Source of the DNA: Nitrospirales bacterium
GTDB lineage: Bacteria > Nitrospirota > Nitrospiria > Nitrospirales > UBA8639
DNA length: 64,000 nucleotides
Direction of reading: 5' to 3'
NCBI GenBank assembly: GCA_029261295.1
Contig: JAJDBP010000002.1
Coordinates: forward strand, 186,001 to 250,000
Shown here: piece after piece, positions 1 through 64,000 of the stretch
Numbering within the stretch: position 1 is the first letter of the stretch
How the letters are laid out: every line of letters starts with the position of its first letter
Notes under the pieces: generated by a model
The model's database searches: none
Told to the model about the DNA's origin: nothing
What the model saw: the letters and a program-made list of their open reading frames with translations, nothing else
Program-made: the position numbers and the translations under genes

Positions 1-2
1 TT

Positions 3-179
3 AAAATGGATTTTGCCGAGGTAGAATATATTTCAAAATTGCGTTCCGGTGTCAAAGGACATTGGTCATATCGCACAGTCGCGTGGGAAATGAAAGAGCA
101 AATGCTCAAGCGGCATCCTTATTTAGGGAGCTTGATTCAGGCGATTTCGCCGGATGTGGAAGATTCTTTGACTCGATGA
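3..179 (+). CDS. C-terminal end of an unidentified protein (partial, 5' end outside window)
   Basis: An open frame enters from the left edge and stops with TGA at 177-179, giving 58 residues. The piece is rich in charged and aromatic residues and ends PDVEDSLTR. I do not recognise the family. An ATG at position 6 is in frame, but its upstream context is outside the window, so this may be either an internal Met or a start. The next gene begins 28 bases downstream on the same strand, so the two may be co-transcribed. Confidence 0.5.
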   Translation, partial: KMDFAEVEYISKLRSGVKGHWSYRTVAWEMKEQMLKRHPYLGSLIQAISPDVEDSLTR

Positions 180-207
180 TTCTCTAGTACAAGATCGGAA
201 TTTCAAT

Positions 208-1227
208 GTGACAACCAGTTATCAGTCAAGTATTGATCCAAATATTGCGGCCGGGCAATGGGACGCAGTGTATGATGCGGCGTCTCGTTGGTCTGAGCAA
301 GTTGATTGTGGCCCTTTGCCATTTTTTGCATTGAATGTTGTCTGTTTGTTGCGTGGGGAATTTGCGCAAGCCTGGAGAGTGTATCCTCAGGCTCTTGGGG
401 AGGAAGCGCAAGTTGAGATCGTTCGGGAATGGGTTGGATCTCTCAAAGACCAATATGCGGATTCACCTCATTTCACCTTGGTGGAAGGAATTTTTCATAC
501 TCAAGCTGGTTTGCTTGATGATGCGTTCGACTGTTTTGAACGGGTTGTGGAGATGGCACCTGCTTCTCCTTATCCGCATTTTTTTCTTGCTCAAATTCAT
601 CAACGCCAAGGCCGGATGGACCAAACGGTGAAAGGGTTTCGTGAGGCGATTAAGCGAGATTCTTCCTATGTCGCGGCTCGACTCAAGCTTGGGGTGGTTT
701 ATCAAGAACAGGGGCATTTGGAAATGGCCATTCCCCAGTATCGGGAAGTCTTGAAGCTTCGCCCTGAAGAGGCGGTGGGTCATACCAACTTAGCCTGCGC
801 GCTTGCAGAGCAGGGGAAGTTGGACCCGGCGATTGAGGAATATAAGAAAGCCTTAAAAGTGAATCCCGATGATGCAGAGGTTCACTTTGCCTTAGGTGGG
901 CTCTATGAAAATAAAGGCCGGGTGGATTTAGCCAAACGGCAATATGAAGAAGCGCTGCGGTTAGACCCAAATTTTGCTCCGGCGGCAACGGCCATCGGTT
1001 GGTTTCTGTATGATAAAGGGCAAAATGATTTTGCGATGGATTTTTTTAGTAAAGCCTTAGTCGCTAACCCGAATGATGCGCAGGCTACATTTGGGGTAGG
1101 GCGTATTTACGAGGAAAAGCGGATGCCAGAATTGGCAGTGGAACATTATCAAAAGGCCTTATCTTTAGAAAAAGATCCCGGCCGTAAAATGCGAATCATC
1201 AATTTTATGGACAAAATTTTTGGATGA
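208..1227 (+). CDS. Tetratricopeptide-repeat (TPR) protein
   Basis: This 339-residue protein has an N-terminal segment of about 85 residues followed by about seven tandem 34-residue TPR units covering roughly residues 85-325. Typical units read A..L...Y.EAL.L.P, for example around residues 180-215 and 250-285. TPR arrays form superhelical scaffolds for protein-protein binding, and the partner cannot be told from the sequence. No signal peptide or membrane segment is visible, so it is probably cytoplasmic. The start is GTG at 208, because no in-frame ATG lies nearby. The gene lies tail to tail with the minus-strand gene at 1236. Confidence 0.88.
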   Translation: MTTSYQSSIDPNIAAGQWDAVYDAASRWSEQVDCGPLPFFALNVVCLLRGEFAQAWRVYPQALGEEAQVEIVREWVGSLKDQYADSPHFTLVEGIFHTQAGLLDDAFDCFERVVEMAPASPYPHFFLAQIHQRQGRMDQTVKGFREAIKRDSSYVAARLKLGVVYQEQGHLEMAIPQYREVLKLRPEEAVGHTNLACALAEQGKLDPAIEEYKKALKVNPDDAEVHFALGGLYENKGRVDLAKRQYEEALRLDPNFAPAATAIGWFLYDKGQNDFAMDFFSKALVANPNDAQATFGVGRIYEEKRMPELAVEHYQKALSLEKDPGRKMRIINFMDKIFG

Positions 1228-1235
1228 GAGATGGT

Positions 1236-1628
1236 TTAGTCTTTACGGAGGGTTTGTTGAATGGCTGCCATTTGTGAGTTGAGATCTCCAGTGTTTTTCA
1301 CTTCTTGGTGAATCTGTTCTTGTAAATAGGAAGAATAGCCGACTTTCTCTACAAAGAGGCGGAAAAACCCATCAGCGGAAAGGGCGGTTTTCGTTCGGAG
1401 TTCATCAAGAATGTCATCGCTGATTGGGATGAGTGTGCTGCCTATATGTAGAATCCCTTTGTAGTAACTATTGGGCCCGCGTAGTTCAAGCCTAATGCCG
1501 GGTTTCGCCTTTACGGTTTTATCTGTCGGAGTCTCTGGAGTTTCGGAACTGCTTGAATTTTCAGGTAAGTTTTCCATAAACGAGGGCAATTGTAGGTCAT
1601 CAGGAATTGGTCTGACAAGGACCGGCAT
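1236..1628 (-). CDS. Small conserved-looking hypothetical protein
   Basis: A 130-residue soluble protein that I cannot assign to a family. Residues 1-40 are Pro/Ser/Thr/Glu-rich and probably disordered. Residues 43-80 look like a compact beta unit (GIRLELRGPNSYYKGILHIG...), and residues 80-130 are predicted helical. It lies tail to tail with the TPR gene and is divergent from serC, with 115 bases between the two start codons that must hold both promoters. No strong SD is visible upstream of the chosen ATG at 1628. Met18 (MENLPENSS) is an alternative start. Confidence 0.6.
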   Translation of the reverse strand: MPVLVRPIPDDLQLPSFMENLPENSSSSETPETPTDKTVKAKPGIRLELRGPNSYYKGILHIGSTLIPISDDILDELRTKTALSADGFFRLFVEKVGYSSYLQEQIHQEVKNTGDLNSQMAAIQQTLRKD

Positions 1629-1743
1629 TTTTCTTGACTGCCTGGTGACCCTATGCTAGCGTAACGACCTTTTCGGCGCGGTGTCTCTTGTTTTTCCTGC
1701 CTCCTGCGTCCTTATTTTTAGATGATGGAGATAACAAACGATC

Positions 1744-2826
1744 ATGCCACGAGTGTATAACTTTAGTGCTGGGCCAGCAATGTTGCCCGAAGCCGTTTTG
1801 CGGCAGGCTCAAGAAGAATTTTTAGACTGGCATGGTGCTGGTGCTTCTATCATGGAAATGAGCCATCGTGGCAAGGAGTTTGTCTCGGTTGCAGCGGCTG
1901 CAGAGCAGGATGTTCGTGATCTTTTGGGTGTGCCGAACAATTATAAAGTTCTATTTCTTCAGGGAGGCGCTTCCACGCAATTTGCGACGATTCCCATGAA
2001 TTTGCTGAGGGGCAAAACGACAGCTGATTATATTTTGACTGGAGCTTGGGGCAAAAAGGCTATTAGCGATGCCAAAAAGTATTGTACGGTCAATCTTGCG
2101 GCTTCGTCAGAGAGTACTAAATTTACAAGCATTCCTTCATTCGATAGCTGGTCGCTCCAAAAAGATGCAGCCTATGTTCATTATACGCCCAATGAGACTA
2201 TTGGTGGTGTTGAATTTCATTGGGTACCTGAAACGGGTAATGTGCCTTTAGTTGCTGATTTTTCCTCAACGATCTTATCTCGTCCCATTGAAGTGAGTCG
2301 ATATGGACTGATTTACGCTGGAGCCCAAAAAAATATTGGACCAGCCGGTGTAACTCTCGTCATTGTTCGAGATGATCTCATAGGCGACGTGTTGTCTACG
2401 ACCCCCAGTGTTTTCGATTACGCTAAACAGGCTGAAGCGGATTCTATGTTAAATACTCCTCCAACCTATGCCATTTATTTGGCTGGTTTGGTATTTAAAT
2501 GGGTTAAGTCGCAAGGCGGGCTAGGGGCGATGGGTGCTACGAATGAACGCAAGGCCAACAAATTGTATGCAGCGATCGATGGGTCCACTTTCTATCGTAA
2601 CCCGGTTGAACCAACGGCACGCTCATGGATGAATGTTCCATTTATTCTTGCAAAACCTGAACTTGATAAAGAATTTTTATCTGGGGCTATCTCTGCTGGG
2701 CTTACAACCTTGGATGGGCACCGTTCCGTTGGCGGAATGCGCGCCAGCATTTATAACGCGATGCCCGAAGCCGGTGTGGATGCCTTGATTTCCTATATGG
2801 AAGATTTTGAAAAACGCAAAGCCTAA
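1744..2826 (+). CDS. serC: Phosphoserine aminotransferase
   Basis: SerC transfers the amino group of glutamate to 3-phosphohydroxypyruvate, the second step of serine synthesis, and also acts in pyridoxal phosphate synthesis in some bacteria. At 360 residues it matches the family length exactly. The N-terminus YNFSAGPAMLP and the PLP-lysine motif GAQKNIGPAG, with Lys196 as the Schiff-base residue, are diagnostic. The C-terminal GGMRASIYNAMPEAGV is also typical. It lies 39 bases upstream of serA on the same strand, so two consecutive serine-pathway enzymes are probably co-transcribed. The third enzyme, serB, is not in the window. Confidence 0.97.
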   Translation: MPRVYNFSAGPAMLPEAVLRQAQEEFLDWHGAGASIMEMSHRGKEFVSVAAAAEQDVRDLLGVPNNYKVLFLQGGASTQFATIPMNLLRGKTTADYILTGAWGKKAISDAKKYCTVNLAASSESTKFTSIPSFDSWSLQKDAAYVHYTPNETIGGVEFHWVPETGNVPLVADFSSTILSRPIEVSRYGLIYAGAQKNIGPAGVTLVIVRDDLIGDVLSTTPSVFDYAKQAEADSMLNTPPTYAIYLAGLVFKWVKSQGGLGAMGATNERKANKLYAAIDGSTFYRNPVEPTARSWMNVPFILAKPELDKEFLSGAISAGLTTLDGHRSVGGMRASIYNAMPEAGVDALISYMEDFEKRKA

Positions 2827-2865
2827 ATTGGGGGCCGCTTGGTTCTTATTGCAACGGAGTGATTT

Positions 2866-4449
2866 ATGAATATTTTAGTCAGTGACAACCTTTCTCCAAA
2901 GGGAGTTGAAGTGTTAGAGCGGGCAGGGTTTTCTGTTGCCGTGAAGACCAAGTTATCCAAAGAGGAATTATTGCAGGAAATTGCCAATTATGAAGCCTTA
3001 ATTGTTCGTTCGGCCACCAAGGTCACCAAGGAAGTGATTGAAGCAGGTGGTCGTCTTCGGATTGTCGGGCGAGCTGGAACCGGTTTGGACAATGTTGATA
3101 CGGAAGCTGCGACTCGGCGGGGTATCGTTGTCATGAATACCCCAGGTGGGAATACGATCACCACGGCTGAACATACGATGTCGATGATTGCGGCGATGAG
3201 TCGGAAAATTCCTCAAGCTACCAAATCTATGAAGGACGGCAAGTGGGAAAAAAGCAAATTCATGGGCAGCGAATTATATAACAAGACTTTGGGGTTGGTT
3301 GGGTTAGGACAAATTGGCTCTTATGTCACGAAGTTAGCTCAGGGATGGTCGATGAATGTCATTGGGTACGATCCCTACTTGGCGGTTGACCGAGCAAAGC
3401 AGATGGGCATTGAGGTTGTTGAGCTTGATGAATTGTTTCATCGTGCGGATGTCATCTCCGTCCATACTCCGTTGACGAATGAGACTCGAGGTATTATCAA
3501 TTCTGAGACAATGGCTAAGATGAAAGATGGTGTGATGATTGTCAATTGTGCTCGTGGTGGCATCATCAATGAGATGGATTTAGTTGAGGCATTGAAATCT
3601 GGGAATGTTGCTGCAGCCGCGTTTGATGTGTTTGAAAAAGAACCAGTAGATCCCCAGCATCCCCTTCTAACCTTAGATAACTTTACTTGCACTCCTCATA
3701 TTGGTGCCTCCACCGAAGAAGCTCAAGAAAATGTGGCTATAGGGATTGCCGAACAATTTGTGGATTATTTTAAACGAGGTATTGCCCGTGGGGCGGTTAA
3801 TGTGCCTTCAGTGGCCCCAGAGGTGTTACCTCAGTTGCAACCCTATCTCACGTTAGCTGAGCGGATGGGCCGGTTTCAGGCTCAAATATTGGATGGAGGA
3901 TTGAAATCTGTCACGGTGGAATACGTGGGAGAGGTCTCTCATCTTTCGGTTGCTCCCATTACGGTGGCAGTTTTAAAGGGGTTGCTCTCCCCAATTTTAG
4001 AAGACGTGATTAATTTCGTGAACGCCCCAATAGTTGCAAAAGAACGTGGAATTGAAGTGAAGGAAGTCAAAAGCAGTGATGCCGGTGATTTTACGAGTTT
4101 AATTCGGCTCAAAGTTGAGGCTGGGTCACAAACCTATTCTTTGGCAGGCACACTCTTTCACCGACAAGAACCTCGCATTGTCGAAATAAATCAATTTCAG
4201 GTGGAAGTTGTATCCGAAGGACAAATGATCTTAATTGATAATGTGGATCGTCCTGGTGTCATTGGCATGGTCGGGCAAATTTTGGGTAAACATGAAGTAA
4301 ATATTGCTCGGATGCAATGCTCGCGGGTTGAGCGAGGAGAATCTGCACTTTTGATTATTGGGTTGGATAGCCCATTGTCTTCTTCTGTTTTAGACCTTCT
4401 CAAGCAGGAGAAAGATATTCTATCGGTTCGCATGGTCGATCTTGGCTAG
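2866..4449 (+). CDS. serA: D-3-phosphoglycerate dehydrogenase, long ACT-domain form
   Basis: SerA oxidises 3-phosphoglycerate to 3-phosphohydroxypyruvate with NAD, the entry step of serine synthesis. The 527-residue protein is the long (type I) form. It has a split substrate domain, a Rossmann domain with the GxGxxG fingerprint at residues 146-151 (GLGQIG), the active-site Arg in NCARGG and the catalytic His in [12 protein letters not shown]. An allosteric-substrate-binding domain of about 130 residues and a C-terminal ACT domain (about 455-527) follow. The ACT domain usually mediates feedback by serine in this family, but whether it does so here is not visible. The SD GGAG lies just ahead of ATG 2866. 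Confidence 0.97.
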
Positions 4450-4521
4450 CTGGACCAGTCTTCTCCACTAACTACCCATGGCCTGATGGCTTCAGTTGGT
4501 AGGCTCTCTAACATCGTTTCT

Positions 4522-5847
4522 ATGAAACCGCTCCGTTCTCTTATTCCCATTGGTACCGCAACCCTATTACCTGATACGGCTCAACATGTCCGTAAGCTAG
4601 AGGATCAATTACTAGCCTATTTGGCGAGATGGGGCTACCAAGAAATTATTCTTCCTACCTTTGAATATTTTGATATTCTTTCAGTTGGTCTTTCCCAGGA
4701 CATTCTAGACAAATGCTATAAATTTGCCGATCGAACATCTGGACGTATGCTCGTCTTGCGTCCTGATGCGACTGCCCAGATAGCTCGGATGGTAGCGATG
4801 GGTTTAGGTGGCGAGTCTCTTCCACTTCGATTGTCTTATCGAACAACTGTGTTTCGGTATGAGTTGGAGCATCGAGGTCGTGATCGGGAGGTTTTTCAAG
4901 TTGGTATAGAATTACTGGGCAATGACACCTATCGCGGTGATTCCGAGATCGTGACCATGCTGGCCGGGCTATTGGAAGCTATTGGTCTATCCGAATGGAA
5001 AATTTCGTTAGGTCATGTGGGGTTTTTTAAGGCTTTGTTATCTCGTTCAGGGCTATCTTCTGCTGGGAGAAAACAGGCTGAGATGGCCGCTTCCCATAAA
5101 GATTTGCCCAAGTTAGAACGCATCCTCTCCTCCGAGCGTCTCCCACGAAAGGTCATACGAAACATCCTTCAAGTTCCTGAACGCTGTGGGCAACAAGACG
5201 TATTGGAATGGGGAAAAGGGATTGCTGGGAAAGATCCACAATTACTAAAGCCTTTACATCGTTTAGAACAGGTATTTCAGCAGCTAGAGCATACTGGAAT
5301 TCAACAACACATATTGTTGGATTTGGGAGAGTTTCGGGGATTTGATTATTACGATGGGGTGGTTTTTGATGTCTTTACTTCTTCGGTAGGCTGTGAAATT
5401 GGAGGTGGAGGTCGTTACAATCATCTTGTTGGCCGGTTTGGGCGAGATTTATCAGCAATAGGATTTGGGTTGGATTTAGATCGACTTTTTTCAGCGTTAG
5501 AGCGTTCTGGTCAGTTAGGAAGCAATGGGTTTTCACCGGTTTTATTGTTGGCTTCTGGGAAACAAGCTAATAAAACTTTTGCCATCGCTCAGTCCTTGCG
5601 TGTTGCAGGGGTCAGTGTGATTGAAGAGACGATGAACAGTCCGCAGAAACCTTCTTTGACTTGGGCCGTGAGTGAAGCTCGACGTCGAGGAATTTCACGC
5701 CTTCTCTTGTATGAAGGCAAGAAAGATTCATTAGAATCCGTCCTCTTATTTGAATGCTTGGAGCCTTCAAGGAAACCGAAGCAGTCTCGAGTGGCAATTC
5801 AGGAATTACCACAACAGTTACGAGCGAAAATTTATGGCGATTTCTGA
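4522..5847 (+). CDS. hisZ: ATP phosphoribosyltransferase regulatory subunit (HisRS-like)
   Basis: HisZ is a catalytically dead paralogue of histidyl-tRNA synthetase that pairs with the short form of HisG in the first step of histidine synthesis. The protein has the class II synthetase core: LPTFEYFD, RPDATAQIAR (motif 2 region), FRYE and a Gly-rich GCEIGGGGRYNHLVGRFG. It lacks the anticodon-binding domain expected of a true HisRS. From ATG 4522 it is 441 residues. An in-frame ATG at 4486 adds 12 residues. Neither start has a convincing SD, and 4522 is preferred because the fold begins almost at once after it. hisG is not adjacent. The gene overlaps dnaB by 14 bases. Confidence 0.85.
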   Translation: MKPLRSLIPIGTATLLPDTAQHVRKLEDQLLAYLARWGYQEIILPTFEYFDILSVGLSQDILDKCYKFADRTSGRMLVLRPDATAQIARMVAMGLGGESLPLRLSYRTTVFRYELEHRGRDREVFQVGIELLGNDTYRGDSEIVTMLAGLLEAIGLSEWKISLGHVGFFKALLSRSGLSSAGRKQAEMAASHKDLPKLERILSSERLPRKVIRNILQVPERCGQQDVLEWGKGIAGKDPQLLKPLHRLEQVFQQLEHTGIQQHILLDLGEFRGFDYYDGVVFDVFTSSVGCEIGGGGRYNHLVGRFGRDLSAIGFGLDLDRLFSALERSGQLGSNGFSPVLLLASGKQANKTFAIAQSLRVAGVSVIEETMNSPQKPSLTWAVSEARRRGISRLLLYEGKKDSLESVLLFECLEPSRKPKQSRVAIQELPQQLRAKIYGDF

Positions 5848-7186
5848 AATAACGGGGATTCGAGTTCCTCCCCAAAATTTAGAGGCTGAGCAATCAGTGC
5901 TCGGGGCAATTTTGTTGGATAATGCTGCCCTCAATCGCTCCTTGGAAATTGTGTCGGAGGAAGATTTTTATCGAACTGCTCATCAGTTGGTCTATCGTAG
6001 CATGGTCGCGTTATCTGAACGAAACCAGGCTGTTGATCAGATTACCTTGACCGAATTTCTGCGAGGCACAGGCGAATTAGAGCAAATAGGGGGAGCATCG
6101 TATATTGCCGAGCTGGTGCAAATGGTGCCCAGCGCCGCCAATATTCGCTATCACTGTCAAATTGTTCGAGACAAATCATTGCTTCGGGGCTTGGTTCGAA
6201 CAGCCACTGATGTTGTCATGAAGGGGTATGAAGGGACGACCCAAACGGATGAACTGCTTGAGTTTGCTGAGCGTGAGATTTTTCGGTTGGCACAAGGACA
6301 TTTAGGCGGAACTTTTGCCCCTGTCAGTAGTATCATTCGAGACAGTGTAGAAATCGTTGATCAGCTTTACAGTCGGCAAGAAAAAATAACCGGGGTGCCC
6401 ACCGGGTATACAGAATTAGATAATTTACTTGCCGGACTCCAAGCATCAGATTTAATTATCGTGGCGGGCAGGCCGAGTATGGGGAAGACGAGTTTGGCGT
6501 TGGGCATGGCTGAACAAGCTGCCCTGAAAGGGAATGCCGTTGTTGGAATATTCAGTTTAGAAATGTCTCGAGCTCAATTGGTTTTACGCATGCTTAGCTC
6601 GCAAGCTCATCTCGATTCTCATGCGGTCCGGACTGGACAATTAAAAACGCCTGATTGGGTTGCTTTGACAGATGCTGCTGGTAAACTTGAACAGGCTAAA
6701 ATCTTTATCGATGATTCGGGAAACCTGAGCGTTCAACAAATGCGTGGAAAGGCTCGGCGCCTGAAATCCGAGCATGGACTGGATCTTCTTATTATTGATT
6801 ATTTGCAATTGATGGATGGAAAGAGTTCTTCTGAATCTCGCCAACAGGAAATTTCTGATATTTCCCGAGCCTTAAAAGCGCTTGCGAAAGAATTAGATAT
6901 TCCAGTTGTGGCACTTTCCCAGTTAAGCCGTGCGGTGGAAAACCGGACGGACAAAAGACCCATGCTTTCGGATCTTCGCGAATCGGGGGCAATTGAACAG
7001 GATGCGGATGTGGTGATGTTTATTTATCGCGATGAAGTGTATAACCCTGATTCGGATGACAAAGGAATTGCGAATATACTTGTCCGAAAGCACAGAAATG
7101 GGCCGATTGGAGAAGTCGATCTGCAGTTTCACGACAGGTATGCCAAATTTAATAATTTAGATAAAAGACAATCTGGTATAGTATAA
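5834..7186 (+). CDS. dnaB: Replicative DNA helicase DnaB
   Basis: DnaB is the ring-shaped hexameric helicase that unwinds the replication fork. The 450-residue protein has the N-terminal DnaB domain (PPQNLEAEQSVLGAIL, about residues 10-110), a linker, and the RecA-like ATPase domain. Walker A is GRPSMGKT at 212-219, and Walker B lies around residues 318-323 (LLIIDY). The C-terminal motifs QLSRAVENR and SDLRESGAIEQDAD carry the sensor and finger residues. The frame is open further upstream, but ATG 5834 starts exactly where family members start. It overlaps the end of hisZ by 14 bases, which suggests translational coupling. No intein is present. Confidence 0.96.
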   Translation: MAISEITGIRVPPQNLEAEQSVLGAILLDNAALNRSLEIVSEEDFYRTAHQLVYRSMVALSERNQAVDQITLTEFLRGTGELEQIGGASYIAELVQMVPSAANIRYHCQIVRDKSLLRGLVRTATDVVMKGYEGTTQTDELLEFAEREIFRLAQGHLGGTFAPVSSIIRDSVEIVDQLYSRQEKITGVPTGYTELDNLLAGLQASDLIIVAGRPSMGKTSLALGMAEQAALKGNAVVGIFSLEMSRAQLVLRMLSSQAHLDSHAVRTGQLKTPDWVALTDAAGKLEQAKIFIDDSGNLSVQQMRGKARRLKSEHGLDLLIIDYLQLMDGKSSSESRQQEISDISRALKALAKELDIPVVALSQLSRAVENRTDKRPMLSDLRESGAIEQDADVVMFIYRDEVYNPDSDDKGIANILVRKHRNGPIGEVDLQFHDRYAKFNNLDKRQSGIV

Positions 7187-7215
7187 GAATTGAGATTCAC
7201 TCTATAGAGACTAAG

Positions 7216-9024
7216 GTGACGGATTTTTTAATGCGATATCCTTCTTCCATTCCTTTCAGAAAAGTCTTTCCTGTTTGGTTGAGTCGTATTCAAACCTGTC
7301 TCTTAAGTGTCTCACTGTTAATTGTCTCCTGCGGGACGGCACCACAACCTGCTTTACAGGCTGGGGTGACGACGTCCAGCATTGAGGAACCTATCCATCC
7401 GCAAGCCTATTATCACTTCCTCCGAGGGTCACTTGCAGAATTAAATAATGATGGGCCTAAGGCATTAGAGGCCTACCAGACTGGGTTGGCGTTTGATCAA
7501 GATTCGGTTTTTCTGAAATTTCGGATTGCCAAACTGCATTATTCTCTTGCTCATATGACCGCTGCCGTGGAAATGGCTAAGCAAATCCCTTTTGAGCGCA
7601 TTACGAGTTTAGAAATGTTTTTGGAAATGGCTAGAATTTTTTCTGGCGCTGGAGAACGTGACCAAGCTTTGGAAATTCTTGCTGAGGGAGAGAAGCGATT
7701 TTCCTTAGAGCAACGGCTCTACCTTTCCCATGGAAGTTTGCTATTAACCGAAAGAGCGTATGATCAGGCTGAAGAGGTATTTGTTGATCTTGCGAAGAAT
7801 GTCCCTGGGTCGGCTGAGGCGCATTATTATTTGGGTATTATCGCGGTAGAAAAGAATGCAAAGTTGGAAGCCCTTAGGCATTTTGAACAGGCCATCGAAA
7901 AAAAGGCGTCGTTTGAACGTGCCTATATCAAATTGGTGGAACTTCTAGAAGAGGCAGGCGAATCGCCACGAGCCATTGCACGGCTAGAAACATTTTTGAA
8001 GGAGGTAAATCCTCACCATCGAGAATTTCGCTTACGTTTGGTCCGTTTATATGTTGCTCAAAAAAACTCGGATCTGGCACTAGGGCATCTCGATTCCTTA
8101 CTTGAACATAATCCTGGCGATCTGTACGCCCAGGTACGAAAAGCACAAATTTATGGAGAACAGGGGAATTTTTCTGCCGCCATTGGGGAATTGAAGGCCG
8201 TATTACGTGACCGTCCGAATGAACTAAGGGTACGGGATTTTCTTGGTTTGTTATATGAAGAAAAAAAAGATTATGAGCGTGCCATTAACACCTATCAGGC
8301 GAACATCGAGATTGACCCCACATTCTTCGATAGCGTGTTGCATTTAGGGTTTGTGACCTACCGGTTGAAGCGAAACGATGAGGCACTCGACTATTTGGAC
8401 CAAGCTGTTAAGCTCAGTCCGAAGCGACCTGAGCCCTATTTGTTGTTGGGATTGACCTATTTTCAGATGAAGGACTATCACAACGCCAAGAGACGGTTGG
8501 AGGAAGGTATTCTGCAAGATCCTTCAAATGCCGAACTTCATTTCAATTTAGGCACTGCCTATGACAAGCTGGATCGTTTTGATGAGGTCGTAAAGGAAAT
8601 GGAGCAAGCCTTAGAATTGAATCCGGAGCATGCTGATGCCTTGAATTATTTAGGCTATAGTTACGCTGACCGTGGAATCAATGTAGAGGAGGCCGTCGTG
8701 TTAACCGAACGAGCCGTGGCGATTAAGCCGCATAACGGGTACTACGTGGATAGTTTAGCCTGGGCCTTGTTTAAAGTTGGGCGAATTGATGAAGCGTTGG
8801 AAATGATGCACCGTGCTGTGGCATTGGTTGCCGATGATCCAGTGATTTACGAACATCTTGGTGAAATCTTCTTACTCCGAGACGAACATGAAAAAGCGCG
8901 GGAGGCATGGGTACATTCCCTGCAATTGGATTCCACCAATGACCTCCTGAAACAACGATTCCGAGATACTGGGTTTGGAGAGCCTGTCCCAACTCTTTCT
9001 CAGCAATCCACCTTCACTCCGTAG
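7216..9024 (+). CDS. TPR-repeat lipoprotein
   Basis: The 602-residue protein has an N-terminal hydrophobic segment ending in a lipobox (LIVSC, Cys39), so it is probably a lipoprotein. Roughly fifteen TPR-like units follow from about residue 60 to 585, with the best-formed ones between residues 360 and 560. Such proteins usually scaffold envelope assemblies or outer-membrane export machinery. The specific partner is unknown. GTG 7216 is the nominal start, and an in-frame ATG at 7231 would still leave a signal peptide. The prepilin gene lies 368 bases downstream on the same strand, but nothing in the sequence links the two functions directly. Confidence 0.88.
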   Translation: MTDFLMRYPSSIPFRKVFPVWLSRIQTCLLSVSLLIVSCGTAPQPALQAGVTTSSIEEPIHPQAYYHFLRGSLAELNNDGPKALEAYQTGLAFDQDSVFLKFRIAKLHYSLAHMTAAVEMAKQIPFERITSLEMFLEMARIFSGAGERDQALEILAEGEKRFSLEQRLYLSHGSLLLTERAYDQAEEVFVDLAKNVPGSAEAHYYLGIIAVEKNAKLEALRHFEQAIEKKASFERAYIKLVELLEEAGESPRAIARLETFLKEVNPHHREFRLRLVRLYVAQKNSDLALGHLDSLLEHNPGDLYAQVRKAQIYGEQGNFSAAIGELKAVLRDRPNELRVRDFLGLLYEEKKDYERAINTYQANIEIDPTFFDSVLHLGFVTYRLKRNDEALDYLDQAVKLSPKRPEPYLLLGLTYFQMKDYHNAKRRLEEGILQDPSNAELHFNLGTAYDKLDRFDEVVKEMEQALELNPEHADALNYLGYSYADRGINVEEAVVLTERAVAIKPHNGYYVDSLAWALFKVGRIDEALEMMHRAVALVADDPVIYEHLGEIFLLRDEHEKAREAWVHSLQLDSTNDLLKQRFRDTGFGEPVPTLSQQSTFTP

Positions 9025-9392
9025 AGCCAACCCCTTCGTTCTATTGCTGTCAGGGCAGAAAATTCTTTTGTCAAATTGGTTTTGGGGGATTTTAACTAAA
9101 TCATCATTTAACAGCCTGGAGGGTGTTCCTTAAGATTTATCTATTTTCTGGCGATGAAGAAGAGGCACGGATTTTCTGCCAGGGGTCTTTTATTTTGTTG
9201 TGGTATTGGTAAAATATAATTAATTGAGGTTTGCGAGCGTTATCAACCGTTTTTGGACTTTAACGAACAGAATAAAAGACCAACATGAATTGTTCTCTGG
9301 CCACCTCACAATCCCAGAAGTAAGATTACTGAATAGTGGATTAAGGCTTACAATTTTATAAGGGAAGGGGACCCTTCCTTGGAGGTCAGCAT
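9025..9392 (+). other. 368-base gap between TPR lipoprotein and prepilin genes
   Basis: No convincing gene lies here. A TATAAT box is at 9215-9220 without a good -35 partner, so it is only a possible promoter for the prepilin. GGCA...TGCC followed by a T-rich stretch near 9163-9200 is a weak terminator candidate. Just before the prepilin SD there is a perfect 7-base inverted repeat, listed separately. Confidence 0.5.
9363..9378 (+). promoter_or_regulatory. Inverted repeat directly ahead of the prepilin SD
   Basis: GGAAGGG (9363-9369) and CCCTTCC (9372-9378) are perfect complements separated by two bases. The SD GGAGG at 9381-9385 and the ATG at 9393 follow at once. In RNA this would form a hairpin abutting the ribosome-binding site. 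It could also be a binding site for a dimeric regulator. A function is inferred, not shown. Confidence 0.4.
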
Positions 9393-9845
9393 ATGAACCG
9401 TCGATATAGATTTCACAATCAAAAAGGGTTCAGTTTGACTGAACTTATGATTGTGGTGGCCATTATTGGTATCTTGGCCACGATCGCGATTCCTAATTTT
9501 TTGCGGTATCAGGCTCGAGCGAAACAAACTGAGGCGAAAAGTAATTTGGTTGCCATTCACACATCAGAAATTTCCTATTTTGCTGAAAATAATGGATTTA
9601 TTGATGATTTTAACGCCATTGGTTTTGGTGTGAGTGGGTCCTCTCAACGATACTACTATGAACTGGGAAATGCTAACTTGGGGACTTTGCCGTCTGGCTG
9701 TACGGCTTCAACATTGGATGTTGTCAGCGCATCCGGATTTACAGCTGTGGCGATTGGCAACATTGATGGCGATGCCACCTGTGATGTCTGGACAATTGAC
9801 GATCAGAAGGTGTTAACAAACGTCGTAAATGATGTGTCGTCCTAA
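9393..9845 (+). CDS. Type IV pilin-like prepilin (PilA/pseudopilin family)
   Basis: The 150-residue protein has a class III signal: a basic leader ending in Lys11-Gly12, then Phe13 with [20 protein letters not shown]. Peptidase PilD would cut after Gly12 and leave N-methylated Phe with Glu at mature position 5, as in type IVa pilins. The hydrophobic helix is followed by a small globular domain with two cysteines (GCTAS and ATCDVW) that may form the C-terminal disulfide loop. The mature length of about 138 residues fits a major pilin or a type II secretion pseudopilin. No pilus assembly gene is next to it. A strong SD (GGAGG) supports the start. Confidence 0.92.
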
Positions 9846-9951
9846 GGTTGGTGGGGATGGTGGGAGATTCAAGAAATGCATTAAATTTTTTTTGGGTTAT
9901 TTTGCAAGTAGAAAAATAATGAAAAGTTAGGCCTCAAGAGGAGGAAATTAA

Positions 9952-11259
9952 GTGGATATTCGGGAGAAAATCAAAAATCATTCAGCAATAATTGGTGTTG
10001 TTGGATTGGGTTACGTGGGATTACCTTTGGCAGTTCTGCAAGCCAAGACAGGATTTCATGTTTTGGGGATTGATGAGGTGTCTGCCAAAGTAGAAATGGT
10101 CAACCAAGCTAACAATTATATTTTGGATGTGGATGACGAAGAATTGCGACAGGTTGTTGATCAAAAGCGTTTGGAAGCTACCACCGACTTTTCCGTATTG
10201 CAACAATGCGATATTGTCCTGATCTGTGTCCCAACCCCGCTTACTCGGAATAAAGAACCGGATATTTCAGCTATTGTGAAAGTGCTGGGACATCTTGCTC
10301 AATATGCTCATCCCAATATGTTGGTCGTCTTAGAAAGTACCACGTATCCTGGAACGACAGAGGAAGTTATATTGCCTGCCCTGACGGCAAAGGGTTTTAC
10401 CGCGGGCCAAGATCTGTTTGTGGCTTTTTCGCCAGAACGAGTTGATCCGGGAAATGCAGATTTTAAAACCCACAATACTTTCAAGCTGGTTGGTGGGGTG
10501 ACAGAAGGATGTCAGGAAGTTTCAAAATTATTTTATGAACAATCTATTGTCAAAGTGTTTCCGCTCAGTTCTCCGCGAGTGGCGGAAATGGCCAAAGTGT
10601 TTGAGAATGTCTTTCGATCGGTCAATATTGCGTTGGTGAATGAATTAACCATGCTGTGTGAGCGGATGGATATCAATGTGTATGAGGTGATCGATGCGGC
10701 TGCAACAAAGAATTTTGGTTTTATGCCTTTTTATCCTGGCCCAGGCGTAGGTGGGCATTGCATTCCATTAGATCCGTATTATTTGGCCTGGAAATCTAAG
10801 GAATATGATGTACACACCCGATTTATCGAACTGGCTGGTGAAATTAATGAAAACATGCCATATTTTGTAGTGAACAAGTTGCAACGAGTGTTGAACAATC
10901 TAGGAAAATGTTTACAAGGTTCCACAATTGTGGTTCTTGGTGTGACGTACAAGGCAGATATTGAAGATCCACGTGAATCTCCGGCAACAAAAGTCATGGA
11001 ATTGCTACAAAAACTAGGAGCGAATTTGCAATACGTCGATCCCTATACGCCATCTTTGATGATTGGGGATCAACAATATAAAGCCCATGTTGTGACGAAG
11101 GAATTACTAGAGAAAGGTGCATGTGCGCTAATTTTGACGGCTCATTCTGCTTTTGATTATCAAATGATTGTTGACAATGCGCCTATTGTATTTGATACCA
11201 GAAACGGGACCCGTCAGGTGCAACAGCATCGAGAGAAAATTGTGTTACTTTCGACATAG
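9952..11259 (+). CDS. Nucleotide-sugar dehydrogenase (UDP-GlcNAc/UDP-Glc 6-dehydrogenase family)
   Basis: The enzyme oxidises the C6 hydroxyl of a UDP-sugar to a carboxylate with two NAD, making uronic-acid precursors of surface polysaccharide. The 435-residue protein has the Rossmann fingerprint GLGYVG at 18-23, the central dimerisation domain, and the catalytic cysteine Cys270 in GPGVGGHCIPLDP. The C-terminal UDP-binding domain contains GVTYKADIEDPRESPA. The GGHCIP form and DPYYLAWK resemble the WbpA/TviB branch, which acts on UDP-N-acetylhexosamines, rather than plain UDP-glucose dehydrogenase. The substrate is not certain. GTG 9952 has an excellent SD (AGAGGAGG). No glycosyltransferases are adjacent, so the gene stands alone. 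Confidence 0.92.
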   Translation: MDIREKIKNHSAIIGVVGLGYVGLPLAVLQAKTGFHVLGIDEVSAKVEMVNQANNYILDVDDEELRQVVDQKRLEATTDFSVLQQCDIVLICVPTPLTRNKEPDISAIVKVLGHLAQYAHPNMLVVLESTTYPGTTEEVILPALTAKGFTAGQDLFVAFSPERVDPGNADFKTHNTFKLVGGVTEGCQEVSKLFYEQSIVKVFPLSSPRVAEMAKVFENVFRSVNIALVNELTMLCERMDINVYEVIDAAATKNFGFMPFYPGPGVGGHCIPLDPYYLAWKSKEYDVHTRFIELAGEINENMPYFVVNKLQRVLNNLGKCLQGSTIVVLGVTYKADIEDPRESPATKVMELLQKLGANLQYVDPYTPSLMIGDQQYKAHVVTKELLEKGACALILTAHSAFDYQMIVDNAPIVFDTRNGTRQVQQHREKIVLLST

Positions 11260-11329
11260 GTCGTGGCCTGTGTTATAAGGGTATGTGCGTAGAAGCCATT
11301 CCTTGACAGGTTTCATCCCATTAGGTATA

Positions 11330-11357
11330 AATCCCAGTTCAGGCTGGGATTTTTTAT
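11330..11357 (+). terminator. Rho-independent terminator
   Basis: A perfect 8-base stem AATCCCAG / CTGGGATT (11330-11337 and 11344-11351) with a 6-base loop is followed by a T-rich run. It ends the transcript of the nucleotide-sugar dehydrogenase and isolates the hopanoid block that starts at 11440. Confidence 0.88.
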
Positions 11358-11439
11358 TCTCCATTGCAGTTACTGTTCTTGTAGTCATCCCCCCATTTTT
11401 CAATACTCGGTCTTCGTGAAGGGTTAACGGTTCGAGAAT

Positions 11440-13608
11440 ATGAGATTGCTCAAGCGGTTCATTGTGCGGGTCACAGGAAATCTTTTTGAAGCGGTGATAC
11501 CGAAGCTGCGAAAGCAGCCTGATGCAAAGTCTCAACCTTCCTTAAAACTCGTTTCTCATAATCTTCATCCCGTCGCATCACCCGAAACTATTTCTCAGCG
11601 GAGTGCACATCTTGGCCATATGGAGGCCTTGGAATCAGCTCTTCAAAAAGGGGAGTTATGGTTGTTAGGCAGCCAGAATAGCGAACAGGGATTCTGGGTT
11701 GAGGAATTAGAGGCGGATACAACATTGACTTCAGAATATGTCATGCTCCGTCGGTTTTTGGATTCAGTGGACCCTGCTAGAGAACGAAAGGCGGCCTGTT
11801 ATCTCCTTCAAACACAACTAGAGGATGGGGGATGGCCAATCTTTTCTGGTGGTCCAGCTGATATCAGCGCCACGGTGAAAGCCTATTTTGCATTGAAATT
11901 AGCCGGAGTGTCATCTGACGAACCGGTCATGCAACGAGCCAAGGACCTTATTTTACAAAAAGGCGGAGTGGCTCAAGCCAATGTCTTTACGAAAATTACC
12001 CTAGCCTTATTTGGTCAATATGATTGGCGGGGGATTCCCTGTATGCCCCCGGAGATTTTCCTTGCCCCACAGTGGTTCTATTTTAATCTGTATGCCGTGT
12101 CTTATTGGTCTCGTGCGGTCATTATTCCCCTTTTAATCATTTTCGCACATCGTCCTCTTTGTTCGGTTTCTCGTGAGGAAGGCATTGAAGAGCTCTTTGT
12201 CATACCGTTGGATGAGATAGATTTTTCGGAGGTACCCCCATTACATCGTGATCAGACTTTACTGAGTTGGCGTAATTTCTTCGTGTGGGTGGATAGTCTT
12301 CTTCGTCTTTATGAATCATATCCAATTAAATCGCTGAGAAAAAAAGCTTTAAAAGAGGCTGAGCGTTGGATGATTGAGCATATGGATGGGGACGGGGGAC
12401 TTGGGGCTATTTATCCAGCCATGGCCAATTCTATATTTGCCCTCAGGGCATTAGGATATGCGACGGATCATCCACTTATTCAAAAAGCATTAAGCGAAAT
12501 TGAGCAACTCGAAATTCATTCCAATTCAACAAATACTTCAGTCCCAAGCATGCTGCATTTACAACCTTGCCATTCGCCTGTTTGGGATACGGCCTTAACC
12601 ATGAATGCCCTTATTGAAGGCGGGATGGTACTGACTCATCCTGCATTAAAGAAAGCTGATGCTTGGTTGCGATCTTGTCAATCACAAAAGATTGGTGATT
12701 GGATTGTGTCTTCTCCAAAGGCTAAACCTGGTGGGTGGGGATTTCAATATGAAAATGATTGGTATCCCGATGTGGATGATACAGCTGCTGTCATAACAGC
12801 TATGGCTAAAATTCATCAGGCTGAAACTCCAGATTTTGATGAAATACTTCAACGAGGATTTCAATGGGTATTAGCCATGCAAGGGTCTGATGGAGGTTGG
12901 GGTGCCTACGATAAGGATAATAACAAGCTCATTTTCAATAAAATTCCCTTTGCTGACCATCAGGCTCTGTTAGACCCGAGTACTGCCGACTTAACTGGGC
13001 GCTGTTTGGAGATGTTAGGAGCCATGGGCTATGACCAGTCACATCAAGCTGTGGGCCCAGCGCTTGATTTTTTACGCCGAGAACAAGAACTCAATGGTAG
13101 TTGGTATGGGCGTTGGGGAGTCAATTATATTTATGGGACCTGGTGTGTCCTTTCGGGATTGCGAGCCATTGGAGTAGATATGACAGCTCCCTGGGTTCAA
13201 AATGCTGTATCTTGGCTGGAATCTGTCCAGAATTCTGATGGAGGTTGGGGCGAATCATGCGAGTCATATGCGGACATGGAAAAAGCTGGACAGGGGGAGA
13301 GTGCAGCCTCACAAACCGCCTGGGCTCTTATGGGATTGTTGCAAGCAGGGGAGTCTGATTCTTTGAGTGTTGTGCGCGGGGTCAATTGGCTTATCCGCCA
13401 TCAGCGTGAAGATGGCGTGTGGGATGAACCATTCCATACGGGAACTGGATTTCCTCGCGTTTTTTATCTGCGATATCATGGCTATTTCAAGTACTTCCCC
13501 ATTTGGGCTTTAGGCATGTATCGAAATGTGAAAATAACCGGAGAAGCCAAAGCCGATCATTTGCGTAAAGTGGCCCAGGCTTCCCGTCGGCAGCGAAGAG
13601 TAGGGTGA
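11440..13608 (+). CDS. shc: Squalene-hopene cyclase
   Basis: The enzyme cyclises squalene to hopene in a single cationic cascade on the membrane surface, giving the pentacyclic core of hopanoids. The 722-residue protein has the alpha/alpha-barrel fold with several QW motifs (for example QDGGWG/QGSDGGWGAYD and QNSDGGWGES). The protonating DxDD motif is DVDD at residues 444-447, with Asp446 equivalent to the catalytic central aspartate. An extra N-terminal stretch of about 50 residues precedes the first repeat. A hydrophobic insert near residues 200-240 is the usual membrane-dipping region. It starts after a terminator and leads a run of lipid genes. Squalene-forming genes (hpnCDE) are not in the window. 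Confidence 0.96.
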   Translation: MRLLKRFIVRVTGNLFEAVIPKLRKQPDAKSQPSLKLVSHNLHPVASPETISQRSAHLGHMEALESALQKGELWLLGSQNSEQGFWVEELEADTTLTSEYVMLRRFLDSVDPARERKAACYLLQTQLEDGGWPIFSGGPADISATVKAYFALKLAGVSSDEPVMQRAKDLILQKGGVAQANVFTKITLALFGQYDWRGIPCMPPEIFLAPQWFYFNLYAVSYWSRAVIIPLLIIFAHRPLCSVSREEGIEELFVIPLDEIDFSEVPPLHRDQTLLSWRNFFVWVDSLLRLYESYPIKSLRKKALKEAERWMIEHMDGDGGLGAIYPAMANSIFALRALGYATDHPLIQKALSEIEQLEIHSNSTNTSVPSMLHLQPCHSPVWDTALTMNALIEGGMVLTHPALKKADAWLRSCQSQKIGDWIVSSPKAKPGGWGFQYENDWYPDVDDTAAVITAMAKIHQAETPDFDEILQRGFQWVLAMQGSDGGWGAYDKDNNKLIFNKIPFADHQALLDPSTADLTGRCLEMLGAMGYDQSHQAVGPALDFLRREQELNGSWYGRWGVNYIYGTWCVLSGLRAIGVDMTAPWVQNAVSWLESVQNSDGGWGESCESYADMEKAGQGESAASQTAWALMGLLQAGESDSLSVVRGVNWLIRHQREDGVWDEPFHTGTGFPRVFYLRYHGYFKYFPIWALGMYRNVKITGEAKADHLRKVAQASRRQRRVG

Positions 13609-13663
13609 GTGGTGCTACACAGTCTTCCGTTTTCCATCAAGTAACGACGGCAGGAGTCAAATC

Positions 13664-14461
13664 CTGACCAGAATCGCGATAGTGGCGGCAACAAGAATAG
13701 AGTTTCAAGCCGTTGCACGTGCACTTCAATTAGTCCATCCCGTTTCAACATATGGTTGTCGAGCAGTCTCCAGTAATGGACAAGGCCTACATGTTCTCCT
13801 TATTCAGTCAGGAATTGGGCCTGAAAAAGCCCAAACAATTGCGTCTCAGATTCTTACGGACTCCTTTTGGGATGTCGTTATCTCTACGGGATTTGCTGGG
13901 GATCTCCAGGCAGAATCAATAGGTTCGGTACTTATTGGGCAGGAAGTATTTTTTGACCAATCTCTCGCCTCACCTCTCTCCAAAAATCTACAATTAATCT
14001 CGTGTCATCCAGATTGGGTCAAAATAGCTTTGAGCGTGAGTGGGACGAAAGGGGCGCCGGTGCTACGAACAGGAAGATTTGTGAGTGTGGATCGTGTACT
14101 TACTCATTCGGTCGACAAAGCAAAGTTACATGAACGAACAGGAGCAGTGGCTGTTGATATGGAGAGTGCCGCTATCGGAGATGTTGCGGAAAAGCATGAA
14201 GTCCCCTTTCTGATAATTCGGACGATTTCTGATGGCGCCAAGGATGATTTGCCTGTAGACTTTAATCTATTTTTAAAACCATCTGGATGGTTTTCGGGAA
14301 TTTTGCACCTTATGTCTACACCGACCTCCTGGAAGGCTCTCTTTATTCTCTACCGGCATTCGAAGTACGCGTCGTTGGAACTGACACGATATTTTGAGAA
14401 GTTTTTCTCAACGGTTTCAGAGCTCACAATGTCGTCAATTCCTGAATCGAGGAAGGCTTAG
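13664..14461 (+). CDS. hpnG: HpnG-like hopanoid-associated nucleoside phosphorylase
   Basis: This is a member of the purine nucleoside phosphorylase/MTA nucleosidase family (STGFAGDL, VDMESAAIGDVA, IRTISDGAKDDLP). In hopanoid loci such proteins remove adenine from adenosylhopane to give a ribosyl intermediate. The adjacent shc and nearby hpnH support that role. The frame is open from the shc stop but contains no ATG, GTG or TTG until GTG 13682, which would cut into the first beta strand (TRIAIVAAT). A good SD (AGGAG, 13652-13656) lies seven bases before an in-frame CTG at 13664, so a rare CTG start is proposed here. With GTG 13682 the protein has 259 residues. Confidence 0.85.
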   Translation: MTRIAIVAATRIEFQAVARALQLVHPVSTYGCRAVSSNGQGLHVLLIQSGIGPEKAQTIASQILTDSFWDVVISTGFAGDLQAESIGSVLIGQEVFFDQSLASPLSKNLQLISCHPDWVKIALSVSGTKGAPVLRTGRFVSVDRVLTHSVDKAKLHERTGAVAVDMESAAIGDVAEKHEVPFLIIRTISDGAKDDLPVDFNLFLKPSGWFSGILHLMSTPTSWKALFILYRHSKYASLELTRYFEKFFSTVSELTMSSIPESRKA

Positions 14462-14464
14462 TCA

Positions 14465-15232
14465 ATGAATGTCATTCAAAATCTTGGGGCTCGAGTTATT
14501 GCCCAGATTGAAGAAATGGGTGCCATGCTTTTGTTTTTGTTACGGTCGTTTGGATGGTTATTTCGTCCACCATTTCGGTTATATCAAATTACCAAGCAAA
14601 TGCATTTTGTCGGGTATAAATCAACCTTTGTTGTCATTCTGACTGCGCTTTTTACAGGGATGGTGCTCGCTCTTCAAGGGTATTATTCCTTGAGGAAATT
14701 CGGTTCTGAAGGGCTTCTTGGTTCTGCTGTGGCCTTAAGTATGATTCGCGAACTTGGGCCCGTGTTGGCGGCATTAATGGTGACTGCCAGAGCAGGATCT
14801 GCCATGACCGCCGAAATCGGAATTATGCGTATAACAGAACAAATTGACGCTTTGGAGACCATGGCCATAAATTCTCTTCAATACTTAATCACCCCCAAAA
14901 TGGTGGCATCCCTGATTTGTGTTCCACTCTTAGTCGCTCTGTTTGATGTTGTTGGGATTGGGGGAGGCTACGTGGTAGGAGTAAAGTTATTGGGAGTCAG
15001 TGGGGGGTCGTACTGGAGTTCCATTGAATCCGCGGTAGAATGGAAGGATGTTTATGGAGGAATGTTAAAGTCCCTTAGTTTTGGGCTCATCATCAGTTGG
15101 GTCTGTTGTTATAAAGGGTACTACACAAAAATGAGTTCAGAAGGATTGGGTAAAGCCACGACGGAGTCCGTTGTTTTAGCCTCGGTGCTTATTTTGGTGT
15201 GGGATTACTTTTTAACTTCGGTTCTCTTGTAA
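14465..15232 (+). CDS. mlaE: MlaE-family lipid ABC transporter permease
   Basis: The 255-residue integral membrane protein belongs to the MlaE/YrbE permease family, which forms the inner-membrane dimer of lipid transporters between inner and outer membranes. It has about five to six hydrophobic segments. The family-typical region is GPVLAALMVTARAGSAMTAEIG followed by RITEQIDALETMAINSLQYLITPK, which contains the conserved coupling helix that contacts the ATPase. It starts three bases after hpnG and is followed by mlaF, mlaD and mlaC, so all four core parts of the transporter lie together in order. In this setting its cargo may include hopanoids as well as phospholipids, which is inference. Confidence 0.94.
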   Translation: MNVIQNLGARVIAQIEEMGAMLLFLLRSFGWLFRPPFRLYQITKQMHFVGYKSTFVVILTALFTGMVLALQGYYSLRKFGSEGLLGSAVALSMIRELGPVLAALMVTARAGSAMTAEIGIMRITEQIDALETMAINSLQYLITPKMVASLICVPLLVALFDVVGIGGGYVVGVKLLGVSGGSYWSSIESAVEWKDVYGGMLKSLSFGLIISWVCCYKGYYTKMSSEGLGKATTESVVLASVLILVWDYFLTSVLL

Positions 15233-15249
15233 AGGGTATTTATTTCCTC

Positions 15250-16005
15250 ATGGAGCCATCGATAGTAATTCAGTTAAAAGGCGTTGAAAAAACGCTTGGG
15301 GGGCAACCTGTTCTCCGAGGAGTGGATTTAGGCATTCCTAAGGGGGATATTACGACGATTATTGGTCCGAGTGGCGAAGGGAAAAGTGTGTTGTTAAAAC
15401 ACATGATTGGTTTAATGAGGCCAGATCGAGGCCAAGTGTTGGTTGATGGCCAGAATATTACCAATATTCCCGATCAAGCATTAAATGAAATTCGAAAAAA
15501 GTTTGCCATGTTATTTCAGTCAGCTGCTCTATTTGATTCCATGAATGTTTTTGAAAATGTCGCATTCCCATTGAGAGAGAAACGCTTAGTTTCCGAGTCC
15601 GATATCCACCGATATGTTCCGGAAATGTTGGAGCGGGTTGGGTTAAAGGAAATGGGGCATAAGTTTCCTGCAGAACTGAGTGGTGGGATGAAAAAGCGAG
15701 TAGGGTTAGCCCGGGCGTTAGTCATGGGGCCAGAAATTATTTTATTTGATGAACCCACTACCGGTTTAGACCCACTCATGGCCCATGCTATTCATGACCT
15801 GATCTTGACGATGCATAAAACGTTTGGCTTTACTGCGATCATGGTTAGCCATGAAATTCCTAAAATTTTTCCGATCTCTGATTGGGTGGCTATGTTAAAG
15901 AATGGAAAAGTTCTTGCGATGGAGCGTTCAGCCGAATTTCAACGGCTATCAGACCCCTTAGTTCAGGAATTTATTTCTGTTCCAGGTTCCATGGCTGCCT
16001 CATAA
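15250..16005 (+). CDS. mlaF: MlaF-family ABC transporter ATPase
   Basis: This is the ATPase that powers the MlaE permease. From ATG 15250 it has 251 residues. Walker A is GPSGEGKS at 39-46, the signature is LSGGMKKRVGLARAL, and Walker B is IILFDEPTTGLDP followed by the switch histidine in VSHE. The LSGGM and GxGKS forms with glutamate in Walker A are usual for the Mla subfamily. The frame is open 17 codons upstream and overlaps mlaE, but the shorter start matches family members. The C-terminal end (SDPLVQEFISV) is characteristic of MlaF proteins. Confidence 0.94.
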   Translation: MEPSIVIQLKGVEKTLGGQPVLRGVDLGIPKGDITTIIGPSGEGKSVLLKHMIGLMRPDRGQVLVDGQNITNIPDQALNEIRKKFAMLFQSAALFDSMNVFENVAFPLREKRLVSESDIHRYVPEMLERVGLKEMGHKFPAELSGGMKKRVGLARALVMGPEIILFDEPTTGLDPLMAHAIHDLILTMHKTFGFTAIMVSHEIPKIFPISDWVAMLKNGKVLAMERSAEFQRLSDPLVQEFISVPGSMAAS

Positions 16006-16069
16006 AGCGGAAAATATTATATCATAAGATTGTTCTTAGGTAGTTGATCCTTTTTTCGAGGAGTTGTGA

Positions 16070-16105
16070 ATGACCAAACCCTTTCCTTGGCAGGTGATGT
16101 TATGA
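16070..16105 (+). CDS. Possible 11-residue leader peptide overlapping mlaD
   Basis: ATG 16070 has the best-placed SD in this gap (GAGGAG at 16058-16063, six bases away). It opens an 11-codon frame MTKPFPWQVML that ends in TGA overlapping the mlaD ATG as ATGA. This is the arrangement expected of a translationally coupled leader. It may equally be chance, with mlaD starting at GTG 16066. Confidence 0.25.
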   Translation: MTKPFPWQVML

Positions 16106-16548
16106 CGGATCGTGGAAAATTAGAGTTTGTGGTAGGAGTGTTTGTGCTTGTTGGAATTCTTTGTTTAGGATATCTAGCCATTAAATTGGGGAAATTAGAG
16201 CTTGTCGGCGGAGACTATTATGAGCTTACTGCTGACTTTTCGTCGAGTTCTGGATTAAAGAAAGGGGCTTCGGTGGAAATTGCCGGCGTCGCGGTTGGTC
16301 GAGTAAAGTCTATTAATCTAAAAGAGGATCAAGCTCAAGTGGTGTTGGCCATAGAACATGGGATTACTGTATACAATGATGCGATTGCGTCTATTAAAAC
16401 TCGAGGTATTATTGGAGAGAAATTTATGGGGCTTTCTCCCGGTGGGGCTGGTGAACCGCTATCTAAGGGGGGCACAATTATTGATACGGAATCGGGGATA
16501 GATCTTGAGCAAGTTATCAGTCAATTTATCCATGGTAATGTGGAATAA
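16102..16548 (+). CDS. mlaD: MlaD-family MCE-domain lipid-binding protein
   Basis: MlaD anchors in the inner membrane with one N-terminal helix and exposes an MCE domain that forms a hexameric lipid pore with the MlaE/F core. The helix is LEFVVGVFVLVGILCLGYLAI. The MCE domain follows with SSGLKKGASVEIAGVAVG and IKTRGIIGEKFMGLSPGG. From ATG 16102 it has 148 residues, near the usual 150-180. The SD AGGTGA is four bases ahead. An in-frame GTG at 16066 adds 12 residues but lies only two bases from its SD. An 11-codon reading frame (16070-16105) overlaps this ATG and may couple translation. Confidence 0.92.
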   Translation: MTDRGKLEFVVGVFVLVGILCLGYLAIKLGKLELVGGDYYELTADFSSSSGLKKGASVEIAGVAVGRVKSINLKEDQAQVVLAIEHGITVYNDAIASIKTRGIIGEKFMGLSPGGAGEPLSKGGTIIDTESGIDLEQVISQFIHGNVE

Positions 16549-16578
16549 TACATTTTATTCTTTGCAAGTGGAGGGGTT

Positions 16579-17265
16579 ATGCCAACAATCAGATTTGGGT
16601 GGCACAGAATTCTTACAATGACTGGACTAAGGTTGAGTCCGTTACCGCCAATGGGGAATTTTCCTCAATTCTTTCCGATTTTGGCTTGGGTCGTGTTCTC
16701 CCTTTTATGCGTGTCGTTGGCATGGGGAGCTGGTGCACCAACCGAAGCTGTGAGGGAGACGATTAACCAGGTCTTTTCCGTCCTTTCAAATGAAGGTTTA
16801 AAGGATTCTTCCCGATCTGAGGAGCGTCGGGAGAAATTAGAAGCCATTATTGGACAACGGTTTGATTATGAAGAAATGGCAAAACGTACCCTGGCGGCTA
16901 AATGGAAGAAGTTGACGGCCCAACAACAAGAAGAATTTGTTGGATTATTTCAGCAATTTTTATCCAAATCCTATGCTGGGAATATTGATGGATACTCCGG
17001 GGAACAGGTGGAATACCTGAAGGAGCGGTTAAAAGGGAATTTTGCTGAAGTCCAGACAAAGGTTGTGTCGCCAAAAGTACAAATCCCTTTGGATTATCGT
17101 CTTCTCAAAAAAAACGAGAAGTGGGGTGTCTATGATGTGATCATTGATGGCGTCAGTCTGACAAAAAATTATCGAGGGCAATTCTCTCGAATAATCAAAT
17201 CTTCATCATTCGATGGGTTACTCGACAAGCTTCGCTCGAAGACAGACTTGGCCACTTCATCCTAG
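16579..17265 (+). CDS. mlaC: MlaC-family periplasmic lipid-carrier protein
   Basis: MlaC (Ttg2D/tolerance family, PF05494) shuttles lipid through the periplasm between the MlaFED complex and the outer membrane. The 228-residue precursor has a long N-terminal region with a hydrophobic signal segment near residues 32-50 ending in AWGAGA. The carrier domain follows: IGQRFDYEEMAKRTLAAKWKKL, QQFLSKSYAGNI and the C-terminal VYDVIIDGVSLTKNYRGQF motif typical of the family. The SD GGAGG supports ATG 16579. It is 30 bases after mlaD and 11 before the Omp85-like gene, so a dedicated outer-membrane partner may be encoded next to it. Confidence 0.92.
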   Translation: MPTIRFGWHRILTMTGLRLSPLPPMGNFPQFFPILAWVVFSLLCVSLAWGAGAPTEAVRETINQVFSVLSNEGLKDSSRSEERREKLEAIIGQRFDYEEMAKRTLAAKWKKLTAQQQEEFVGLFQQFLSKSYAGNIDGYSGEQVEYLKERLKGNFAEVQTKVVSPKVQIPLDYRLLKKNEKWGVYDVIIDGVSLTKNYRGQFSRIIKSSSFDGLLDKLRSKTDLATSS

Positions 17266-17276
17266 GGACCCATTAA

Positions 17277-18485
17277 ATGGTGCCTTTCCGTGTTTCGCGC
17301 TGGGCCGCGACGGTCTGTCTTGCTTTCTTAGGCAGTCTCATCCCCTTTTCTGTCTTTGCTGAAAAATCTTTCTTTGTTGTCCCTGCTATTTCAACCTCAA
17401 AAAACGACGGGCGAGATTTTGGGATTATTGTTCCTATCCTAGATTCAGATGATGAGGGAAACCTTCGGTCTGTCTTTGCTCCTCTATTGATTCATAATTC
17501 TTTTCTGGGTGTTCGTGGGACCCTCAACTACTTTCAATACTGGTCAGGGGGAAGGCAATGGGAAGCTGTAGGGTCATATACGGAAGAAATCGAACGAAAA
17601 TTTAAGCTTCGTTATAAAGACCCAGGTTTTATAGAAGGGCTGTTTTTTATTGATATTGGGGCACAGTTTTTCAAAAACGCGACAAAACGATTTTTTGGGA
17701 TTGGCCAAATTACCCCAGAATCAAATGAAACAAATTATACGGGACGAGAGATACAGGTTCATTGGAATTTTGGGGTGCATCTCAACGATGTCACAAGATT
17801 ATCTGTCAATCAACGATTCCGTGATGTCGAAATTCAGCTGGGGGGAGTAGATGATGAGCCATTTACTAGAGACCGATTTCCCCATACTGCAGGAATTAAC
17901 GGAGCTACCATATTGGCTCATCGCTTAGTCTTTCAATATGACTCCCGTGATAATCTCACGGCACCAACCGCAGGAACCCGAGTCGAAGCCTTTAGTGAAG
18001 TAGCACAAAATTTCGATCGTCGAAAGATAGACGATCAACTCTATTTTCGATACGGTTTTGATGCCCGTCAGTTTTTCCCCAGTCCGTCGAAACGCTATAT
18101 TTTTCTCATTCGAGGCCGATTGCAATTGAGTTTTGGAGATGGGATTCCGTTTTTTGAACAAAGTTCTTTGGGGGGGGAGAATAATCTTCGAGGCTATGGA
18201 AGGGATCGATTCATTGACAAGCATATGGTCGTGGTTAATGTTGAGGAGCGAGTTCATCTGTTTCAAATAAAAATGTTTAATGTCCATGTTGAATTTGAAG
18301 CGGTACCTTTTGTTGATATGGGGCGGACTTACAGAAATTTCTCTTATCGTCAATTTAATGAATGGGAAGTGTCCCCGGGTATGGGATTTCGTGGAATCGT
18401 GCGACCGAATTTGGTCAGTCGGGTAGATTGGGGTTATAGCCGAGAAGGAGGAGCTGTCTTTGCCGGGTTGGATTATCCATTCTGA
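17277..18485 (+). CDS. Omp85/BamA-type outer-membrane beta-barrel protein lacking POTRA domains
   Basis: The 402-residue precursor has a signal peptide (cut likely after VFA, about residue 28) and then alternating amphipathic strands across its full length. The C-terminal part carries the Omp85 signature SSLGGENNLRGYGRDRF and ends in an aromatic residue (LDYPF), as outer-membrane barrels do. No POTRA domain is seen between signal and barrel, so it is closer to the 'surface antigen D15' short forms than to BamA. It lies 11 bases after mlaC. It could therefore be the outer-membrane terminus of this Mla-like route, taking the place of MlaA. That role is inference. Confidence 0.85.
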   Translation: MVPFRVSRWAATVCLAFLGSLIPFSVFAEKSFFVVPAISTSKNDGRDFGIIVPILDSDDEGNLRSVFAPLLIHNSFLGVRGTLNYFQYWSGGRQWEAVGSYTEEIERKFKLRYKDPGFIEGLFFIDIGAQFFKNATKRFFGIGQITPESNETNYTGREIQVHWNFGVHLNDVTRLSVNQRFRDVEIQLGGVDDEPFTRDRFPHTAGINGATILAHRLVFQYDSRDNLTAPTAGTRVEAFSEVAQNFDRRKIDDQLYFRYGFDARQFFPSPSKRYIFLIRGRLQLSFGDGIPFFEQSSLGGENNLRGYGRDRFIDKHMVVVNVEERVHLFQIKMFNVHVEFEAVPFVDMGRTYRNFSYRQFNEWEVSPGMGFRGIVRPNLVSRVDWGYSREGGAVFAGLDYPF

Positions 18486-18507
18486 TTCTTTAGGAAATTG
18501 GAGAGCA

Positions 18508-19257
18508 ATGTTGCCGTTTTTTGCCAAAAGGTGCCTGGTTTTTTTGTCTGTTTTATTCATAATGAGCTGGCCTGCTTGGAGTTCCGGCCAGCTAAATAAT
18601 AAACAGGATACTCCTGAAAGTCTGAAAAAGGAACTTCAGCAGCTTTTGTTCAAAGGTGGGGCCCACTCTCAAGACCCTTCAGAGTTACGGCGGTTGGCCA
18701 GTTTGTATTTGGACCTAGGGTATGGGCTGTATGTCGACCCGGGAAAAAAAATGAGCTCTTTCCAAAAAGGAGCCAAATTGGCTAAAAAGGCCTTGGAATT
18801 GGACGAGTCTTCAGCGTATGCCCATTTTTTATATGCAGCAAACTTAGGGAGTGCAACGGAGTTGCAGGGTGTAATGGAAGGAGCCTTGGCGATACAAGAG
18901 TTGAAGGTACATGTCAATCGAACCTTAGAACTCGATGTCACATTTGCACCGGCCCATCATATGTTGGGACGAATGTATGAAGAATTACCCTGGTTTTTGG
19001 GTGGAGATGAAAGGGCTGCAGGGGAATATTTGAAACAAGCTGTTTTGCTTGATCAGAATTACGTTCCTGGGCATTTGGATTTGGGGCGTTGGTATTTGAA
19101 TCAGGGGCTTTATGAGGAAGCAAAAAAGGAATTTTTATGGGTTCTGGAAACTTCACCAAAAGAAAAAGCCTGGATTTGGAAACGAATTCACCGTCCTCAG
19201 GCGCAAATGTTCTTGCGTCAACTTGTGGTCATTGAAAGGGGCAAGGCTGTTCCATAA
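18508..19257 (+). CDS. Periplasmic TPR-repeat protein
   Basis: From ATG 18508 the protein has 249 residues and a signal peptide (hydrophobic stretch LVFLSVLFIMSWPAWSSG). The remainder holds TPR-like helices around residues 70-100 and 130-220, including GGDERAAGEYLKQAV and HLDLGRWYLNQGLYEEAKKEF, which resemble the TRAP-T-associated/TPR family. The frame is open upstream to 18460 and would overlap the Omp85 gene. The shorter start restores a clean signal peptide and has GGAG in front. It closes the shc-mla run and may be an accessory of the envelope transporter. Its function is unknown. Confidence 0.8.
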   Translation: MLPFFAKRCLVFLSVLFIMSWPAWSSGQLNNKQDTPESLKKELQQLLFKGGAHSQDPSELRRLASLYLDLGYGLYVDPGKKMSSFQKGAKLAKKALELDESSAYAHFLYAANLGSATELQGVMEGALAIQELKVHVNRTLELDVTFAPAHHMLGRMYEELPWFLGGDERAAGEYLKQAVLLDQNYVPGHLDLGRWYLNQGLYEEAKKEFLWVLETSPKEKAWIWKRIHRPQAQMFLRQLVVIERGKAVP

Positions 19258-19373
19258 GGAAGGTGCTGTTGCTTGACAGGCTATAGTGGCTATGGGAAGA
19301 TTTTTACTAGGTACTCGCTGTTGCTATCCTGTGCAATTTTCCCTGAATAAAAATCTTATAGGAAGGGTGATGG

Positions 19374-21269
19374 ATGTCCTTGTTAAAAAGGATTGATAAT
19401 CCTACAGATTTAAAGAAGCTTTCTACCGAGCAATTCCCCGAACTTTGCCAGGAAATCCGGGAATGTATTGTTGAGGTCATTTCAGGCGTTGGGGGACATT
19501 TGGCATCGAATCTTGGAGTTGTGGAGCTCACCGTGGCTTTACACTATTTACTAAATACCCCCGAGGATAAAATTGTTTGGGATACGAGTAACCAGGCCTA
19601 TACGCATAAGTTACTAACCGGGAGACGCGAGCAATTTCATACTATTCGTCAGTTTGGTGGCATGAGTGGATTTTGTAAGCGGGAAGAAAGCCTGTATGAC
19701 ACCTTCAATGCTGGGCATGCGGGTACCGGGGTTTCTGCTGCGGTGGGGTTTGTCGAAGCCCGAGAGCAAGCAGAAGGATCTCAAAAAGTAGTGTGTGTGC
19801 TTGGCGATGGAGCATTAACCTCTGGTATGACGCTGGAAGGGCTACAGCATGCAGGGGATATGGGGCGAGATTTTGTGGTGATCTTAAATGATAACCAGAT
19901 GTCCATTTCCCGAAACGTAGGAGCAATTTCAGCCTATCTCAATCGCACCTTCACGGGAGAATTTTATACGCGATTTCGTGAGGAAACCTCGCAGTTGTTA
20001 AATACGATTCCGCAAATTGGTGAAAATGTGAAGCGGATGGCCATGCGCGCTGAGGAATTAGCCAAAGGTTTTCTGCTGCCAGGTTTATTATTTGAAGAAT
20101 TGGGATTTCGGTATGTTGGTCCGATTGATGGGCATAACTTTGAGCATTTGTTGCCTACCTTGGATAATGTATTGAAACTCAAAGGTCCCACCCTCTTACA
20201 TGTTATTACGAAGAAGGGTTTGGGCTTTCAACCTGCCATGGATAACCCTGTGTGGTTTCATGCTTGCTCTCCTTTTGACCGAATGACAGGAGAGCCTCTG
20301 AAAAAGCCTGGTGCTCCTTCCTATAGTTCAATTGCAGCAAATACGATAAGCCGTCAGGCTCGGATTGATAAACGAGTGGTGGCTATCACAGCGGCCATGT
20401 GTGAGGGAACAGGGTTATCTAACTTTCAAAAAGAGTTTCCTGATCGATTGATTGATGTGGGCATTGCTGAGCAACACGCCGTGACCTATGCTGCCGGTCT
20501 AGCTGCAGAAAACATGCGCCCGGTGGTTTGTATGTATTCGACGTTTCTTCAACGGGCGTATGATCAGGTTGTCCATGATGTGGCCACTCAAAACCTTCCG
20601 GTCGTGTTCTGTATTGATCGTGGTGGGTTAGTAGCAGAAGATGGAACGACGCATCATGGAGCATTTGACTTTGCTTATCTCCGTCATGTGCCGAATATGG
20701 TGATTATGGCTCCGAAGGATGAAAATGAATTGCAACATATGGTGCAAACTGGATTAGTGCATGATGGGCCGATTGCCGTACGCTATCCACGTGCCAGCAG
20801 TTTAGGGGTGACCTTAGATCCGGAACCTATTCCTTTAGAAATTGGGCGAGGAGAATTGTTGTCTGAGGGGACGGATGTGGCCATTCTGGCCATTGGGGTG
20901 ACGGTATCAGAGGCCATGAAGGCCGCAGAGCAATTGAAGGATAATGGTATTTCGGTAGCGGTTGTGAATGCTCGTTTTGTTAAGCCGCTTGATAAAGATC
21001 TTATTCGCAAGGTGGCAAAGAGTGTGAAATGCCTTATTACAGTTGAGGAAGGCTGCCGAACGGGCGGTTTTGGTTCGGCGGTGCTGGAATTCCTATCTGA
21101 AGAGGGATTTTGGAATCTTCCCACAAAGATTTTAGGGTTGCCAGATTGGTATATTGAACAAGGCCCGCAAGATTTACTACGCGAGAAATATGGGCTAACG
21201 GCTGACGGTATTTGCGATCAAGCGAAGGCCCTTCATGATCGGATTTCTGTTCAAGCCATTTTGCATTAA
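19374..21269 (+). CDS. dxs: 1-deoxy-D-xylulose-5-phosphate synthase
   Basis: Dxs condenses pyruvate with glyceraldehyde 3-phosphate using thiamine diphosphate, the first step of the MEP pathway to isoprenoids. The 631-residue protein has the TPP-binding GDG motif at 144-146 (GDGALTSGMTLEGLQ). The catalytic glutamate Glu366 is in GIAEQHAVTYAAG, and DRGGLVAEDGTTHHGAFD and the C-terminal transketolase domain are present. ATG 19374 follows SD GGAAGGG. A perfect -35 TTGACA at 19273-19278 with a weak -10 (GAAGAT) 17 bases on may be its promoter. It lies between the hopanoid/Mla run and ispG, supplying isoprenoid precursors for hopanoids and quinones. Confidence 0.97.
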   Translation: MSLLKRIDNPTDLKKLSTEQFPELCQEIRECIVEVISGVGGHLASNLGVVELTVALHYLLNTPEDKIVWDTSNQAYTHKLLTGRREQFHTIRQFGGMSGFCKREESLYDTFNAGHAGTGVSAAVGFVEAREQAEGSQKVVCVLGDGALTSGMTLEGLQHAGDMGRDFVVILNDNQMSISRNVGAISAYLNRTFTGEFYTRFREETSQLLNTIPQIGENVKRMAMRAEELAKGFLLPGLLFEELGFRYVGPIDGHNFEHLLPTLDNVLKLKGPTLLHVITKKGLGFQPAMDNPVWFHACSPFDRMTGEPLKKPGAPSYSSIAANTISRQARIDKRVVAITAAMCEGTGLSNFQKEFPDRLIDVGIAEQHAVTYAAGLAAENMRPVVCMYSTFLQRAYDQVVHDVATQNLPVVFCIDRGGLVAEDGTTHHGAFDFAYLRHVPNMVIMAPKDENELQHMVQTGLVHDGPIAVRYPRASSLGVTLDPEPIPLEIGRGELLSEGTDVAILAIGVTVSEAMKAAEQLKDNGISVAVVNARFVKPLDKDLIRKVAKSVKCLITVEEGCRTGGFGSAVLEFLSEEGFWNLPTKILGLPDWYIEQGPQDLLREKYGLTADGICDQAKALHDRISVQAILH

Positions 21270-21278
21270 TTATTTTTT

Positions 21279-22463
21279 ATGCATATCACCAGACGAAAAA
21301 CCCGTCAAATCCAAGTAGGGAAAGTCAAAATTGGTGGGGATGCGCCCATTTCTGTCCAATCCATGACCATTCCTCATCCTAGTGATGTGGTTGGATCGTT
21401 GGAACAAATTCATCGACTGGAAGAGGCCGGGTGTGAACTTATTCGCGTGGCCGTTCCAGACATGGAAGCGGCCAATGCCCTTCCAAAAATCAAAGCCCAA
21501 ATGACTGCCCCATTGATTGCTGACATTCATTTTGATCATCGCCTAGCTTTGAAGGCGGCGGAGGTTGTTGACTGTGTCCGAATCAATCCTGGGAATATCG
21601 GTCCGTGGTGGAAAACAGAAGAAGTGATTAAAGCGGTTAATGACTATGGGATTCCTCTTAGGGTTGGGGTCAATGGTGGCTCTCTGGAAAAACCACTTTT
21701 AGATAAATATGGATTTCCGACTGCGGAAGCCCTGGCAGAGTCTGCACTCAATGCGGTGCATGCCTTAGAGGATGTCGGATTTACCAACATGAAAGTGTCG
21801 TTGAAAGCATCAGATGTTCATATGGCTATTGATGCCTATTGGCTTTTTGCCCAGCAATCGAATTGTCCTTTACACATTGGGATCACCGAGGCGGGAACGG
21901 CAACGACTGGTGCGGTTAAGTCTGCCATTGGGTTGGGGTGGTTACTATCTCAAGGAATTGGTGACACCTTACGCGTGTCATTAGCGGCTGATCCAGTTGA
22001 AGAGGTGAAAGTTGGTTTTGAAATCTTGAAATCACTGGAACTCCGACATCGAGGAGTCAATGTGATTGCTTGCCCAACCTGTGGGAGAGTGGAAATTGAT
22101 GTGGTAAAGATGGCCAATGAATTGGAACATCGGTTAGGACATATAACGAACCCCATCACCGTTTCAGTGCTGGGTTGTGTGGTCAATGGTATTGGTGAAG
22201 GGAAAGAAGCGGATATTGGGATTGCAGGTGGGCAGGGAGTGGGGATTGTCTTCAAAAAGGGGAAACTCTATAAGCGTGTCCCTTCCGAGGAATTAATGGA
22301 TACCTTAATCGAAGAAGTGGAGGCCTTAGCAAAAGAGCAAGATGCCGAAAATCCTGGTGGTTTGGTATCTTCTTCAACTCCGTCAACACTTCCCCTTGAA
22401 GAATTGTCGTTAGCTTCTACCGGAACATCTTCGCGGGAAATTCGCATGTTCCCCAGCAAATAA
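21279..22463 (+). CDS. ispG: 4-hydroxy-3-methylbut-2-enyl-diphosphate synthase
   Basis: IspG (GcpE) reduces methylerythritol cyclodiphosphate to HMBPP near the end of the MEP pathway with a [4Fe-4S] cluster. The 394-residue protein starts RRKTRQIQVGKVKIGG...PISVQSMT as the family does. Cluster ligands are visible as Cys265 and Cys268 in CPTCGR, Cys300 in LGCVVNGIGE and Glu307, with spacing as in the E. coli enzyme. It is the short bacterial two-domain form. A Ser/Pro-rich tail of about 40 residues extends the C-terminus. It begins nine bases after dxs, so the two MEP enzymes are certainly co-transcribed. Confidence 0.97.
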   Translation: MHITRRKTRQIQVGKVKIGGDAPISVQSMTIPHPSDVVGSLEQIHRLEEAGCELIRVAVPDMEAANALPKIKAQMTAPLIADIHFDHRLALKAAEVVDCVRINPGNIGPWWKTEEVIKAVNDYGIPLRVGVNGGSLEKPLLDKYGFPTAEALAESALNAVHALEDVGFTNMKVSLKASDVHMAIDAYWLFAQQSNCPLHIGITEAGTATTGAVKSAIGLGWLLSQGIGDTLRVSLAADPVEEVKVGFEILKSLELRHRGVNVIACPTCGRVEIDVVKMANELEHRLGHITNPITVSVLGCVVNGIGEGKEADIGIAGGQGVGIVFKKGKLYKRVPSEELMDTLIEEVEALAKEQDAENPGGLVSSSTPSTLPLEELSLASTGTSSREIRMFPSK

Positions 22464-22507
22464 TTGTGCTTTTGGTTCTTAAGTCTCTGAATTAGGGCGC
22501 CCCCTGG

Positions 22508-22537
22508 TTGTGTAGAAGAAAAACAACTCCGTATAAT
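22508..22537 (+). promoter_or_regulatory. Candidate sigma-70 promoter of tRNA-Cys
   Basis: A perfect -10 TATAAT (22532-22537) is preceded by TTGTGT (22508-22513) with 18-base spacing. The mature tRNA starts ten bases beyond the -10. The -35 is weak. Confidence 0.5.
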
Positions 22538-22547
22538 GAATGACGAA

Positions 22548-22623
22548 GGCGCCGTACCCAAGTGGTTAAGGGAGCAGTCTGCAAAACTGCGATTCAGCGG
22601 TTCGATCCCGCTCGGCGCCTCCA
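22548..22623 (+). tRNA. tRNA-Cys (anticodon GCA)
   Basis: The 76-base gene folds as a full cloverleaf. The acceptor stem is GGCGCCG/CGGCGCC, the anticodon stem GCAGT/ACTGC has loop CTGCAAA (anticodon GCA), and the T arm is GCGGTTCGATCCCGC. Discriminator base U73 (22620) is the cysteine identity base, and CCA is encoded at 22621-22623. Confidence 0.97.
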
Positions 22624-22749
22624 TTTGTTTAGCTACGACAAAATACGAAGAGCTGAATGTAATTCCTACGAGAGATATCATAATGGGTAAGGAAGCTTTT
22701 CAGCTTTATAAAGTGGAAAGAGTGAACCGTCTTTGGAGGTGAACGAATA

Positions 22750-23766
22750 ATGGCCGTACCAATTTCACAAATGTATACGGTGTCACAATATGCCTTATCG
22801 AAGCATTTTCGAGGAGTTGAGCGCTATCCTTTAGTACTCATGCTGGAGCCGTTGTTTCGGTGTAATTTAGAATGCGCGGGTTGTGGAAAAATTCAATATC
22901 CCGATCATATTCTGAACCGACGTCTGACCCCGGAACAATGTTGGAGCGCCGTTGATGAATGTGGGGCGCCGATTGTCAGCATTCCGGGTGGAGAACCTCT
23001 TATTCATCCAGAAATGCCAGCCATTGTTGATGGGCTTGTCGCCAGAAAAAAGTATGTGTATTTGTGTACCAATGCCATTCTCCTTGAGCGGAAAATACAA
23101 GACTATACCCCATCAAAGTATTTGACATTCAGTATCCATATGGACGGTCTTAAAGAGGAACATGACCATGCAGTGTGTCGTGATGGCGTCTATGATGTTG
23201 CGATTAAAGCGATTCGGACAGCGTTGGCAAAAGGTTTCCGAGTGACCACCAATACAACACTGTTTGATGATGCTGAACCAGCGCGTGTTCGCCAGTTTTT
23301 CGATGAGATGATGGAGTTGGGTGTTGAAGGCATGATGATTTCACCTGGGTATAGTTATGATAAGGCCCCCGACCAAAAAAGTTTTCTGAAGCGCGAACGA
23401 ACGCAGTCGTTGTTTTCCCAATTACTCACGCAACGTAAACGGCATTGGCAATTTAATCAGTCACCCTTATTCCTAGAATTTCTTATGGGCAAGCGGGACT
23501 ATGAATGTACGCCCTGGGGAAATCCCACCTATAATATTTTCGGTTGGCAACGTCCTTGTTATTTATTGCAGGAAGGATATGTTTCCACCTTTCGAGAATT
23601 AATGGAAGAAACGGAATGGGAACGCTATGGGACAGGGCGCCATGAACAATGCCGAGATTGTATGGTGCATTGCGGCTATGAAGCCTCCGCCGTTAAGGAT
23701 ACCTTTGGCTCATGGGGTGGATTTTTTGGGACTGTTAAGGCCACTCTTTTTCCCAACGCCGTGTAA
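22750..23766 (+). CDS. hpnH: Adenosylhopane synthase HpnH (radical SAM)
   Basis: HpnH joins the adenosyl radical from SAM to diploptene to form adenosylhopane, the first step of side-chain extension toward bacteriohopanepolyols. The 338-residue protein has the radical-SAM cluster motif CxxxCxxC at Cys38, Cys42 and Cys45 (CNLECAGCGK). It also has the SAM-binding GGEPL and the HpnH-typical C-terminus with a further Cys cluster (QCRDCMVHCGYE). ATG 22750 has SD TTGGAGGTG. The HpnG-like enzyme encoded 9 kb upstream is the expected next step, so this stretch carries cyclisation plus the first two tailoring reactions. Confidence 0.96.
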   Translation: MAVPISQMYTVSQYALSKHFRGVERYPLVLMLEPLFRCNLECAGCGKIQYPDHILNRRLTPEQCWSAVDECGAPIVSIPGGEPLIHPEMPAIVDGLVARKKYVYLCTNAILLERKIQDYTPSKYLTFSIHMDGLKEEHDHAVCRDGVYDVAIKAIRTALAKGFRVTTNTTLFDDAEPARVRQFFDEMMELGVEGMMISPGYSYDKAPDQKSFLKRERTQSLFSQLLTQRKRHWQFNQSPLFLEFLMGKRDYECTPWGNPTYNIFGWQRPCYLLQEGYVSTFRELMEETEWERYGTGRHEQCRDCMVHCGYEASAVKDTFGSWGGFFGTVKATLFPNAV

Positions 23767-23841
23767 GTCGTCCTTCTGGGTGAAACGCTAAATTTCTTCC
23801 TCATTCATTCCTCATAGTTCACCTAAGGTAGTCCTTCGGTC

Positions 23842-24186
23842 ATGAGCGATCAGCATTCTTCAGACAATCAGCCAACATCCTTGGAAGGGCATCGATTCCA
23901 GGCTGACTCGGAAGCTGCTCTGCGAGAAATAATAGGACGTGTGTGTGATTATCGAGGTGACGTGACTATTTTTCTCAAGACCGGAGAGTGTGTCAATGGC
24001 TATGTATTTGATCGCCAAGAAGGAATTCCCCTCCCCTATATTAAAATGTACTTAGCGAACAAGACAGATCCCTTCATAGTGAAATATCAGGATATTTCAG
24101 AAATAGAATTCAGTGGAGAGGATACCGCTTTTGGACGTTCGTGGGAGGATTGGGCCAAAAAATGGCAAAAACCTTCCCCCGCTTAG
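23842..24186 (+). CDS. Small conserved-looking protein of unknown function downstream of hpnH
   Basis: The 114-residue soluble protein has an acidic N-terminus. A compact beta-rich core follows at about residues 30-95 (YRGDVTIFLKTGECVNGYVFDR, then IKMYLANKTDPFIVKYQDISEIEFSG), and the C-terminus is Trp/Lys-rich. The strand pattern, with 'T/SGE.V.GYV.DR', looks like an Sm-like or small-barrel fold, but I cannot name a family. It starts 75 bases after hpnH on the same strand, which suggests a role linked to hopanoid modification. No signal peptide or membrane segment is present. Confidence 0.72.
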   Translation: MSDQHSSDNQPTSLEGHRFQADSEAALREIIGRVCDYRGDVTIFLKTGECVNGYVFDRQEGIPLPYIKMYLANKTDPFIVKYQDISEIEFSGEDTAFGRSWEDWAKKWQKPSPA

Positions 24187-24513
24187 AATTTCACAATCTA
24201 TTTTCCTTCTCTTCATCAATTATTTCCTTCCCTTTCCAAAATAAAAAATTTGAGAACCATCCTGATTTGTTGTCCAGAAAAACAACGGCCAAAAATGAAT
24301 TTTGGTAGGGCTGTGTCGAATAGAAGAATTTATTGACGCTCGACGCAAGTCTGTGATAGAAATCCAGGTCTTTTTCCCAGCCAATATTTCTCAAGACACA
24401 GAAGGGAATTGCGGGTAATTTGAACCGGCTCGGAAAAGGCTTTTTGATGATAAATAATATTCTCAATGGTTAAAAATTAAGACTAATTGAAAACACGTAA
24501 GTGAGGGGGAACA
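24187..24513 (+). other. 327-base gap upstream of the respiratory cluster
   Basis: No supported gene lies here. The region is AT-rich, especially 24187-24260 and 24440-24500, and must contain the promoter of the respiratory operon. I cannot pick out a convincing -35/-10 pair. The SD GTGAGGGGG just precedes ATG 24514. Confidence 0.5.
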
Positions 24514-25077
24514 ATGAACGAATACCGAAATCTGCGAAGTTTGTTTGTGATGGGGTTAGCGGTCTTGGGGCTGTCATTATCTGCCTGTGGCGGAGGGGAA
24601 GGTCCACCAAAACCGCCACCGCCTGCTCCCGCTGAATACGCTGACAAACATATGCCTGACGGCTACTGGAATAACCCTGAAATACTGGAAGAGGGGAAAG
24701 CGATTTTTACTGGGGTGCAAAATATAGATGTGAATTGTGCCAGTTGCCATGGAAAGAATGGTAAACCCGTTAAGGCCGGTGCCAGGGACTTCCGTCGAAC
24801 GGAGCAAATGGAGATGTATTCTGATTCAGTTTGGTTTTGGCGTGTGAACGAAGGTGTCAAGGGAACCAAAATGAAACCCTGGAAGAGCAAGCTATCAGAA
24901 GATGAAATCTGGAAAGTCATTGCGTTTGAAGCCACATTTGGTCTCAAAGGCAAGGAATATGATGTCGCAGCCAAAAAATGGGTTGCAGCCGGCACAGCGG
25001 GATCTGCGCCAGCAGCGGAAGCGCCTGCTGATGCAGCGCCAGCAGCAGAAGCACCAGCAGGGGATGCAGCTCACTAA
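24514..25077 (+). CDS. Monohaem c-type cytochrome lipoprotein
   Basis: The 187-residue precursor has a lipobox (LSLSAC, Cys25) followed by a Gly/Pro-rich linker. One class I cytochrome c domain carries the haem motif CASCH at residues 75-79 and a likely Met ligand in GTKMKPW. The last 30 residues are an Ala/Pro repeat. It would sit on the periplasmic face, anchored by lipid, and pass electrons to or from the membrane complex. It is the first gene of an eleven-gene same-strand run that ends at 36006. Confidence 0.9.
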   Translation: MNEYRNLRSLFVMGLAVLGLSLSACGGGEGPPKPPPPAPAEYADKHMPDGYWNNPEILEEGKAIFTGVQNIDVNCASCHGKNGKPVKAGARDFRRTEQMEMYSDSVWFWRVNEGVKGTKMKPWKSKLSEDEIWKVIAFEATFGLKGKEYDVAAKKWVAAGTAGSAPAAEAPADAAPAAEAPAGDAAH

Positions 25078-25104
25078 GCAAAGCCAAAACGTAATCCTAG
25101 GAAC

Positions 25105-26820
25105 GTGAAGAAAGATAAAGGAGGGGTGCCACCCTTGAAAACCTTACACCGAAGTATTTGGATGGTCTTTGGCTTGCTCATCGGAGGGGCAGCCCTGGCG
25201 TACGGGCAAGTTCCAGATGCCCCGACGGTAAATTTTCCCTACGCGGGGAATAGGACGGCTGTCTGGGTTGTGGCGAACCTGCATATTTTGTTTGCCGCCT
25301 TTATCCTTGGCGCTCCCATTTTTGTCGTAGTGGCAGAATGGCTGGGGTATAAGAATAACGATCCGAAATACGATCGTCTTGCCAAAGAAGTCATTAAGGT
25401 CACGGTCATTCTCTATAGTATGACAGCCTTAACTGGCGGGTTGTTTCTCTTTGTGCTGCTTGGCACCTACCCGGGTTTCTCAACCTGGCTCATTCAGCAT
25501 TTCTTCCTTGTTTTTGCGGTTATTTACCCTCTCTTGTTTATTCTTGAAACAGTGATTCTCTATACGTATTTCTATTCTTGGGATTCCATGAAAGGACCTT
25601 TAAAAGGGCGTCATATTGCATTGGGAGTCCTCTTGAATATTGTCGGAACGGTCACGCTCTTTGTGATTGATGGGCCGACGTCATTTATGAATACCCCCGC
25701 GAAAGCTGCGGAAGGGGTTTCGTTGCTCGAATTTATCCAAACGGCCAGCCTCTGGGATAAAATGGCTAATTTTAGTTGGATGCCACTTAATCTTCACAGA
25801 CTTGTAGGAAATGTCACGTTTGGAGGTTTCATTGCAGGGTTGATTGCAGCTTATATGTTTATGCGATCGAAAACTGATGAAGAGCGATCCTATTATGATT
25901 GGATGGGTTTTGTGGGAAATATGATTGGAGTAGGAGCACTGCTCTTGCTTCCATTTATGGGCTACCTCCTGGCCTATGAACTTTGTGATTACGATGCCTC
26001 TATTTGTCCCTATATGATGGCCGACCAATTGTCGATGTTCTTTGAAATGCAAGGCGCAATGATCGGGCTGATCTTTTTAGCCAGTAATTACTATATTTGG
26101 CTCAGTCTCAAGCGTATTGAGGGCGTGGAGCAGATACGCATATCAGGTTTTGTGGCCGTAGCGGTGTTGGTCATGCCAGCTGTTATGGGTATGGCTTGGA
26201 AGATGTTTCCCCCACCTGAGTGGCAATCGTTGATTTACTTAGCAGCCATTGTTTTAGCTCCAATGATTCTTGGAAGGATACCTGGACTCAAAAACTTTAC
26301 AATTTCGGCCTTCACGATGATCAAAGTCGGGTTCTTAATGATTGTGGTGGCCGATGCTATTTGGATGACGCCTCATGGGTTTGTCGCCACTCAAGGGTTG
26401 GCGACCCATGACCTTGAGTTGCCAGAATGGGCCGAAGAATTGGCCCTGATGCCGGCCAAAAATGCCGCGGCCTTTACGCTGGTGTTTCTCACAATCGTCA
26501 ATTACATCATGTACAACCGGGCAATTAAACAAGGAACAATCATTTGGGGGAAAATAGATTTTGCTTCACAGTTTGTCTTAATTTTCCTCGCATTTAGCGC
26601 CATTTGGACAATGGGTTTGATGGGAACGGTTCGGTCCCTCACCAGAAAATATTTCCATGTCTATAATCTTGTTCCCGATTTTACGCCTGAAGCCTTTACG
26701 CCAACGTTGTCCTACTCGGCTTGGTGGATTACAGGGGTGACGATCGTGTTCTACGCCGTAGTCAGTTTTGCTATTCTGGTCACGCTTAAGCCGGCAAGTG
26801 TAAAGGCGGAAGCGCATTAG
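25105..26820 (+). CDS. CydA-like (cytochrome bd-like) membrane protein, copy 1
   Basis: The 571-residue protein has about a dozen or more transmembrane segments and resembles subunit I of cytochrome bd oxidase. Conserved positions can be matched: His60 in NLHILFAAFILG (CydA His19), Glu148 in FILETVILY (near CydA Glu107), His231 in NLHRLVGN (CydA His186) and Met315 or Met319 in FFEMQGAMIG (CydA Met393 region). The quinol Q-loop and the GRQPW motif of CydA are absent; WMTPHGF stands at the latter place. No CydB is encoded nearby. It therefore may not be a true quinol oxidase. GTG 25105 is nominal; TTG 25135 has the better SD (AGGAGG). Confidence 0.85.
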   Translation: MKKDKGGVPPLKTLHRSIWMVFGLLIGGAALAYGQVPDAPTVNFPYAGNRTAVWVVANLHILFAAFILGAPIFVVVAEWLGYKNNDPKYDRLAKEVIKVTVILYSMTALTGGLFLFVLLGTYPGFSTWLIQHFFLVFAVIYPLLFILETVILYTYFYSWDSMKGPLKGRHIALGVLLNIVGTVTLFVIDGPTSFMNTPAKAAEGVSLLEFIQTASLWDKMANFSWMPLNLHRLVGNVTFGGFIAGLIAAYMFMRSKTDEERSYYDWMGFVGNMIGVGALLLLPFMGYLLAYELCDYDASICPYMMADQLSMFFEMQGAMIGLIFLASNYYIWLSLKRIEGVEQIRISGFVAVAVLVMPAVMGMAWKMFPPPEWQSLIYLAAIVLAPMILGRIPGLKNFTISAFTMIKVGFLMIVVADAIWMTPHGFVATQGLATHDLELPEWAEELALMPAKNAAAFTLVFLTIVNYIMYNRAIKQGTIIWGKIDFASQFVLIFLAFSAIWTMGLMGTVRSLTRKYFHVYNLVPDFTPEAFTPTLSYSAWWITGVTIVFYAVVSFAILVTLKPASVKAEAH

Positions 26821-26876
26821 GATTTGCCTATTCAGGCTGAAGCCAAATAGAACGTATTAGGAAGAAAAGGAATCGT

Positions 26877-27683
26877 ATGGCTAATCAAAGCTTCACGAAA
26901 AATGTCCTAAAGAAAACGACCATAGGAATCATCATTGGGGTGATTTTGGTGGTGGTCGCTCAACAGACGCATTTCCCTCAAATTTTCCAGATCATGTTTT
27001 TTATCTATGCCATGTTGGGAACATTTGTGTTTATCCTTTTGGATGCTCCTCCTATGAAACGGCTAGAGGGGTTCAAGGCTCTTGGCGCTCTGCTGGTGTT
27101 TTATCTCTTACTGTCCGGAATGTATATCGCCGGTGCGTCCATCCTTCCGCAATTCGACCCTACTATCGAAGCAGGAAAAATTGAGAAAGTCCTCAAAAGG
27201 CGAAAGGCAGCATCTGAACAGGGGAAAGCCGATGAGCTTATTGCTAGGACAAAGGCCTTAGACGAACGAGCCAAAGCCATAACCCAGCAACTAAGTTCGC
27301 TTGGCGCTGGGGCGAAGGTAGAAGTGGTCGATACGCCTAGTGCTGGTGGCGCGGCTTCCGGTGACATTATTGCTCTGGGAAAAGAGCAATGGGAGCTTCA
27401 GGAATGCTACAACTGTCATAAATTATTTGGGTCAGGCGGGAAAAAACGAGGCCCAATTCTGGATAACATTGGGAACCTCATGACCCCTGAGCAATTGAGG
27501 GAGAAACTTCTCTATCCCAAGAAATGGAAAGCGGAAGGTTTCGATAAGCAATACAAAAAAGGAAAAATGCCGGATAAATACCGTGATCTGATGTTTGAAG
27601 AAGAGATCGTTGCGTTAATTGCTTTTTTGTCGACCTTGAAAGATACTTCGGTGGATACGCCAAAACCGATTAAAATGTATTAG
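26877..27683 (+). CDS. Membrane-anchored monohaem cytochrome c
   Basis: The 268-residue protein has three hydrophobic segments near the N-terminus (about residues 15-30, 35-55 and 63-85). A charged helical stretch with a coiled-coil look (about 100-140) follows, then a C-terminal cytochrome c domain with CYNCH at 177-181. GPILDNIG and MPDKYRD supply the usual second half, with Met of KMPDK a candidate axial ligand. This resembles the cytochrome c subunits that accompany bc-type complexes. It lies between the first CydA-like gene and the Rieske gene, which suggests it is a fixed subunit rather than a soluble carrier. Confidence 0.88.
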   Translation: MANQSFTKNVLKKTTIGIIIGVILVVVAQQTHFPQIFQIMFFIYAMLGTFVFILLDAPPMKRLEGFKALGALLVFYLLLSGMYIAGASILPQFDPTIEAGKIEKVLKRRKAASEQGKADELIARTKALDERAKAITQQLSSLGAGAKVEVVDTPSAGGAASGDIIALGKEQWELQECYNCHKLFGSGGKKRGPILDNIGNLMTPEQLREKLLYPKKWKAEGFDKQYKKGKMPDKYRDLMFEEEIVALIAFLSTLKDTSVDTPKPIKMY

Positions 27684-27711
27684 TGAACCTGGCAAGGATT
27701 CGTCTCTCGTT

Positions 27712-28656
27712 ATGCAACCAAAACTAACCGCCAAAGCCCTTTGTGGTGGCCAAGAAGTCGGGAAAATTTCCAAGGTGATCGTTGATCCTTTGTCGCATGA
27801 AATTAGTCATGTGGTGGTTAAGGAAAGCGGAACCCAAGGTGTTGATCGTCAGATCCCAATTGGGCAAGTTCAACAGGTCGTGAATGAGGAAGAAATTGTT
27901 CTTGGGTGCTCGCCGGATGAATTTGCTCAATATCCCCCCATTGATCGTGATCGATATGTCACGATTCATGATGTTGAAATTGCTCATTTAGAAGATAATC
28001 TTCATGTTGAACCTGGTGAAGTGTTAGTGCCTCTCCCTTGTCTAGAGCAGGGAGTTCCTCGCAGGACATTTTTTAATAATATGACCCATGCAATTGGGAC
28101 TCTCATCGCGCTTCCTTTGGCATTTCCTGTGTTGAAATTTCTCATGAAGCCTATGTATAAGCCCTTTGACAACGCCTGGTTTTCTGTAGGGAATGTGAAG
28201 AAAATAAAAAAGGAAAATATTGGCTTTCAATTTAAGTTTAATCGAGGCTTCAAGGAAGCATTCATGCCAGAACAGCAAATTGAAAAGAATATTTGGGTTG
28301 TCAATGCAACACCTGAAGTCCAAAAGGCGGTGTATGGCGGGAAAGATGCAAAGTTTTTCGATAATAAAGGCGAGTTGCTTCATGTAAATAAGGCTAATTC
28401 CCCGTACATTGGATTTTCCGGGAAGTGCCCTCACTTAGGCTGCGGGTACAAGTGGAGAAGAACAAAAAGTAATCCTGACGGAGTGTTTCTCTGTCCGTGC
28501 CATTTGAGCCTATATGATGAAGCTGGGAAAGTGATCGATGGTCCAGCCCCTCGTGGTTTGGATGTCCTGCCTATGGAAGTTAATTCCGCCGGAGAGATAA
28601 AAATTATTGATATTGAGTACAAGGCCGGCGTGAAAAATCAAATTCGCCTCCTTTAA
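27712..28656 (+). CDS. Rieske iron-sulfur protein with N-terminal PRC-barrel-like domain
   Basis: The 314-residue protein carries a Rieske [2Fe-2S] domain at about 210-300. Ligands are Cys239, His241, Cys261 and His264 (CPHLGC and CPCH), and Cys244/Cys263 form the disulfide, as in bc1/b6f proteins. Before it are a hydrophobic segment (about residues 128-148) and an N-terminal domain of about 90 residues that looks like a PRC barrel (GGQEVGKISKVIVDPLSHEISHVVV). This order is unlike the classical Rieske subunit, which begins with a short leader and helix. The next gene is cytochrome b, so this is the Rieske subunit of the same complex. Confidence 0.9.
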   Translation: MQPKLTAKALCGGQEVGKISKVIVDPLSHEISHVVVKESGTQGVDRQIPIGQVQQVVNEEEIVLGCSPDEFAQYPPIDRDRYVTIHDVEIAHLEDNLHVEPGEVLVPLPCLEQGVPRRTFFNNMTHAIGTLIALPLAFPVLKFLMKPMYKPFDNAWFSVGNVKKIKKENIGFQFKFNRGFKEAFMPEQQIEKNIWVVNATPEVQKAVYGGKDAKFFDNKGELLHVNKANSPYIGFSGKCPHLGCGYKWRRTKSNPDGVFLCPCHLSLYDEAGKVIDGPAPRGLDVLPMEVNSAGEIKIIDIEYKAGVKNQIRLL

Positions 28657-28689
28657 GCCGCAGTCATTTAATTCGAGGATTATTCCTTC

Positions 28690-29802
28690 ATGCAGCAGGA
28701 AACTGAGCCCGCTAATCAATCCAATCCATTAGAAAAGGTCGTAGAATTCGTTGATGAGCGAGTGGGCCTGAAGAATATTCAGGCCAAAATGATGAATGAG
28801 CCGATCCCTGGTGGTTCCAGATGGGCCTATGCGTTTGGGTCGGTTCTCCTCTTTATTTTCATCCTGCAAGTGGTCACTGGGATCTTGTTGATGTTTTATT
28901 ACGTCCCTAGTACCGACCACGCCTACGACAGTACTCAATACATTATTCACGAGGTTGACTACGGATGGTTTCTCCTGAGCTATCATTTTTGGGGTTCATC
29001 AGCCATGGTGGTGATGGTGTTTGCCCACATGTCGCAAGTATTCTTGTGGGGAGCCTATAAAAAGCCAAGGGAGCTCGTATGGTTAGTTGGGTTAGCTCTC
29101 TTTGGGATTGTAATGGGATTTGGGTTTACGGGGTATTTGTTGCCGTGGGATCAGCGAGCCTATTGGGCCACCGTCGTGGGTGTGGAAATCATGGACAAGA
29201 CTCCGATTGTCGGTGACTTTATGGCGAGATTTCTCAAGGGTGGACCCACTCCTGGCCAAATGACGTTGAGTCGATTTTTTGTGATTCATGTGATGGTCTT
29301 GCCAGCGGCGCTCATGGGTTTAGCGGGCCTTCACATTTTCTTATTTAGAAAAGCTGGTCCGGCTGGTCCCTTTAGGGGAACCCCAGAAGAGCTGAAGGCG
29401 AAGACTGATTATTTCTTTCCACGTCAAATATGGAAAGATATCGTCGCCATGGCTACGGTGTTTCTCATTATCTGCTCGTTGGCGTTCATTGAGCCAGTCG
29501 TCTTGTTGGACCAAGCCAAGCCTGATCCTGGTGATTATCATCCTGAGCCTGAATGGTATTTTCTCTTTCTCTTCCAGTTGCTTCGTCTTAAAATGTTTGG
29601 AGGGGAATTGGGTCAATTAATGGGGGCTATGGTACTTCCAGGAGCCTTTATGGCTTTTTTGGCGGCTCTTCCATTTATCGATACGAAGCCTGAACGCAAT
29701 CTCTTTAAGCGACCCATAGCTCTTGTTGGTTGGATTGTTATTATGGTCTTTATTTTGATCTTTACCGTTTCAGCTATTTTAAATAGAGAATTCTTACATT
29801 AG
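28690..29802 (+). CDS. Cytochrome b/b6 of the bc-type complex
   Basis: The 370-residue membrane protein has about eight helices and unites the b6-like N-terminal part with a subunit IV-like C-terminal part. Haem-b ligands are His99/His113 and His200/His215, giving 13 and 14 intervening residues. The 14-residue spacing in the second pair is a b6 trait. The quinol-site motif PEWYF is present (HPEPEWYFLFLF). The N-terminus (about 40 residues before the first helix) is acidic. Together with the Rieske and cytochrome c neighbours it forms the core of a quinol:cytochrome c oxidoreductase. Confidence 0.94.
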   Translation: MQQETEPANQSNPLEKVVEFVDERVGLKNIQAKMMNEPIPGGSRWAYAFGSVLLFIFILQVVTGILLMFYYVPSTDHAYDSTQYIIHEVDYGWFLLSYHFWGSSAMVVMVFAHMSQVFLWGAYKKPRELVWLVGLALFGIVMGFGFTGYLLPWDQRAYWATVVGVEIMDKTPIVGDFMARFLKGGPTPGQMTLSRFFVIHVMVLPAALMGLAGLHIFLFRKAGPAGPFRGTPEELKAKTDYFFPRQIWKDIVAMATVFLIICSLAFIEPVVLLDQAKPDPGDYHPEPEWYFLFLFQLLRLKMFGGELGQLMGAMVLPGAFMAFLAALPFIDTKPERNLFKRPIALVGWIVIMVFILIFTVSAILNREFLH

Positions 29803-29809
29803 AACTCCC

Positions 29810-30685
29810 ATGCCCATGTCGAATCTTAAATTAGGTCTCCTTGTTTTTTGGCCAACCTTCTGGACCGGATTCCCTATAAAAATGGTGTTCTGCCTATTGT
29901 TGTTGGCAGCTCACATGCATCCATGGGGCGGAGAAGGATTATTTTTATTGTTGCTAGTGTCCATTCCAATTGATATTTGGGCTTTAGGTCTATGCGCAAG
30001 AACAGTTTTCATCGACCGGCTGAAAGTTGATCCGGAGCCTGGTATTGGAAAAAATCTTTGGATTCGATGGGCCGTTTTTTCAGCTATTGCTCTTCCGTTG
30101 ATAAAAATGATTGTTTCAGGAACGACCGGTGCCGCGAAATCTGTGACATCCAGTATTATCCACTCGATTGAAGAATCTATCGTTGAAATTCCAGTAGCCG
30201 AACAAATCAGTATAGAGCTGGTGATGTGGGGGAGTGTGGCATCAGTAGTTCTCATCCTCTGTATCCTAGGCTGGCTGTATGGTCTAGGTTGGCTGACTCA
30301 ACCGTTTATCAAAAATGCAAAACCTCTCGATGGAACAGAAGAGGAGCGGGCAAACTTTTGGGATGGTCTTCGCGTTCCCGCCGATCAGCCGTTGTTGCTA
30401 ACGGCCTTTACTGGTACTGGGGTAGTTCTGGCCTTTGTCTTCTGGGCTTTGATACCCTCAACAACGCCTCATCCGCATGAAGAATATGAGTTTATCTCCA
30501 CGGGACAAAAAGAGGTTAAGGTTGAACCTAAAAAAGTCTTAAAGGAAGCCGAAAAGGTATTGGCGAAAGCCGAGTTGGTTGTGAAAAAACTCAAAGAAGA
30601 AAAAAGCGGTGAATCAAAAGATGCTGATGATAAAAAGCCGAAAGAACCTGCTGCCAAAGAGCCGAAGGTAGAAAAAAAGAAGTAG
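29810..30685 (+). CDS. Unknown membrane protein with Lys/Glu-rich C-terminal tail
   Basis: The 291-residue protein has about five hydrophobic segments (near residues 8-50, 83-103, 140-165 and 200-220) and no recognised redox motif. The last 75 residues are highly charged (VEPKKVLKEAEKVLAKAELVVKKLKEEK, then KPKEPAAKEPKVEKKK) and probably helical or disordered on the cytoplasmic side. It starts seven bases after cytochrome b, so the two are tightly coupled. It is probably a structural subunit of the complex. I do not recognise the family. Confidence 0.8.
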   Translation: MPMSNLKLGLLVFWPTFWTGFPIKMVFCLLLLAAHMHPWGGEGLFLLLLVSIPIDIWALGLCARTVFIDRLKVDPEPGIGKNLWIRWAVFSAIALPLIKMIVSGTTGAAKSVTSSIIHSIEESIVEIPVAEQISIELVMWGSVASVVLILCILGWLYGLGWLTQPFIKNAKPLDGTEEERANFWDGLRVPADQPLLLTAFTGTGVVLAFVFWALIPSTTPHPHEEYEFISTGQKEVKVEPKKVLKEAEKVLAKAELVVKKLKEEKSGESKDADDKKPKEPAAKEPKVEKKK

Positions 30686-30796
30686 TGATACAGAAACTAA
30701 ATTGTTTTCGAGCTAGCAAGAGGAATGCGGCATGCGTTATAAGTATGCGAAATCTTTTCCCGTGCTTAAAAATATACGAGTGAAGGGGGCCAAGTG

Positions 30797-32677
30797 ATGA
30801 AATCGGCCAACCAGATACCGCAATCAAACGTGAAAAATTTTCTGGAAAAGATGCCAACCCTCTTTAAGTGGGTAAGTTTCCTGTCCGTTCTCCTGCTTCC
30901 AGTCATTGCTATGGCGGCTGGGGCGGAAACTAAAGCGATGTCTGTTGAGTATCGTGATGTTCCAGGAATTGGTAGCCGAAACTTGGTCTGGATTGTCGCC
31001 CAGCAACATCTATTATTGGCGGGATTTGTATTGGGGGTGCCGATCTTTGGTTGGGTGTGTGAGTTGGTTGGTTGGAAAACCAAAGAAGCTCGCTATGACA
31101 AGTTAGCCAAAGAGTTTACCAAGCTTCTGACTTCAGCCTATGCCACAACAGCACTTTTTGGTGGAATACTTCTCTTCTTGCTTATTGGTTTATATCCGAA
31201 GTTGATGGCATATCTCACCGATATGTTTTTCCCTTCTTTCCTCGTCTACTGTCTCTTGTTTCTAGCGGAAACCGCAACTTTGTATATGTATTGGTATGGC
31301 TGGGATTACATGCAGGGGAATAAAAAAGCCTTTCATCTCTTTCTGGGGTTTCTCCTTAACCTCTTTGCCATTGGTATCATGATCGTTCCAAATTCCTGGG
31401 CCACATTCCAGGCAAGTCCTGTAGTCGTGGGAGATGGTGATGCATGGACGAGAGCGTGGATGGCGATGCAGAACCCGACATGGTGGCCAGTCAATATTCA
31501 TCGACTCATTGCCAATGTGGTATTGGGTGGGTTTATTGTTGGCGCTTATGCCGGAATCAGATATCTTTTGGCGGTATCCCGTGAAGAGCGGGAACATTAC
31601 GATTGGATGGGCTATGTAGGGAACTTTATTGGGGTGTTTGGTATGTTGCCGCTCCCCTTCGCCGGCTATTGGTTGATGCGGGAAGTCTATCAGTACAACC
31701 AGCAGATGGGTATTACCCTGATGGGTGGATTCCTTGCCTGGTTGTTTATTCTCCAAGCGATGCTTATTGGTGTGCTCTTTCTTGGAGCCAATTATTATTT
31801 TTGGATGGGTATTACTTATAGGATACCTGGGTCCGAAAACTCCTATAAAAAACCGATTATGGCGATGTTGGTCGTCTTATTATTATGTCTGGGCGTGTGG
31901 ATGACTCCTCATACATTGGTGGCGAGCTTAGCGGAAGCCCAAAAAATGGGAGGAACCCATCATCCATTGCTAGGAGTGTTCGGCGTCATGTCGGCCAAAA
32001 TGACGGTGGCCAATATCATGATCCTCGTGACGTTTATGAGTTTTATTATGTATTGGCGCGCGGGGAAACAAGAAACGGCTGGGTGGGCAAAAGCGGCAAA
32101 AGCTATTATGAATGGATTGTTGGCTATTGCTGCTGTTGCGGTGATTGTTCTAGGCGTATGGGGTTATTTTGTGCCGGCCATTATCCGGATTAATTATTTC
32201 TCTGTGGCCCAAGTCCTCATAGTAGGTTTTATCATGGTGACCTTTACGCCTTTGACCGCCTTGTTGTTGAAAAGTGCTAAGACGACAACAGAAATGGTAT
32301 GGGGGAAAATGCCCATACGAGCCGGATATTGTTTGGTGCTGAATGCCGTGATGGTAATTCTGCTGATGTCTCTCATGGGTTATGCGCGATCCTCTTCACG
32401 AGTCCATTGGCATATTTATGGAGTGATGCGAGATACGTCGGAATATGCATTTTCCCCCGCACTTGGCTATGCGGCTGCTTTTATGTCGTTGAATACTTTT
32501 GTGTATTGTTTGTTGGTGGCGTTTATCTTTTGGGTCGCCACGTTGGGAGATAAGGCCAAAGCTCAACAAGCTAAGGCTTCAATGTCAGACGTTCCTGGTG
32601 GTACTCCGGCCATGGCTGGCGGGGCACCAAGTTCTGGCGAGAAATTGGAATCTGGGATCCTCGAAAACCACAAGTGA
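30797..32677 (+). CDS. CydA-like (cytochrome bd-like) membrane protein, copy 2
   Basis: The 626-residue protein is a paralogue of the product of 25105-26820, and the two share landmarks in order. They are His71 in QQHLLLAGFVLG, Glu158 in LAETATLYMYWYGWD, His235 in NIHRLIANVVLGGF, Met322 in LQAMLIGVLFLGANYYFW and WMTPH in place of GRQPW. It has a longer N-terminus with a signal-like helix (about residues 18-36) and a Met/Gly/Ala-rich tail. No CydB is present here either. GTG 30794 immediately precedes ATG 30797. A gap of 108 bases before it is the largest in the operon and could hold an internal promoter. Confidence 0.85.
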   Translation: MKSANQIPQSNVKNFLEKMPTLFKWVSFLSVLLLPVIAMAAGAETKAMSVEYRDVPGIGSRNLVWIVAQQHLLLAGFVLGVPIFGWVCELVGWKTKEARYDKLAKEFTKLLTSAYATTALFGGILLFLLIGLYPKLMAYLTDMFFPSFLVYCLLFLAETATLYMYWYGWDYMQGNKKAFHLFLGFLLNLFAIGIMIVPNSWATFQASPVVVGDGDAWTRAWMAMQNPTWWPVNIHRLIANVVLGGFIVGAYAGIRYLLAVSREEREHYDWMGYVGNFIGVFGMLPLPFAGYWLMREVYQYNQQMGITLMGGFLAWLFILQAMLIGVLFLGANYYFWMGITYRIPGSENSYKKPIMAMLVVLLLCLGVWMTPHTLVASLAEAQKMGGTHHPLLGVFGVMSAKMTVANIMILVTFMSFIMYWRAGKQETAGWAKAAKAIMNGLLAIAAVAVIVLGVWGYFVPAIIRINYFSVAQVLIVGFIMVTFTPLTALLLKSAKTTTEMVWGKMPIRAGYCLVLNAVMVILLMSLMGYARSSSRVHWHIYGVMRDTSEYAFSPALGYAAAFMSLNTFVYCLLVAFIFWVATLGDKAKAQQAKASMSDVPGGTPAMAGGAPSSGEKLESGILENHK

Positions 32678-32683
32678 GGCATC

Positions 32684-33331
32684 ATGAGTGAAGTTGCGTT
32701 ACTCCAAATAATTGGTCTGTGCGTTGTTGGAACTGGGATTCTCATTCTGTTGTTTGTCAAGGGGATGTTTCTCAGGGTCGTCGGTTTTGTGGCCATGGTT
32801 TTGGGGTCTTTTAGCCTGATAGCTTTGGGTGTTCCGCAAGTGGCCTCTTTGCCTCCAGCTATCGAAAAATTTGATCTTGCAAAGGTGAAAAGTCCTGCTG
32901 ATTTAGCGGCCATAGGGCAAAAAATATTTTTTAGTAAAGGACAATGTGCGTTGTGTCACTCTATCGGACCGAGCCACTCAGCGCGATGCCCTGATTTGGC
33001 CGGGATTGGAGCTAAGTTGGCTCCAGAGTTTATCTATGAGAGCCTCACCCAACCGCAAGCGTACATTTATTTAGATTTCCGTCATGCTACGAAGCCTGAG
33101 GAATATCCTGCGCGTATGCCCCATATCGATAAAGATCCTATTGGACTTACGAAGCCAGAAATTTTTTCCGTGATTGCCTTTCTTCAAAAGATGAGTGGAG
33201 AGCCTATTAGTATAAAGGTTGAAGATGTGATGGATTCGCAGGAAGACCAGACTGAAGCGGTAGAAGTTGCTTTAAAGACCAATTCTGTTTCTACGAGTTC
33301 TGTGCTAGTAGAAAGTGACGTGGCTCCATAA
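32684..33331 (+). CDS. Membrane-anchored monohaem cytochrome c
   Basis: The 215-residue protein has two N-terminal hydrophobic segments (about residues 5-25 and 28-50). A cytochrome c domain with CALCH at 88-92 follows, with a candidate Met ligand in ARMPHID. An unusual second Cys (ARCPDLAG) follows the haem motif. The C-terminus after residue 175 is acidic and Ser/Thr/Val-rich. It starts six bases after the second CydA-like gene, which suggests a dedicated electron partner of that subunit, as the 26877 cytochrome may be for the first. Confidence 0.88.
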   Translation: MSEVALLQIIGLCVVGTGILILLFVKGMFLRVVGFVAMVLGSFSLIALGVPQVASLPPAIEKFDLAKVKSPADLAAIGQKIFFSKGQCALCHSIGPSHSARCPDLAGIGAKLAPEFIYESLTQPQAYIYLDFRHATKPEEYPARMPHIDKDPIGLTKPEIFSVIAFLQKMSGEPISIKVEDVMDSQEDQTEAVEVALKTNSVSTSSVLVESDVAP

Positions 33332-33361
33332 GATGGAACATCGGAAAACTGGAGGAATGAG

Positions 33362-34087
33362 ATGAGAGGTCCAATCACGAGTGGTGCAATTCTTCTCGCA
33401 GGGGTGTTTGTGTTTTTGAAATTCATTCTTCCCTTATTTACGGCCCCTCTTCCAGCAAGTTTAATTTATCTCTATATGACCCTAGCTTTTAGCGGAATCA
33501 TGCTCTATGGAACGATGAGTGCGTCCTCGCTGGAGTCTCTCATGGGTCCTGTTTTTCGATTCTTATCGGGGGAGGGCCAGTCGGGAACTGGAAAATTGGC
33601 ACGGCTCGCGGTCTTGGTATTATTTCCCTTATTAGTCGGGTGGCAAACCTATACGAGTTTAGCTCCTAGCGATCTTCCTCCTGGAGAAAACCGGACGATT
33701 CATCCTGCTCCACCGGGGGAGTTTGTCGGGTTGGCTAATCCCTATCAGAATAACGAAGCGAATATTAATATGGGGAAAGGGCTGTATGCGGCCTACTGCT
33801 CCCCTTGTCATGGCGCAAACTATGATGGAAAAGGCCCAGCAGCAAAAGGCTTTAATCCTCCGCCTGCGAACTTTGCTGATCCTGGCACTATCGCTCAACT
33901 ACAAGAATCATATCTTTTTTGGAGGATAAAAAAAGGCGGGGTAGGTTTGCCAGTAGAAGCTATGCCGTGGAAATCCGCGATGCCTCGCTGGGAAGTCGAA
34001 TTACCGGATGAGTTTATTTGGAAAATTATTATGGGGGAGTATGATGGTGCTCATCAATCTCCTCGGACTTGGGAAGAAGACGATTAA
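33362..34087 (+). CDS. Membrane-anchored monohaem cytochrome c
   Basis: The 241-residue protein has three N-terminal hydrophobic segments (about residues 5-25, 28-45 and 76-95). The C-terminal cytochrome c domain carries CSPCH at 146-150, and a candidate Met ligand lies in EAMPWKSAMPRW. The domain resembles that of the lipoprotein cytochrome at 24514 (both have FWR(I/V)...G followed by a Met-Pro-Trp type motif), so the two may be related by duplication. It is 30 bases after the preceding cytochrome gene. Confidence 0.87.
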   Translation: MRGPITSGAILLAGVFVFLKFILPLFTAPLPASLIYLYMTLAFSGIMLYGTMSASSLESLMGPVFRFLSGEGQSGTGKLARLAVLVLFPLLVGWQTYTSLAPSDLPPGENRTIHPAPPGEFVGLANPYQNNEANINMGKGLYAAYCSPCHGANYDGKGPAAKGFNPPPANFADPGTIAQLQESYLFWRIKKGGVGLPVEAMPWKSAMPRWEVELPDEFIWKIIMGEYDGAHQSPRTWEEDD

Positions 34088-34135
34088 GGGGCCTGATCCA
34101 TTACTTGAGAACGGTGTCTTTGTGGAGAATATGAC

Positions 34136-34975
34136 ATGCTGAACAAACTGAGATTCCTTTCAACAGTTACCCTTGTAGGAATATCTGGAATACTCGGTTC
34201 TACTGCGGGGTTTGCCAGTGATCCTCCACCTGCGGAGGAAGTTGGTGCAAGTGTGTCAATCAGAATGTATCAAGTAGAGGGCACTCTTCCTGCTGATGAC
34301 CCAAACTCTCCCCAATGGGCCGCGGTTCCAGAATCCGAATTTAACTTAGCTCCACAAGTACATTGGCCTGAGCGTATTCAGGAAGTGACAGTTCAATCGG
34401 TGAAAGTCAAGGGATTGCATGATGGGCAAAATCTTGCAATTTTGGTTGAATATGAAGATCCCACCGATGACCCCAAAGATGCGGCGGCTATAGAATTCAT
34501 GGTGGGTGACAAAAAGGCACATTTTGCTCATGGTCAACCTATGCTCCAAGTGGAGGGCGGACCTGTCAATATTTGGTTTTGGAAAAAGGAAACCGGTAAA
34601 GCGCTAGATATGAGTGCTAAGGGTTTTAAGACCTTGAGCACTCAAGAAAAACAAGATGTCAGTGCAACAGGCGCTTGGGCCGGTGGTTCTTGGAAAGTCG
34701 TGTTTACGCGGGCTCTTAAAACGGAGGATGAACAAGACGTCCAAATTGAACCGGGGGAATGGAGGAGTGTGGCTTTTGCGTTTTGGGACGGGGCCCTGGT
34801 TAGCGGAGTGGCGAAGGAAAAGGGTAGTCAAAAAGCGGTGTCTTCTTGGTGGTCTATCCGTGCTGAACCAAGTGCCGATAATTCCATATTCGGATGGGTT
34901 ATCTTTGGGCTAGCTCTAGCAGCTGGCTTTGAACTTGTTGTGGTGCGGAAGTTGAGAAAGGGCCAATCAGCATGA
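34136..34975 (+). CDS. NXR-gamma/ethylbenzene-dehydrogenase-gamma-like haem-b protein
   Basis: The 279-residue precursor has a signal peptide (cut likely after GFA, about residue 27). A beta-rich domain of the type II DMSO-reductase gamma family follows (VRMYQVEGTLPADDP...W, VTVQSVKVKGLHDGQNLAILVEYEDPT, then WKVVFTRALKTEDE), which binds one haem b through Met and Lys in characterised members. A single C-terminal helix (about 255-275) anchors it in the membrane with a short basic tail. In nitrite oxidisers such proteins connect nitrite oxidoreductase to cytochrome c. It overlaps the next gene by four bases (ATGA), so the two are translationally coupled. The exact axial residues cannot be fixed by eye. 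Confidence 0.82.
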   Translation: MLNKLRFLSTVTLVGISGILGSTAGFASDPPPAEEVGASVSIRMYQVEGTLPADDPNSPQWAAVPESEFNLAPQVHWPERIQEVTVQSVKVKGLHDGQNLAILVEYEDPTDDPKDAAAIEFMVGDKKAHFAHGQPMLQVEGGPVNIWFWKKETGKALDMSAKGFKTLSTQEKQDVSATGAWAGGSWKVVFTRALKTEDEQDVQIEPGEWRSVAFAFWDGALVSGVAKEKGSQKAVSSWWSIRAEPSADNSIFGWVIFGLALAAGFELVVVRKLRKGQSA

Positions 34976-36006
34976 AACCGGTGGCCAAGGGAAATATCAC
35001 AGGAGCCTTTCTGAAGTTTTTAACCCTGGGGCTCATAGCTGGATTACTCATGTATGGGTGTGCGGGGGATGAAAAAACGGCTAAAGGCAAAAAACTCTAT
35101 CACCATTATTGTAGCCATTGTCATGGAGATTCTGGACAGCAAGGTGAGGGGTTTAATTGGGACCGTATGCCAGACCCACGGCCCAAAAATTTAGCATCCA
35201 ACGCAGAAATGTCAACGTTCAGTGACCAAGAAATATTCGATACGGTCTATCGAGATATGCGAGATTGGGAAGATCCAAAAGTGTTGGATGACGAGAACTA
35301 TTTTGCAGTCCCCACAATGCCAACGTTTAAATATACGCTTTCTGAGGAAGAAATTTGGGGCATTGTGGCCCATGTACGAACTCTTCATGGTATGTCGTTG
35401 ACCTTCGATCTAGTTGGACGCAAAAAAGAATTAGAAGAGGCTTACCAAACGGCAAAACCAGAAATGGAAGCGGCCGAAGCTGCTTATAATGCTGCTGTTG
35501 AAAAAGTCGAAGCAGCTCAAGAAGCGTATGAAGAAACATTGACGGATGAGCAACTTGAGGATTATGAGCCAGAAGAAATCACGCTTCCAGAAGAGGCGGT
35601 ATTTCTCACAGCTAACGACAAATTCAATAAATCCAAAAATGCTTTTGAATACTTTTCCAAGCGTCCTAAAAAGACACGGATTGAACGTCCGGATCTCACT
35701 ATTTCCGAAGCTGATTTAGCTCAGCAGGTTGAGCTGGGGAAAAAGCTATACACTGGTACCTATGGCTGTAATGGGTGTCATAGTATCAATGACGTCGGTG
35801 GGTTGGTTGGTCCAACATTAGATCGCGCTGGTTTTCGGTTGAATCCAACATGGATTTATCGTTGGATCCGTAATCCTCAGGCGATGAAGAAGAAGACGCG
35901 AATGCCTAACTTAGGCGCTTCTGATGCAGACGCCAGAGCCTTAACCTATTATCTAGGAACCCTTCGCGCACCGAAGCCAGAAGGGCCTGTTCCAGACCCA
36001 GAGTAA
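34972..36006 (+). CDS. Dihaem cytochrome c lipoprotein with a coiled-coil spacer
   Basis: The 344-residue precursor has a hydrophobic leader ending near Cys30 (LMYGC), so it is probably a lipoprotein. Two cytochrome c domains follow, with CSHCH at 47-51 and CNGCH at 266-270. Between them is a charged heptad-like segment of about 75 residues (about 145-215, rich in Glu, Ala and Lys). It may act as a rigid arm separating the two haems. The second domain has the bc-complex-type sequence GPTLDRAG and the ligand candidate TRMPNLG. It overlaps the haem-b gene and is the last gene of the respiratory run. Confidence 0.87.
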   Translation: MKPVAKGNITGAFLKFLTLGLIAGLLMYGCAGDEKTAKGKKLYHHYCSHCHGDSGQQGEGFNWDRMPDPRPKNLASNAEMSTFSDQEIFDTVYRDMRDWEDPKVLDDENYFAVPTMPTFKYTLSEEEIWGIVAHVRTLHGMSLTFDLVGRKKELEEAYQTAKPEMEAAEAAYNAAVEKVEAAQEAYEETLTDEQLEDYEPEEITLPEEAVFLTANDKFNKSKNAFEYFSKRPKKTRIERPDLTISEADLAQQVELGKKLYTGTYGCNGCHSINDVGGLVGPTLDRAGFRLNPTWIYRWIRNPQAMKKKTRMPNLGASDADARALTYYLGTLRAPKPEGPVPDPE

Positions 36007-36039
36007 GAATTCAAATACCTTGACTATTCCTGATGTGGG

Positions 36040-36074
36040 TATTTTAACTTACGTGTAACATTCAAGTTAAAATA
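36040..36074. repeat. Perfect 11-base inverted repeat after the respiratory operon
   Basis: TATTTTAACTT (36040-36050) is exactly complementary to AAGTTAAAATA (36064-36074) across a 13-base loop. It is AT-rich and lacks a T run, so it may be a weak or bidirectional terminator, or an operator. Confidence 0.6.
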
Positions 36075-36075
36075 G

Positions 36076-36096
36076 GACCAAAGTAATTCTTTGGTC
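36076..36096. repeat. Perfect 8-base inverted repeat adjacent to the first
   Basis: GACCAAAG (36076-36083) pairs with CTTTGGTC (36089-36096) across the 5-base loop TAATT. It begins two bases after the previous repeat, so the transcript would carry two stacked hairpins. Confidence 0.6.
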
Positions 36097-36344
36097 GAAG
36101 CTAGTCCCCGTTTTTCCTTCCCGTGCAATCATTATTTTTCAAAATCTTTATTGACTTATCCCCAGCTATAGAGCTAAGTTTTTATGTTTTCTGGCAGGAT
36201 GGTGCGGGCTGTATTCCGTTATAATTTTCTATATTTTCCCTCTCCTCTCCTCCAGCCTAGGAAACGACAATCCATCAGATTACTTTCGCGAGTTCCCGTG
36301 TAATGCCAGGGATGTTGTTAAGGGAACAATAGGAGGGGTGATCT

Positions 36345-39300
36345 ATGTCTTTTTCTTCCTGGATGGCCACTTCGGTAGCGGGTCATCGTAATCGATTTGC
36401 TCGTCGAAGAGACCAAGCCCACAAACGTCGAGCAGCCAAAACAGAGGGTTCTCGCCCCTGGTTGTACCAGCTAGAATCTCTAGAGCCACGTATACTTCTC
36501 TCTGCAGATCCACTGGTAGTGGAATCACCAGAAGGGGCCGTTCTGGTCCATGAAGTTTCGGAAGTGGTCAGTCTTACGCCCCCTCAGGATGAAGGACAGG
36601 GTGTACCTTCTCAAAACGACATTTCCAATGGTACGGATAGTGCCCAAGGTCTAACATCCGAAGAAATTACGACTCCCTTAACTCTTGAACCGATAGCTCC
36701 ATTCGAAGCCTTGATTGAAGGCATCCAAGTTCAGTCGGACTTTGCCGCCTCCTCAGAGACCGATACCTATAGTGCAGCGTTTGATGTCTTCAATAAAGCC
36801 ACGGTGATCTTCAAGCCGTTGGATCCTTCGATTCAGGCGACGATAACTCTCAATGATTTCGCTGGGACACCCATCCAATCTCAGACGGCTTCTTTTGCTG
36901 GTCAAAGTCTCTCCATTCGTTCCGTTCCCATCAATTTTTCAGGAGCGCCGGCATTGATCGATGTGACGTCTCTTGCCGGTGCTGGTGCCTATGAACTGAT
37001 CATCCTTTCGGATGCGACCGCAGAAATTGAATCAGTCAGCGGGACGAGTAATGACACGATCGCCACCGCACAGGACTTGAGTGAATCTCTGTTATTTGGG
37101 TCCGATCTTCAGCTATTTGGAAACCGTGTGGCCGTTCGAGGTGAAGCAGGGCCCGAAGGGGATTATTTTCTCTTGCCGAACTTTGGAGGGTTTTTCCTTT
37201 CCAGTATCGCCCTAGAAGGAATCAATGGCGGGAATGTGTCATTCGAAGTGCGTGATGCGAATGACAACCTCATTGCCCTAGGTGGTGATGGAGCGACGAG
37301 TGCGGATTCTTTCATTCAACAGCTACGTGCTACTCCTACCGACGACCTCTATATTCGGGTGCTGGGACAAGGGAGCGATGAATATATCCTGACAGCCACG
37401 AAGTCGGTGCAACTGGGCCTCGAGCCAGAGGCCATTAATGGAGTCCGACAACAATTAACAACTTTTTCAACGGGCACCTTGGGCTCACTGGGGATTGGAG
37501 AAGAAGGGGGTGGGGTAGGAAGCGGCTTTGATGAACCAAATGACACCATCTTTGAAGCCGTAGGCACCAATGTTCTCGAGACTGGCACCTATTCAGATTC
37601 TGGGGCAATCGGAGACAACTTCAATTTATCGGGTAATACCAGCCTCGATGTCGATTTCTTCGAAATTGGATTTTTGAACATTGGCGATATCGTAACCATC
37701 AATGTCGATGATGCGGGATTGCCATTTGGTTCAAGCATTATCTTGTTTAATTCATTTGGCGATTCCATAGATTTCTCCGATACCTTCCTTGAATTTGAGG
37801 TATTTGATCAGTTTGAGGAGGACACCTATTATGTCGGAGTGAGTGCTTGTGGGGAATTTGATTGCAATGAATTTTATGATCCCTTCAGCGAGGGAAGCGG
37901 GGATGATTTGTCCTATGGGGAGGGTACTTACGATATTCTCATCGAGGTCAATGGAGGAGCAGGAGGGGCAGGGGCTCTCACGTCCGAAGCTGTTCTGGAT
38001 AATTTTGATGTGTACGGGTTGACCATTTTTGATGGGGATACGATAACAATCGATGCCCAAACTGTGGATGGAAGTATTGATCCCCGCTTGATTTTGATCG
38101 ATCCAATTACTGGATTCACTCTGGCTATGGACGATAACAGTGGAGGTGGTACGAGCGCCCGAATCGTCCATACCATCACGACGGGAACCCAAGAGTATCA
38201 AATCCTAGTCGATTCGATTACCCCGGTACCCGGACACTATGTTCTGACCGCATCGTCAAGTGGTGGGAATGTTGTTAAAGCAACTGAGATTGTGAGTGAC
38301 AATGTGAGTGGTCAGACCTTCGGGTCGTTTCCACGGTCTGTTCTCGTTGAGTTTACTACTTCCCTAAAGGTCGATACGGTTCAAGCCACCGATTTGACGG
38401 TCAATGGCATGGCTGCCACAGCTGTCCGGTTTATCGATGGCAATACGTTGGCTTTTGATCTGGATGTTTCAGCATTCAATATCGGCGATGGAACCTACAC
38501 AGTCAATCTGCCGTCTGGCTCGTTTAAGGGCACGAATGACCTCAATGTTTCCGATAGCATCAATTCCACCTTTACCTTTACCTCCGTCGATCCTCCCGAA
38601 GTCATCGCCAGTACGGTGGAGACGGGCGACGTAATTTTACCAGGCGATCTCACCTACACAGCCACCTTTAGTGAACCAATCTTTTCGGCGGTTGATGTGG
38701 GTATTTTTACTGTCATTATCCTGAATGAAAATGATGCGACCCTGGTGAACACTCTCACTGGAAAGCCCTATGAAGCTTCGAACGTGCTGTTCGGATTTGA
38801 TAAAATTCCCAATCCCGATCCTAATATCTCGAATTTTTCTACTGATTTTTTGACCCTTGAATATGATGACTTGCCTGAGGGCGCCTATGAACTTCGTTTG
38901 ATTAATTTCCCTGCGGGGGGATTGGGGAACGACGGACTTTTCGATGTGAATGGGAATCGCCTGGACGGTTCGCCAAGCTTTCCTTTGCCCTCGGGTGATG
39001 GGGCGTATGGCGATGATTTTGTCGTCAATTTTTTCGTGGACGGACCTGGCGTCACTCCGATTATCTTAGAGGATCGTGACCCTCTCGGGTCGTTCGTGGC
39101 TGATCCCCCAATCTTGGGTGCTTTCCATGCTGCTGGTGACATCGATACCTTTTCGATCGATCTGGACCAGGGCCAACTCGCCACATTCGTGCTCACACCT
39201 GTGGAATTCAATCAACGAGGAAGAGTGACGATTACGGATCCTTTTGGTGGAACGTTTGTCGATGAGACTGCGGTGGCCGGTGGCAAACCCATCGTGATTC

Positions 39301-42300
39301 AAGCCGAGCCTACCCTCTTTGGAGGGACCTACACGATTGATTTGAGTTCGCTTGAGGGTTCTGGAGCCTACCTGTTCGAAGTGATTCTCAACGCCGCCCT
39401 CGAGGAGGAAATTCACACTCCTGTCTCGAACGATACCTCGATCACCGCGGAAGATACCCTCACTGGTGTGCTTCCACTCAACAATGGAGCCGATCGGACG
39501 GCGATCGTCGGACGAGTGGGTGCTGGAACCCATACAGAATCCATCACAGTCAATGGGGCCTTTGAGGGTGAGAAAGAAGCTCAGTTTAATTTTGATCCGG
39601 GGCCAGGGGCTAATGGGTTTGTTGGTTTGACGATCACAGCCTTCGGGGATCTCAATGGTTCCGATGAATCTCTCACGGTCAGCTTCGATGGGCCTACTCC
39701 AGATATCACGTTGTTTGAGGGGGTTGGGTTTGGAAACCCGACGCCTTCGGTGGCACAAATATTCCTGACGCCGACAGCTTGGGAGGCGCTTTCTTTAGAA
39801 GGAACCGCCACAATCACGACCCGCGCGAGTGGAGAGTTTACTGATTTTGTCAGTGGGAACTTTATCACCATTGAAGTGAGTTACGATGTCAACGACCCTG
39901 CCGACTATTATCGTCTTTCGCTGAATGCCGGAGAAGCCGCCTCGATCCTGCTTGGAACCGTTCGAAAATCCGACAATGTGACAATTGAACTTGAAGATAA
40001 TTTGGGCAATATTCTGGCTATCGGCCATGATGGGTTTCTGAACGCGCATCATGCGATTAGTGATTTTATTGCACCCACGACCGGGGATTATTTCGTCAAA
40101 GTCTCCGGTTCTGGTCGCTACAATCTGGTCACCACGCGAGAAGCATCTTTTGATTTTGAGCCTAACGATCAAGTAGGTGTGGCGCAAGACCTTTCCCAAA
40201 CCTTTCAAGTGCTGGGTAATTTGACGAATCCTCCAGCCACTGGAGCGGGAAGCCACCCGATTCGTGTGGCGGAAATTGATTCCAATCCTCCTGGTTCCGG
40301 TGATCCCCATCTTTTGATCAATCAGCTCAACAATGACACCTTCTTTGACTTCGATGCCGTACGCGTCACGATCGATCAAGTGGATACCTTGGATGAACTC
40401 TTGGCGTTCGATGTCGTGGTGCTGGGTTCACAGGGGGATTTGAGAGATCCGGTGTTTTCCAGTGTGTTGCGAGCGTATGTAGAAGGTGGGGGCGGTCTCG
40501 TGGCTTCGGCCTTCATTCTTGATGTGATAGGTGGCGTGGCACCGATTGTTGATTTGGATGACGTGATTCCGATTGATACCTCTGCGACAAAAACTTTGGT
40601 CAGTAATGGGACGATTGAAATTCAAGATGATACCCATCCTGTGACGGCAGGGATCACCGACTTTTTCATTGGATTTATGGAATCATCTTTAGGCGGTGCC
40701 GATCCTGGTGCGACAGTCCTGGGGACTTCACAGGGGCATCCGACGGTGGTCGTGCAGGAATTGGGTGCGCAGGGACGTAGTGTCTATTTAGGACCACACT
40801 ACACGAGTAATAGCGTGGTAACGCTTCGTTCCGGGCTGGCGGATCAACTCTTGGAGCAAGCGGTGGCCTGGGCCGGTGGCGCAGGAGATCGTTTCGATGT
40901 ATTTGAAATCCAGGTGAATGAGGGAGATCAGCTTAACATTGCCACCACCACGCCTTTTGATGATGTCGGGCAAATTGAGAATGTGTTGGATCCGACTCTT
41001 GAGCTCTATGACCCAAATGGCTTTTTGGTTGTCCTGGATGAAAATGGCGCTCCTGATGCGAAGAATGCGGTCATCTCTTATATTGTTCCAGGAGGAGCCG
41101 GTGGCACGTATTCAGTCCTAGTTCGGGCTGAGAACTTTGGGGGGGGCACCTATACACTCACCGTTGACGGAGCGACCGGGACTTCAGACGTTGTTCCTGT
41201 TGTCGAAGGCACCTCCCCAAGTGAAGGGCAGAAGCTGGCGCTTCCGCCTACCCATATCGACCTGGTGCTTTCGGAAGGCCTTTTGGTCTCGACGGTCGAG
41301 GCCTCGGATTTGACGATTGATGGGGGAGCAACCGTCGATAGCGTTCAACTCCTTGATGGGCGAACCGCAAGGTTTTTTCTCACGGTTCCCGATATCGATT
41401 TTATCTTTACGTATACCCTGGCTGATGGCGCGTTTGATGATTTGCAGGGTAATGCCAGCGCTCCCTTTGCTGGAACATTTGAGGTGGATAAAACCGGCCC
41501 TCGGGTGATTGCTCAGCTTCCCGCCCTTCAGGCCTCAGCGCCTTTTTCTGCCATCACGGTCGTCTTCGATGAAGACGTCCTTGCTGCGACCTTTACGACT
41601 GATGACATCGTCAGTTTCACCGGGCCGGGAGCGGTGGATCTCTTAAATGACATTACCGGAGTCTCCGGTTCCGGTGATACTTATACCGTGACATTCAATC
41701 AACAAGTAGCTTTAGGACAATATTCGTTGATCCTGGGACCAAATATCGAAGATGTGGTTGGACTTTTGATGGATCAGGATCAAAATGGTGTGCAAGGCGA
41801 AGGCACGGATACCTATACCGCGGTGGTTGAGATTCAAACTCCAGATCTCACAGTTGAATCAGTGGTTATTCAAGAGGCCTCGGCCGAGTTTGGAAACACG
41901 ATAACTGTGGATTACACGATTCGCAATATTGGGACTGATCCTGCGTTGGAGAACTGGTCGGATCGGATCTGGTTATCCAGTGATACTGTCCTTGGGGGAG
42001 ATACGCTACTTCTGACGGTCGATGCCGAGGCGGAAAGCCCCTTGGCCGCCGGAGCAGCGTATTCGAATACGATACAGGTCACACTTCCACTGAACGACAC
42101 TCTTTTTGCTGGCACGTTCAATATTCTCGTGCAAACTGATGCCTTCAATAGTCAGCTTGAAAGTAGTGAAGGCAATAATGTGGCGAGTGACACGATTGAT
42201 CTCACCGTGCCTCCCCTTCCGGATTTGATCGTGAGCCTGGTGAGTCCCCCGGCGGTGGGGAATTCGGGGCAGGATATTCCCTTGACCTGGACCATTATGA

Positions 42301-45300
42301 ATCAGGGTGATGGCGACTTCACCGGGACGTTCTTTGACCAAGTATTCTTGTCGGATGACAATCTAATTGGAAGCGATACCTTCTTTGGGTCATTTGGCTT
42401 CACCGGAAGCATTTTAGCCGGGCAGTCTATCCAGCGGGACCAAAGTATCACGGTTCCCATTACCACGTTTGGCAGTCGTTTTGTTGTGGTGAAGACCGAT
42501 ACCTTTGGCCAGGTGTTTGAGCATGCGAATGAGGATAACAATACCACGATCTCGTTGACGCCAATCGATATTCAATTACCTCCACTGGCAGACCTCGTGG
42601 TGACCGATATTTCTGCCCCTTCTGAGGCCTTGTCCGGTGATGTGATTCCCATCACATGGACCGTAAGCAATCAAGGGCCAGGAGATTTTACTGGCACATT
42701 TTCTGATCGGGTCTTTCTATCCGTCGATAACCAAGTGGGAGATGATCAAACGTTCGGAACGTTTGGCTTTACAGGGACCATCCTATCCGGACAGTCAGTG
42801 GAACGTACTCAATCCATCACCTTGCCGGTGGGTCTTGATGATCCACGGTTTGTTATCGTCACGACGGATATCAACAATAATGTGTTTGAAGATACGAATG
42901 ACAATAACAATACAATCGTGGATGACATCTCGATCGATGTCTCCCTCTCACCATTTCCCAATCTGCAAGTTGAGTTTGTGACGCCCCCCATCAGCGCCTT
43001 TTCCGGTCAAACTGCGCAAGTGGATTGGCGGGTCACTAATGTTGGGACCGGACCGACCAACGTGCCTCAATGGTTTGATGGGGTTTATCTTTCAACGGAT
43101 GAGTTTTTCGATGGGATTGATATTTTCTTGGGCCAAGCCCCCAATGCCAGTTTCCTGTCCCCTGGAGACAGTTATAACAATTCCTTAACTGTGACAATAC
43201 CTGATGGCATTCAAGGCGATCTGTTCTTCATCATCCAGACAGACCGAACCAGCAAAGTGTTTGAACTCTTTGGAGAAACAGATAATTCCGGGGTGGGTCC
43301 TTCGACAGACATTACGTTGACCCCGCCTCCGGATCTGCAAGTGACGAGCGTGGTGGCCCCCAGTCAGGCGTTTTCTGGCCAACCCTTTACGTTGTCCTGG
43401 ACGGTGACGAATGAAGGGACAGGGAACACTATCGATGAGACGTGGTTTGATCAAGTCTGGATGTCAACGGACAACGATTTGAATACCTCGATGGATACGT
43501 TTTTGGGTTCCTTTTCGCATATCGGGACTCTTGACCCCACTGAAAGTTATTCCGTGACTGAAACGGTGGATTTACCTATCGGGGTTACGGGACCCTTTTT
43601 CTTCTTCGTGCAGACAGATGCCTTTAACCAGGTGTTTGAGTTTGCGTTTGATAACAACAATACGGGATTTGATGATCCGGCCACGACGATTAATTTGACT
43701 CCTCCTCCTGATTTGGTCGTGGATTTCGTGGATGCCCCTATCACGGCCGAGGCGAGTCATAGCCTCACGGTGGATTATCGGGCGAGTAATGTGGGTTCCA
43801 CGGTAACCCCCAATACTTCTTGGCAAGATCGCTTGTATTTATCGTTTGATGAAATCTTCGATCCCAATGAGGATCAATTCCTTGGCTCCCGCAGTCATTT
43901 TGGGGCGTTAGCCGATGGAGGGTTCTACGATGCCACCTTTACGGTGACGCTGGATAATGGGCTATCCGGCCCATTCTTCGTGTTTGTCCAAGTTGATGCG
44001 GTCGATCAGGTCTTTGAAGTGGATAATGCCAATAATGCCACGCACGATCCTTTGGCGATGGTGATCGAATCCAGCCCAGCGGATCTTTTCGTGACGTCTT
44101 TCACGGCCCCGGCGACCGCTGAATCTGGAACGGGAATTTTGGTGGATTGGACAGTCGAAAATCAGGGCATTGGGGATACGGCAATCAGTCGGTGGTTCGA
44201 TCGTATCTGGATTTCTCCCGATAATGTGTTTGGTGATGGGAATGATTCTTTTCTTGAATCCGGTGTCAAACATGATGGGCTGCTGGATGTTGGCGAGTCT
44301 TATACTGAGGATCAATTTCTTCTCGGAATCCCTCTCACTCAGGAGCCTGGGGATTATTTCCTGTTTCTGGAGACCGATCGATCAAATGGCGTGTTTGAAG
44401 GAGCGTTTGAGATTAATAATGTATCGGCTGCCCTTCCCTTCACGGTGACTCGTGATACTGCGGATTTACAGGTTACGCAAATCACGCCCGTTCTCGCGGC
44501 GACGGCTGGTGAATCGATTACGGTTGAATGGACTGTTCAAAATAGCGGGTTAGGTGACACGAATGCCTTCTTTTGGTTTGACGAGGTGTTCTTGTCTATT
44601 GACCAAACGTTGAGCGGGAATGACCTTTTGCTAGGTACCCAGCAACGCACGAATGTGTTGGGTCCTGGAGGTTCATATCTCGCCTCCAAAACATTCAATC
44701 TCGATACGGAACTTTTAGGAGACTTCTTTATCATCGTCAATACTGATTCCACGTCTAAAGTGTTTGAACCGAATGCTGAAAACAATAACATTCTCCCTGC
44801 GGCTTCTCCTACGACGATTAGCTTATCCTCCACGCCTGATCTGATCATCACGGCGGTGGATGCTCCAGCATCGGCGTTCAGTGGTCAACCTTTCGTGGTG
44901 AATTGGACGGTACGAAATGATGGACCGACGGATACTACCGGTTTCTGGTATGAATCCATCTATTTGTCCCAAGATCAAATCTTCGACAAAAAAAGTGATC
45001 GTTTACTTGGTTCGCACTTTCGTGGAGGATTGGCTGCCGGGGCTGAACGCGTCGAGTCGCAAGGGTTCCGGGTTCCCTTGGGTTTTGCGGGACCTTTTTA
45101 TGTGTTTGGGGTCGTGGACAGTAGTGATCGGGTGTTTGAGCGTGATGGGGAATTGAATAATGCCACCTATGATCCAACGGCCATGCAGGTTGACCTGTTG
45201 CCCCTCGCAGATTTTGTGGTGGGTACCATCACGGTACCGCCTGATACCAACCCGGGACAATCCGCCTCTATTTCCTACACGGTTCTGAATCAGGGACTCA

Positions 45301-48300
45301 ATCCGGCTTTAGGATCCTGGGAGGATTCCATTTTCCTTTCCAAGGATAACGTGTGGGATATCGATGATGTCCTATTCTCGCGTGTGACTCATACTGGGGC
45401 TGTTCTAGCCGGCCAAGACTATTCCGAAACAGCAGTAGGGAGTTTGCCCGGAGTCTTGCCTGGGGACTATTTCGTGATCATTCGGAGTGATATACGGAAT
45501 CATATCGAAGAAGTAAACGAGACTAACAATATCTCGGCTTCTCTTGATTCCTTTAATTTAGATGTGCCGGTCCTCTTACTCAATACTCCAACAAATGGAT
45601 CCCTGGGCCAAAGTGGGTCTGAGTATTTCCGACTTGATGTTCCTGCCGGCGAAACCCTGTTAATTGATTTTGATAGTACCTCGGCTACGGGAGTGAATGA
45701 ACTGTACGTGCGATTTGGGAATGTCCCCACTCGCTCAAGTTTTGATTTTAGCTTTACAGATGCACTTCAGCCTGATCAACAAGTATTGGTCCCGACCACT
45801 GAAGCGGGTACATATTATATTCAGGCCTTCGGGTCATCGGTACCAGTTGGGGAGGAGGCCTTTACGATTGAGGCCTCGCTGCTTTCATTTGATGTGCTTG
45901 ATTCCTCCTATAGGCAGGGTGGAAATGTCGGAAATCGGACGATTGAGATTAACGGAGCCAAGTTTGACCGGACCGTCACAGCCATGCTGAACGACGGGAA
46001 TGGATTCACGTTGCCTGCCACTGAGTATTTCTATGTCGATGCGACTCGCCTCTATGCCACGTTTGACTTATTCGAAGTTTCCGCCGGCTTGTATGATGTA
46101 GTGGTGGCCAATACCTCCGGCGATAGTGTGACGGTGACAGATGGATTGGAAGTGGTGAATGGCGGTGGGGGTGACAATGAAGCATCCATTATTTCCGTTT
46201 CTCGCCTTGGCACCAGAGGTGGCACGTTTTCTTTTATCGTACCCTGGGGGAATGACGGTATTAACGATGCGGTGGCTCCGCTCCTCTTTTTGGAAAGCAC
46301 CCTGGGCTTTGCCGCGGCCCCCTTTGGGGAGCTGGTGGAAGATAGTCAAGTGTTTTATGCGTACAGCCGGGGTGATGGACCCTCAGGGATTTTGCTTCCT
46401 GATCAATCGTTCTCCCGCATCTTCTTCTCAATTGGTGATGGAATTGGGTCAGAACGAATCGCCGTAGGTCGTGCGGTGGATGATGAAAGTGCTCCATTTG
46501 ATTGGGATATCGTTCGCGAGGGTATTGTTCGTCCAACGGAGATGACTGATGCCGAATTTGAACTTGTTTTTGCTCAAATGATTAGCCAGGCCGGTTCTAC
46601 TTTTGGGGATTATCTGGCCATGGTCTCGCGGAATGCCAATCTTATTCCGACTGAAGTGGGCTTGCTGGACACCCCCGATGCGATGATTCAGCTTGAGTTT
46701 GATCGTGCCCATGCCGCACTGACCACCTCGATTGTGGGCAGGGTTTTTTCGCCAGATTTTGCGATTGATCTCTCGGGCCAACAGATTCGTGCGGTCAACC
46801 TTGATACCCATGCAACGGTGGTCACGACGACGCTCAATGACGGATCCTTTATCTTTGCAAATTTGGCCCCGGTTACCTACCAGGTATTCTACGATGCGGC
46901 CTTGATCGAGGGAGTCGATTCCGTGACCTTGACGCAAGGGCAACAAGCACAACCGGTATTCAACCTGCGAGCGGGAGGATTCTTGCAGGGGACCATTACC
47001 GATGGGCCCACTGGGTTCCCCATCGCACAGGCCACGGTGTTCGTGACAGGATTTGATGGGAGGACGCTTTCCACTCTCACCAATGATGATGGGACATATC
47101 AGTTACCCGCTCTGGCCACGGGAACCTATACGTTAGTGGCGCAAGCCACGGATAAACCGGCGACCACGATCAAGGGAATTCTGGTCACCGAGGGTGAAAC
47201 TGTTAATGCCGATGCTTCGCTGGGTGTTGGAGGAATCGTGACCGGCACCGTGTCTCTGGAACTCGGAGAACCGGATCGTTTGCTTATCATTCGGGCGGAC
47301 CGGCAGGGAGAGCCCCCCTTGGGTTCCTTCTTCGCCCAGGTTGAAGATGATCTGAGTTTTAATTTTACGGGTCTTCCGCCAGGCATCTATGATTTGACCG
47401 TAATCCGAGAACGGTATGTTCCTGTGACGATTTCCAATGTGAATGTGACTGAAGGAGGTTCCGAAGACGTTGGTGATAGCTTTATGCAACGGGCTGTCAT
47501 CATGGGTGGTCAAGTCGTCTCAACCGTCCCCGTGGATCCGGCAGATGTTGGAACCGTGTCTGTGTTTGAAAATGGAGCCCTTGTGCGTTCCGTTGGTGTG
47601 GATGAGACAGGGAATTTCCACGTATTTGATTTGCCACCGAGTACGTATATGTTACGGGCCGAACGGATTGGGGCTCAAAGCAGTGAAGTCGAGGTAACCC
47701 TTGCAGTAGGGGAGGCGGTCTCTAATCTCCTGATCGAGGTAGGGGCAGGCAGTAACATTTCTGGAGTGGTCACCAATACGATAACGGCAACCCCGTTGGT
47801 TGGTATCGGAGTCATTTTAATCGGGACAACAGATGGGAAGGCCAACTATACCATTACGGATGAGACCGGGGCCTACCTCTTTACCGATTTAAATGGAGGA
47901 ACCTATACGGTCGAAGTGCCTGGAGTCTCGGCAGGCGGCCAGTCCGTGGTGGTCGATGATATCAATGATGTCACCTTTATGGCCGACCTCTCTGTGACGC
48001 CCGTGGCGGATATTTCGGGGATATTGCAAGCCTCTGACCTGAGTGGCATTGCATCGGGTGTCGTCGACTTGTATGAAAATGGACTCCGTGTTTCCCGGTC
48101 TCTGACTGGCCCGGACGGGGCGTTCGCTTTTCAACTTCTTCGGGCAGGGACATTCGAACTTCGGGCAACCGCAGAAACGGCCAGCTTTGATGTCGTGAGT
48201 GGGATTGTCGTGAATGCGGGAGAGTCTCCTGATTTCACCCTGACGGCAGGGCAGGGGGTGTTAACCGTGACGGTAACCGACTCCCAAGAAAGTCTTGACG

Positions 48301-51300
48301 GGGGCACGATAACCGTCATCAAGTTGGGAGCAAATGGCCGAGAGCTCGCAGGCATCCAAACTCTGGGAGCTAACGGGCTTGCCCAGTTCGACAACCTCGT
48401 GGATGGTGCCTATGAAATCAAAGTTTCTGGGCTCAACAATCGCGGTGGAGTGATCACGGTGACGATTAATGGGGGAGCCACGGTTCCGGTCAACCTCAAT
48501 CTACAAACATTGGCCGTGGTAGATGGAGCGGTAATTGATAATAATGGAATGGGAGTGGCGGGGGCTCGCCTTGTACTCCGTGATGCCGGGACAGAGGTGG
48601 AACGATTTACTGTATCGGGGACTGACGGTCAATACCAATTTACGGGAGTGCTTGACGGAACGTATGAATTGGTCGTCTTAGTCGAGGGGTTTGATGCGCT
48701 CATTCAAAACGGCCTCGTCGTAAGTGGAGATGCGACGGTCGATGCGACGCTTGTCGTGAGTACCACTTCATTAATCGGTCGTGTTGTAGATGAAGTGTCC
48801 AACCCTGTCTTCAATGCCGAAGTACTCATACGGGATGTCAATGGTCTTATTGTAGGGCTCGCGACGACCCAGGCTGATGGCACCTTCTCGCTTACCACCG
48901 CAAGTGGAACAAACCTTACGGCCGCGATCGAGGCTCGAAATCTATTAGATGTTGAACTCGGAGGGTTAACGGTCACGAATGGGATTTCAAATGACCTGGG
49001 CGATGTGACGATGACGTCTACTGCTCTGAATCAGGATGGGCGCCTGGGCCTGATATTCCAGGGCGGTCCTGAAGGTGGAGTGCTCATTCCCCTTCCTTTA
49101 CAGAGCGGGGGATTAGGAGCAGAAGTCATTTCCGGCCTGACTGGTGCCAATGCAACCGAACCAGCAGGGTTTGTTGAAACCCTACAATTTTTAAGCTTTC
49201 CCAGTTATTTTGCGGATGCGAATAACACAGATCTTAGCGCCGCAGACCCCATTACTGCTGACCAAGTTCCGAGCACAAACATTGAGTCATGCCGTGATGC
49301 CTGTAGGCCCTTGTTGGGGAAAGCACTTCGAGACATTCAGTTCCAAGATCGGTTTCTTGAGACATGGGGCGAATCGGTCGACCAATACTTCTCTCAACGA
49401 AATTTAGCAAGAGCCATTTTTGCTGCTGAATTTGCGCAGAATGCAGGATTAGTCGCGGCTGCTTATTTAGCCTTTAATGCGGCCGCAGTGGCTTCTGCCA
49501 CCGCCGCAACCGGTTCTCTCGCGTCAAATTTGGCCATCGGGAATACTGTAGGTGCGGTGGTGAATGGTCTCTATCAGTTGGGTGTCGCCGTGTCTAGCGC
49601 GGGCAGTTCCGGAACCCCTGACGGCACGCTCGCTCAATTGGATCAGGCGGGTAACCTGCTCAGCAATCTTCTGGGTCTGCTAGGGACGGCAGCGGATGCT
49701 GTTGGAAATTTTGAAGGTACAAGTCCTGGGGGTGTTTTAGGCATTCTGGGACCAATAATCAACCTTCAGGGTACGCTGCGGACCCTGACGTTCACGGAAA
49801 CGAGAAATAGTATCTCTGCGTTTAAGAGTGCGATGGAGCAGCGCGATCAAGCTGCGGCCAATTTTGAGGCCGCTCGTCATCGAGCCCTGAAGTCGACGAC
49901 TTCATACATCACCCATCTCAAAGACTGGATTCGTGATGAGCTGAGAGATACGAATGGGGATCTTGACCCACGAATTGATATCGAAGTCTTTATCACCTAC
50001 CCAAGATCGCGTGATCCGAACGATATTCTTGGCCCCGAAGGATTTGGTGAAGAGCGTTGGGTTCCGTTTGATGAGCGACTGAACTACACGATCCGATTTG
50101 AGAATGATCCGTTGTTAGCTGATGCGCCCGCACAGTCGATTCGCATCACGACGACGCTTGATCCTGATGTTGATGTTCGGACCTTCCGCTTAAACGATAT
50201 TACTCTGAGTACGACAGTCATTGATGTGCCCGATAATGCGGCATTTTTCCAAGATCGTCTGGATTTGAGAGAGGATTTGGGAATTTTTGTGGATGTGTTC
50301 GCGGGAATCGATGTGATTAATGGAGAAGCGTTTTGGGAATTTGTGTCAGTCGATCCGTTGACAGGCGATTTGCCGATCGATCCTTTGATTGGTCTTTTGG
50401 CGGTCAACAATGCTTCTCCTGACGGTGAAGGGTTTGTCACGTATTCCGTTCTTCCGAAGGCCGATACGGTAACGGGCACACGAATTGATGCTCAGGCGAC
50501 TATTGTGTTTGATATTAATGCGCCGATCGATACGCCAGCGATTTTCAATACGGTGGATGCGACCCCGCCGGATAGTGGCGTCACCCTGGAAATACCAGGA
50601 GGTGGCGGATTAACGGCGGACGAGCTTGCCGCGGGTTCGTCCGGAATCCCAATCCTTGTCGATGATCCCCAATTTGTTATTAATTGGGGTGGAACCGATG
50701 ATTCCACAGGTTCTGCTATTCAACATTTTGATGTGTTTGTCTCAGACAATGGTGGTCCATTCCTTCCCTATTTGCTGGGCACGGAACTGACGGGAGCCAC
50801 CTTTGCTGGGGAAGTTGGCCATACCTATTCGTTTTTCAGTCAGACCACAGACAATGCGGGCAATACCGAGGGGGCTCCTGCTACACCCGATGTCCTGATT
50901 CGCGTGCGTCCAGATTTTATTTTGGATATTGATGACGACGGAGAAATTTCTACGGATACTGATGGTCAACTCATCCTTCGGTACCTTTTTGGCTTAAGAG
51001 GCGATGCTTTGGTCAGCGGTGTTGTTGATTTGGTCAATGGGACACGGGTGGACTCTCAAGATATTGTTGATTATTTGGATAGTGCGCAGAATACGATGTT
51101 GGATATTGATGGCAATGGGCAGTTGAACCCCATGACGGATGGCTTATTGGCGCTAAGGTTTATGTCAGGTGCGACAGGAAATAATCTGGTTGCGGGAGTT
51201 GTTGATACGCAAGGCCTTCGTACAACCGGATTCCAAGTCAATCAGTTTTTCCAAACCTTCCTGCCCGCGATTGAATCGGGGCCGCTGACTTCTCAGGCGT

Positions 51301-52196
51301 TGGGGGCTGTTGCTGCTCCAATTCTTTCACCAGAGGAATCGGTTGCCGCACCTTCTGACGCTGGTGAGGCAGGGCCAGCATTACTCGTGGCAGTTCCCAA
51401 TCTGATGCTGGCGAGCGAAAGTCCAATAGCGTTGGCGGATCAATCATTTGGATCTGAAATAGTCAGTGAGGTTTCGGAATCCACTCCGATTGTCATTGAA
51501 GCTCTTCCAGTCGAGAGCCGCACGACACTCCCACTGGCATTAGAAACCAAGAAGAGTGCTGCAGGCAATGAAGGTGGCCCCGTTATCCTTCCTGTCCCAC
51601 CCATTGAAATTCCCGTACCACTCTCTTCTGCCAGCACCATTGACAGTGTTGGAAACGATGAGATTTTTGGTGAGGTTCTCCGTCCTGATGTAAAAAATGT
51701 TCCGGTTGCAGATGAAACGAGAGAAGAAAGTCGAAGAGATACGTTCAAGGAATCGGCGACCGTTTCTAGAGATCGCCAGGACCGCGTGCTGAATAGGTCG
51801 TTCCAAGCTAAAAACGATAGAGCCGAGGTGACTCCAACAGCCCTTGCTGGATTATTAGCAACACAATGGGCTAATTCTGAGCTGTCGAATGGAGGAAGTG
51901 AATCCTTTTCCAGTCGACCCGTCCAGAACAGCCAGTTAGTTGATTTCTTATTGGGTAGGAAAGAGACTCACAGTTTCGCACATGGTGATCATAATTCCCA
52001 TGTTTCCTTTAAAGCAGAGGGTCCAACGAATTGGTTGGCCAAAGATTGGTCGAAGGAAAGCGATGTGAAATCTCATCGGAGCGGCGAAGGGGTTTTCAGG
52101 CCGACTTCCTGGGTTGAAGAATTTTTAGTGAACACACCCCAAAAAATATCGGATGAACTTTTGGTGAATGTAGATAGCCAGAATGCAGAAGAATAA
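36345..52196 (+). CDS. Giant modular surface protein with LEPR-XLL motif, CARDB and CnaB-like arrays and dockerin-like repeats
   Basis: This is a 5283-residue protein in a single uninterrupted frame. Residues 1-40 are basic, and LEPRILLSA at 46-54 is the LEPR-XLL motif found at the N-terminus of giant exported proteins. No standard signal peptide is seen. After it come pre-peptidase-C-like beta domains (about 130-620 and several later copies), Ig-like/Big_5 units (about 640-880 and 1620-1830) and a ThuA/GATase-like insert (about 1300-1510). Ten CARDB repeats span about 1834-3073, then an IPT/TIG-like domain (about 3180-3276) and a unique block (3280-3460). Nine carboxypeptidase-regulatory/CnaB-like repeats follow (3461-4222), then a helical block (4316-4536), DUF11-like strands and an Ig-like domain. 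Two dockerin-like EF motifs lie at about 4861-4966, and a His-rich stretch near 5205-5222 precedes an acidic end. It is probably an adhesin or matrix scaffold. Confidence 0.95.
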   Translation: MSFSSWMATSVAGHRNRFARRRDQAHKRRAAKTEGSRPWLYQLESLEPRILLSADPLVVESPEGAVLVHEVSEVVSLTPPQDEGQGVPSQNDISNGTDSAQGLTSEEITTPLTLEPIAPFEALIEGIQVQSDFAASSETDTYSAAFDVFNKATVIFKPLDPSIQATITLNDFAGTPIQSQTASFAGQSLSIRSVPINFSGAPALIDVTSLAGAGAYELIILSDATAEIESVSGTSNDTIATAQDLSESLLFGSDLQLFGNRVAVRGEAGPEGDYFLLPNFGGFFLSSIALEGINGGNVSFEVRDANDNLIALGGDGATSADSFIQQLRATPTDDLYIRVLGQGSDEYILTATKSVQLGLEPEAINGVRQQLTTFSTGTLGSLGIGEEGGGVGSGFDEPNDTIFEAVGTNVLETGTYSDSGAIGDNFNLSGNTSLDVDFFEIGFLNIGDIVTINVDDAGLPFGSSIILFNSFGDSIDFSDTFLEFEVFDQFEEDTYYVGVSACGEFDCNEFYDPFSEGSGDDLSYGEGTYDILIEVNGGAGGAGALTSEAVLDNFDVYGLTIFDGDTITIDAQTVDGSIDPRLILIDPITGFTLAMDDNSGGGTSARIVHTITTGTQEYQILVDSITPVPGHYVLTASSSGGNVVKATEIVSDNVSGQTFGSFPRSVLVEFTTSLKVDTVQATDLTVNGMAATAVRFIDGNTLAFDLDVSAFNIGDGTYTVNLPSGSFKGTNDLNVSDSINSTFTFTSVDPPEVIASTVETGDVILPGDLTYTATFSEPIFSAVDVGIFTVIILNENDATLVNTLTGKPYEASNVLFGFDKIPNPDPNISNFSTDFLTLEYDDLPEGAYELRLINFPAGGLGNDGLFDVNGNRLDGSPSFPLPSGDGAYGDDFVVNFFVDGPGVTPIILEDRDPLGSFVADPPILGAFHAAGDIDTFSIDLDQGQLATFVLTPVEFNQRGRVTITDPFGGTFVDETAVAGGKPIVIQAEPTLFGGTYTIDLSSLEGSGAYLFEVILNAALEEEIHTPVSNDTSITAEDTLTGVLPLNNGADRTAIVGRVGAGTHTESITVNGAFEGEKEAQFNFDPGPGANGFVGLTITAFGDLNGSDESLTVSFDGPTPDITLFEGVGFGNPTPSVAQIFLTPTAWEALSLEGTATITTRASGEFTDFVSGNFITIEVSYDVNDPADYYRLSLNAGEAASILLGTVRKSDNVTIELEDNLGNILAIGHDGFLNAHHAISDFIAPTTGDYFVKVSGSGRYNLVTTREASFDFEPNDQVGVAQDLSQTFQVLGNLTNPPATGAGSHPIRVAEIDSNPPGSGDPHLLINQLNNDTFFDFDAVRVTIDQVDTLDELLAFDVVVLGSQGDLRDPVFSSVLRAYVEGGGGLVASAFILDVIGGVAPIVDLDDVIPIDTSATKTLVSNGTIEIQDDTHPVTAGITDFFIGFMESSLGGADPGATVLGTSQGHPTVVVQELGAQGRSVYLGPHYTSNSVVTLRSGLADQLLEQAVAWAGGAGDRFDVFEIQVNEGDQLNIATTTPFDDVGQIENVLDPTLELYDPNGFLVVLDENGAPDAKNAVISYIVPGGAGGTYSVLVRAENFGGGTYTLTVDGATGTSDVVPVVEGTSPSEGQKLALPPTHIDLVLSEGLLVSTVEASDLTIDGGATVDSVQLLDGRTARFFLTVPDIDFIFTYTLADGAFDDLQGNASAPFAGTFEVDKTGPRVIAQLPALQASAPFSAITVVFDEDVLAATFTTDDIVSFTGPGAVDLLNDITGVSGSGDTYTVTFNQQVALGQYSLILGPNIEDVVGLLMDQDQNGVQGEGTDTYTAVVEIQTPDLTVESVVIQEASAEFGNTITVDYTIRNIGTDPALENWSDRIWLSSDTVLGGDTLLLTVDAEAESPLAAGAAYSNTIQVTLPLNDTLFAGTFNILVQTDAFNSQLESSEGNNVASDTIDLTVPPLPDLIVSLVSPPAVGNSGQDIPLTWTIMNQGDGDFTGTFFDQVFLSDDNLIGSDTFFGSFGFTGSILAGQSIQRDQSITVPITTFGSRFVVVKTDTFGQVFEHANEDNNTTISLTPIDIQLPPLADLVVTDISAPSEALSGDVIPITWTVSNQGPGDFTGTFSDRVFLSVDNQVGDDQTFGTFGFTGTILSGQSVERTQSITLPVGLDDPRFVIVTTDINNNVFEDTNDNNNTIVDDISIDVSLSPFPNLQVEFVTPPISAFSGQTAQVDWRVTNVGTGPTNVPQWFDGVYLSTDEFFDGIDIFLGQAPNASFLSPGDSYNNSLTVTIPDGIQGDLFFIIQTDRTSKVFELFGETDNSGVGPSTDITLTPPPDLQVTSVVAPSQAFSGQPFTLSWTVTNEGTGNTIDETWFDQVWMSTDNDLNTSMDTFLGSFSHIGTLDPTESYSVTETVDLPIGVTGPFFFFVQTDAFNQVFEFAFDNNNTGFDDPATTINLTPPPDLVVDFVDAPITAEASHSLTVDYRASNVGSTVTPNTSWQDRLYLSFDEIFDPNEDQFLGSRSHFGALADGGFYDATFTVTLDNGLSGPFFVFVQVDAVDQVFEVDNANNATHDPLAMVIESSPADLFVTSFTAPATAESGTGILVDWTVENQGIGDTAISRWFDRIWISPDNVFGDGNDSFLESGVKHDGLLDVGESYTEDQFLLGIPLTQEPGDYFLFLETDRSNGVFEGAFEINNVSAALPFTVTRDTADLQVTQITPVLAATAGESITVEWTVQNSGLGDTNAFFWFDEVFLSIDQTLSGNDLLLGTQQRTNVLGPGGSYLASKTFNLDTELLGDFFIIVNTDSTSKVFEPNAENNNILPAASPTTISLSSTPDLIITAVDAPASAFSGQPFVVNWTVRNDGPTDTTGFWYESIYLSQDQIFDKKSDRLLGSHFRGGLAAGAERVESQGFRVPLGFAGPFYVFGVVDSSDRVFERDGELNNATYDPTAMQVDLLPLADFVVGTITVPPDTNPGQSASISYTVLNQGLNPALGSWEDSIFLSKDNVWDIDDVLFSRVTHTGAVLAGQDYSETAVGSLPGVLPGDYFVIIRSDIRNHIEEVNETNNISASLDSFNLDVPVLLLNTPTNGSLGQSGSEYFRLDVPAGETLLIDFDSTSATGVNELYVRFGNVPTRSSFDFSFTDALQPDQQVLVPTTEAGTYYIQAFGSSVPVGEEAFTIEASLLSFDVLDSSYRQGGNVGNRTIEINGAKFDRTVTAMLNDGNGFTLPATEYFYVDATRLYATFDLFEVSAGLYDVVVANTSGDSVTVTDGLEVVNGGGGDNEASIISVSRLGTRGGTFSFIVPWGNDGINDAVAPLLFLESTLGFAAAPFGELVEDSQVFYAYSRGDGPSGILLPDQSFSRIFFSIGDGIGSERIAVGRAVDDESAPFDWDIVREGIVRPTEMTDAEFELVFAQMISQAGSTFGDYLAMVSRNANLIPTEVGLLDTPDAMIQLEFDRAHAALTTSIVGRVFSPDFAIDLSGQQIRAVNLDTHATVVTTTLNDGSFIFANLAPVTYQVFYDAALIEGVDSVTLTQGQQAQPVFNLRAGGFLQGTITDGPTGFPIAQATVFVTGFDGRTLSTLTNDDGTYQLPALATGTYTLVAQATDKPATTIKGILVTEGETVNADASLGVGGIVTGTVSLELGEPDRLLIIRADRQGEPPLGSFFAQVEDDLSFNFTGLPPGIYDLTVIRERYVPVTISNVNVTEGGSEDVGDSFMQRAVIMGGQVVSTVPVDPADVGTVSVFENGALVRSVGVDETGNFHVFDLPPSTYMLRAERIGAQSSEVEVTLAVGEAVSNLLIEVGAGSNISGVVTNTITATPLVGIGVILIGTTDGKANYTITDETGAYLFTDLNGGTYTVEVPGVSAGGQSVVVDDINDVTFMADLSVTPVADISGILQASDLSGIASGVVDLYENGLRVSRSLTGPDGAFAFQLLRAGTFELRATAETASFDVVSGIVVNAGESPDFTLTAGQGVLTVTVTDSQESLDGGTITVIKLGANGRELAGIQTLGANGLAQFDNLVDGAYEIKVSGLNNRGGVITVTINGGATVPVNLNLQTLAVVDGAVIDNNGMGVAGARLVLRDAGTEVERFTVSGTDGQYQFTGVLDGTYELVVLVEGFDALIQNGLVVSGDATVDATLVVSTTSLIGRVVDEVSNPVFNAEVLIRDVNGLIVGLATTQADGTFSLTTASGTNLTAAIEARNLLDVELGGLTVTNGISNDLGDVTMTSTALNQDGRLGLIFQGGPEGGVLIPLPLQSGGLGAEVISGLTGANATEPAGFVETLQFLSFPSYFADANNTDLSAADPITADQVPSTNIESCRDACRPLLGKALRDIQFQDRFLETWGESVDQYFSQRNLARAIFAAEFAQNAGLVAAAYLAFNAAAVASATAATGSLASNLAIGNTVGAVVNGLYQLGVAVSSAGSSGTPDGTLAQLDQAGNLLSNLLGLLGTAADAVGNFEGTSPGGVLGILGPIINLQGTLRTLTFTETRNSISAFKSAMEQRDQAAANFEAARHRALKSTTSYITHLKDWIRDELRDTNGDLDPRIDIEVFITYPRSRDPNDILGPEGFGEERWVPFDERLNYTIRFENDPLLADAPAQSIRITTTLDPDVDVRTFRLNDITLSTTVIDVPDNAAFFQDRLDLREDLGIFVDVFAGIDVINGEAFWEFVSVDPLTGDLPIDPLIGLLAVNNASPDGEGFVTYSVLPKADTVTGTRIDAQATIVFDINAPIDTPAIFNTVDATPPDSGVTLEIPGGGGLTADELAAGSSGIPILVDDPQFVINWGGTDDSTGSAIQHFDVFVSDNGGPFLPYLLGTELTGATFAGEVGHTYSFFSQTTDNAGNTEGAPATPDVLIRVRPDFILDIDDDGEISTDTDGQLILRYLFGLRGDALVSGVVDLVNGTRVDSQDIVDYLDSAQNTMLDIDGNGQLNPMTDGLLALRFMSGATGNNLVAGVVDTQGLRTTGFQVNQFFQTFLPAIESGPLTSQALGAVAAPILSPEESVAAPSDAGEAGPALLVAVPNLMLASESPIALADQSFGSEIVSEVSESTPIVIEALPVESRTTLPLALETKKSAAGNEGGPVILPVPPIEIPVPLSSASTIDSVGNDEIFGEVLRPDVKNVPVADETREESRRDTFKESATVSRDRQDRVLNRSFQAKNDRAEVTPTALAGLLATQWANSELSNGGSESFSSRPVQNSQLVDFLLGRKETHSFAHGDHNSHVSFKAEGPTNWLAKDWSKESDVKSHRSGEGVFRPTSWVEEFLVNTPQKISDELLVNVDSQNAEE
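41846..45560 (+). repeat. Ten CARDB repeats coded in tandem
   Basis: Units of about 370 bases (115-127 residues) begin near 41846, 42224, 42592, 42959, 43333, 43714, 44083, 44463, 44838 and 45211. Each opens with D(L/F)xVxxxxxP and then (I/V)xWTVxNxG, and ends in FE..NNN. The copies are diverged at base level, so they recombine less easily and are older than a recent tandem duplication. Confidence 0.85.
46726..49010 (+). repeat. Nine carboxypeptidase-regulatory/CnaB-like repeats
   Basis: Units of about 240-270 bases share the pattern (I/L)xGxVxD...G(V/I)xV..., then (T/S)xxDGxYxFxxLxxGxYxLxVxA. These are prealbumin-like beta sandwiches that usually form stalks. Divergence is again high. Confidence 0.8.
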
Positions 52197-52224
52197 GGAG
52201 GTAAATTTCAACCAATAGATTCTG

Positions 52225-53118
52225 TTAGTGGACTCCTAGCAGTATTCCGATTAGAACAAGAGCTCCTACCCAACAATGTTGTTTAAAGAGCCTCAAGGCT
52301 TGTTGAGATGTGATCTCTGAACGAAGGAGAACCACCTGATAGCCTATGAGAATCGATATCAACAGTAATCCTAAAAAATATCCTGCCCCCAAATGGCTGA
52401 CCTCGCCAGCTAATGATAGAAAAAGCAACATGAAACATGCTGCTAATCCCACACCAAGCCAGGTATAGGAGCCAAACAAGATGGCTGAGGATTTGACGCC
52501 GATTTTCAGATCATCTTCCTTATCCTGAATCGCGTAAATGGTATCGTAGACGATTGCCCAACAGACTGTGGCCGCAAAGAGGAGCCAAGTTCCTGTTTCC
52601 AATTCATTACGTTCGGCCGCCCAGGCCATGACTCCCCCCCAGCCAAATGCTACACCCAGGATCAATTGTGGAATATGAAGAAATCGCTTGCAGAATGGAT
52701 ACAAGGCGGCCAGCACTAAAGCCACCGGGGCGAGAGCCCAGGTGAGGGGATTGAGAAACCATAAAAGGCCTGTGGCGCCAAGGAGTAAAAGAACTAATAA
52801 ACCCAATGCCTGCTTGGGGCGTAATTGTCCTGACACTAGTGGGCGGTGGCGGGTCCGCTCGACCTGCCCATCAAATGAGCGATCGGCAAGGTCATTCATA
52901 ATTACACCGGCACTGCGCATGATGAAAGATCCAGCGACAAAAATAAGGAGTAATGTTGCCGACGGCCATCCTTTTGAAGCGAGGACTAAGGACCACAAAG
53001 TAGGGAAAAGTAACAGGAGGGTCCCTGTTTGGTTTGAAAGACGGATGAGGTGTGCAAAAGTTTTGAGTCGAGGCAGGGAAGGTGGGATGGAAGAATCAGT
53101 AGGTTGGGAGAGAGGCAT
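52225..53118 (-). CDS. ubiA: UbiA-family polyprenyltransferase
   Basis: The 297-residue membrane protein prenylates an aromatic acid in quinone synthesis. It has about eight to nine helices and both Asp-rich motifs that hold the Mg-diphosphate: NDLADRSFDGQ and DKEDDLKIG. The order and lengths match 4-hydroxybenzoate polyprenyltransferase. Nitrospira-like bacteria are usually thought to use menaquinone, so the protein may be the UbiA homologue MqnP of the futalosine pathway; sequence alone does not decide. It faces the giant gene tail to tail, with 28 bases between stops. Confidence 0.9.
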   Translation of the reverse strand: MPLSQPTDSSIPPSLPRLKTFAHLIRLSNQTGTLLLLFPTLWSLVLASKGWPSATLLLIFVAGSFIMRSAGVIMNDLADRSFDGQVERTRHRPLVSGQLRPKQALGLLVLLLLGATGLLWFLNPLTWALAPVALVLAALYPFCKRFLHIPQLILGVAFGWGGVMAWAAERNELETGTWLLFAATVCWAIVYDTIYAIQDKEDDLKIGVKSSAILFGSYTWLGVGLAACFMLLFLSLAGEVSHLGAGYFLGLLLISILIGYQVVLLRSEITSQQALRLFKQHCWVGALVLIGILLGVH

Positions 53119-53232
53119 TAGGATATCACATGAAGGCTTTCTTTGGATGAACGAATTATTCCAGAGGAAAGATTAAGCCGTGATTCGTGGAAGAGCAAAG
53201 AGGAAATCAGTCTGATAATAAAAAAGAATACT

Positions 53233-53712
53233 TTATTGTACCGTAAATCTGGTGATGCACAGAATCTCTTCAGGTTTGCTAGATGGGGAGACCACGATCA
53301 TCCATTCGCCTGTGTGAATTTCAGGTTTTAGAGACTTTAAACTCCACATTCGATATCCTGATGAAGGGCGGATGGCAAGATTGACCTCCGATACTTTTGT
53401 CCAGGTCCCTTCAATTTGATGATGCCAACTATGCCGTAATTTTCCATTTCTTGTTGCAGCAACTTTTGTCCAAAAAATTACTTTGGATGTTTGAGAGGTT
53501 TTTACCATCGGGATGGCTGCTTGGCCATTTTTATCTTTTTCACAATAGGCAGCAGGAGAGAATTGGCCTTCAGGATTTCGATTAACGACATTTTTGGCAA
53601 TAATCACTTTTTCCACTTGAAAGGCTGGTTCTGCATAAACAGAAGCGGCGAAAACCATGAATCCGAATATTCCAAATGCACCTCCGATAATGCGAGCAGC
53701 AAACTTCTTCAT
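53233..53712 (-). CDS. DUF2914 domain protein, exported
   Basis: The protein starts at ATG 53712 with SD GGAAGG four bases ahead (159 residues). A further in-frame ATG at 53733 would add seven residues. A signal peptide (ARIIGGAFGIFGFMVFAASVYA) is followed by a beta domain of about 130 residues with features of DUF2914, notably KLRHSWHHQIEGTWTKV and YRMWSLKSLKPEIHTGEWMIVV. The function of this domain is unknown. It is often found in envelope proteins. It lies upstream of ubiA on the same strand but 114 bases away, so a shared transcript is uncertain. Confidence 0.82.
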   Translation of the reverse strand: MKKFAARIIGGAFGIFGFMVFAASVYAEPAFQVEKVIIAKNVVNRNPEGQFSPAAYCEKDKNGQAAIPMVKTSQTSKVIFWTKVAATRNGKLRHSWHHQIEGTWTKVSEVNLAIRPSSGYRMWSLKSLKPEIHTGEWMIVVSPSSKPEEILCITRFTVQ

Positions 53713-53845
53713 GACCTTCCCATTTTCATTCAAGAATCACTTGATAGGAAATTAGGCGATCTTTCTACCCATGTCAATGGAAGAAGGCAGAAGCAAGATT
53801 GAAAGCCAAGATATTATTCCTTTCCTTTGGTCTCCCCTCCTTTAG

Positions 53846-53875
53846 TTGACGATTATAAGTGACGAAAGGTATAAA
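53846..53875 (+). promoter_or_regulatory. Candidate sigma-70 promoter of tRNA-Thr
   Basis: TTGACG (53846-53851) and TATAAA (53870-53875) are separated by 18 bases. The predicted start near 53882 lies about 70 bases upstream of the mature tRNA-Thr, leaving a 5' leader for RNase P. Confidence 0.5.
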
Positions 53876-53951
53876 TGTGCCTTGTAGTAACGCTTCTCGC
53901 GTGGCGTTGCTGATTATGCGAAGTTACTTCGATTCTCATTTTCAGACTTGA

Positions 53952-54026
53952 GCCGGCGTAGCTCAGTGGTAGAGCAACGGTTTCGTAAATCGTTGGTCGG
54001 TGGTTCAATCCCACTCGCCGGCTCCA
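53952..54026 (+). tRNA. tRNA-Thr (anticodon CGT)
   Basis: The 75-base cloverleaf has acceptor GCCGGCG/CGCCGGC, D arm GCTCAGTGGTAGAGC, and anticodon stem ACGGT/ATCGT with loop TTCGTAA (anticodon CGT). The T arm contains GGTTCAATCCC. The discriminator is T (54023) and CCA is encoded at 54024-54026. Confidence 0.96.
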
Positions 54027-54292
54027 TATCCCCCCCCAAAGTAATTTCCTTTCCTAAAGCATAATAAATTTGTCGGTCAATACCTATCGTGGCTATGGGT
54101 GATCTATAAAAATCAATTTGGGTATATTTTTATTCAGAGGATGGATAGGCCTATAAGGAAGTCTGTTCCAGTATGAAAAAGTTGATTTATGGACGAAATA
54201 AGCTAAGCTAGGACGAGTCGAATGAGAAATTTCATTTTACGACTTCGTAAAAGCTTCATGAACATTTTATCTTACACAGAGGAGGTTGGATA

Positions 54293-54727
54293 ATGGCTCT
54301 GACAAGCGAGCTGGAGGTGATGCCATCGACACAGACTTTTTCAAATTCCTTGGGATCACAAAAATCTTTTGAGGTGCCGACTCCGGTCATGCAAGCCAAG
54401 AAGGAAGTCGTGGCCTTTTTTGGTGTAGGTGTGGAATGTATAGGGGAGATCTGGTACGAAGGCAATGTGCAAATCGATGGGCGAATGGAAGGTACCATTC
54501 ACACTAAGGGTACCTTGGTGATTGGTGATCGAGCTTTGGTAAAGGCCAAGATTGAAGCTGGAAGTGTGATCTGTAAGGGGCATATTGAAGGCGAGGTCGT
54601 GGCTAAAGAATCGATCAAACTTTTATCGCCTGGACTCATTGATGGGACTATGAGTGCTCCCCGATTGTCTGTGGAAACAGGGGGTATTTTTAATGGCCGG
54701 GTAAGCATGGGGAATTCTTCTAAGTAA
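54293..54727 (+). CDS. Bactofilin
   Basis: Bactofilins (DUF583/PF04519) are small proteins that polymerise into cytoskeletal filaments through a right-handed beta-helix. They are often tied to cell shape, stalk or polysaccharide sites. The 144-residue protein has a 45-residue flexible N-terminus. The core runs from about 45 to 130 with the stacked repeats IGEIWYEGNVQIDGRMEG, TKGTLVIGDRALVKAKIEAG, and VICKGHIEGEVVAKESIKLL. Length and repeat number are typical. SD GGAGG supports ATG 54293. No shape or peptidoglycan gene is adjacent. Confidence 0.92.
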   Translation: MALTSELEVMPSTQTFSNSLGSQKSFEVPTPVMQAKKEVVAFFGVGVECIGEIWYEGNVQIDGRMEGTIHTKGTLVIGDRALVKAKIEAGSVICKGHIEGEVVAKESIKLLSPGLIDGTMSAPRLSVETGGIFNGRVSMGNSSK

Positions 54728-55199
54728 TTTCACGGGCTTTCTCACTTAAAAGTATCATATTAGTTCAAAGAGATTGTTCTCTTGAGCAGAGTGGTATCTT
54801 TTCCTTCGTTAGAACGCTTTTTCTTCTACCAATTCAAAGAAGGCTATTCGAAGCTGATCGGCTTTTCAATGTTTGCGAGTTTTTCTATTACTAAAACCCC
54901 TTGTTTATTTGGAATAGTCGGAACTCTTAACGATTTCCTCTGGGCAACCCCAATAGACCTTCCAGCAAAGATCACCATCTTTCACTGATTGCCAAGTACA
55001 GCTGTTATGACCTGTCGAAGGTCTTAACTCCAAGACTCGAGGAAAGCAGTCAACTCTGCTTGTAAGAACCTTGCAACTATTAACTTTTAGTTAATTAATG
55101 GAAGTTCGTGGTTGATCTTAAAGGTTATTTCCGCCTCATTGGTTGGGCACACCATTTGCTGAAACGAATGGTTGTACTAACACTTTTACAAGGGGCACC
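54728..55199 (+). other. 472-base gap without a supported gene
   Basis: A 68-codon open frame at 54782-54988 has no SD and no protein-like pattern, so it is not called. GACC...GGTC near 55010-55023 is a short inverted repeat. ATTAACT/AGTTAAT (55079-55095) is a perfect 7-base inverted repeat with a 3-base loop. An unrecognised small RNA cannot be excluded. Confidence 0.4.
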
Positions 55200-55346
55200 A
55201 TGAAAATTTGTGAAAAATGTCAAGGTTCCATGGTGATGGAACGAGCCGTGGACTTAGAGGTTGGGTTGAGTATATTGTACTTTGCATGTTTGAATTGTGG
55301 TAAACGCCTTCAAGCAGAAAAAGAACCACAACCCCTTGTCCGCTAA
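55200..55346 (+). CDS. Small zinc-ribbon-type protein
   Basis: The 48-residue protein starts at ATG 55200 after SD AAGGGG. It has two Cys pairs, MKICEKCQG and FACLNCGKR, about 24 residues apart, which is typical of a single zinc ribbon. The short linker is hydrophobic (LEVGLSILYFA). The frame is open 19 codons upstream, but the ribbon begins right at this start. Function is unknown. Such mini-ribbons are often regulators or chaperone-like factors. It is followed 38 bases later by another small gene. Confidence 0.65.
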   Translation: MKICEKCQGSMVMERAVDLEVGLSILYFACLNCGKRLQAEKEPQPLVR

Positions 55347-55384
55347 TTTTTTTGTATTCATTATAAAATAAATGGAGGAGAGTG

Positions 55385-55633
55385 ATGCCGCAACACAATC
55401 GACCCTTAACACATGACGAAAGAAAGGCCGCCGAAGCAGCTTTCAAAGGGGCACCATTTGACCCGAAGTGGTCTGACGCGGCACGAAAAGTATATTTAGG
55501 TCTTTCCACCGCAATTGCCAATAAGCGTAATGAAGCCTTTGAGGAAATTCAGCCTGCCACACCGACGACCCTTGCCAAGCGCGCTGTGACTGAAGTCAAA
55601 GAACGTATGCGAGTCAAATCTACTTTGTGGTAG
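55385..55633 (+). CDS. Small conserved-looking protein of unknown function
   Basis: The 82-residue basic, helical protein (start ATG 55385, with GTG 55382 directly before it) has SD GGAGGAG. It contains a repeated helix pattern with ERKAAEAAFKGAPFDP and AVTEVKERMRVKSTLW. No signal peptide or membrane helix is present. The strong SD and the following hairpin at 55652-55687 support its being a real gene. I cannot name the family. Confidence 0.65.
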   Translation: MPQHNRPLTHDERKAAEAAFKGAPFDPKWSDAARKVYLGLSTAIANKRNEAFEEIQPATPTTLAKRAVTEVKERMRVKSTLW

Positions 55634-55651
55634 ATGCTGGTATCATTATCT

Positions 55652-55687
55652 TTGTGGGGACAATTCCAAATAGGGGTGTCCCCACAA
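55652..55687 (+). terminator. Strong GC-rich hairpin, probable terminator
   Basis: TTGTGGGGACA (55652-55662) is a perfect complement of TGTCCCCACAA (55677-55687) across a 14-base loop. It lies 18 bases after the stop of the 55385 gene. It is not followed by a T run, so termination may be partial or rho-assisted. Confidence 0.6.
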
Positions 55688-55825
55688 TCCTATCCCCATT
55701 TCCCTCGACAGTTCGACCTTCCTTGATTACAATCTTCCCGTGTATTTGAAAAATAGTGCTAGGAATTTTCTAGCTTACTTTAAATCGGAAACCTCCCTTA
55801 CCCTTTTTGTCAAAGGGAATACGCT

Positions 55826-56383
55826 ATGCCACTAGAAACGATCTTCATTGGTTTCGGGTCAAATGTAGGAGATCGGCAGGACTTTTGTGATCGGGCGATT
55901 GCGCTGATGAATTTACTCCCACTCTCACAAGTCACGGGTGTGTCGTCCTACTATGAAACAGAGCCAGTCGATCCCGGTGGCACACTTGGGGCTAATTGGT
56001 TTTACAATGGTGTGGTGAGGCTGGAAACATCTCTGAGCCCAAACCGTCTTTTGGACATCTTGCAAGAAACTGAACGTGGATTAGGTCGCACAGAAAGCAA
56101 TCGAGAAGGTCCCCGTACCATGGATTTTGATATTCTCTTGTTTGGGCAGGAGGTCATTAAGCAACCTGGGTTAACGGTCCCGCATCCTCGCCTGCATCAG
56201 CGACGATTTGTCTTAGAGCCATTAGTGGAATTAAATCCCGCCTACAAGCACCCAACCTTGCAAAAGACCATGCAAGAATTGTTGAGTGAGCTTCATGACA
56301 CAAGTAGAGTCAATAAGGTGGCTATCAAACCTGGGGAAAAGTATCTCTCACGACCGGCTTGCTCCCTCCCCCCCTCCTCATAA
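55826..56383 (+). CDS. folK: 2-amino-4-hydroxy-6-hydroxymethyldihydropteridine pyrophosphokinase
   Basis: FolK transfers pyrophosphate from ATP to the pterin alcohol in folate synthesis. The 185-residue protein has IGFGSNVGDRQ at the N-terminus, the substrate loop, and the signature GPRTMDFDILLFG with HPRLHQRRFVLEPL downstream, so the whole fold is present. A C-terminal extension of about 25 residues beyond the usual end is Ser/Pro-rich. It stands five bases upstream of panC; the two make folate and pantothenate. Confidence 0.95.
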   Translation: MPLETIFIGFGSNVGDRQDFCDRAIALMNLLPLSQVTGVSSYYETEPVDPGGTLGANWFYNGVVRLETSLSPNRLLDILQETERGLGRTESNREGPRTMDFDILLFGQEVIKQPGLTVPHPRLHQRRFVLEPLVELNPAYKHPTLQKTMQELLSELHDTSRVNKVAIKPGEKYLSRPACSLPPSS

Positions 56384-56388
56384 ACACC

Positions 56389-57240
56389 ATGCGGATCATT
56401 CGATCGATACGTGGTCTCCAGACTTGGCGGCGAAAACATGAAAACCAAAAAATTGGGTTTGTTCCTACAATGGGTGCGCTGCATGAGGGGCATCTTTCCT
56501 TAATTCGTCAGGCACGTAAGCAATGTCGAATTGTTGTCGTCAGTATCTTTGTCAATCCATTGCAATTTAGTCCTACCGAAGATTTAAGCCGATACCCAAG
56601 GCCGGTGAAAAGCGACCAACAATTGTGCCGAGAAGCTGGAGTCGATCTGATTTTTTGGCCATCAAGCGAAGAGTTCTATCCAAAAGATTTCCAGACTTCG
56701 GTAACGGTAAGCCAACTCAGTCAACGTTGGGAGGGGGAAGCTCGACCCACACATTTTGAGGGCGTCACCACGGTCGTGGCCAAGCTATTGTGTCTAATCC
56801 GACCAGCCCAATCCTATTTCGGTCAAAAAGACTATCAGCAATTGTTGGTGATTAAGCACATGGTTCAAGATCTTAATGTCGACACAAAAATTGTGCGTTG
56901 CCCGACGATTCGAGAATCTGATGGTCTCGCCCTCAGTTCTCGCAATCGCTATCTTTCAGAAAGCCAACGACGATCATCAACTGTGTTGTCTGCCGCCTTA
57001 AAGCAGGGTGTGAAATCTATAAAACATTATGTGATTGACGTACGTAAAATTAAAAACAATATGCAGGAAGTCTTAAGGAAAACATCTGGAATAAGTGTTG
57101 AGTACCTGGCTGTGTGCGATGCCAAAACTCTAGACCCGCTTAAGAGTGTTAGGGGGGAAGTCGTGTTACTAGGAGCTATTCAAATAGGAAGCATTCGTCT
57201 GATTGACAACATGTTAGTGAAATTGCCCTCCATGAATTGA
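56389..57240 (+). CDS. panC: Pantothenate synthetase
   Basis: PanC joins pantoate and beta-alanine with ATP to make pantothenate. From ATG 56389 the protein has 283 residues, the usual length. It shows the class I adenylate-forming motifs: PTMGALHEGHLSLIR (HxGH) and the KMSKS-like segment near LSSRNRYLS. The pantoate-contacting FGQKDYQQL and FVNPLQF are also present. The frame is open ten codons upstream, but this start is standard. It follows folK by five bases, so translation is likely coupled. Confidence 0.95.
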   Translation: MRIIRSIRGLQTWRRKHENQKIGFVPTMGALHEGHLSLIRQARKQCRIVVVSIFVNPLQFSPTEDLSRYPRPVKSDQQLCREAGVDLIFWPSSEEFYPKDFQTSVTVSQLSQRWEGEARPTHFEGVTTVVAKLLCLIRPAQSYFGQKDYQQLLVIKHMVQDLNVDTKIVRCPTIRESDGLALSSRNRYLSESQRRSSTVLSAALKQGVKSIKHYVIDVRKIKNNMQEVLRKTSGISVEYLAVCDAKTLDPLKSVRGEVVLLGAIQIGSIRLIDNMLVKLPSMN

Positions 57241-57432
57241 GATGTGCCTGAAGGAATCAAGCTCGCCATAGGTTTCAAATCACTTTTTATTCAAGAGCGG
57301 GACTCCATGATTTTCTGGAAAGAGAAAAGAAAAAGGCCAGGATTAGAAAGCTGGCTCTAAAAGTCTTGGGTTCAACTGTTGTTTATTGATTGATAGATTA
57401 AGCTATTCTCCCAAGGAGAAGAAGATTTCAGC

Positions 57433-57813
57433 TTAATTCCCTGTGCTTTGAGACTGGATGATTGGTTGAATGTCGGCAGGGGAATAGGTTGGGGGTTTGA
57501 CCCATTTGCCGTCTTCCCGTTTATGCCCGCCGACTTTACTCATGTTTGAACGGTGCACTTCTTGGAACACCGGCTCCATGTCGATTCCCAGAGAGACTGC
57601 GGTGCCATAGACCACGTACAACAAGTCTGCGAGCTCCTTGGCCATATTGGGCAAGTCTTTGTTGTGCATCGCTTCTTGGAACTCCTCGAACTCTTCTTGA
57701 ATAAGACGATTCCTCAGGGTTTGAGTGGCTTCATCAGGTACGGATGGGGATTGGGTGATTTGAATATCAAATTGTTTATGGAAATTTTGAACCATTTTTT
57801 GTGCGTCGTTCAC
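57433..57813 (-). CDS. MazG-like nucleotide pyrophosphohydrolase
   Basis: The 126-residue protein is an all-alpha NTP pyrophosphohydrolase of the MazG superfamily. It has the paired acidic motifs that bind Mg: EEFEEFQEA (about residues 40-48) and ELADLLYVVYGTA (about 60-72). The tail from residue 88 (HRSNMSKVGGHKREDGKWVKPPTY) matches the 'pyrophosphatase, MazG-like' group seen in phages and bacteria, which cleans non-canonical nucleotides. The substrate is unknown. It lies downstream of the glycerate kinase gene, with 102 bases between them. Confidence 0.87.
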   Translation of the reverse strand: MNDAQKMVQNFHKQFDIQITQSPSVPDEATQTLRNRLIQEEFEEFQEAMHNKDLPNMAKELADLLYVVYGTAVSLGIDMEPVFQEVHRSNMSKVGGHKREDGKWVKPPTYSPADIQPIIQSQSTGN

Positions 57814-57915
57814 CAGTCTCTACCTCCTCTTGCTCCTCCTGACAAAGGAGGAGGAAATTTCCAATACTTTTCTTGAAGAAAAGTCCTCATTCGTTCAAAG
57901 GATGGGGAAGCACTG

Positions 57916-59253
57916 TTACAGTGCTAACACCATATAGATATCATTGACATTGGTATGAGTTGGGCCGGTGATGATATGGCCACCAATTTCGTTGAAAAAG
58001 GTATAGCTGTCATGTTTCTCTAACATGGTCTCAACTGACAGTCCTTTTTTCTTGGCCCGTTGAAGAGTCTTCCCATCGACCATGGCCCCAGCTACGTCTG
58101 TTGGGCCATCAGTTCCGTCGGTCCCAAACCCTGCCACAGCCACATTGTGGAGTCCAGCCAACTCTTGTGCGGCGGCTAATATACATTCTTGAGCTCTTCC
58201 CCCTTTTCCCTTACCGGTGATCGTTACAGTAGGTTCTCCGCCAGCAAGTAAGCAGGCCGGGGGGGGCACGGGATTGCCGAACTCATGAATATCTCTAGCC
58301 ATCGCACCGAGGATTGTTCCGAGGTCTTGGGCCTCTCCCTGTAATGGAGAATCGAGGATGTACGGCCGGAGGCCCAATCGTTTGGCTTCCATTGCGATGC
58401 CGGCTACGGCCATTTGGTTATTGGCCAAAATGATTGATTGAGACCGTGAAGGATTTCCCCTTCTCCTTTTCCAAGTTTCAGAAATATTCCCAATGTTACC
58501 TTCTTCGAGATGCCGTCGAACACTTTCAGGAATGTTGGGAAAAATTTTATAGTGTTCAAGAATCATTTTGGCCTCTTGAAAGGTGCTGGGATCTGGTGCC
58601 GTGGGGCCTGAACCGATGGTGGCCAAATCATCGCCCATGACATCGGACATGACCACGGTCAGTATCTTCGCTGAAGTGGCTTGAGCTAATCGACCACCTT
58701 TTACTGCCGAGAGATGTTTTCGCACGGTATTCAATTCATGAATGTTCGCACCAGATCGCATGAGCATGTGAGTCGTGCGTCGTTTTTCTGTTAGGGTAAG
58801 GCCTGGAGCTGGAGCACAGAGAAGACTAGAAGCGCCCCCTGAAAGTAGGACGATCAGCAAGTCATCCTTGGTGAGTGATTTCACAATTTTGAGAATGTGT
58901 TTGGTGCCCCGGCTTCCCCTAGTATCGGGGAGAGGGTGGCTGGCTTCGACAACCTGCACGTTTTGTGTTTTAGATCCATACCCATCTTTAACGATGACTA
59001 ATCCCCCTTCTAAGTGTTTCCCCAATATCTTTTCGAGTGTTTGTGCCATGTGTCCTGACGACTTCCCTGCCCCGATACAAACAACTCGTTGGTATTTCTT
59101 AAGATCATATTCGACTCCGTTCACGAAAAGGGTATGGTTTTTTCTTATGATCGATTGTTTCATGGCCTTGTCCGGATCAGTCGCGTCCAAGCTACTTTGA
59201 ATAAGTGCCTTCAGGAGGCGCTTCGTCCGTAAATTCGATGTTTGGATAATCAT
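57916..59253 (-). CDS. gckA: Glycerate 2-kinase (MOFRL family)
   Basis: The enzyme phosphorylates D-glycerate to 2-phosphoglycerate, used in the serine cycle, photorespiration-like glycolate salvage or the Entner-Doudoroff branch. The 445-residue protein belongs to the DUF4147/MOFRL family. Markers are GAGKSSGHMAQTLEKILG, LSGGASSLLCAPAPGLTL, MSDVMGDDLATIGSGPTAPDPSTF and the MOFRL domain with GFGTDGTDGPTDVAGAMVDG. It lies 55 bases downstream of the hybrid kinase on the same strand, so the two may share a transcript. serA and serC at the other end of the window suggest active glycerate/serine metabolism. Confidence 0.93.
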   Translation of the reverse strand: MIIQTSNLRTKRLLKALIQSSLDATDPDKAMKQSIIRKNHTLFVNGVEYDLKKYQRVVCIGAGKSSGHMAQTLEKILGKHLEGGLVIVKDGYGSKTQNVQVVEASHPLPDTRGSRGTKHILKIVKSLTKDDLLIVLLSGGASSLLCAPAPGLTLTEKRRTTHMLMRSGANIHELNTVRKHLSAVKGGRLAQATSAKILTVVMSDVMGDDLATIGSGPTAPDPSTFQEAKMILEHYKIFPNIPESVRRHLEEGNIGNISETWKRRRGNPSRSQSIILANNQMAVAGIAMEAKRLGLRPYILDSPLQGEAQDLGTILGAMARDIHEFGNPVPPPACLLAGGEPTVTITGKGKGGRAQECILAAAQELAGLHNVAVAGFGTDGTDGPTDVAGAMVDGKTLQRAKKKGLSVETMLEKHDSYTFFNEIGGHIITGPTHTNVNDIYMVLAL

Positions 59254-59308
59254 CGTGGGTTAATCAAGGCTTCTGTCTAGCGAAGGAGCATGAAAAGAAA
59301 TGGCAAGT

Positions 59309-61735
59309 TTAGTGAGTATTGGAATCAGAAGTTTCGGAAGTCTCGAGGTTGGGTTGGGGAGAAGTGATGATACTCAATCGTTGGTGTAAGATGGTGCTGA
59401 GCCCAATCAAGGAGTATGGTTTGGTAATGACTCCATGAAATCCATAGGTGTGATAATTGGCCATGATGGGATCATTCGAATAGCCGCTGGAGACAAAGGC
59501 AATCACCTGAGGATCAATTTCCCGTAAGCGGAGAATCGTGTCTTTTCCTCCTAAGCCTCCGGGAACAGTTAAGTCCAATACCACTGCGGAAAAAGGGGTA
59601 CCATTTTTTAAAGCCTGTTGAAAAAGTTCAATGGCTTCAAGCCCATTCTTGGCTAGCTCGCATTGATACCCGCAGTGAGACAGCATTTCCTTGGCCAATA
59701 AACGAATCGGTTCTTCATCATCCATGACGAGAATGGTTCCACGCCCGTGTTGGAGAGGAGCCGTTCCAAGTTTTATGGGTGTAGCTCCACTTGCACAGGC
59801 TGGGAAATACAGTGAAAACGTTGTGCCAACATTCGCTTGGGATTCAACGGAAATATGTCCACCATGTTTTTGCACGATGGCATACACGGAGGCGAGACCG
59901 AGCCCTTGTCCCTCAGGTTTTGTAGAATAATATGGGTCAAAAATTTTATCGAGTTGTGCCTTGTCTATGCCTATGCCTTCATCAGATATGGTGATGTGAA
60001 CGTATGGGCCAGGTGAGAGTGGAATAGGTAGGGGGTTTCCTAATTTGTTGATCCACATGTTATTGGCCTGGATCCTAAATGTCCCTCCGTTTGGCATGGC
60101 TTGGACTGCGTTGATGATGATGTTGTGAAAGACCTGACTGATCTGGCCGGGATCGGCTTCAATCGGCCATAAATCGTTAGGAAGTTCCCGTTCACACAAC
60201 AAGGAAGAACCTGAAAGGGCAAAGCCTGAAGACTCGATAATGAGCGCCCTGATCGAAATGAGGTGTTTAATGGGATCTCCACCTTTTGCAAAGGCAAGGA
60301 GTTGTTGGGTGAGGTCTTTGGCTCGCCACGTGGCTTGTTCTGCTCGCGTCAAATAGGTTTCTCCAAGAGGGGGTAGTTTCATGATGTGTTGAGTTAACGT
60401 AATATTTCCTAAAATACTGGTGAGGAGATTGTTGAAGTCGTGGGCGATTCCTCCAGCCAGGGTACCAATCGCATCCATTTTTTGTGACCGTAATAGCTGT
60501 GCTTTTAGTTGTTGCTTTTCCTGGTCGATTTTTCGGCGCTCTGTGATATCCCGAGTGACTCCGGCAAATCCTAGGGGACACCATTTTTCATCCAATAGTA
60601 AACTCGCTCGTACCTCTGCCCAGACAGTGCTTCCATCTTTACAGGGGTGTTCGAGCTCTAAAAGAAGGAAGGGGTCTAATTGGTTGGGGTTTTTGGCAAA
60701 GTGTTCGAGTTGTTGGCGCATGGCCTCCTGGGCTATTGCGAATGATGGAGGTGTCAAGCATTTATCCAGTGGCATGGCCATGACTTCCTCTGCTGAATAG
60801 CCGCGAAATTCCTTAACTGATGGGCTCACATACGTAAACCGACTGCCATCCAGTTCCATCATCCAAATGACATCTGAAATATGATCGGTGACAAAACGAT
60901 AGCGGGATTCCGATGCTTTCAAGTCAGCCGTTCGTGCTTGAACGAGTGTTTCAAGATGTTCTTGATGTCGTCGTAATTCTTCTTCTATTCGGGCTCGGTG
61001 GGAAATTTCCTGGGTAAGAGAATCATTCAGAGCTTGTGCACGGTCTCGGGCTTTGGTCACGTTATTAATTAACCTCGAATTTTCGTGATGGAGTGCTAGA
61101 GATTCAAGGATCATCGTTTGGTTGCGCTTGGCAGTCATCGTCATGATAACGACGAAAAGTAGCCCCATAGCTCCCATGCTAATATGCAGTGAGTCACCTC
61201 TAGAAAAAAATAGGAAGGTCAACGGTGTGGCAGTAGGAAGAGCAAACGCGAGAAAGGCGGGAAAATATGAGGTATAGAGTGCGGTGGCTCCAGCAATCAT
61301 TCCTCCAAATACAAAGGTCAAGAATACTTCATGCCCAATGGAAGTAGAGGGGTACATGACCACACCGCCAATGCCCCAAGCACAGCCCGATACAAAGTTT
61401 CCAGCCATGAACCAATTGACCCATTGATCGACAGTAGCCTCGTGTTGAGTCTCTTGACGATAACGATAGAGCAAGATTGACCAGAGCCCATTGATGATGA
61501 GGATTCCGAGAAACCATAAGGCAATGGATTGCCGAGGAACGATGGTCCATAAGAGGGCAACAAGAATGCCGCTATTTATAAGAGAACCCAAGATGCCATA
61601 GGGCGCAAGAGAGAAAAGTTGATGTACCTGTTGGTTGAAGTGCAATTTTGAGCGAAAATCAGAAGGCTCATCTTTTTGGGTAGACGCGTGAGATGGACTC
61701 AATGGAGTACTTTCGGAAGGTAGGGAAGGTGACAT
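59309..61735 (-). CDS. Membrane hybrid histidine kinase (PAS-HisKA-HATPase-REC)
   Basis: The 808-residue sensor has about six to seven helices in residues 45-220 and a coiled coil (about 225-275). A PAS/PAC domain follows (about 280-400, SRYRFVTDHISDVIWMMELDG). The HisKA box has the phospho-acceptor in GGIAHDFNNLLTSILGN. The HATPase domain carries N, G1 and G2 boxes (IINAVQAMPNGG, ISDEGIGID, GQGLGLASVYAIV). The receiver (about 670-790) has the phosphorylatable Asp in VVLDLTVPG and Lys in ITKPYS. A hybrid with a terminal receiver and no output domain must act through a partner, which is not in the window. The input signal is unknown. Confidence 0.93.
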   Translation of the reverse strand: MSPSLPSESTPLSPSHASTQKDEPSDFRSKLHFNQQVHQLFSLAPYGILGSLINSGILVALLWTIVPRQSIALWFLGILIINGLWSILLYRYRQETQHEATVDQWVNWFMAGNFVSGCAWGIGGVVMYPSTSIGHEVFLTFVFGGMIAGATALYTSYFPAFLAFALPTATPLTFLFFSRGDSLHISMGAMGLLFVVIMTMTAKRNQTMILESLALHHENSRLINNVTKARDRAQALNDSLTQEISHRARIEEELRRHQEHLETLVQARTADLKASESRYRFVTDHISDVIWMMELDGSRFTYVSPSVKEFRGYSAEEVMAMPLDKCLTPPSFAIAQEAMRQQLEHFAKNPNQLDPFLLLELEHPCKDGSTVWAEVRASLLLDEKWCPLGFAGVTRDITERRKIDQEKQQLKAQLLRSQKMDAIGTLAGGIAHDFNNLLTSILGNITLTQHIMKLPPLGETYLTRAEQATWRAKDLTQQLLAFAKGGDPIKHLISIRALIIESSGFALSGSSLLCERELPNDLWPIEADPGQISQVFHNIIINAVQAMPNGGTFRIQANNMWINKLGNPLPIPLSPGPYVHITISDEGIGIDKAQLDKIFDPYYSTKPEGQGLGLASVYAIVQKHGGHISVESQANVGTTFSLYFPACASGATPIKLGTAPLQHGRGTILVMDDEEPIRLLAKEMLSHCGYQCELAKNGLEAIELFQQALKNGTPFSAVVLDLTVPGGLGGKDTILRLREIDPQVIAFVSSGYSNDPIMANYHTYGFHGVITKPYSLIGLSTILHQRLSIITSPQPNLETSETSDSNTH

Positions 61736-61974
61736 TGGGGACCTTGGCTGTTGCTAGTATGACTTTCGTATAATGGCGACAAAAAATTTATAACAGAATC
61801 AATATCGCCAGGAAGCCCAATTGTCAGCTGTAGCCTGCCGATTTAGACAAATATTGTCAATGCGACGTCCCAAAAGTATAAATTTTTCCTGCTAGAGATA
61901 TGGCTATTTTTTAGGATTTGCTGGGGGCATTTTCTGTCAGTCATCAATAAAATCCCCATGTCAGGATATTTATC

Positions 61975-62661
61975 ATGAACCCCTTAATCCTTTTACAGAA
62001 TAAGATTTCCGATTGCTCCCTTTGTCCTCGATTAACAACGTATCGTCGGGAGGTGGCAAAGGAAAAGGTAAAACGCTTCAAGGATTGGGAGTATTGGGGC
62101 CGTCCGATCCCGGGGTTCGGTGATTCGCGAGCCAAGTTATATGTTCTTGGTCTTGCTCCAGCAGCTCATGGAGGGAACCGGACAGGACGGGTTTTTACGG
62201 GAGATCGAAGCGGGGATTGGCTGTATGAAGCGCTTCATGTCTTTGGCTTTGCCAACCAGGCTGAATCGGTTCATCGCGAGGATGGTTTGATGCTGTGGAA
62301 CTGTTATGTGGCTGCCGCTGTGCGGTGTGCACCGCCTGCGAATAAACCGACGAAAGAAGAATTCGAAAGATGCCGTTTCTTTGTGGTCGAAGAATTTGGG
62401 CTGTTACGCCACATTCAGGTCGTAGTTGTCCTTGGCAAAATTGCCTTTGATGAGTATTTACGGACCTGCCAGTCCATGGGAAAGACGATCCCTTCTCCGC
62501 GTCCAAAGTTCTCACACGGGGCTGAATATCTTTTGCCCTGGCACGTGACGCTTCTTGCCTCGTACCATCCGAGTCAGCAGAATACATTTACGGGAACACT
62601 GACTCGGCCCATGTTTCATTCCGTCTTTCGCCGCGCCAAGAACCTGATTGAGCAAGGGTAG
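61975..62661 (+). CDS. Family 5 uracil-DNA glycosylase (UDGb) with iron-sulfur cluster
   Basis: UDGb removes uracil and, in some members, hypoxanthine from DNA. The 228-residue protein has the N-terminal Cys14-Cys17 pair of the [4Fe-4S] cluster and the motif A region GLAPAAHGGNRTGRVFTGDRSGDWL. Further cysteines lie at AVRCAPPANKP and FERC, and motif B is SYHPSQQNTFTGTLT. The SYHPS..NT.TG.LT form separates family 5 from family 4. Motif A carries Ala where other UDGs have a catalytic Asp or Asn, typical of UDGb. It is divergent from the histidine kinase. Confidence 0.93.
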   Translation: MNPLILLQNKISDCSLCPRLTTYRREVAKEKVKRFKDWEYWGRPIPGFGDSRAKLYVLGLAPAAHGGNRTGRVFTGDRSGDWLYEALHVFGFANQAESVHREDGLMLWNCYVAAAVRCAPPANKPTKEEFERCRFFVVEEFGLLRHIQVVVVLGKIAFDEYLRTCQSMGKTIPSPRPKFSHGAEYLLPWHVTLLASYHPSQQNTFTGTLTRPMFHSVFRRAKNLIEQG

Positions 62662-62688
62662 TCAGGTGTTGCTGAGCTAATAGGCGCT

Positions 62689-63342
62689 TTATTTGGTGGC
62701 TGACTTCCGTGTTTCCCAATCAGCTAAGAATTTCTTCAACCCAATATCGGTTAACGGATGTTTGACGAGTTGCTGAAAGACGCTATAGGGCATGGTGCAA
62801 ATATGTCCACCAAGTAGAGCGGCATCAACCACATGTTGAATATTGCGAACACTGGCTACCAAGACTTGTGTGGGGAAATCATAATTTTCATAGATGGTTA
62901 AGATTTGTTCAATGAGATCCATGCCGTCGGCGCTAATATCGTCCAAGCGACCGATAAAGGGAGAAACGCACCAGGCGCCAGCTTTCGCAGCCATAAGGGC
63001 CTGTGTCGCAGAAAAGCAAAGGGTCACATTCACGCGAATGCCTTCACTGGCCATCAGTTTAGTGGCTTTGAGTCCTTCTGGAATGAGCGGAACTTTAACG
63101 ACGATATTTTTATGAATCTTGGCGAGTTCGCGCCCTTCTTTAGCCATGGCGTCGGCTTCGACACTTACGACCTCGGCGCTAATAGGCCCATCAATGAGGC
63201 CACAAATTTCCAAAAGTAGATCTTTGAAATCCCGGCCTTCTTTAGAGACGAGGGATGGATTCGTGGTAATCCCATCGACCATTCCATAGCTCGCAGCTTC
63301 TCGAATTTCGTTGACGTTTCCAGTATCCAAGTATAGTTTCAT
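62689..63342 (-). CDS. tal: Transaldolase of the small (TalC/FSA-like) family
   Basis: The enzyme moves a dihydroxyacetone unit between sugar phosphates or cleaves fructose 6-phosphate. From ATG 63342, with SD AGGGAGA, it has 217 residues. The frame is open 28 codons further up but has no homologous start there. Motifs are [20 protein letters not shown], the Schiff-base lysine Lys83 in [12 protein letters not shown], and [10 protein letters not shown]. Small members may be transaldolases or fructose-6-phosphate aldolases. The residue swaps that decide this cannot be judged by eye. Confidence 0.93.
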
Positions 63343-63539
63343 AAGAGTCTCCCTTGCTGGTGATATAGACGCGTTAAAGAAAGGATGGTCCATTGTAATC
63401 AACCAAATGATTTTGGACAAATGCATATGGCCATTTAAGAGCCAAATTTAATGGTTTGACTGATCGGTAAACGAGGGCTAGAATTTTTAAGTGGTGTATG
63501 GAGTGTCTTTATAACTGATATTGCGAGAAGGAGGTTCCT

Positions 63540-63851
63540 GTGAATCGACAATATATTTTTGCCATTCTCCTAGGATTAGTGTTCACCGGCTGTGGAGGCA
63601 ATCCGTATTTAGATGCCTCACTCGATCCTGCGAAATTTGAGGGAAAGGACCAAGCTTGGTTTGAAGAGAACTGGGGGAAGCCCAATGGGAAATCTGCCCG
63701 ATTTTTTGGAGGGGAAACGTGGATGTATTCCCGAATTGCGGGTGGAGGAACCCACTTCCCATTTTTTAATTTTACCCCCAATCAATGCCAAATCACGCTA
63801 GATTTTGACAAAGAAGGAAAACTCGATGATCACGACTATACCGATTGTTGA
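63540..63851 (+). CDS. Small putative lipoprotein
   Basis: The 103-residue precursor has a lipobox (LVFTGC, Cys18) and a small domain with DQAWFEENWGKPNGKSARFFGG and QITLDFDKEGKLDDHDYTDC. This layout resembles the BamE/SmpA-like or 'outer-membrane protein assembly' small lipoproteins, whose W(F)G.P motif is shared. The two Cys at the end may pair. GTG 63540 follows SD GGAGG. The assignment to that group is tentative. Confidence 0.75.
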   Translation: MNRQYIFAILLGLVFTGCGGNPYLDASLDPAKFEGKDQAWFEENWGKPNGKSARFFGGETWMYSRIAGGGTHFPFFNFTPNQCQITLDFDKEGKLDDHDYTDC

Positions 63852-63879
63852 AACACTATAAAATAGGTCTGTCCGTTGG

Positions 63880-63999
63880 TCATGAATCTTTCTTGATGAG
63901 GGTATGAATAATTCCATTTTGATATTCCTTAGGACTAGGGCCTCGTTGTGTCGCGGCGAATAGTTGTTTGTCCCACGAAGGAAGTCCTATTTGAGGCCG
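63880..63999 (-). CDS. C-terminal end of an unidentified minus-strand protein (partial)
   Basis: A minus-strand frame runs from the right edge to TGA at 63880-63882, giving 39 residues (SWDKQLFAATQRGP, then YQNGIIHTLIKKDS). The composition looks coding, and it is convergent with the small lipoprotein, 28 bases apart. The start lies outside the window. Confidence 0.45.
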   Translation of the reverse strand, partial: RPQIGLPSWDKQLFAATQRGPSPKEYQNGIIHTLIKKDS

Positions 64000-64000
64000 C

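What the first reader, a model, noticed from the sequence alone, without database searches (positions are those of the whole stretch)
24514..36006. Eleven-gene respiratory cluster combining a bc-type core, two CydA-like proteins and an NXR-gamma-like protein
Seen: eleven same-strand genes with gaps of 6-108 bases or a 4-base overlap. They encode five c-type cytochromes (six CxxCH motifs), Rieske and b6-type cytochrome b, two CydA-like paralogues without CydB, a Lys-rich membrane protein and a haem-b gamma-like protein. Known: nitrite oxidisers must move electrons uphill from cytochrome c to quinone, and Nitrospira-like genomes carry bd-like proteins of uncertain role. Inference: this may be one composite quinone/cytochrome c oxidoreductase in which the CydA-like parts are structural or redox subunits, not oxidases.
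Basis: partly seen in the sequence, partly recalled or inferred. Interest (0 to 1): 0.85.

Follow-up and report, generated by a model that had tools for sequence, protein, structure and literature searches.

The report
Nitrospira linked bc–oxidase gene cluster
The eleven genes are the known, universally conserved respiratory cluster of Nitrospira-type nitrifying bacteria, most likely a quinone/cytochrome c complex linked to an unusual oxygen-reducing enzyme that replaces the usual oxidases; it is real and important but largely described already, although two relatives carry an apparently undescribed version with built-in ion-pump subunits.

Summary
All eleven genes lie on the plus strand at 24514-36006, and the whole genome has no CydB and no haem-copper oxidase. 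The cluster is the ortholog of the Nitrospira moscoviensis cluster published as CIII_1 + bd-like_1 + bd-like_2 + alt_NxrC_1 + cytochromes c (PMC6606698), for which a III/IV supercomplex was already proposed. Gene order is invariant: both CydA-like genes occur in 99 of 99 Nitrospirales genomes, 92 of them 3.8-4.3 kb apart on one contig.

'Not oxidases' is disfavoured. This genome and 46 of the other 146 Nitrospirales genomes searched have no other recognisable terminal oxidase. The second CydA-like protein keeps invariant haem ligands plus a three-His set; neither protein has a quinol site. This fits the published OR-N type cytochrome c:O2 reductase.

Two results go beyond the literature I could read. 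The cluster, gamma-like subunit included, occurs in four Nitrospiria genomes without nitrite oxidoreductase (NXR). In two genomes, one a Nitrospira, the bd-like_2/cytochrome c pair is replaced in place by a fused CydA-cytochrome c plus two MrpD-type pump subunits. Mechanism and physical assembly remain inferred; both AlphaFold models were poor.

The parts
24514..25077 (+). g1: monohaem cytochrome c, probable lipoprotein (LSAC lipobox, C25 conserved)
   Evidence: PF13442 1.5e-9; C25 at least 95% conserved in 88 sequences
25105..26820 (+). g2: CydA-like protein, = bd-like_1 of N. moscoviensis
   Evidence: PF01654 5.9e-18; H60, H231, M449, M506, H518 invariant in 122 sequences, no Q-loop Lys/Glu
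26877..27683 (+). g3: membrane-anchored monohaem cytochrome c
   Evidence: PF00034 6.8e-9
27712..28656 (+). g4: Rieske [2Fe-2S] protein with a weak N-terminal PRC-barrel match
   Evidence: PF00355 2.7e-7, PF05239 0.005; CxHxGC...CxCH conserved in 112 sequences
28690..29802 (+). g5: full-length cytochrome b, b6-type His spacing, PEWY motif, no haem c_n cysteine
   Evidence: H99/H113/H200/H215 and E-W-Y invariant in 107 sequences, V/A/I/T at the b6 Cys35 position
29810..30685 (+). g6: membrane protein; conserved core is one TM helix plus Lys-rich coil
   Evidence: no family match; 91-126 aa core version at the same place in f7/f8 genomes
30794..32677 (+). g7: CydA-like protein, = bd-like_2, proposed O2-reducing subunit
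   Evidence: PF01654 7.8e-18; H72, H236, H373, H389, H390, M399, M528, H540 100% invariant in 100 sequences
32684..33331 (+). g8: monohaem cytochrome c, fused to g7 in the MrpD variants
   Evidence: PF00034 2.5e-6
33362..34087 (+). g9: membrane-anchored monohaem cytochrome c
   Evidence: PF13442 2e-7
34136..34975 (+). g10: NXR-gamma-like haem-b protein with C-terminal TM helix, = alt_NxrC_1
   Evidence: EB_dh 7e-21; 7b04_C 4.7e-15; TIGR03477 99.9 bits, below its cut-off
34972..36006 (+). g11: dihaem cytochrome c, probable lipoprotein
   Evidence: two PF13442 stretches; C30 at least 95% conserved

Best explanation
The cluster encodes the core of the Nitrospirales respiratory chain: a bc-type complex III (g4 Rieske, g5 cytochrome b, g6 accessory) linked with a CydA-like cytochrome c:O2 reductase (complex IV replacement), plus the cytochromes c that wire them. 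g7 with its paired cytochrome g8 is most likely the O2-reducing unit. g2 is most likely its CydA' partner. g1, g3, g9 and g11 carry electrons. g10, a haem-b gamma-like protein anchored in the membrane, is most likely a periplasmic electron-entry subunit of the module that is not tied to NXR. Working mode, inferred: electrons from nitrite arrive at cytochrome c through NXR. Most go downhill to O2 through g7/g2. A fraction go uphill through g5/g4 to quinone, driven by proton motive force; the same complex III runs forward when H2, formate or glycogen is the donor. Shown here: gene content, conservation, ligands, lack of other oxidases, independence from NXR. Inferred: O2 reduction, direction of flow, physical supercomplex.
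For: No COX1 and no CydB in a 100%-complete genome that has a true NxrA; the same in 46 of the other 146 Nitrospirales genomes and in the NXR-less G157 and G265. Both CydA-like proteins keep the counterparts of E. coli H19, H186 and E107 and lack K252/E257 of the quinol site. g7 alone has invariant H373/H389/H390; in g2 H424 varies and there is no HH pair. Complex III residues (four haem His, PEWY, Rieske Cys/His) are invariant. Order is conserved. In G167 and G265 the g7-g8 pair is swapped as one unit for a fused CydA-cytochrome c plus two MrpD while the rest of the cluster stays: g7+g8 are one functional unit working in the same setting. The whole cluster occurs in four genomes with no NxrA. 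Literature: PMC6606698, PMC12342949, PMC10839748, PMC12324825.
Against: No biochemical evidence of O2 reduction by any OR-N enzyme was found; the literature held calls it putative. E. coli E445 (b595 ligand) and E99 are not conserved. Other CydA-like paralogues (bd-like_3/4) exist in the same genome and could share the oxidase role. Related bd-like proteins are reported in anaerobic anammox bacteria (PMC6606698, PMC3578206), where an oxidase role is doubtful. Both AF2 models were too poor (mean pLDDT 52.7 and 54.7) to test the haem geometry.
Confidence: 0.7

Rival explanations
1. One reading: one composite quinone/cytochrome c oxidoreductase in which both CydA-like proteins are structural or redox subunits and do not reduce O2.
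For: Invariant 11-gene order; loss of E445 and E99 counterparts; in G054, G049, G203 and G012 the g2 clade sits beside molybdopterin oxidoreductase genes without bc genes, so g2 may be a general redox/membrane module; PMC3578206 proposed an ACIII-like role for a related bd-like protein.
Against: It leaves this genome, 46 other Nitrospirales genomes, and the NXR-less G157 and G265, without any recognisable terminal oxidase, apart from their other CydA-like paralogues. Active-site His retained in all orthologs.
Confidence: 0.1
2. Electron-bifurcating respiratory complex: electrons from cytochrome c are split inside one complex between O2 (through g7/g2) and quinone (through g5/g4), so O2 reduction directly drives quinone reduction; the MrpD versions add or dissipate ion motive force.
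For: In-place swap of g7-g8 for a fused CydA-cytochrome c plus two MrpD pump subunits inside an otherwise standard cluster; the idea was published for the related TO_2 of Manganitrophaceae (PMC9040806).
Against: No structural or kinetic evidence; proton-motive-force-driven reverse flow through complex III explains the gene set without it; the window's own cluster has no MrpD.
Confidence: 0.1
3. NXR docking station: the cluster is a III/IV supercomplex with g10 as the specific docking and anchor subunit for NXR (proposal of PMC6606698).
For: g10 is homologous to NxrC; in G111 an NxrA/NxrB/gamma set is encoded next to g7-g8-g9 homologs.
Against: G157, G265, G233 and G163 (two families, 96-99% complete) keep the cluster with g10 but give no NxrA match at all; in this genome the full-length nxrA is elsewhere (C13).
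Confidence: 0.1
4. Co-regulated but physically separate complex III and oxidase; no supercomplex.
For: Gene linkage alone proves neither contact nor stoichiometry; no structure could be modelled.
Against: Strict gene order with interleaved bc, CydA-like and cytochrome genes for the whole order and beyond, and replacement of the oxidase module strictly in place.
Confidence: 0.3

Closest known systems
N. moscoviensis CIII_1 / bd-like_1 / bd-like_2 / alt_NxrC_1 cluster (Mundinger et al. 2019, PMC6606698)
   Same: Same genes; the paper states that two cytochrome c genes lie between bd-like_2 and alt_nxrC_1, as g8 and g9 lie between g7 and g10. The N. moscoviensis contig region was recovered by g2 (L159).
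   Different: Only a different host lineage (g2 identity 72%) and a diverged g6.
OR-N type CydAA' cytochrome bd superfamily O2 reductase (Murali et al. 2021, as cited in PMC12342949 and PMC10839748)
   Same: Two CydA paralogues, no CydB, no quinol-binding residues, cytochromes c next door.
   Different: Clade placement as OR-N1/OR-N2 could not be tested here (reference sequences not held).
TO_1/TO_2 complexes of Ca. Manganitrophaceae (PMC9040806)
   Same: CydA-like oxidase candidate with a periplasmic haem-b protein; TO_2-like loci with two MrpD were found in f6/f9 genomes.
   Different: The window has no MrpD and has the bc genes between the two CydA-like genes.
Canonical cytochrome bd (CydAB)
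   Same: N-terminal CydA helices, H19/H186/E107 counterparts.
   Different: No CydB, no Q-loop residues, no E445/E99, extended C-terminal half.
Actinobacterial/mitochondrial III-IV supercomplexes
   Same: Complex III linked to a cytochrome c oxidase.
   Different: The oxidase is CydA-like, not haem-copper; physical association here is not shown.

Membership tests
OR-N CydAA' cytochrome c:O2 reductase | CydA homology in two paralogous subunits, no CydB | tested here: met
OR-N CydAA' cytochrome c:O2 reductase | quinol-binding residues absent | tested here: met
   E. coli K252/E257 replaced by M/L and L in nearly all orthologs
OR-N CydAA' cytochrome c:O2 reductase | active-site and low-spin haem His retained | tested here: met
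   H60/H231 in g2 and H72/H236 in g7, 100%
OR-N CydAA' cytochrome c:O2 reductase | falls in the OR-N1 and OR-N2 clades of the published tree | not tested
   reference tree and sequences not held; own tree shows two separate clades
OR-N CydAA' cytochrome c:O2 reductase | cytochrome c oxidation coupled to O2 reduction | not testable with these tools
   needs biochemistry
Canonical cytochrome bd quinol oxidase | CydB subunit and Q-loop quinol site | tested here: not met
   no CydB in the genome; Q-loop residues missing
Haem-copper oxidase | COX1 domain | tested here: not met
Cytochrome bc/b6f complex III | cytochrome b with four haem His and PEWY; Rieske ligands | tested here: met
Cytochrome b6f (sensu stricto) | Cys for covalent haem c_n | tested here: not met
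   V/A/I/T at that column in 107 sequences
Cytochrome bc/b6f complex III | dedicated cytochrome c1 or f subunit | tested here: inconclusive
   five cytochromes c present, none identifiable as c1 or f
NXR gamma subunit (NxrC) | homology to type II DMSO reductase haem-b subunit | tested here: met
   (TIGR03477 below its cut-off)
NXR gamma subunit (NxrC) | tied to NXR (linked to nxrAB, or absent where NXR is absent) | tested here: not met
   full-length nxrA is on another contig; cluster with g10 in four NxrA-less genomes
TO_2-type (MrpD-containing) complex | two MrpD-like subunits | tested here: not met
   none among the eleven genes; present in G167 and G265

The most novel reading that the evidence does not exclude
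The cluster makes one physical, modular respiratory complex that splits electrons from periplasmic cytochrome c between O2 (CydA-like pair) and quinone (bc core), with the haem-b gamma-like protein as a donor-neutral entry port and an exchangeable ion-pump module (MrpD pair) in some members, so that uphill quinone reduction is powered inside the complex.
Probability: 0.08. Interest if true: 0.88.

Novelty: already known. Interest (0 to 1): 0.42.

Why it matters
Nitrospirales are major nitrite oxidisers, and their terminal oxidase has apparently never been characterised biochemically. This cluster is present in every member examined and is the only recognisable oxidase-containing module in many of them, so it likely carries much of the oxygen use coupled to nitrification. 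That it persists without NXR and can exchange its oxidase module for one with MrpD pumps gives concrete natural variants for testing how such chains conserve energy and push electrons uphill to quinone.

Tried and rejected
AlphaFold2 of g7 and g2 with 41-row alignments gave mean pLDDT 52.7 and 54.7, so no fold search or haem-geometry claim was made. Profile comparison with E. coli CydA aligned only the N-terminal part (139 and 228 columns), so residue mapping of the C-terminal half rests on MAFFT and is less certain. Lücker 2010 and Murali 2021 are not held, so the OR-N clade assignment is taken second-hand. Promoter/terminator scans gave no more sites than shuffles, so operon boundaries are not settled. 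Considered and rejected: canonical bd oxidase (no CydB, no Q-loop) and haem-copper oxidase (no COX1). The E. coli haem-ligand numbers are from my own knowledge; the haem-b axial ligands of EbdC could not be mapped on g10 with certainty and were not used as a test.

Full report
OBSERVATION. The eleven genes are present exactly as described: gaps 27, 56, 28, 33, 7, 108, 6, 30, 48 and a 4-base overlap; five c-type cytochromes with six CxxCH motifs. I call them g1 to g11. Family searches give cytochromes c (g1, g3, g8, g9, g11), Rieske (g4), cytochrome b (g5), two CydA-like proteins (g2, g7), an unnamed Lys-rich membrane protein (g6) and an EB_dh/NXR-gamma-like protein (g10). The window lies in a 4.06 Mb genome rated 100% complete. 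Its closest named relatives by g2 are unnamed Nitrospirales MAGs (up to 98%), while N. moscoviensis g2 is 72% identical, so the host is a Nitrospirales bacterium; it belongs to a family (f1) other than f2, which appears to be that of N. moscoviensis (the f2 label is my inference). It has a true NxrA (1,567 bits to Kuenenia NXR-A) on another contig.

IDENTITY WITH A PUBLISHED CLUSTER. Mundinger et al. 2019 (PMC6606698) describe in N. [quoted passage not shown] They state that two cytochrome c genes lie between bd-like_2 and alt_nxrC_1. This is g7-g8-g9-g10, so g7 = bd-like_2, g2 = bd-like_1, g4/g5 = CIII_1 and g10 = alt_NxrC_1. They already proposed a III/IV supercomplex that may bind NXR. Later papers class the CydA-like pair as an OR-N type CydAA', a putative cytochrome c:O2 reductase (PMC12342949, PMC10839748, PMC12324825).

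CONSERVATION. g2 and g7 occur in 99 of 99 Nitrospirales genomes sampled; in 92 they share a contig, 3.8-4.3 kb apart, and in the other 7 they are on different contigs of fragmented assemblies. Of 37 loci read in full, 34 show g1-g11 in order and 3 are cut by contig ends. Of 80 named loci, 51 hold all eleven in order; the rest are truncated (one, L170, carries the variant described below), and no rearrangement was seen. Four genomes outside the order but in the same class (G157 of f7; G265, G233, G163 of f8) carry the same cluster, with g6 reduced to a 91-126 aa core (one helix plus Lys-rich coil); in G265 the g7-g8 part is the variant form.

ARE THE CydA-LIKE PROTEINS OXIDASES? The genome has no COX1 and no CydB. 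Of 147 Nitrospirales genomes, 47 (this one included) show neither at any score, or 64 if only strong COX1 matches count. G157 and G265 also lack both. If these organisms respire oxygen, as Nitrospira does, a CydA-like protein must do it. Mapping onto E. coli CydA: H19, H186 and E107 counterparts are kept in both g2 and g7; the quinol residues K252 and E257 are lost in both; E99 is lost; E445 is replaced by Leu beside an invariant Met. g7 (100 sequences) has fully invariant H373, H389 and H390, fitting the published note of possible copper ligands in bd-like_2; in g2 (122 sequences) the H373 counterpart (H424) varies and the HH pair is absent. So g7 is the likelier catalytic subunit and g2 its partner; this step is inference. 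G185 and G241 have the g7 clade but no g2 clade in the searches (fragmented MAGs), and G054, G049, G203 and G012 have the g2 clade next to molybdopterin oxidoreductase genes, so the two are separable in evolution.

INDEPENDENCE FROM NXR. A NxrA query finds nothing in G157, G265, G233 and G163 (96-99% complete), nor does the broader type II DMSO reductase model give more than weak matches, yet they hold g10 and the rest of the cluster. nxr genes do drop out of MAGs, as G060 shows with only contig-end fragments, but these four have not even fragments. g10 is thus better read as an electron-entry subunit of the respiratory module than as a specific NXR anchor. Conversely, in G111 an NxrA-NxrB-gamma set lies beside g7-g8-g9 homologs, so such gamma-like proteins and CydA-like modules do associate with NXR-type enzymes elsewhere.

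A MODULE SWAP. In G167 (a Nitrospirales genome; same contig as record SPAW01000080.1, Nitrospira sp. isolate RCA) and in G265, the cluster is standard except that g7-g8 is replaced by a fused CydA-like/cytochrome c protein (790 and 805 aa) followed by two MrpD-type antiporter subunits (489/526 and 493/535 aa; PF00361 about 1e-52 and 1e-45 in G265). In a tree the fused g7 of G167 and G265 group together (99/97) within a clade (100/99) of the MrpD-linked proteins of f6/f9 genomes, apart from all other Nitrospirales g7. PMC9040806 describes such an MrpD-containing complex (TO_2) as restricted to Manganitrophaceae; two searches of the held papers found no report of it in Nitrospira (the one paper with mrpD in a Nitrospira concerns a stand-alone Mrp antiporter). 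The swap shows that g7+g8 form one exchangeable unit within the module and that an ion-pumping version is compatible with the same bc core, g2 and g10. Both are MAGs, so long reads should confirm.

MECHANISM. Best supported: complex III plus a CydA-like cytochrome c oxidase with shared cytochromes; downhill flow to O2, uphill flow to quinone through complex III driven by proton motive force. Complex III is competent by sequence: four haem His, PEWY and Rieske ligands are invariant; no haem c_n Cys. Whether one supercomplex forms is unproven.

VERDICT. Real, deeply conserved and biologically central, but already described in orthologous form; the 'not oxidases' inference is disfavoured. The NXR-independence and the MrpD swap are the parts that appear new.

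Noticed in passing
L193:9515-18924 (G167; same contig as L170, SPAW01000080.1) and L083:8724-17912 (G265): In an otherwise standard cluster the g7-g8 pair is replaced by a fused CydA-like/cytochrome c protein and two MrpD-type antiporter subunits; phylogeny groups these with the TO_2-like proteins of f6/f9 genomes, suggesting transfer and in-place replacement.
   Followed up: partly
L083:9242-9574 (G265): An ATP synthase subunit c-like gene (PF00137 5.6e-14) lies between the g6 core and the fused g7, beside a small membrane ORF.
   Followed up: no
L093:847-10623 (G111, f28): NxrA-like (43% over full length), FeS subunit, gamma-like protein and another small gene are encoded next to g7-g8-g9 homologs in a Nitrospirota genome outside the class.
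   Followed up: partly
L086, L095, L087, L088: Single CydA-like proteins of the g2 clade lie beside molybdopterin oxidoreductase genes of varied families (DMSO type II-like in G203, Phs/Fdh-like in the others) without bc genes.
   Followed up: partly
G000 C9:473001-492500 (L007) and C15:1-11298 (L009): bd-like_3 and bd-like_4 type genes occur twice, near the end of C9 and on the whole of the 11.3 kb contig C15; second copy or strain-variant contig.
   Followed up: no
window 36345-52196: A 5,283-aa ORF directly downstream, G+C about 0.49-0.51 against 0.44-0.47 around it, with CarboxypepD_reg, SdrD_B and DUF7619 repeats near its C-terminus: a giant surface or secreted protein candidate.
   Followed up: no
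G000 C2:2-157 and C13:93587-97021: One full nxrA plus a 100%-identical 52-codon end fragment at a contig start, so a second nxrA copy probably collapsed in assembly.
   Followed up: no
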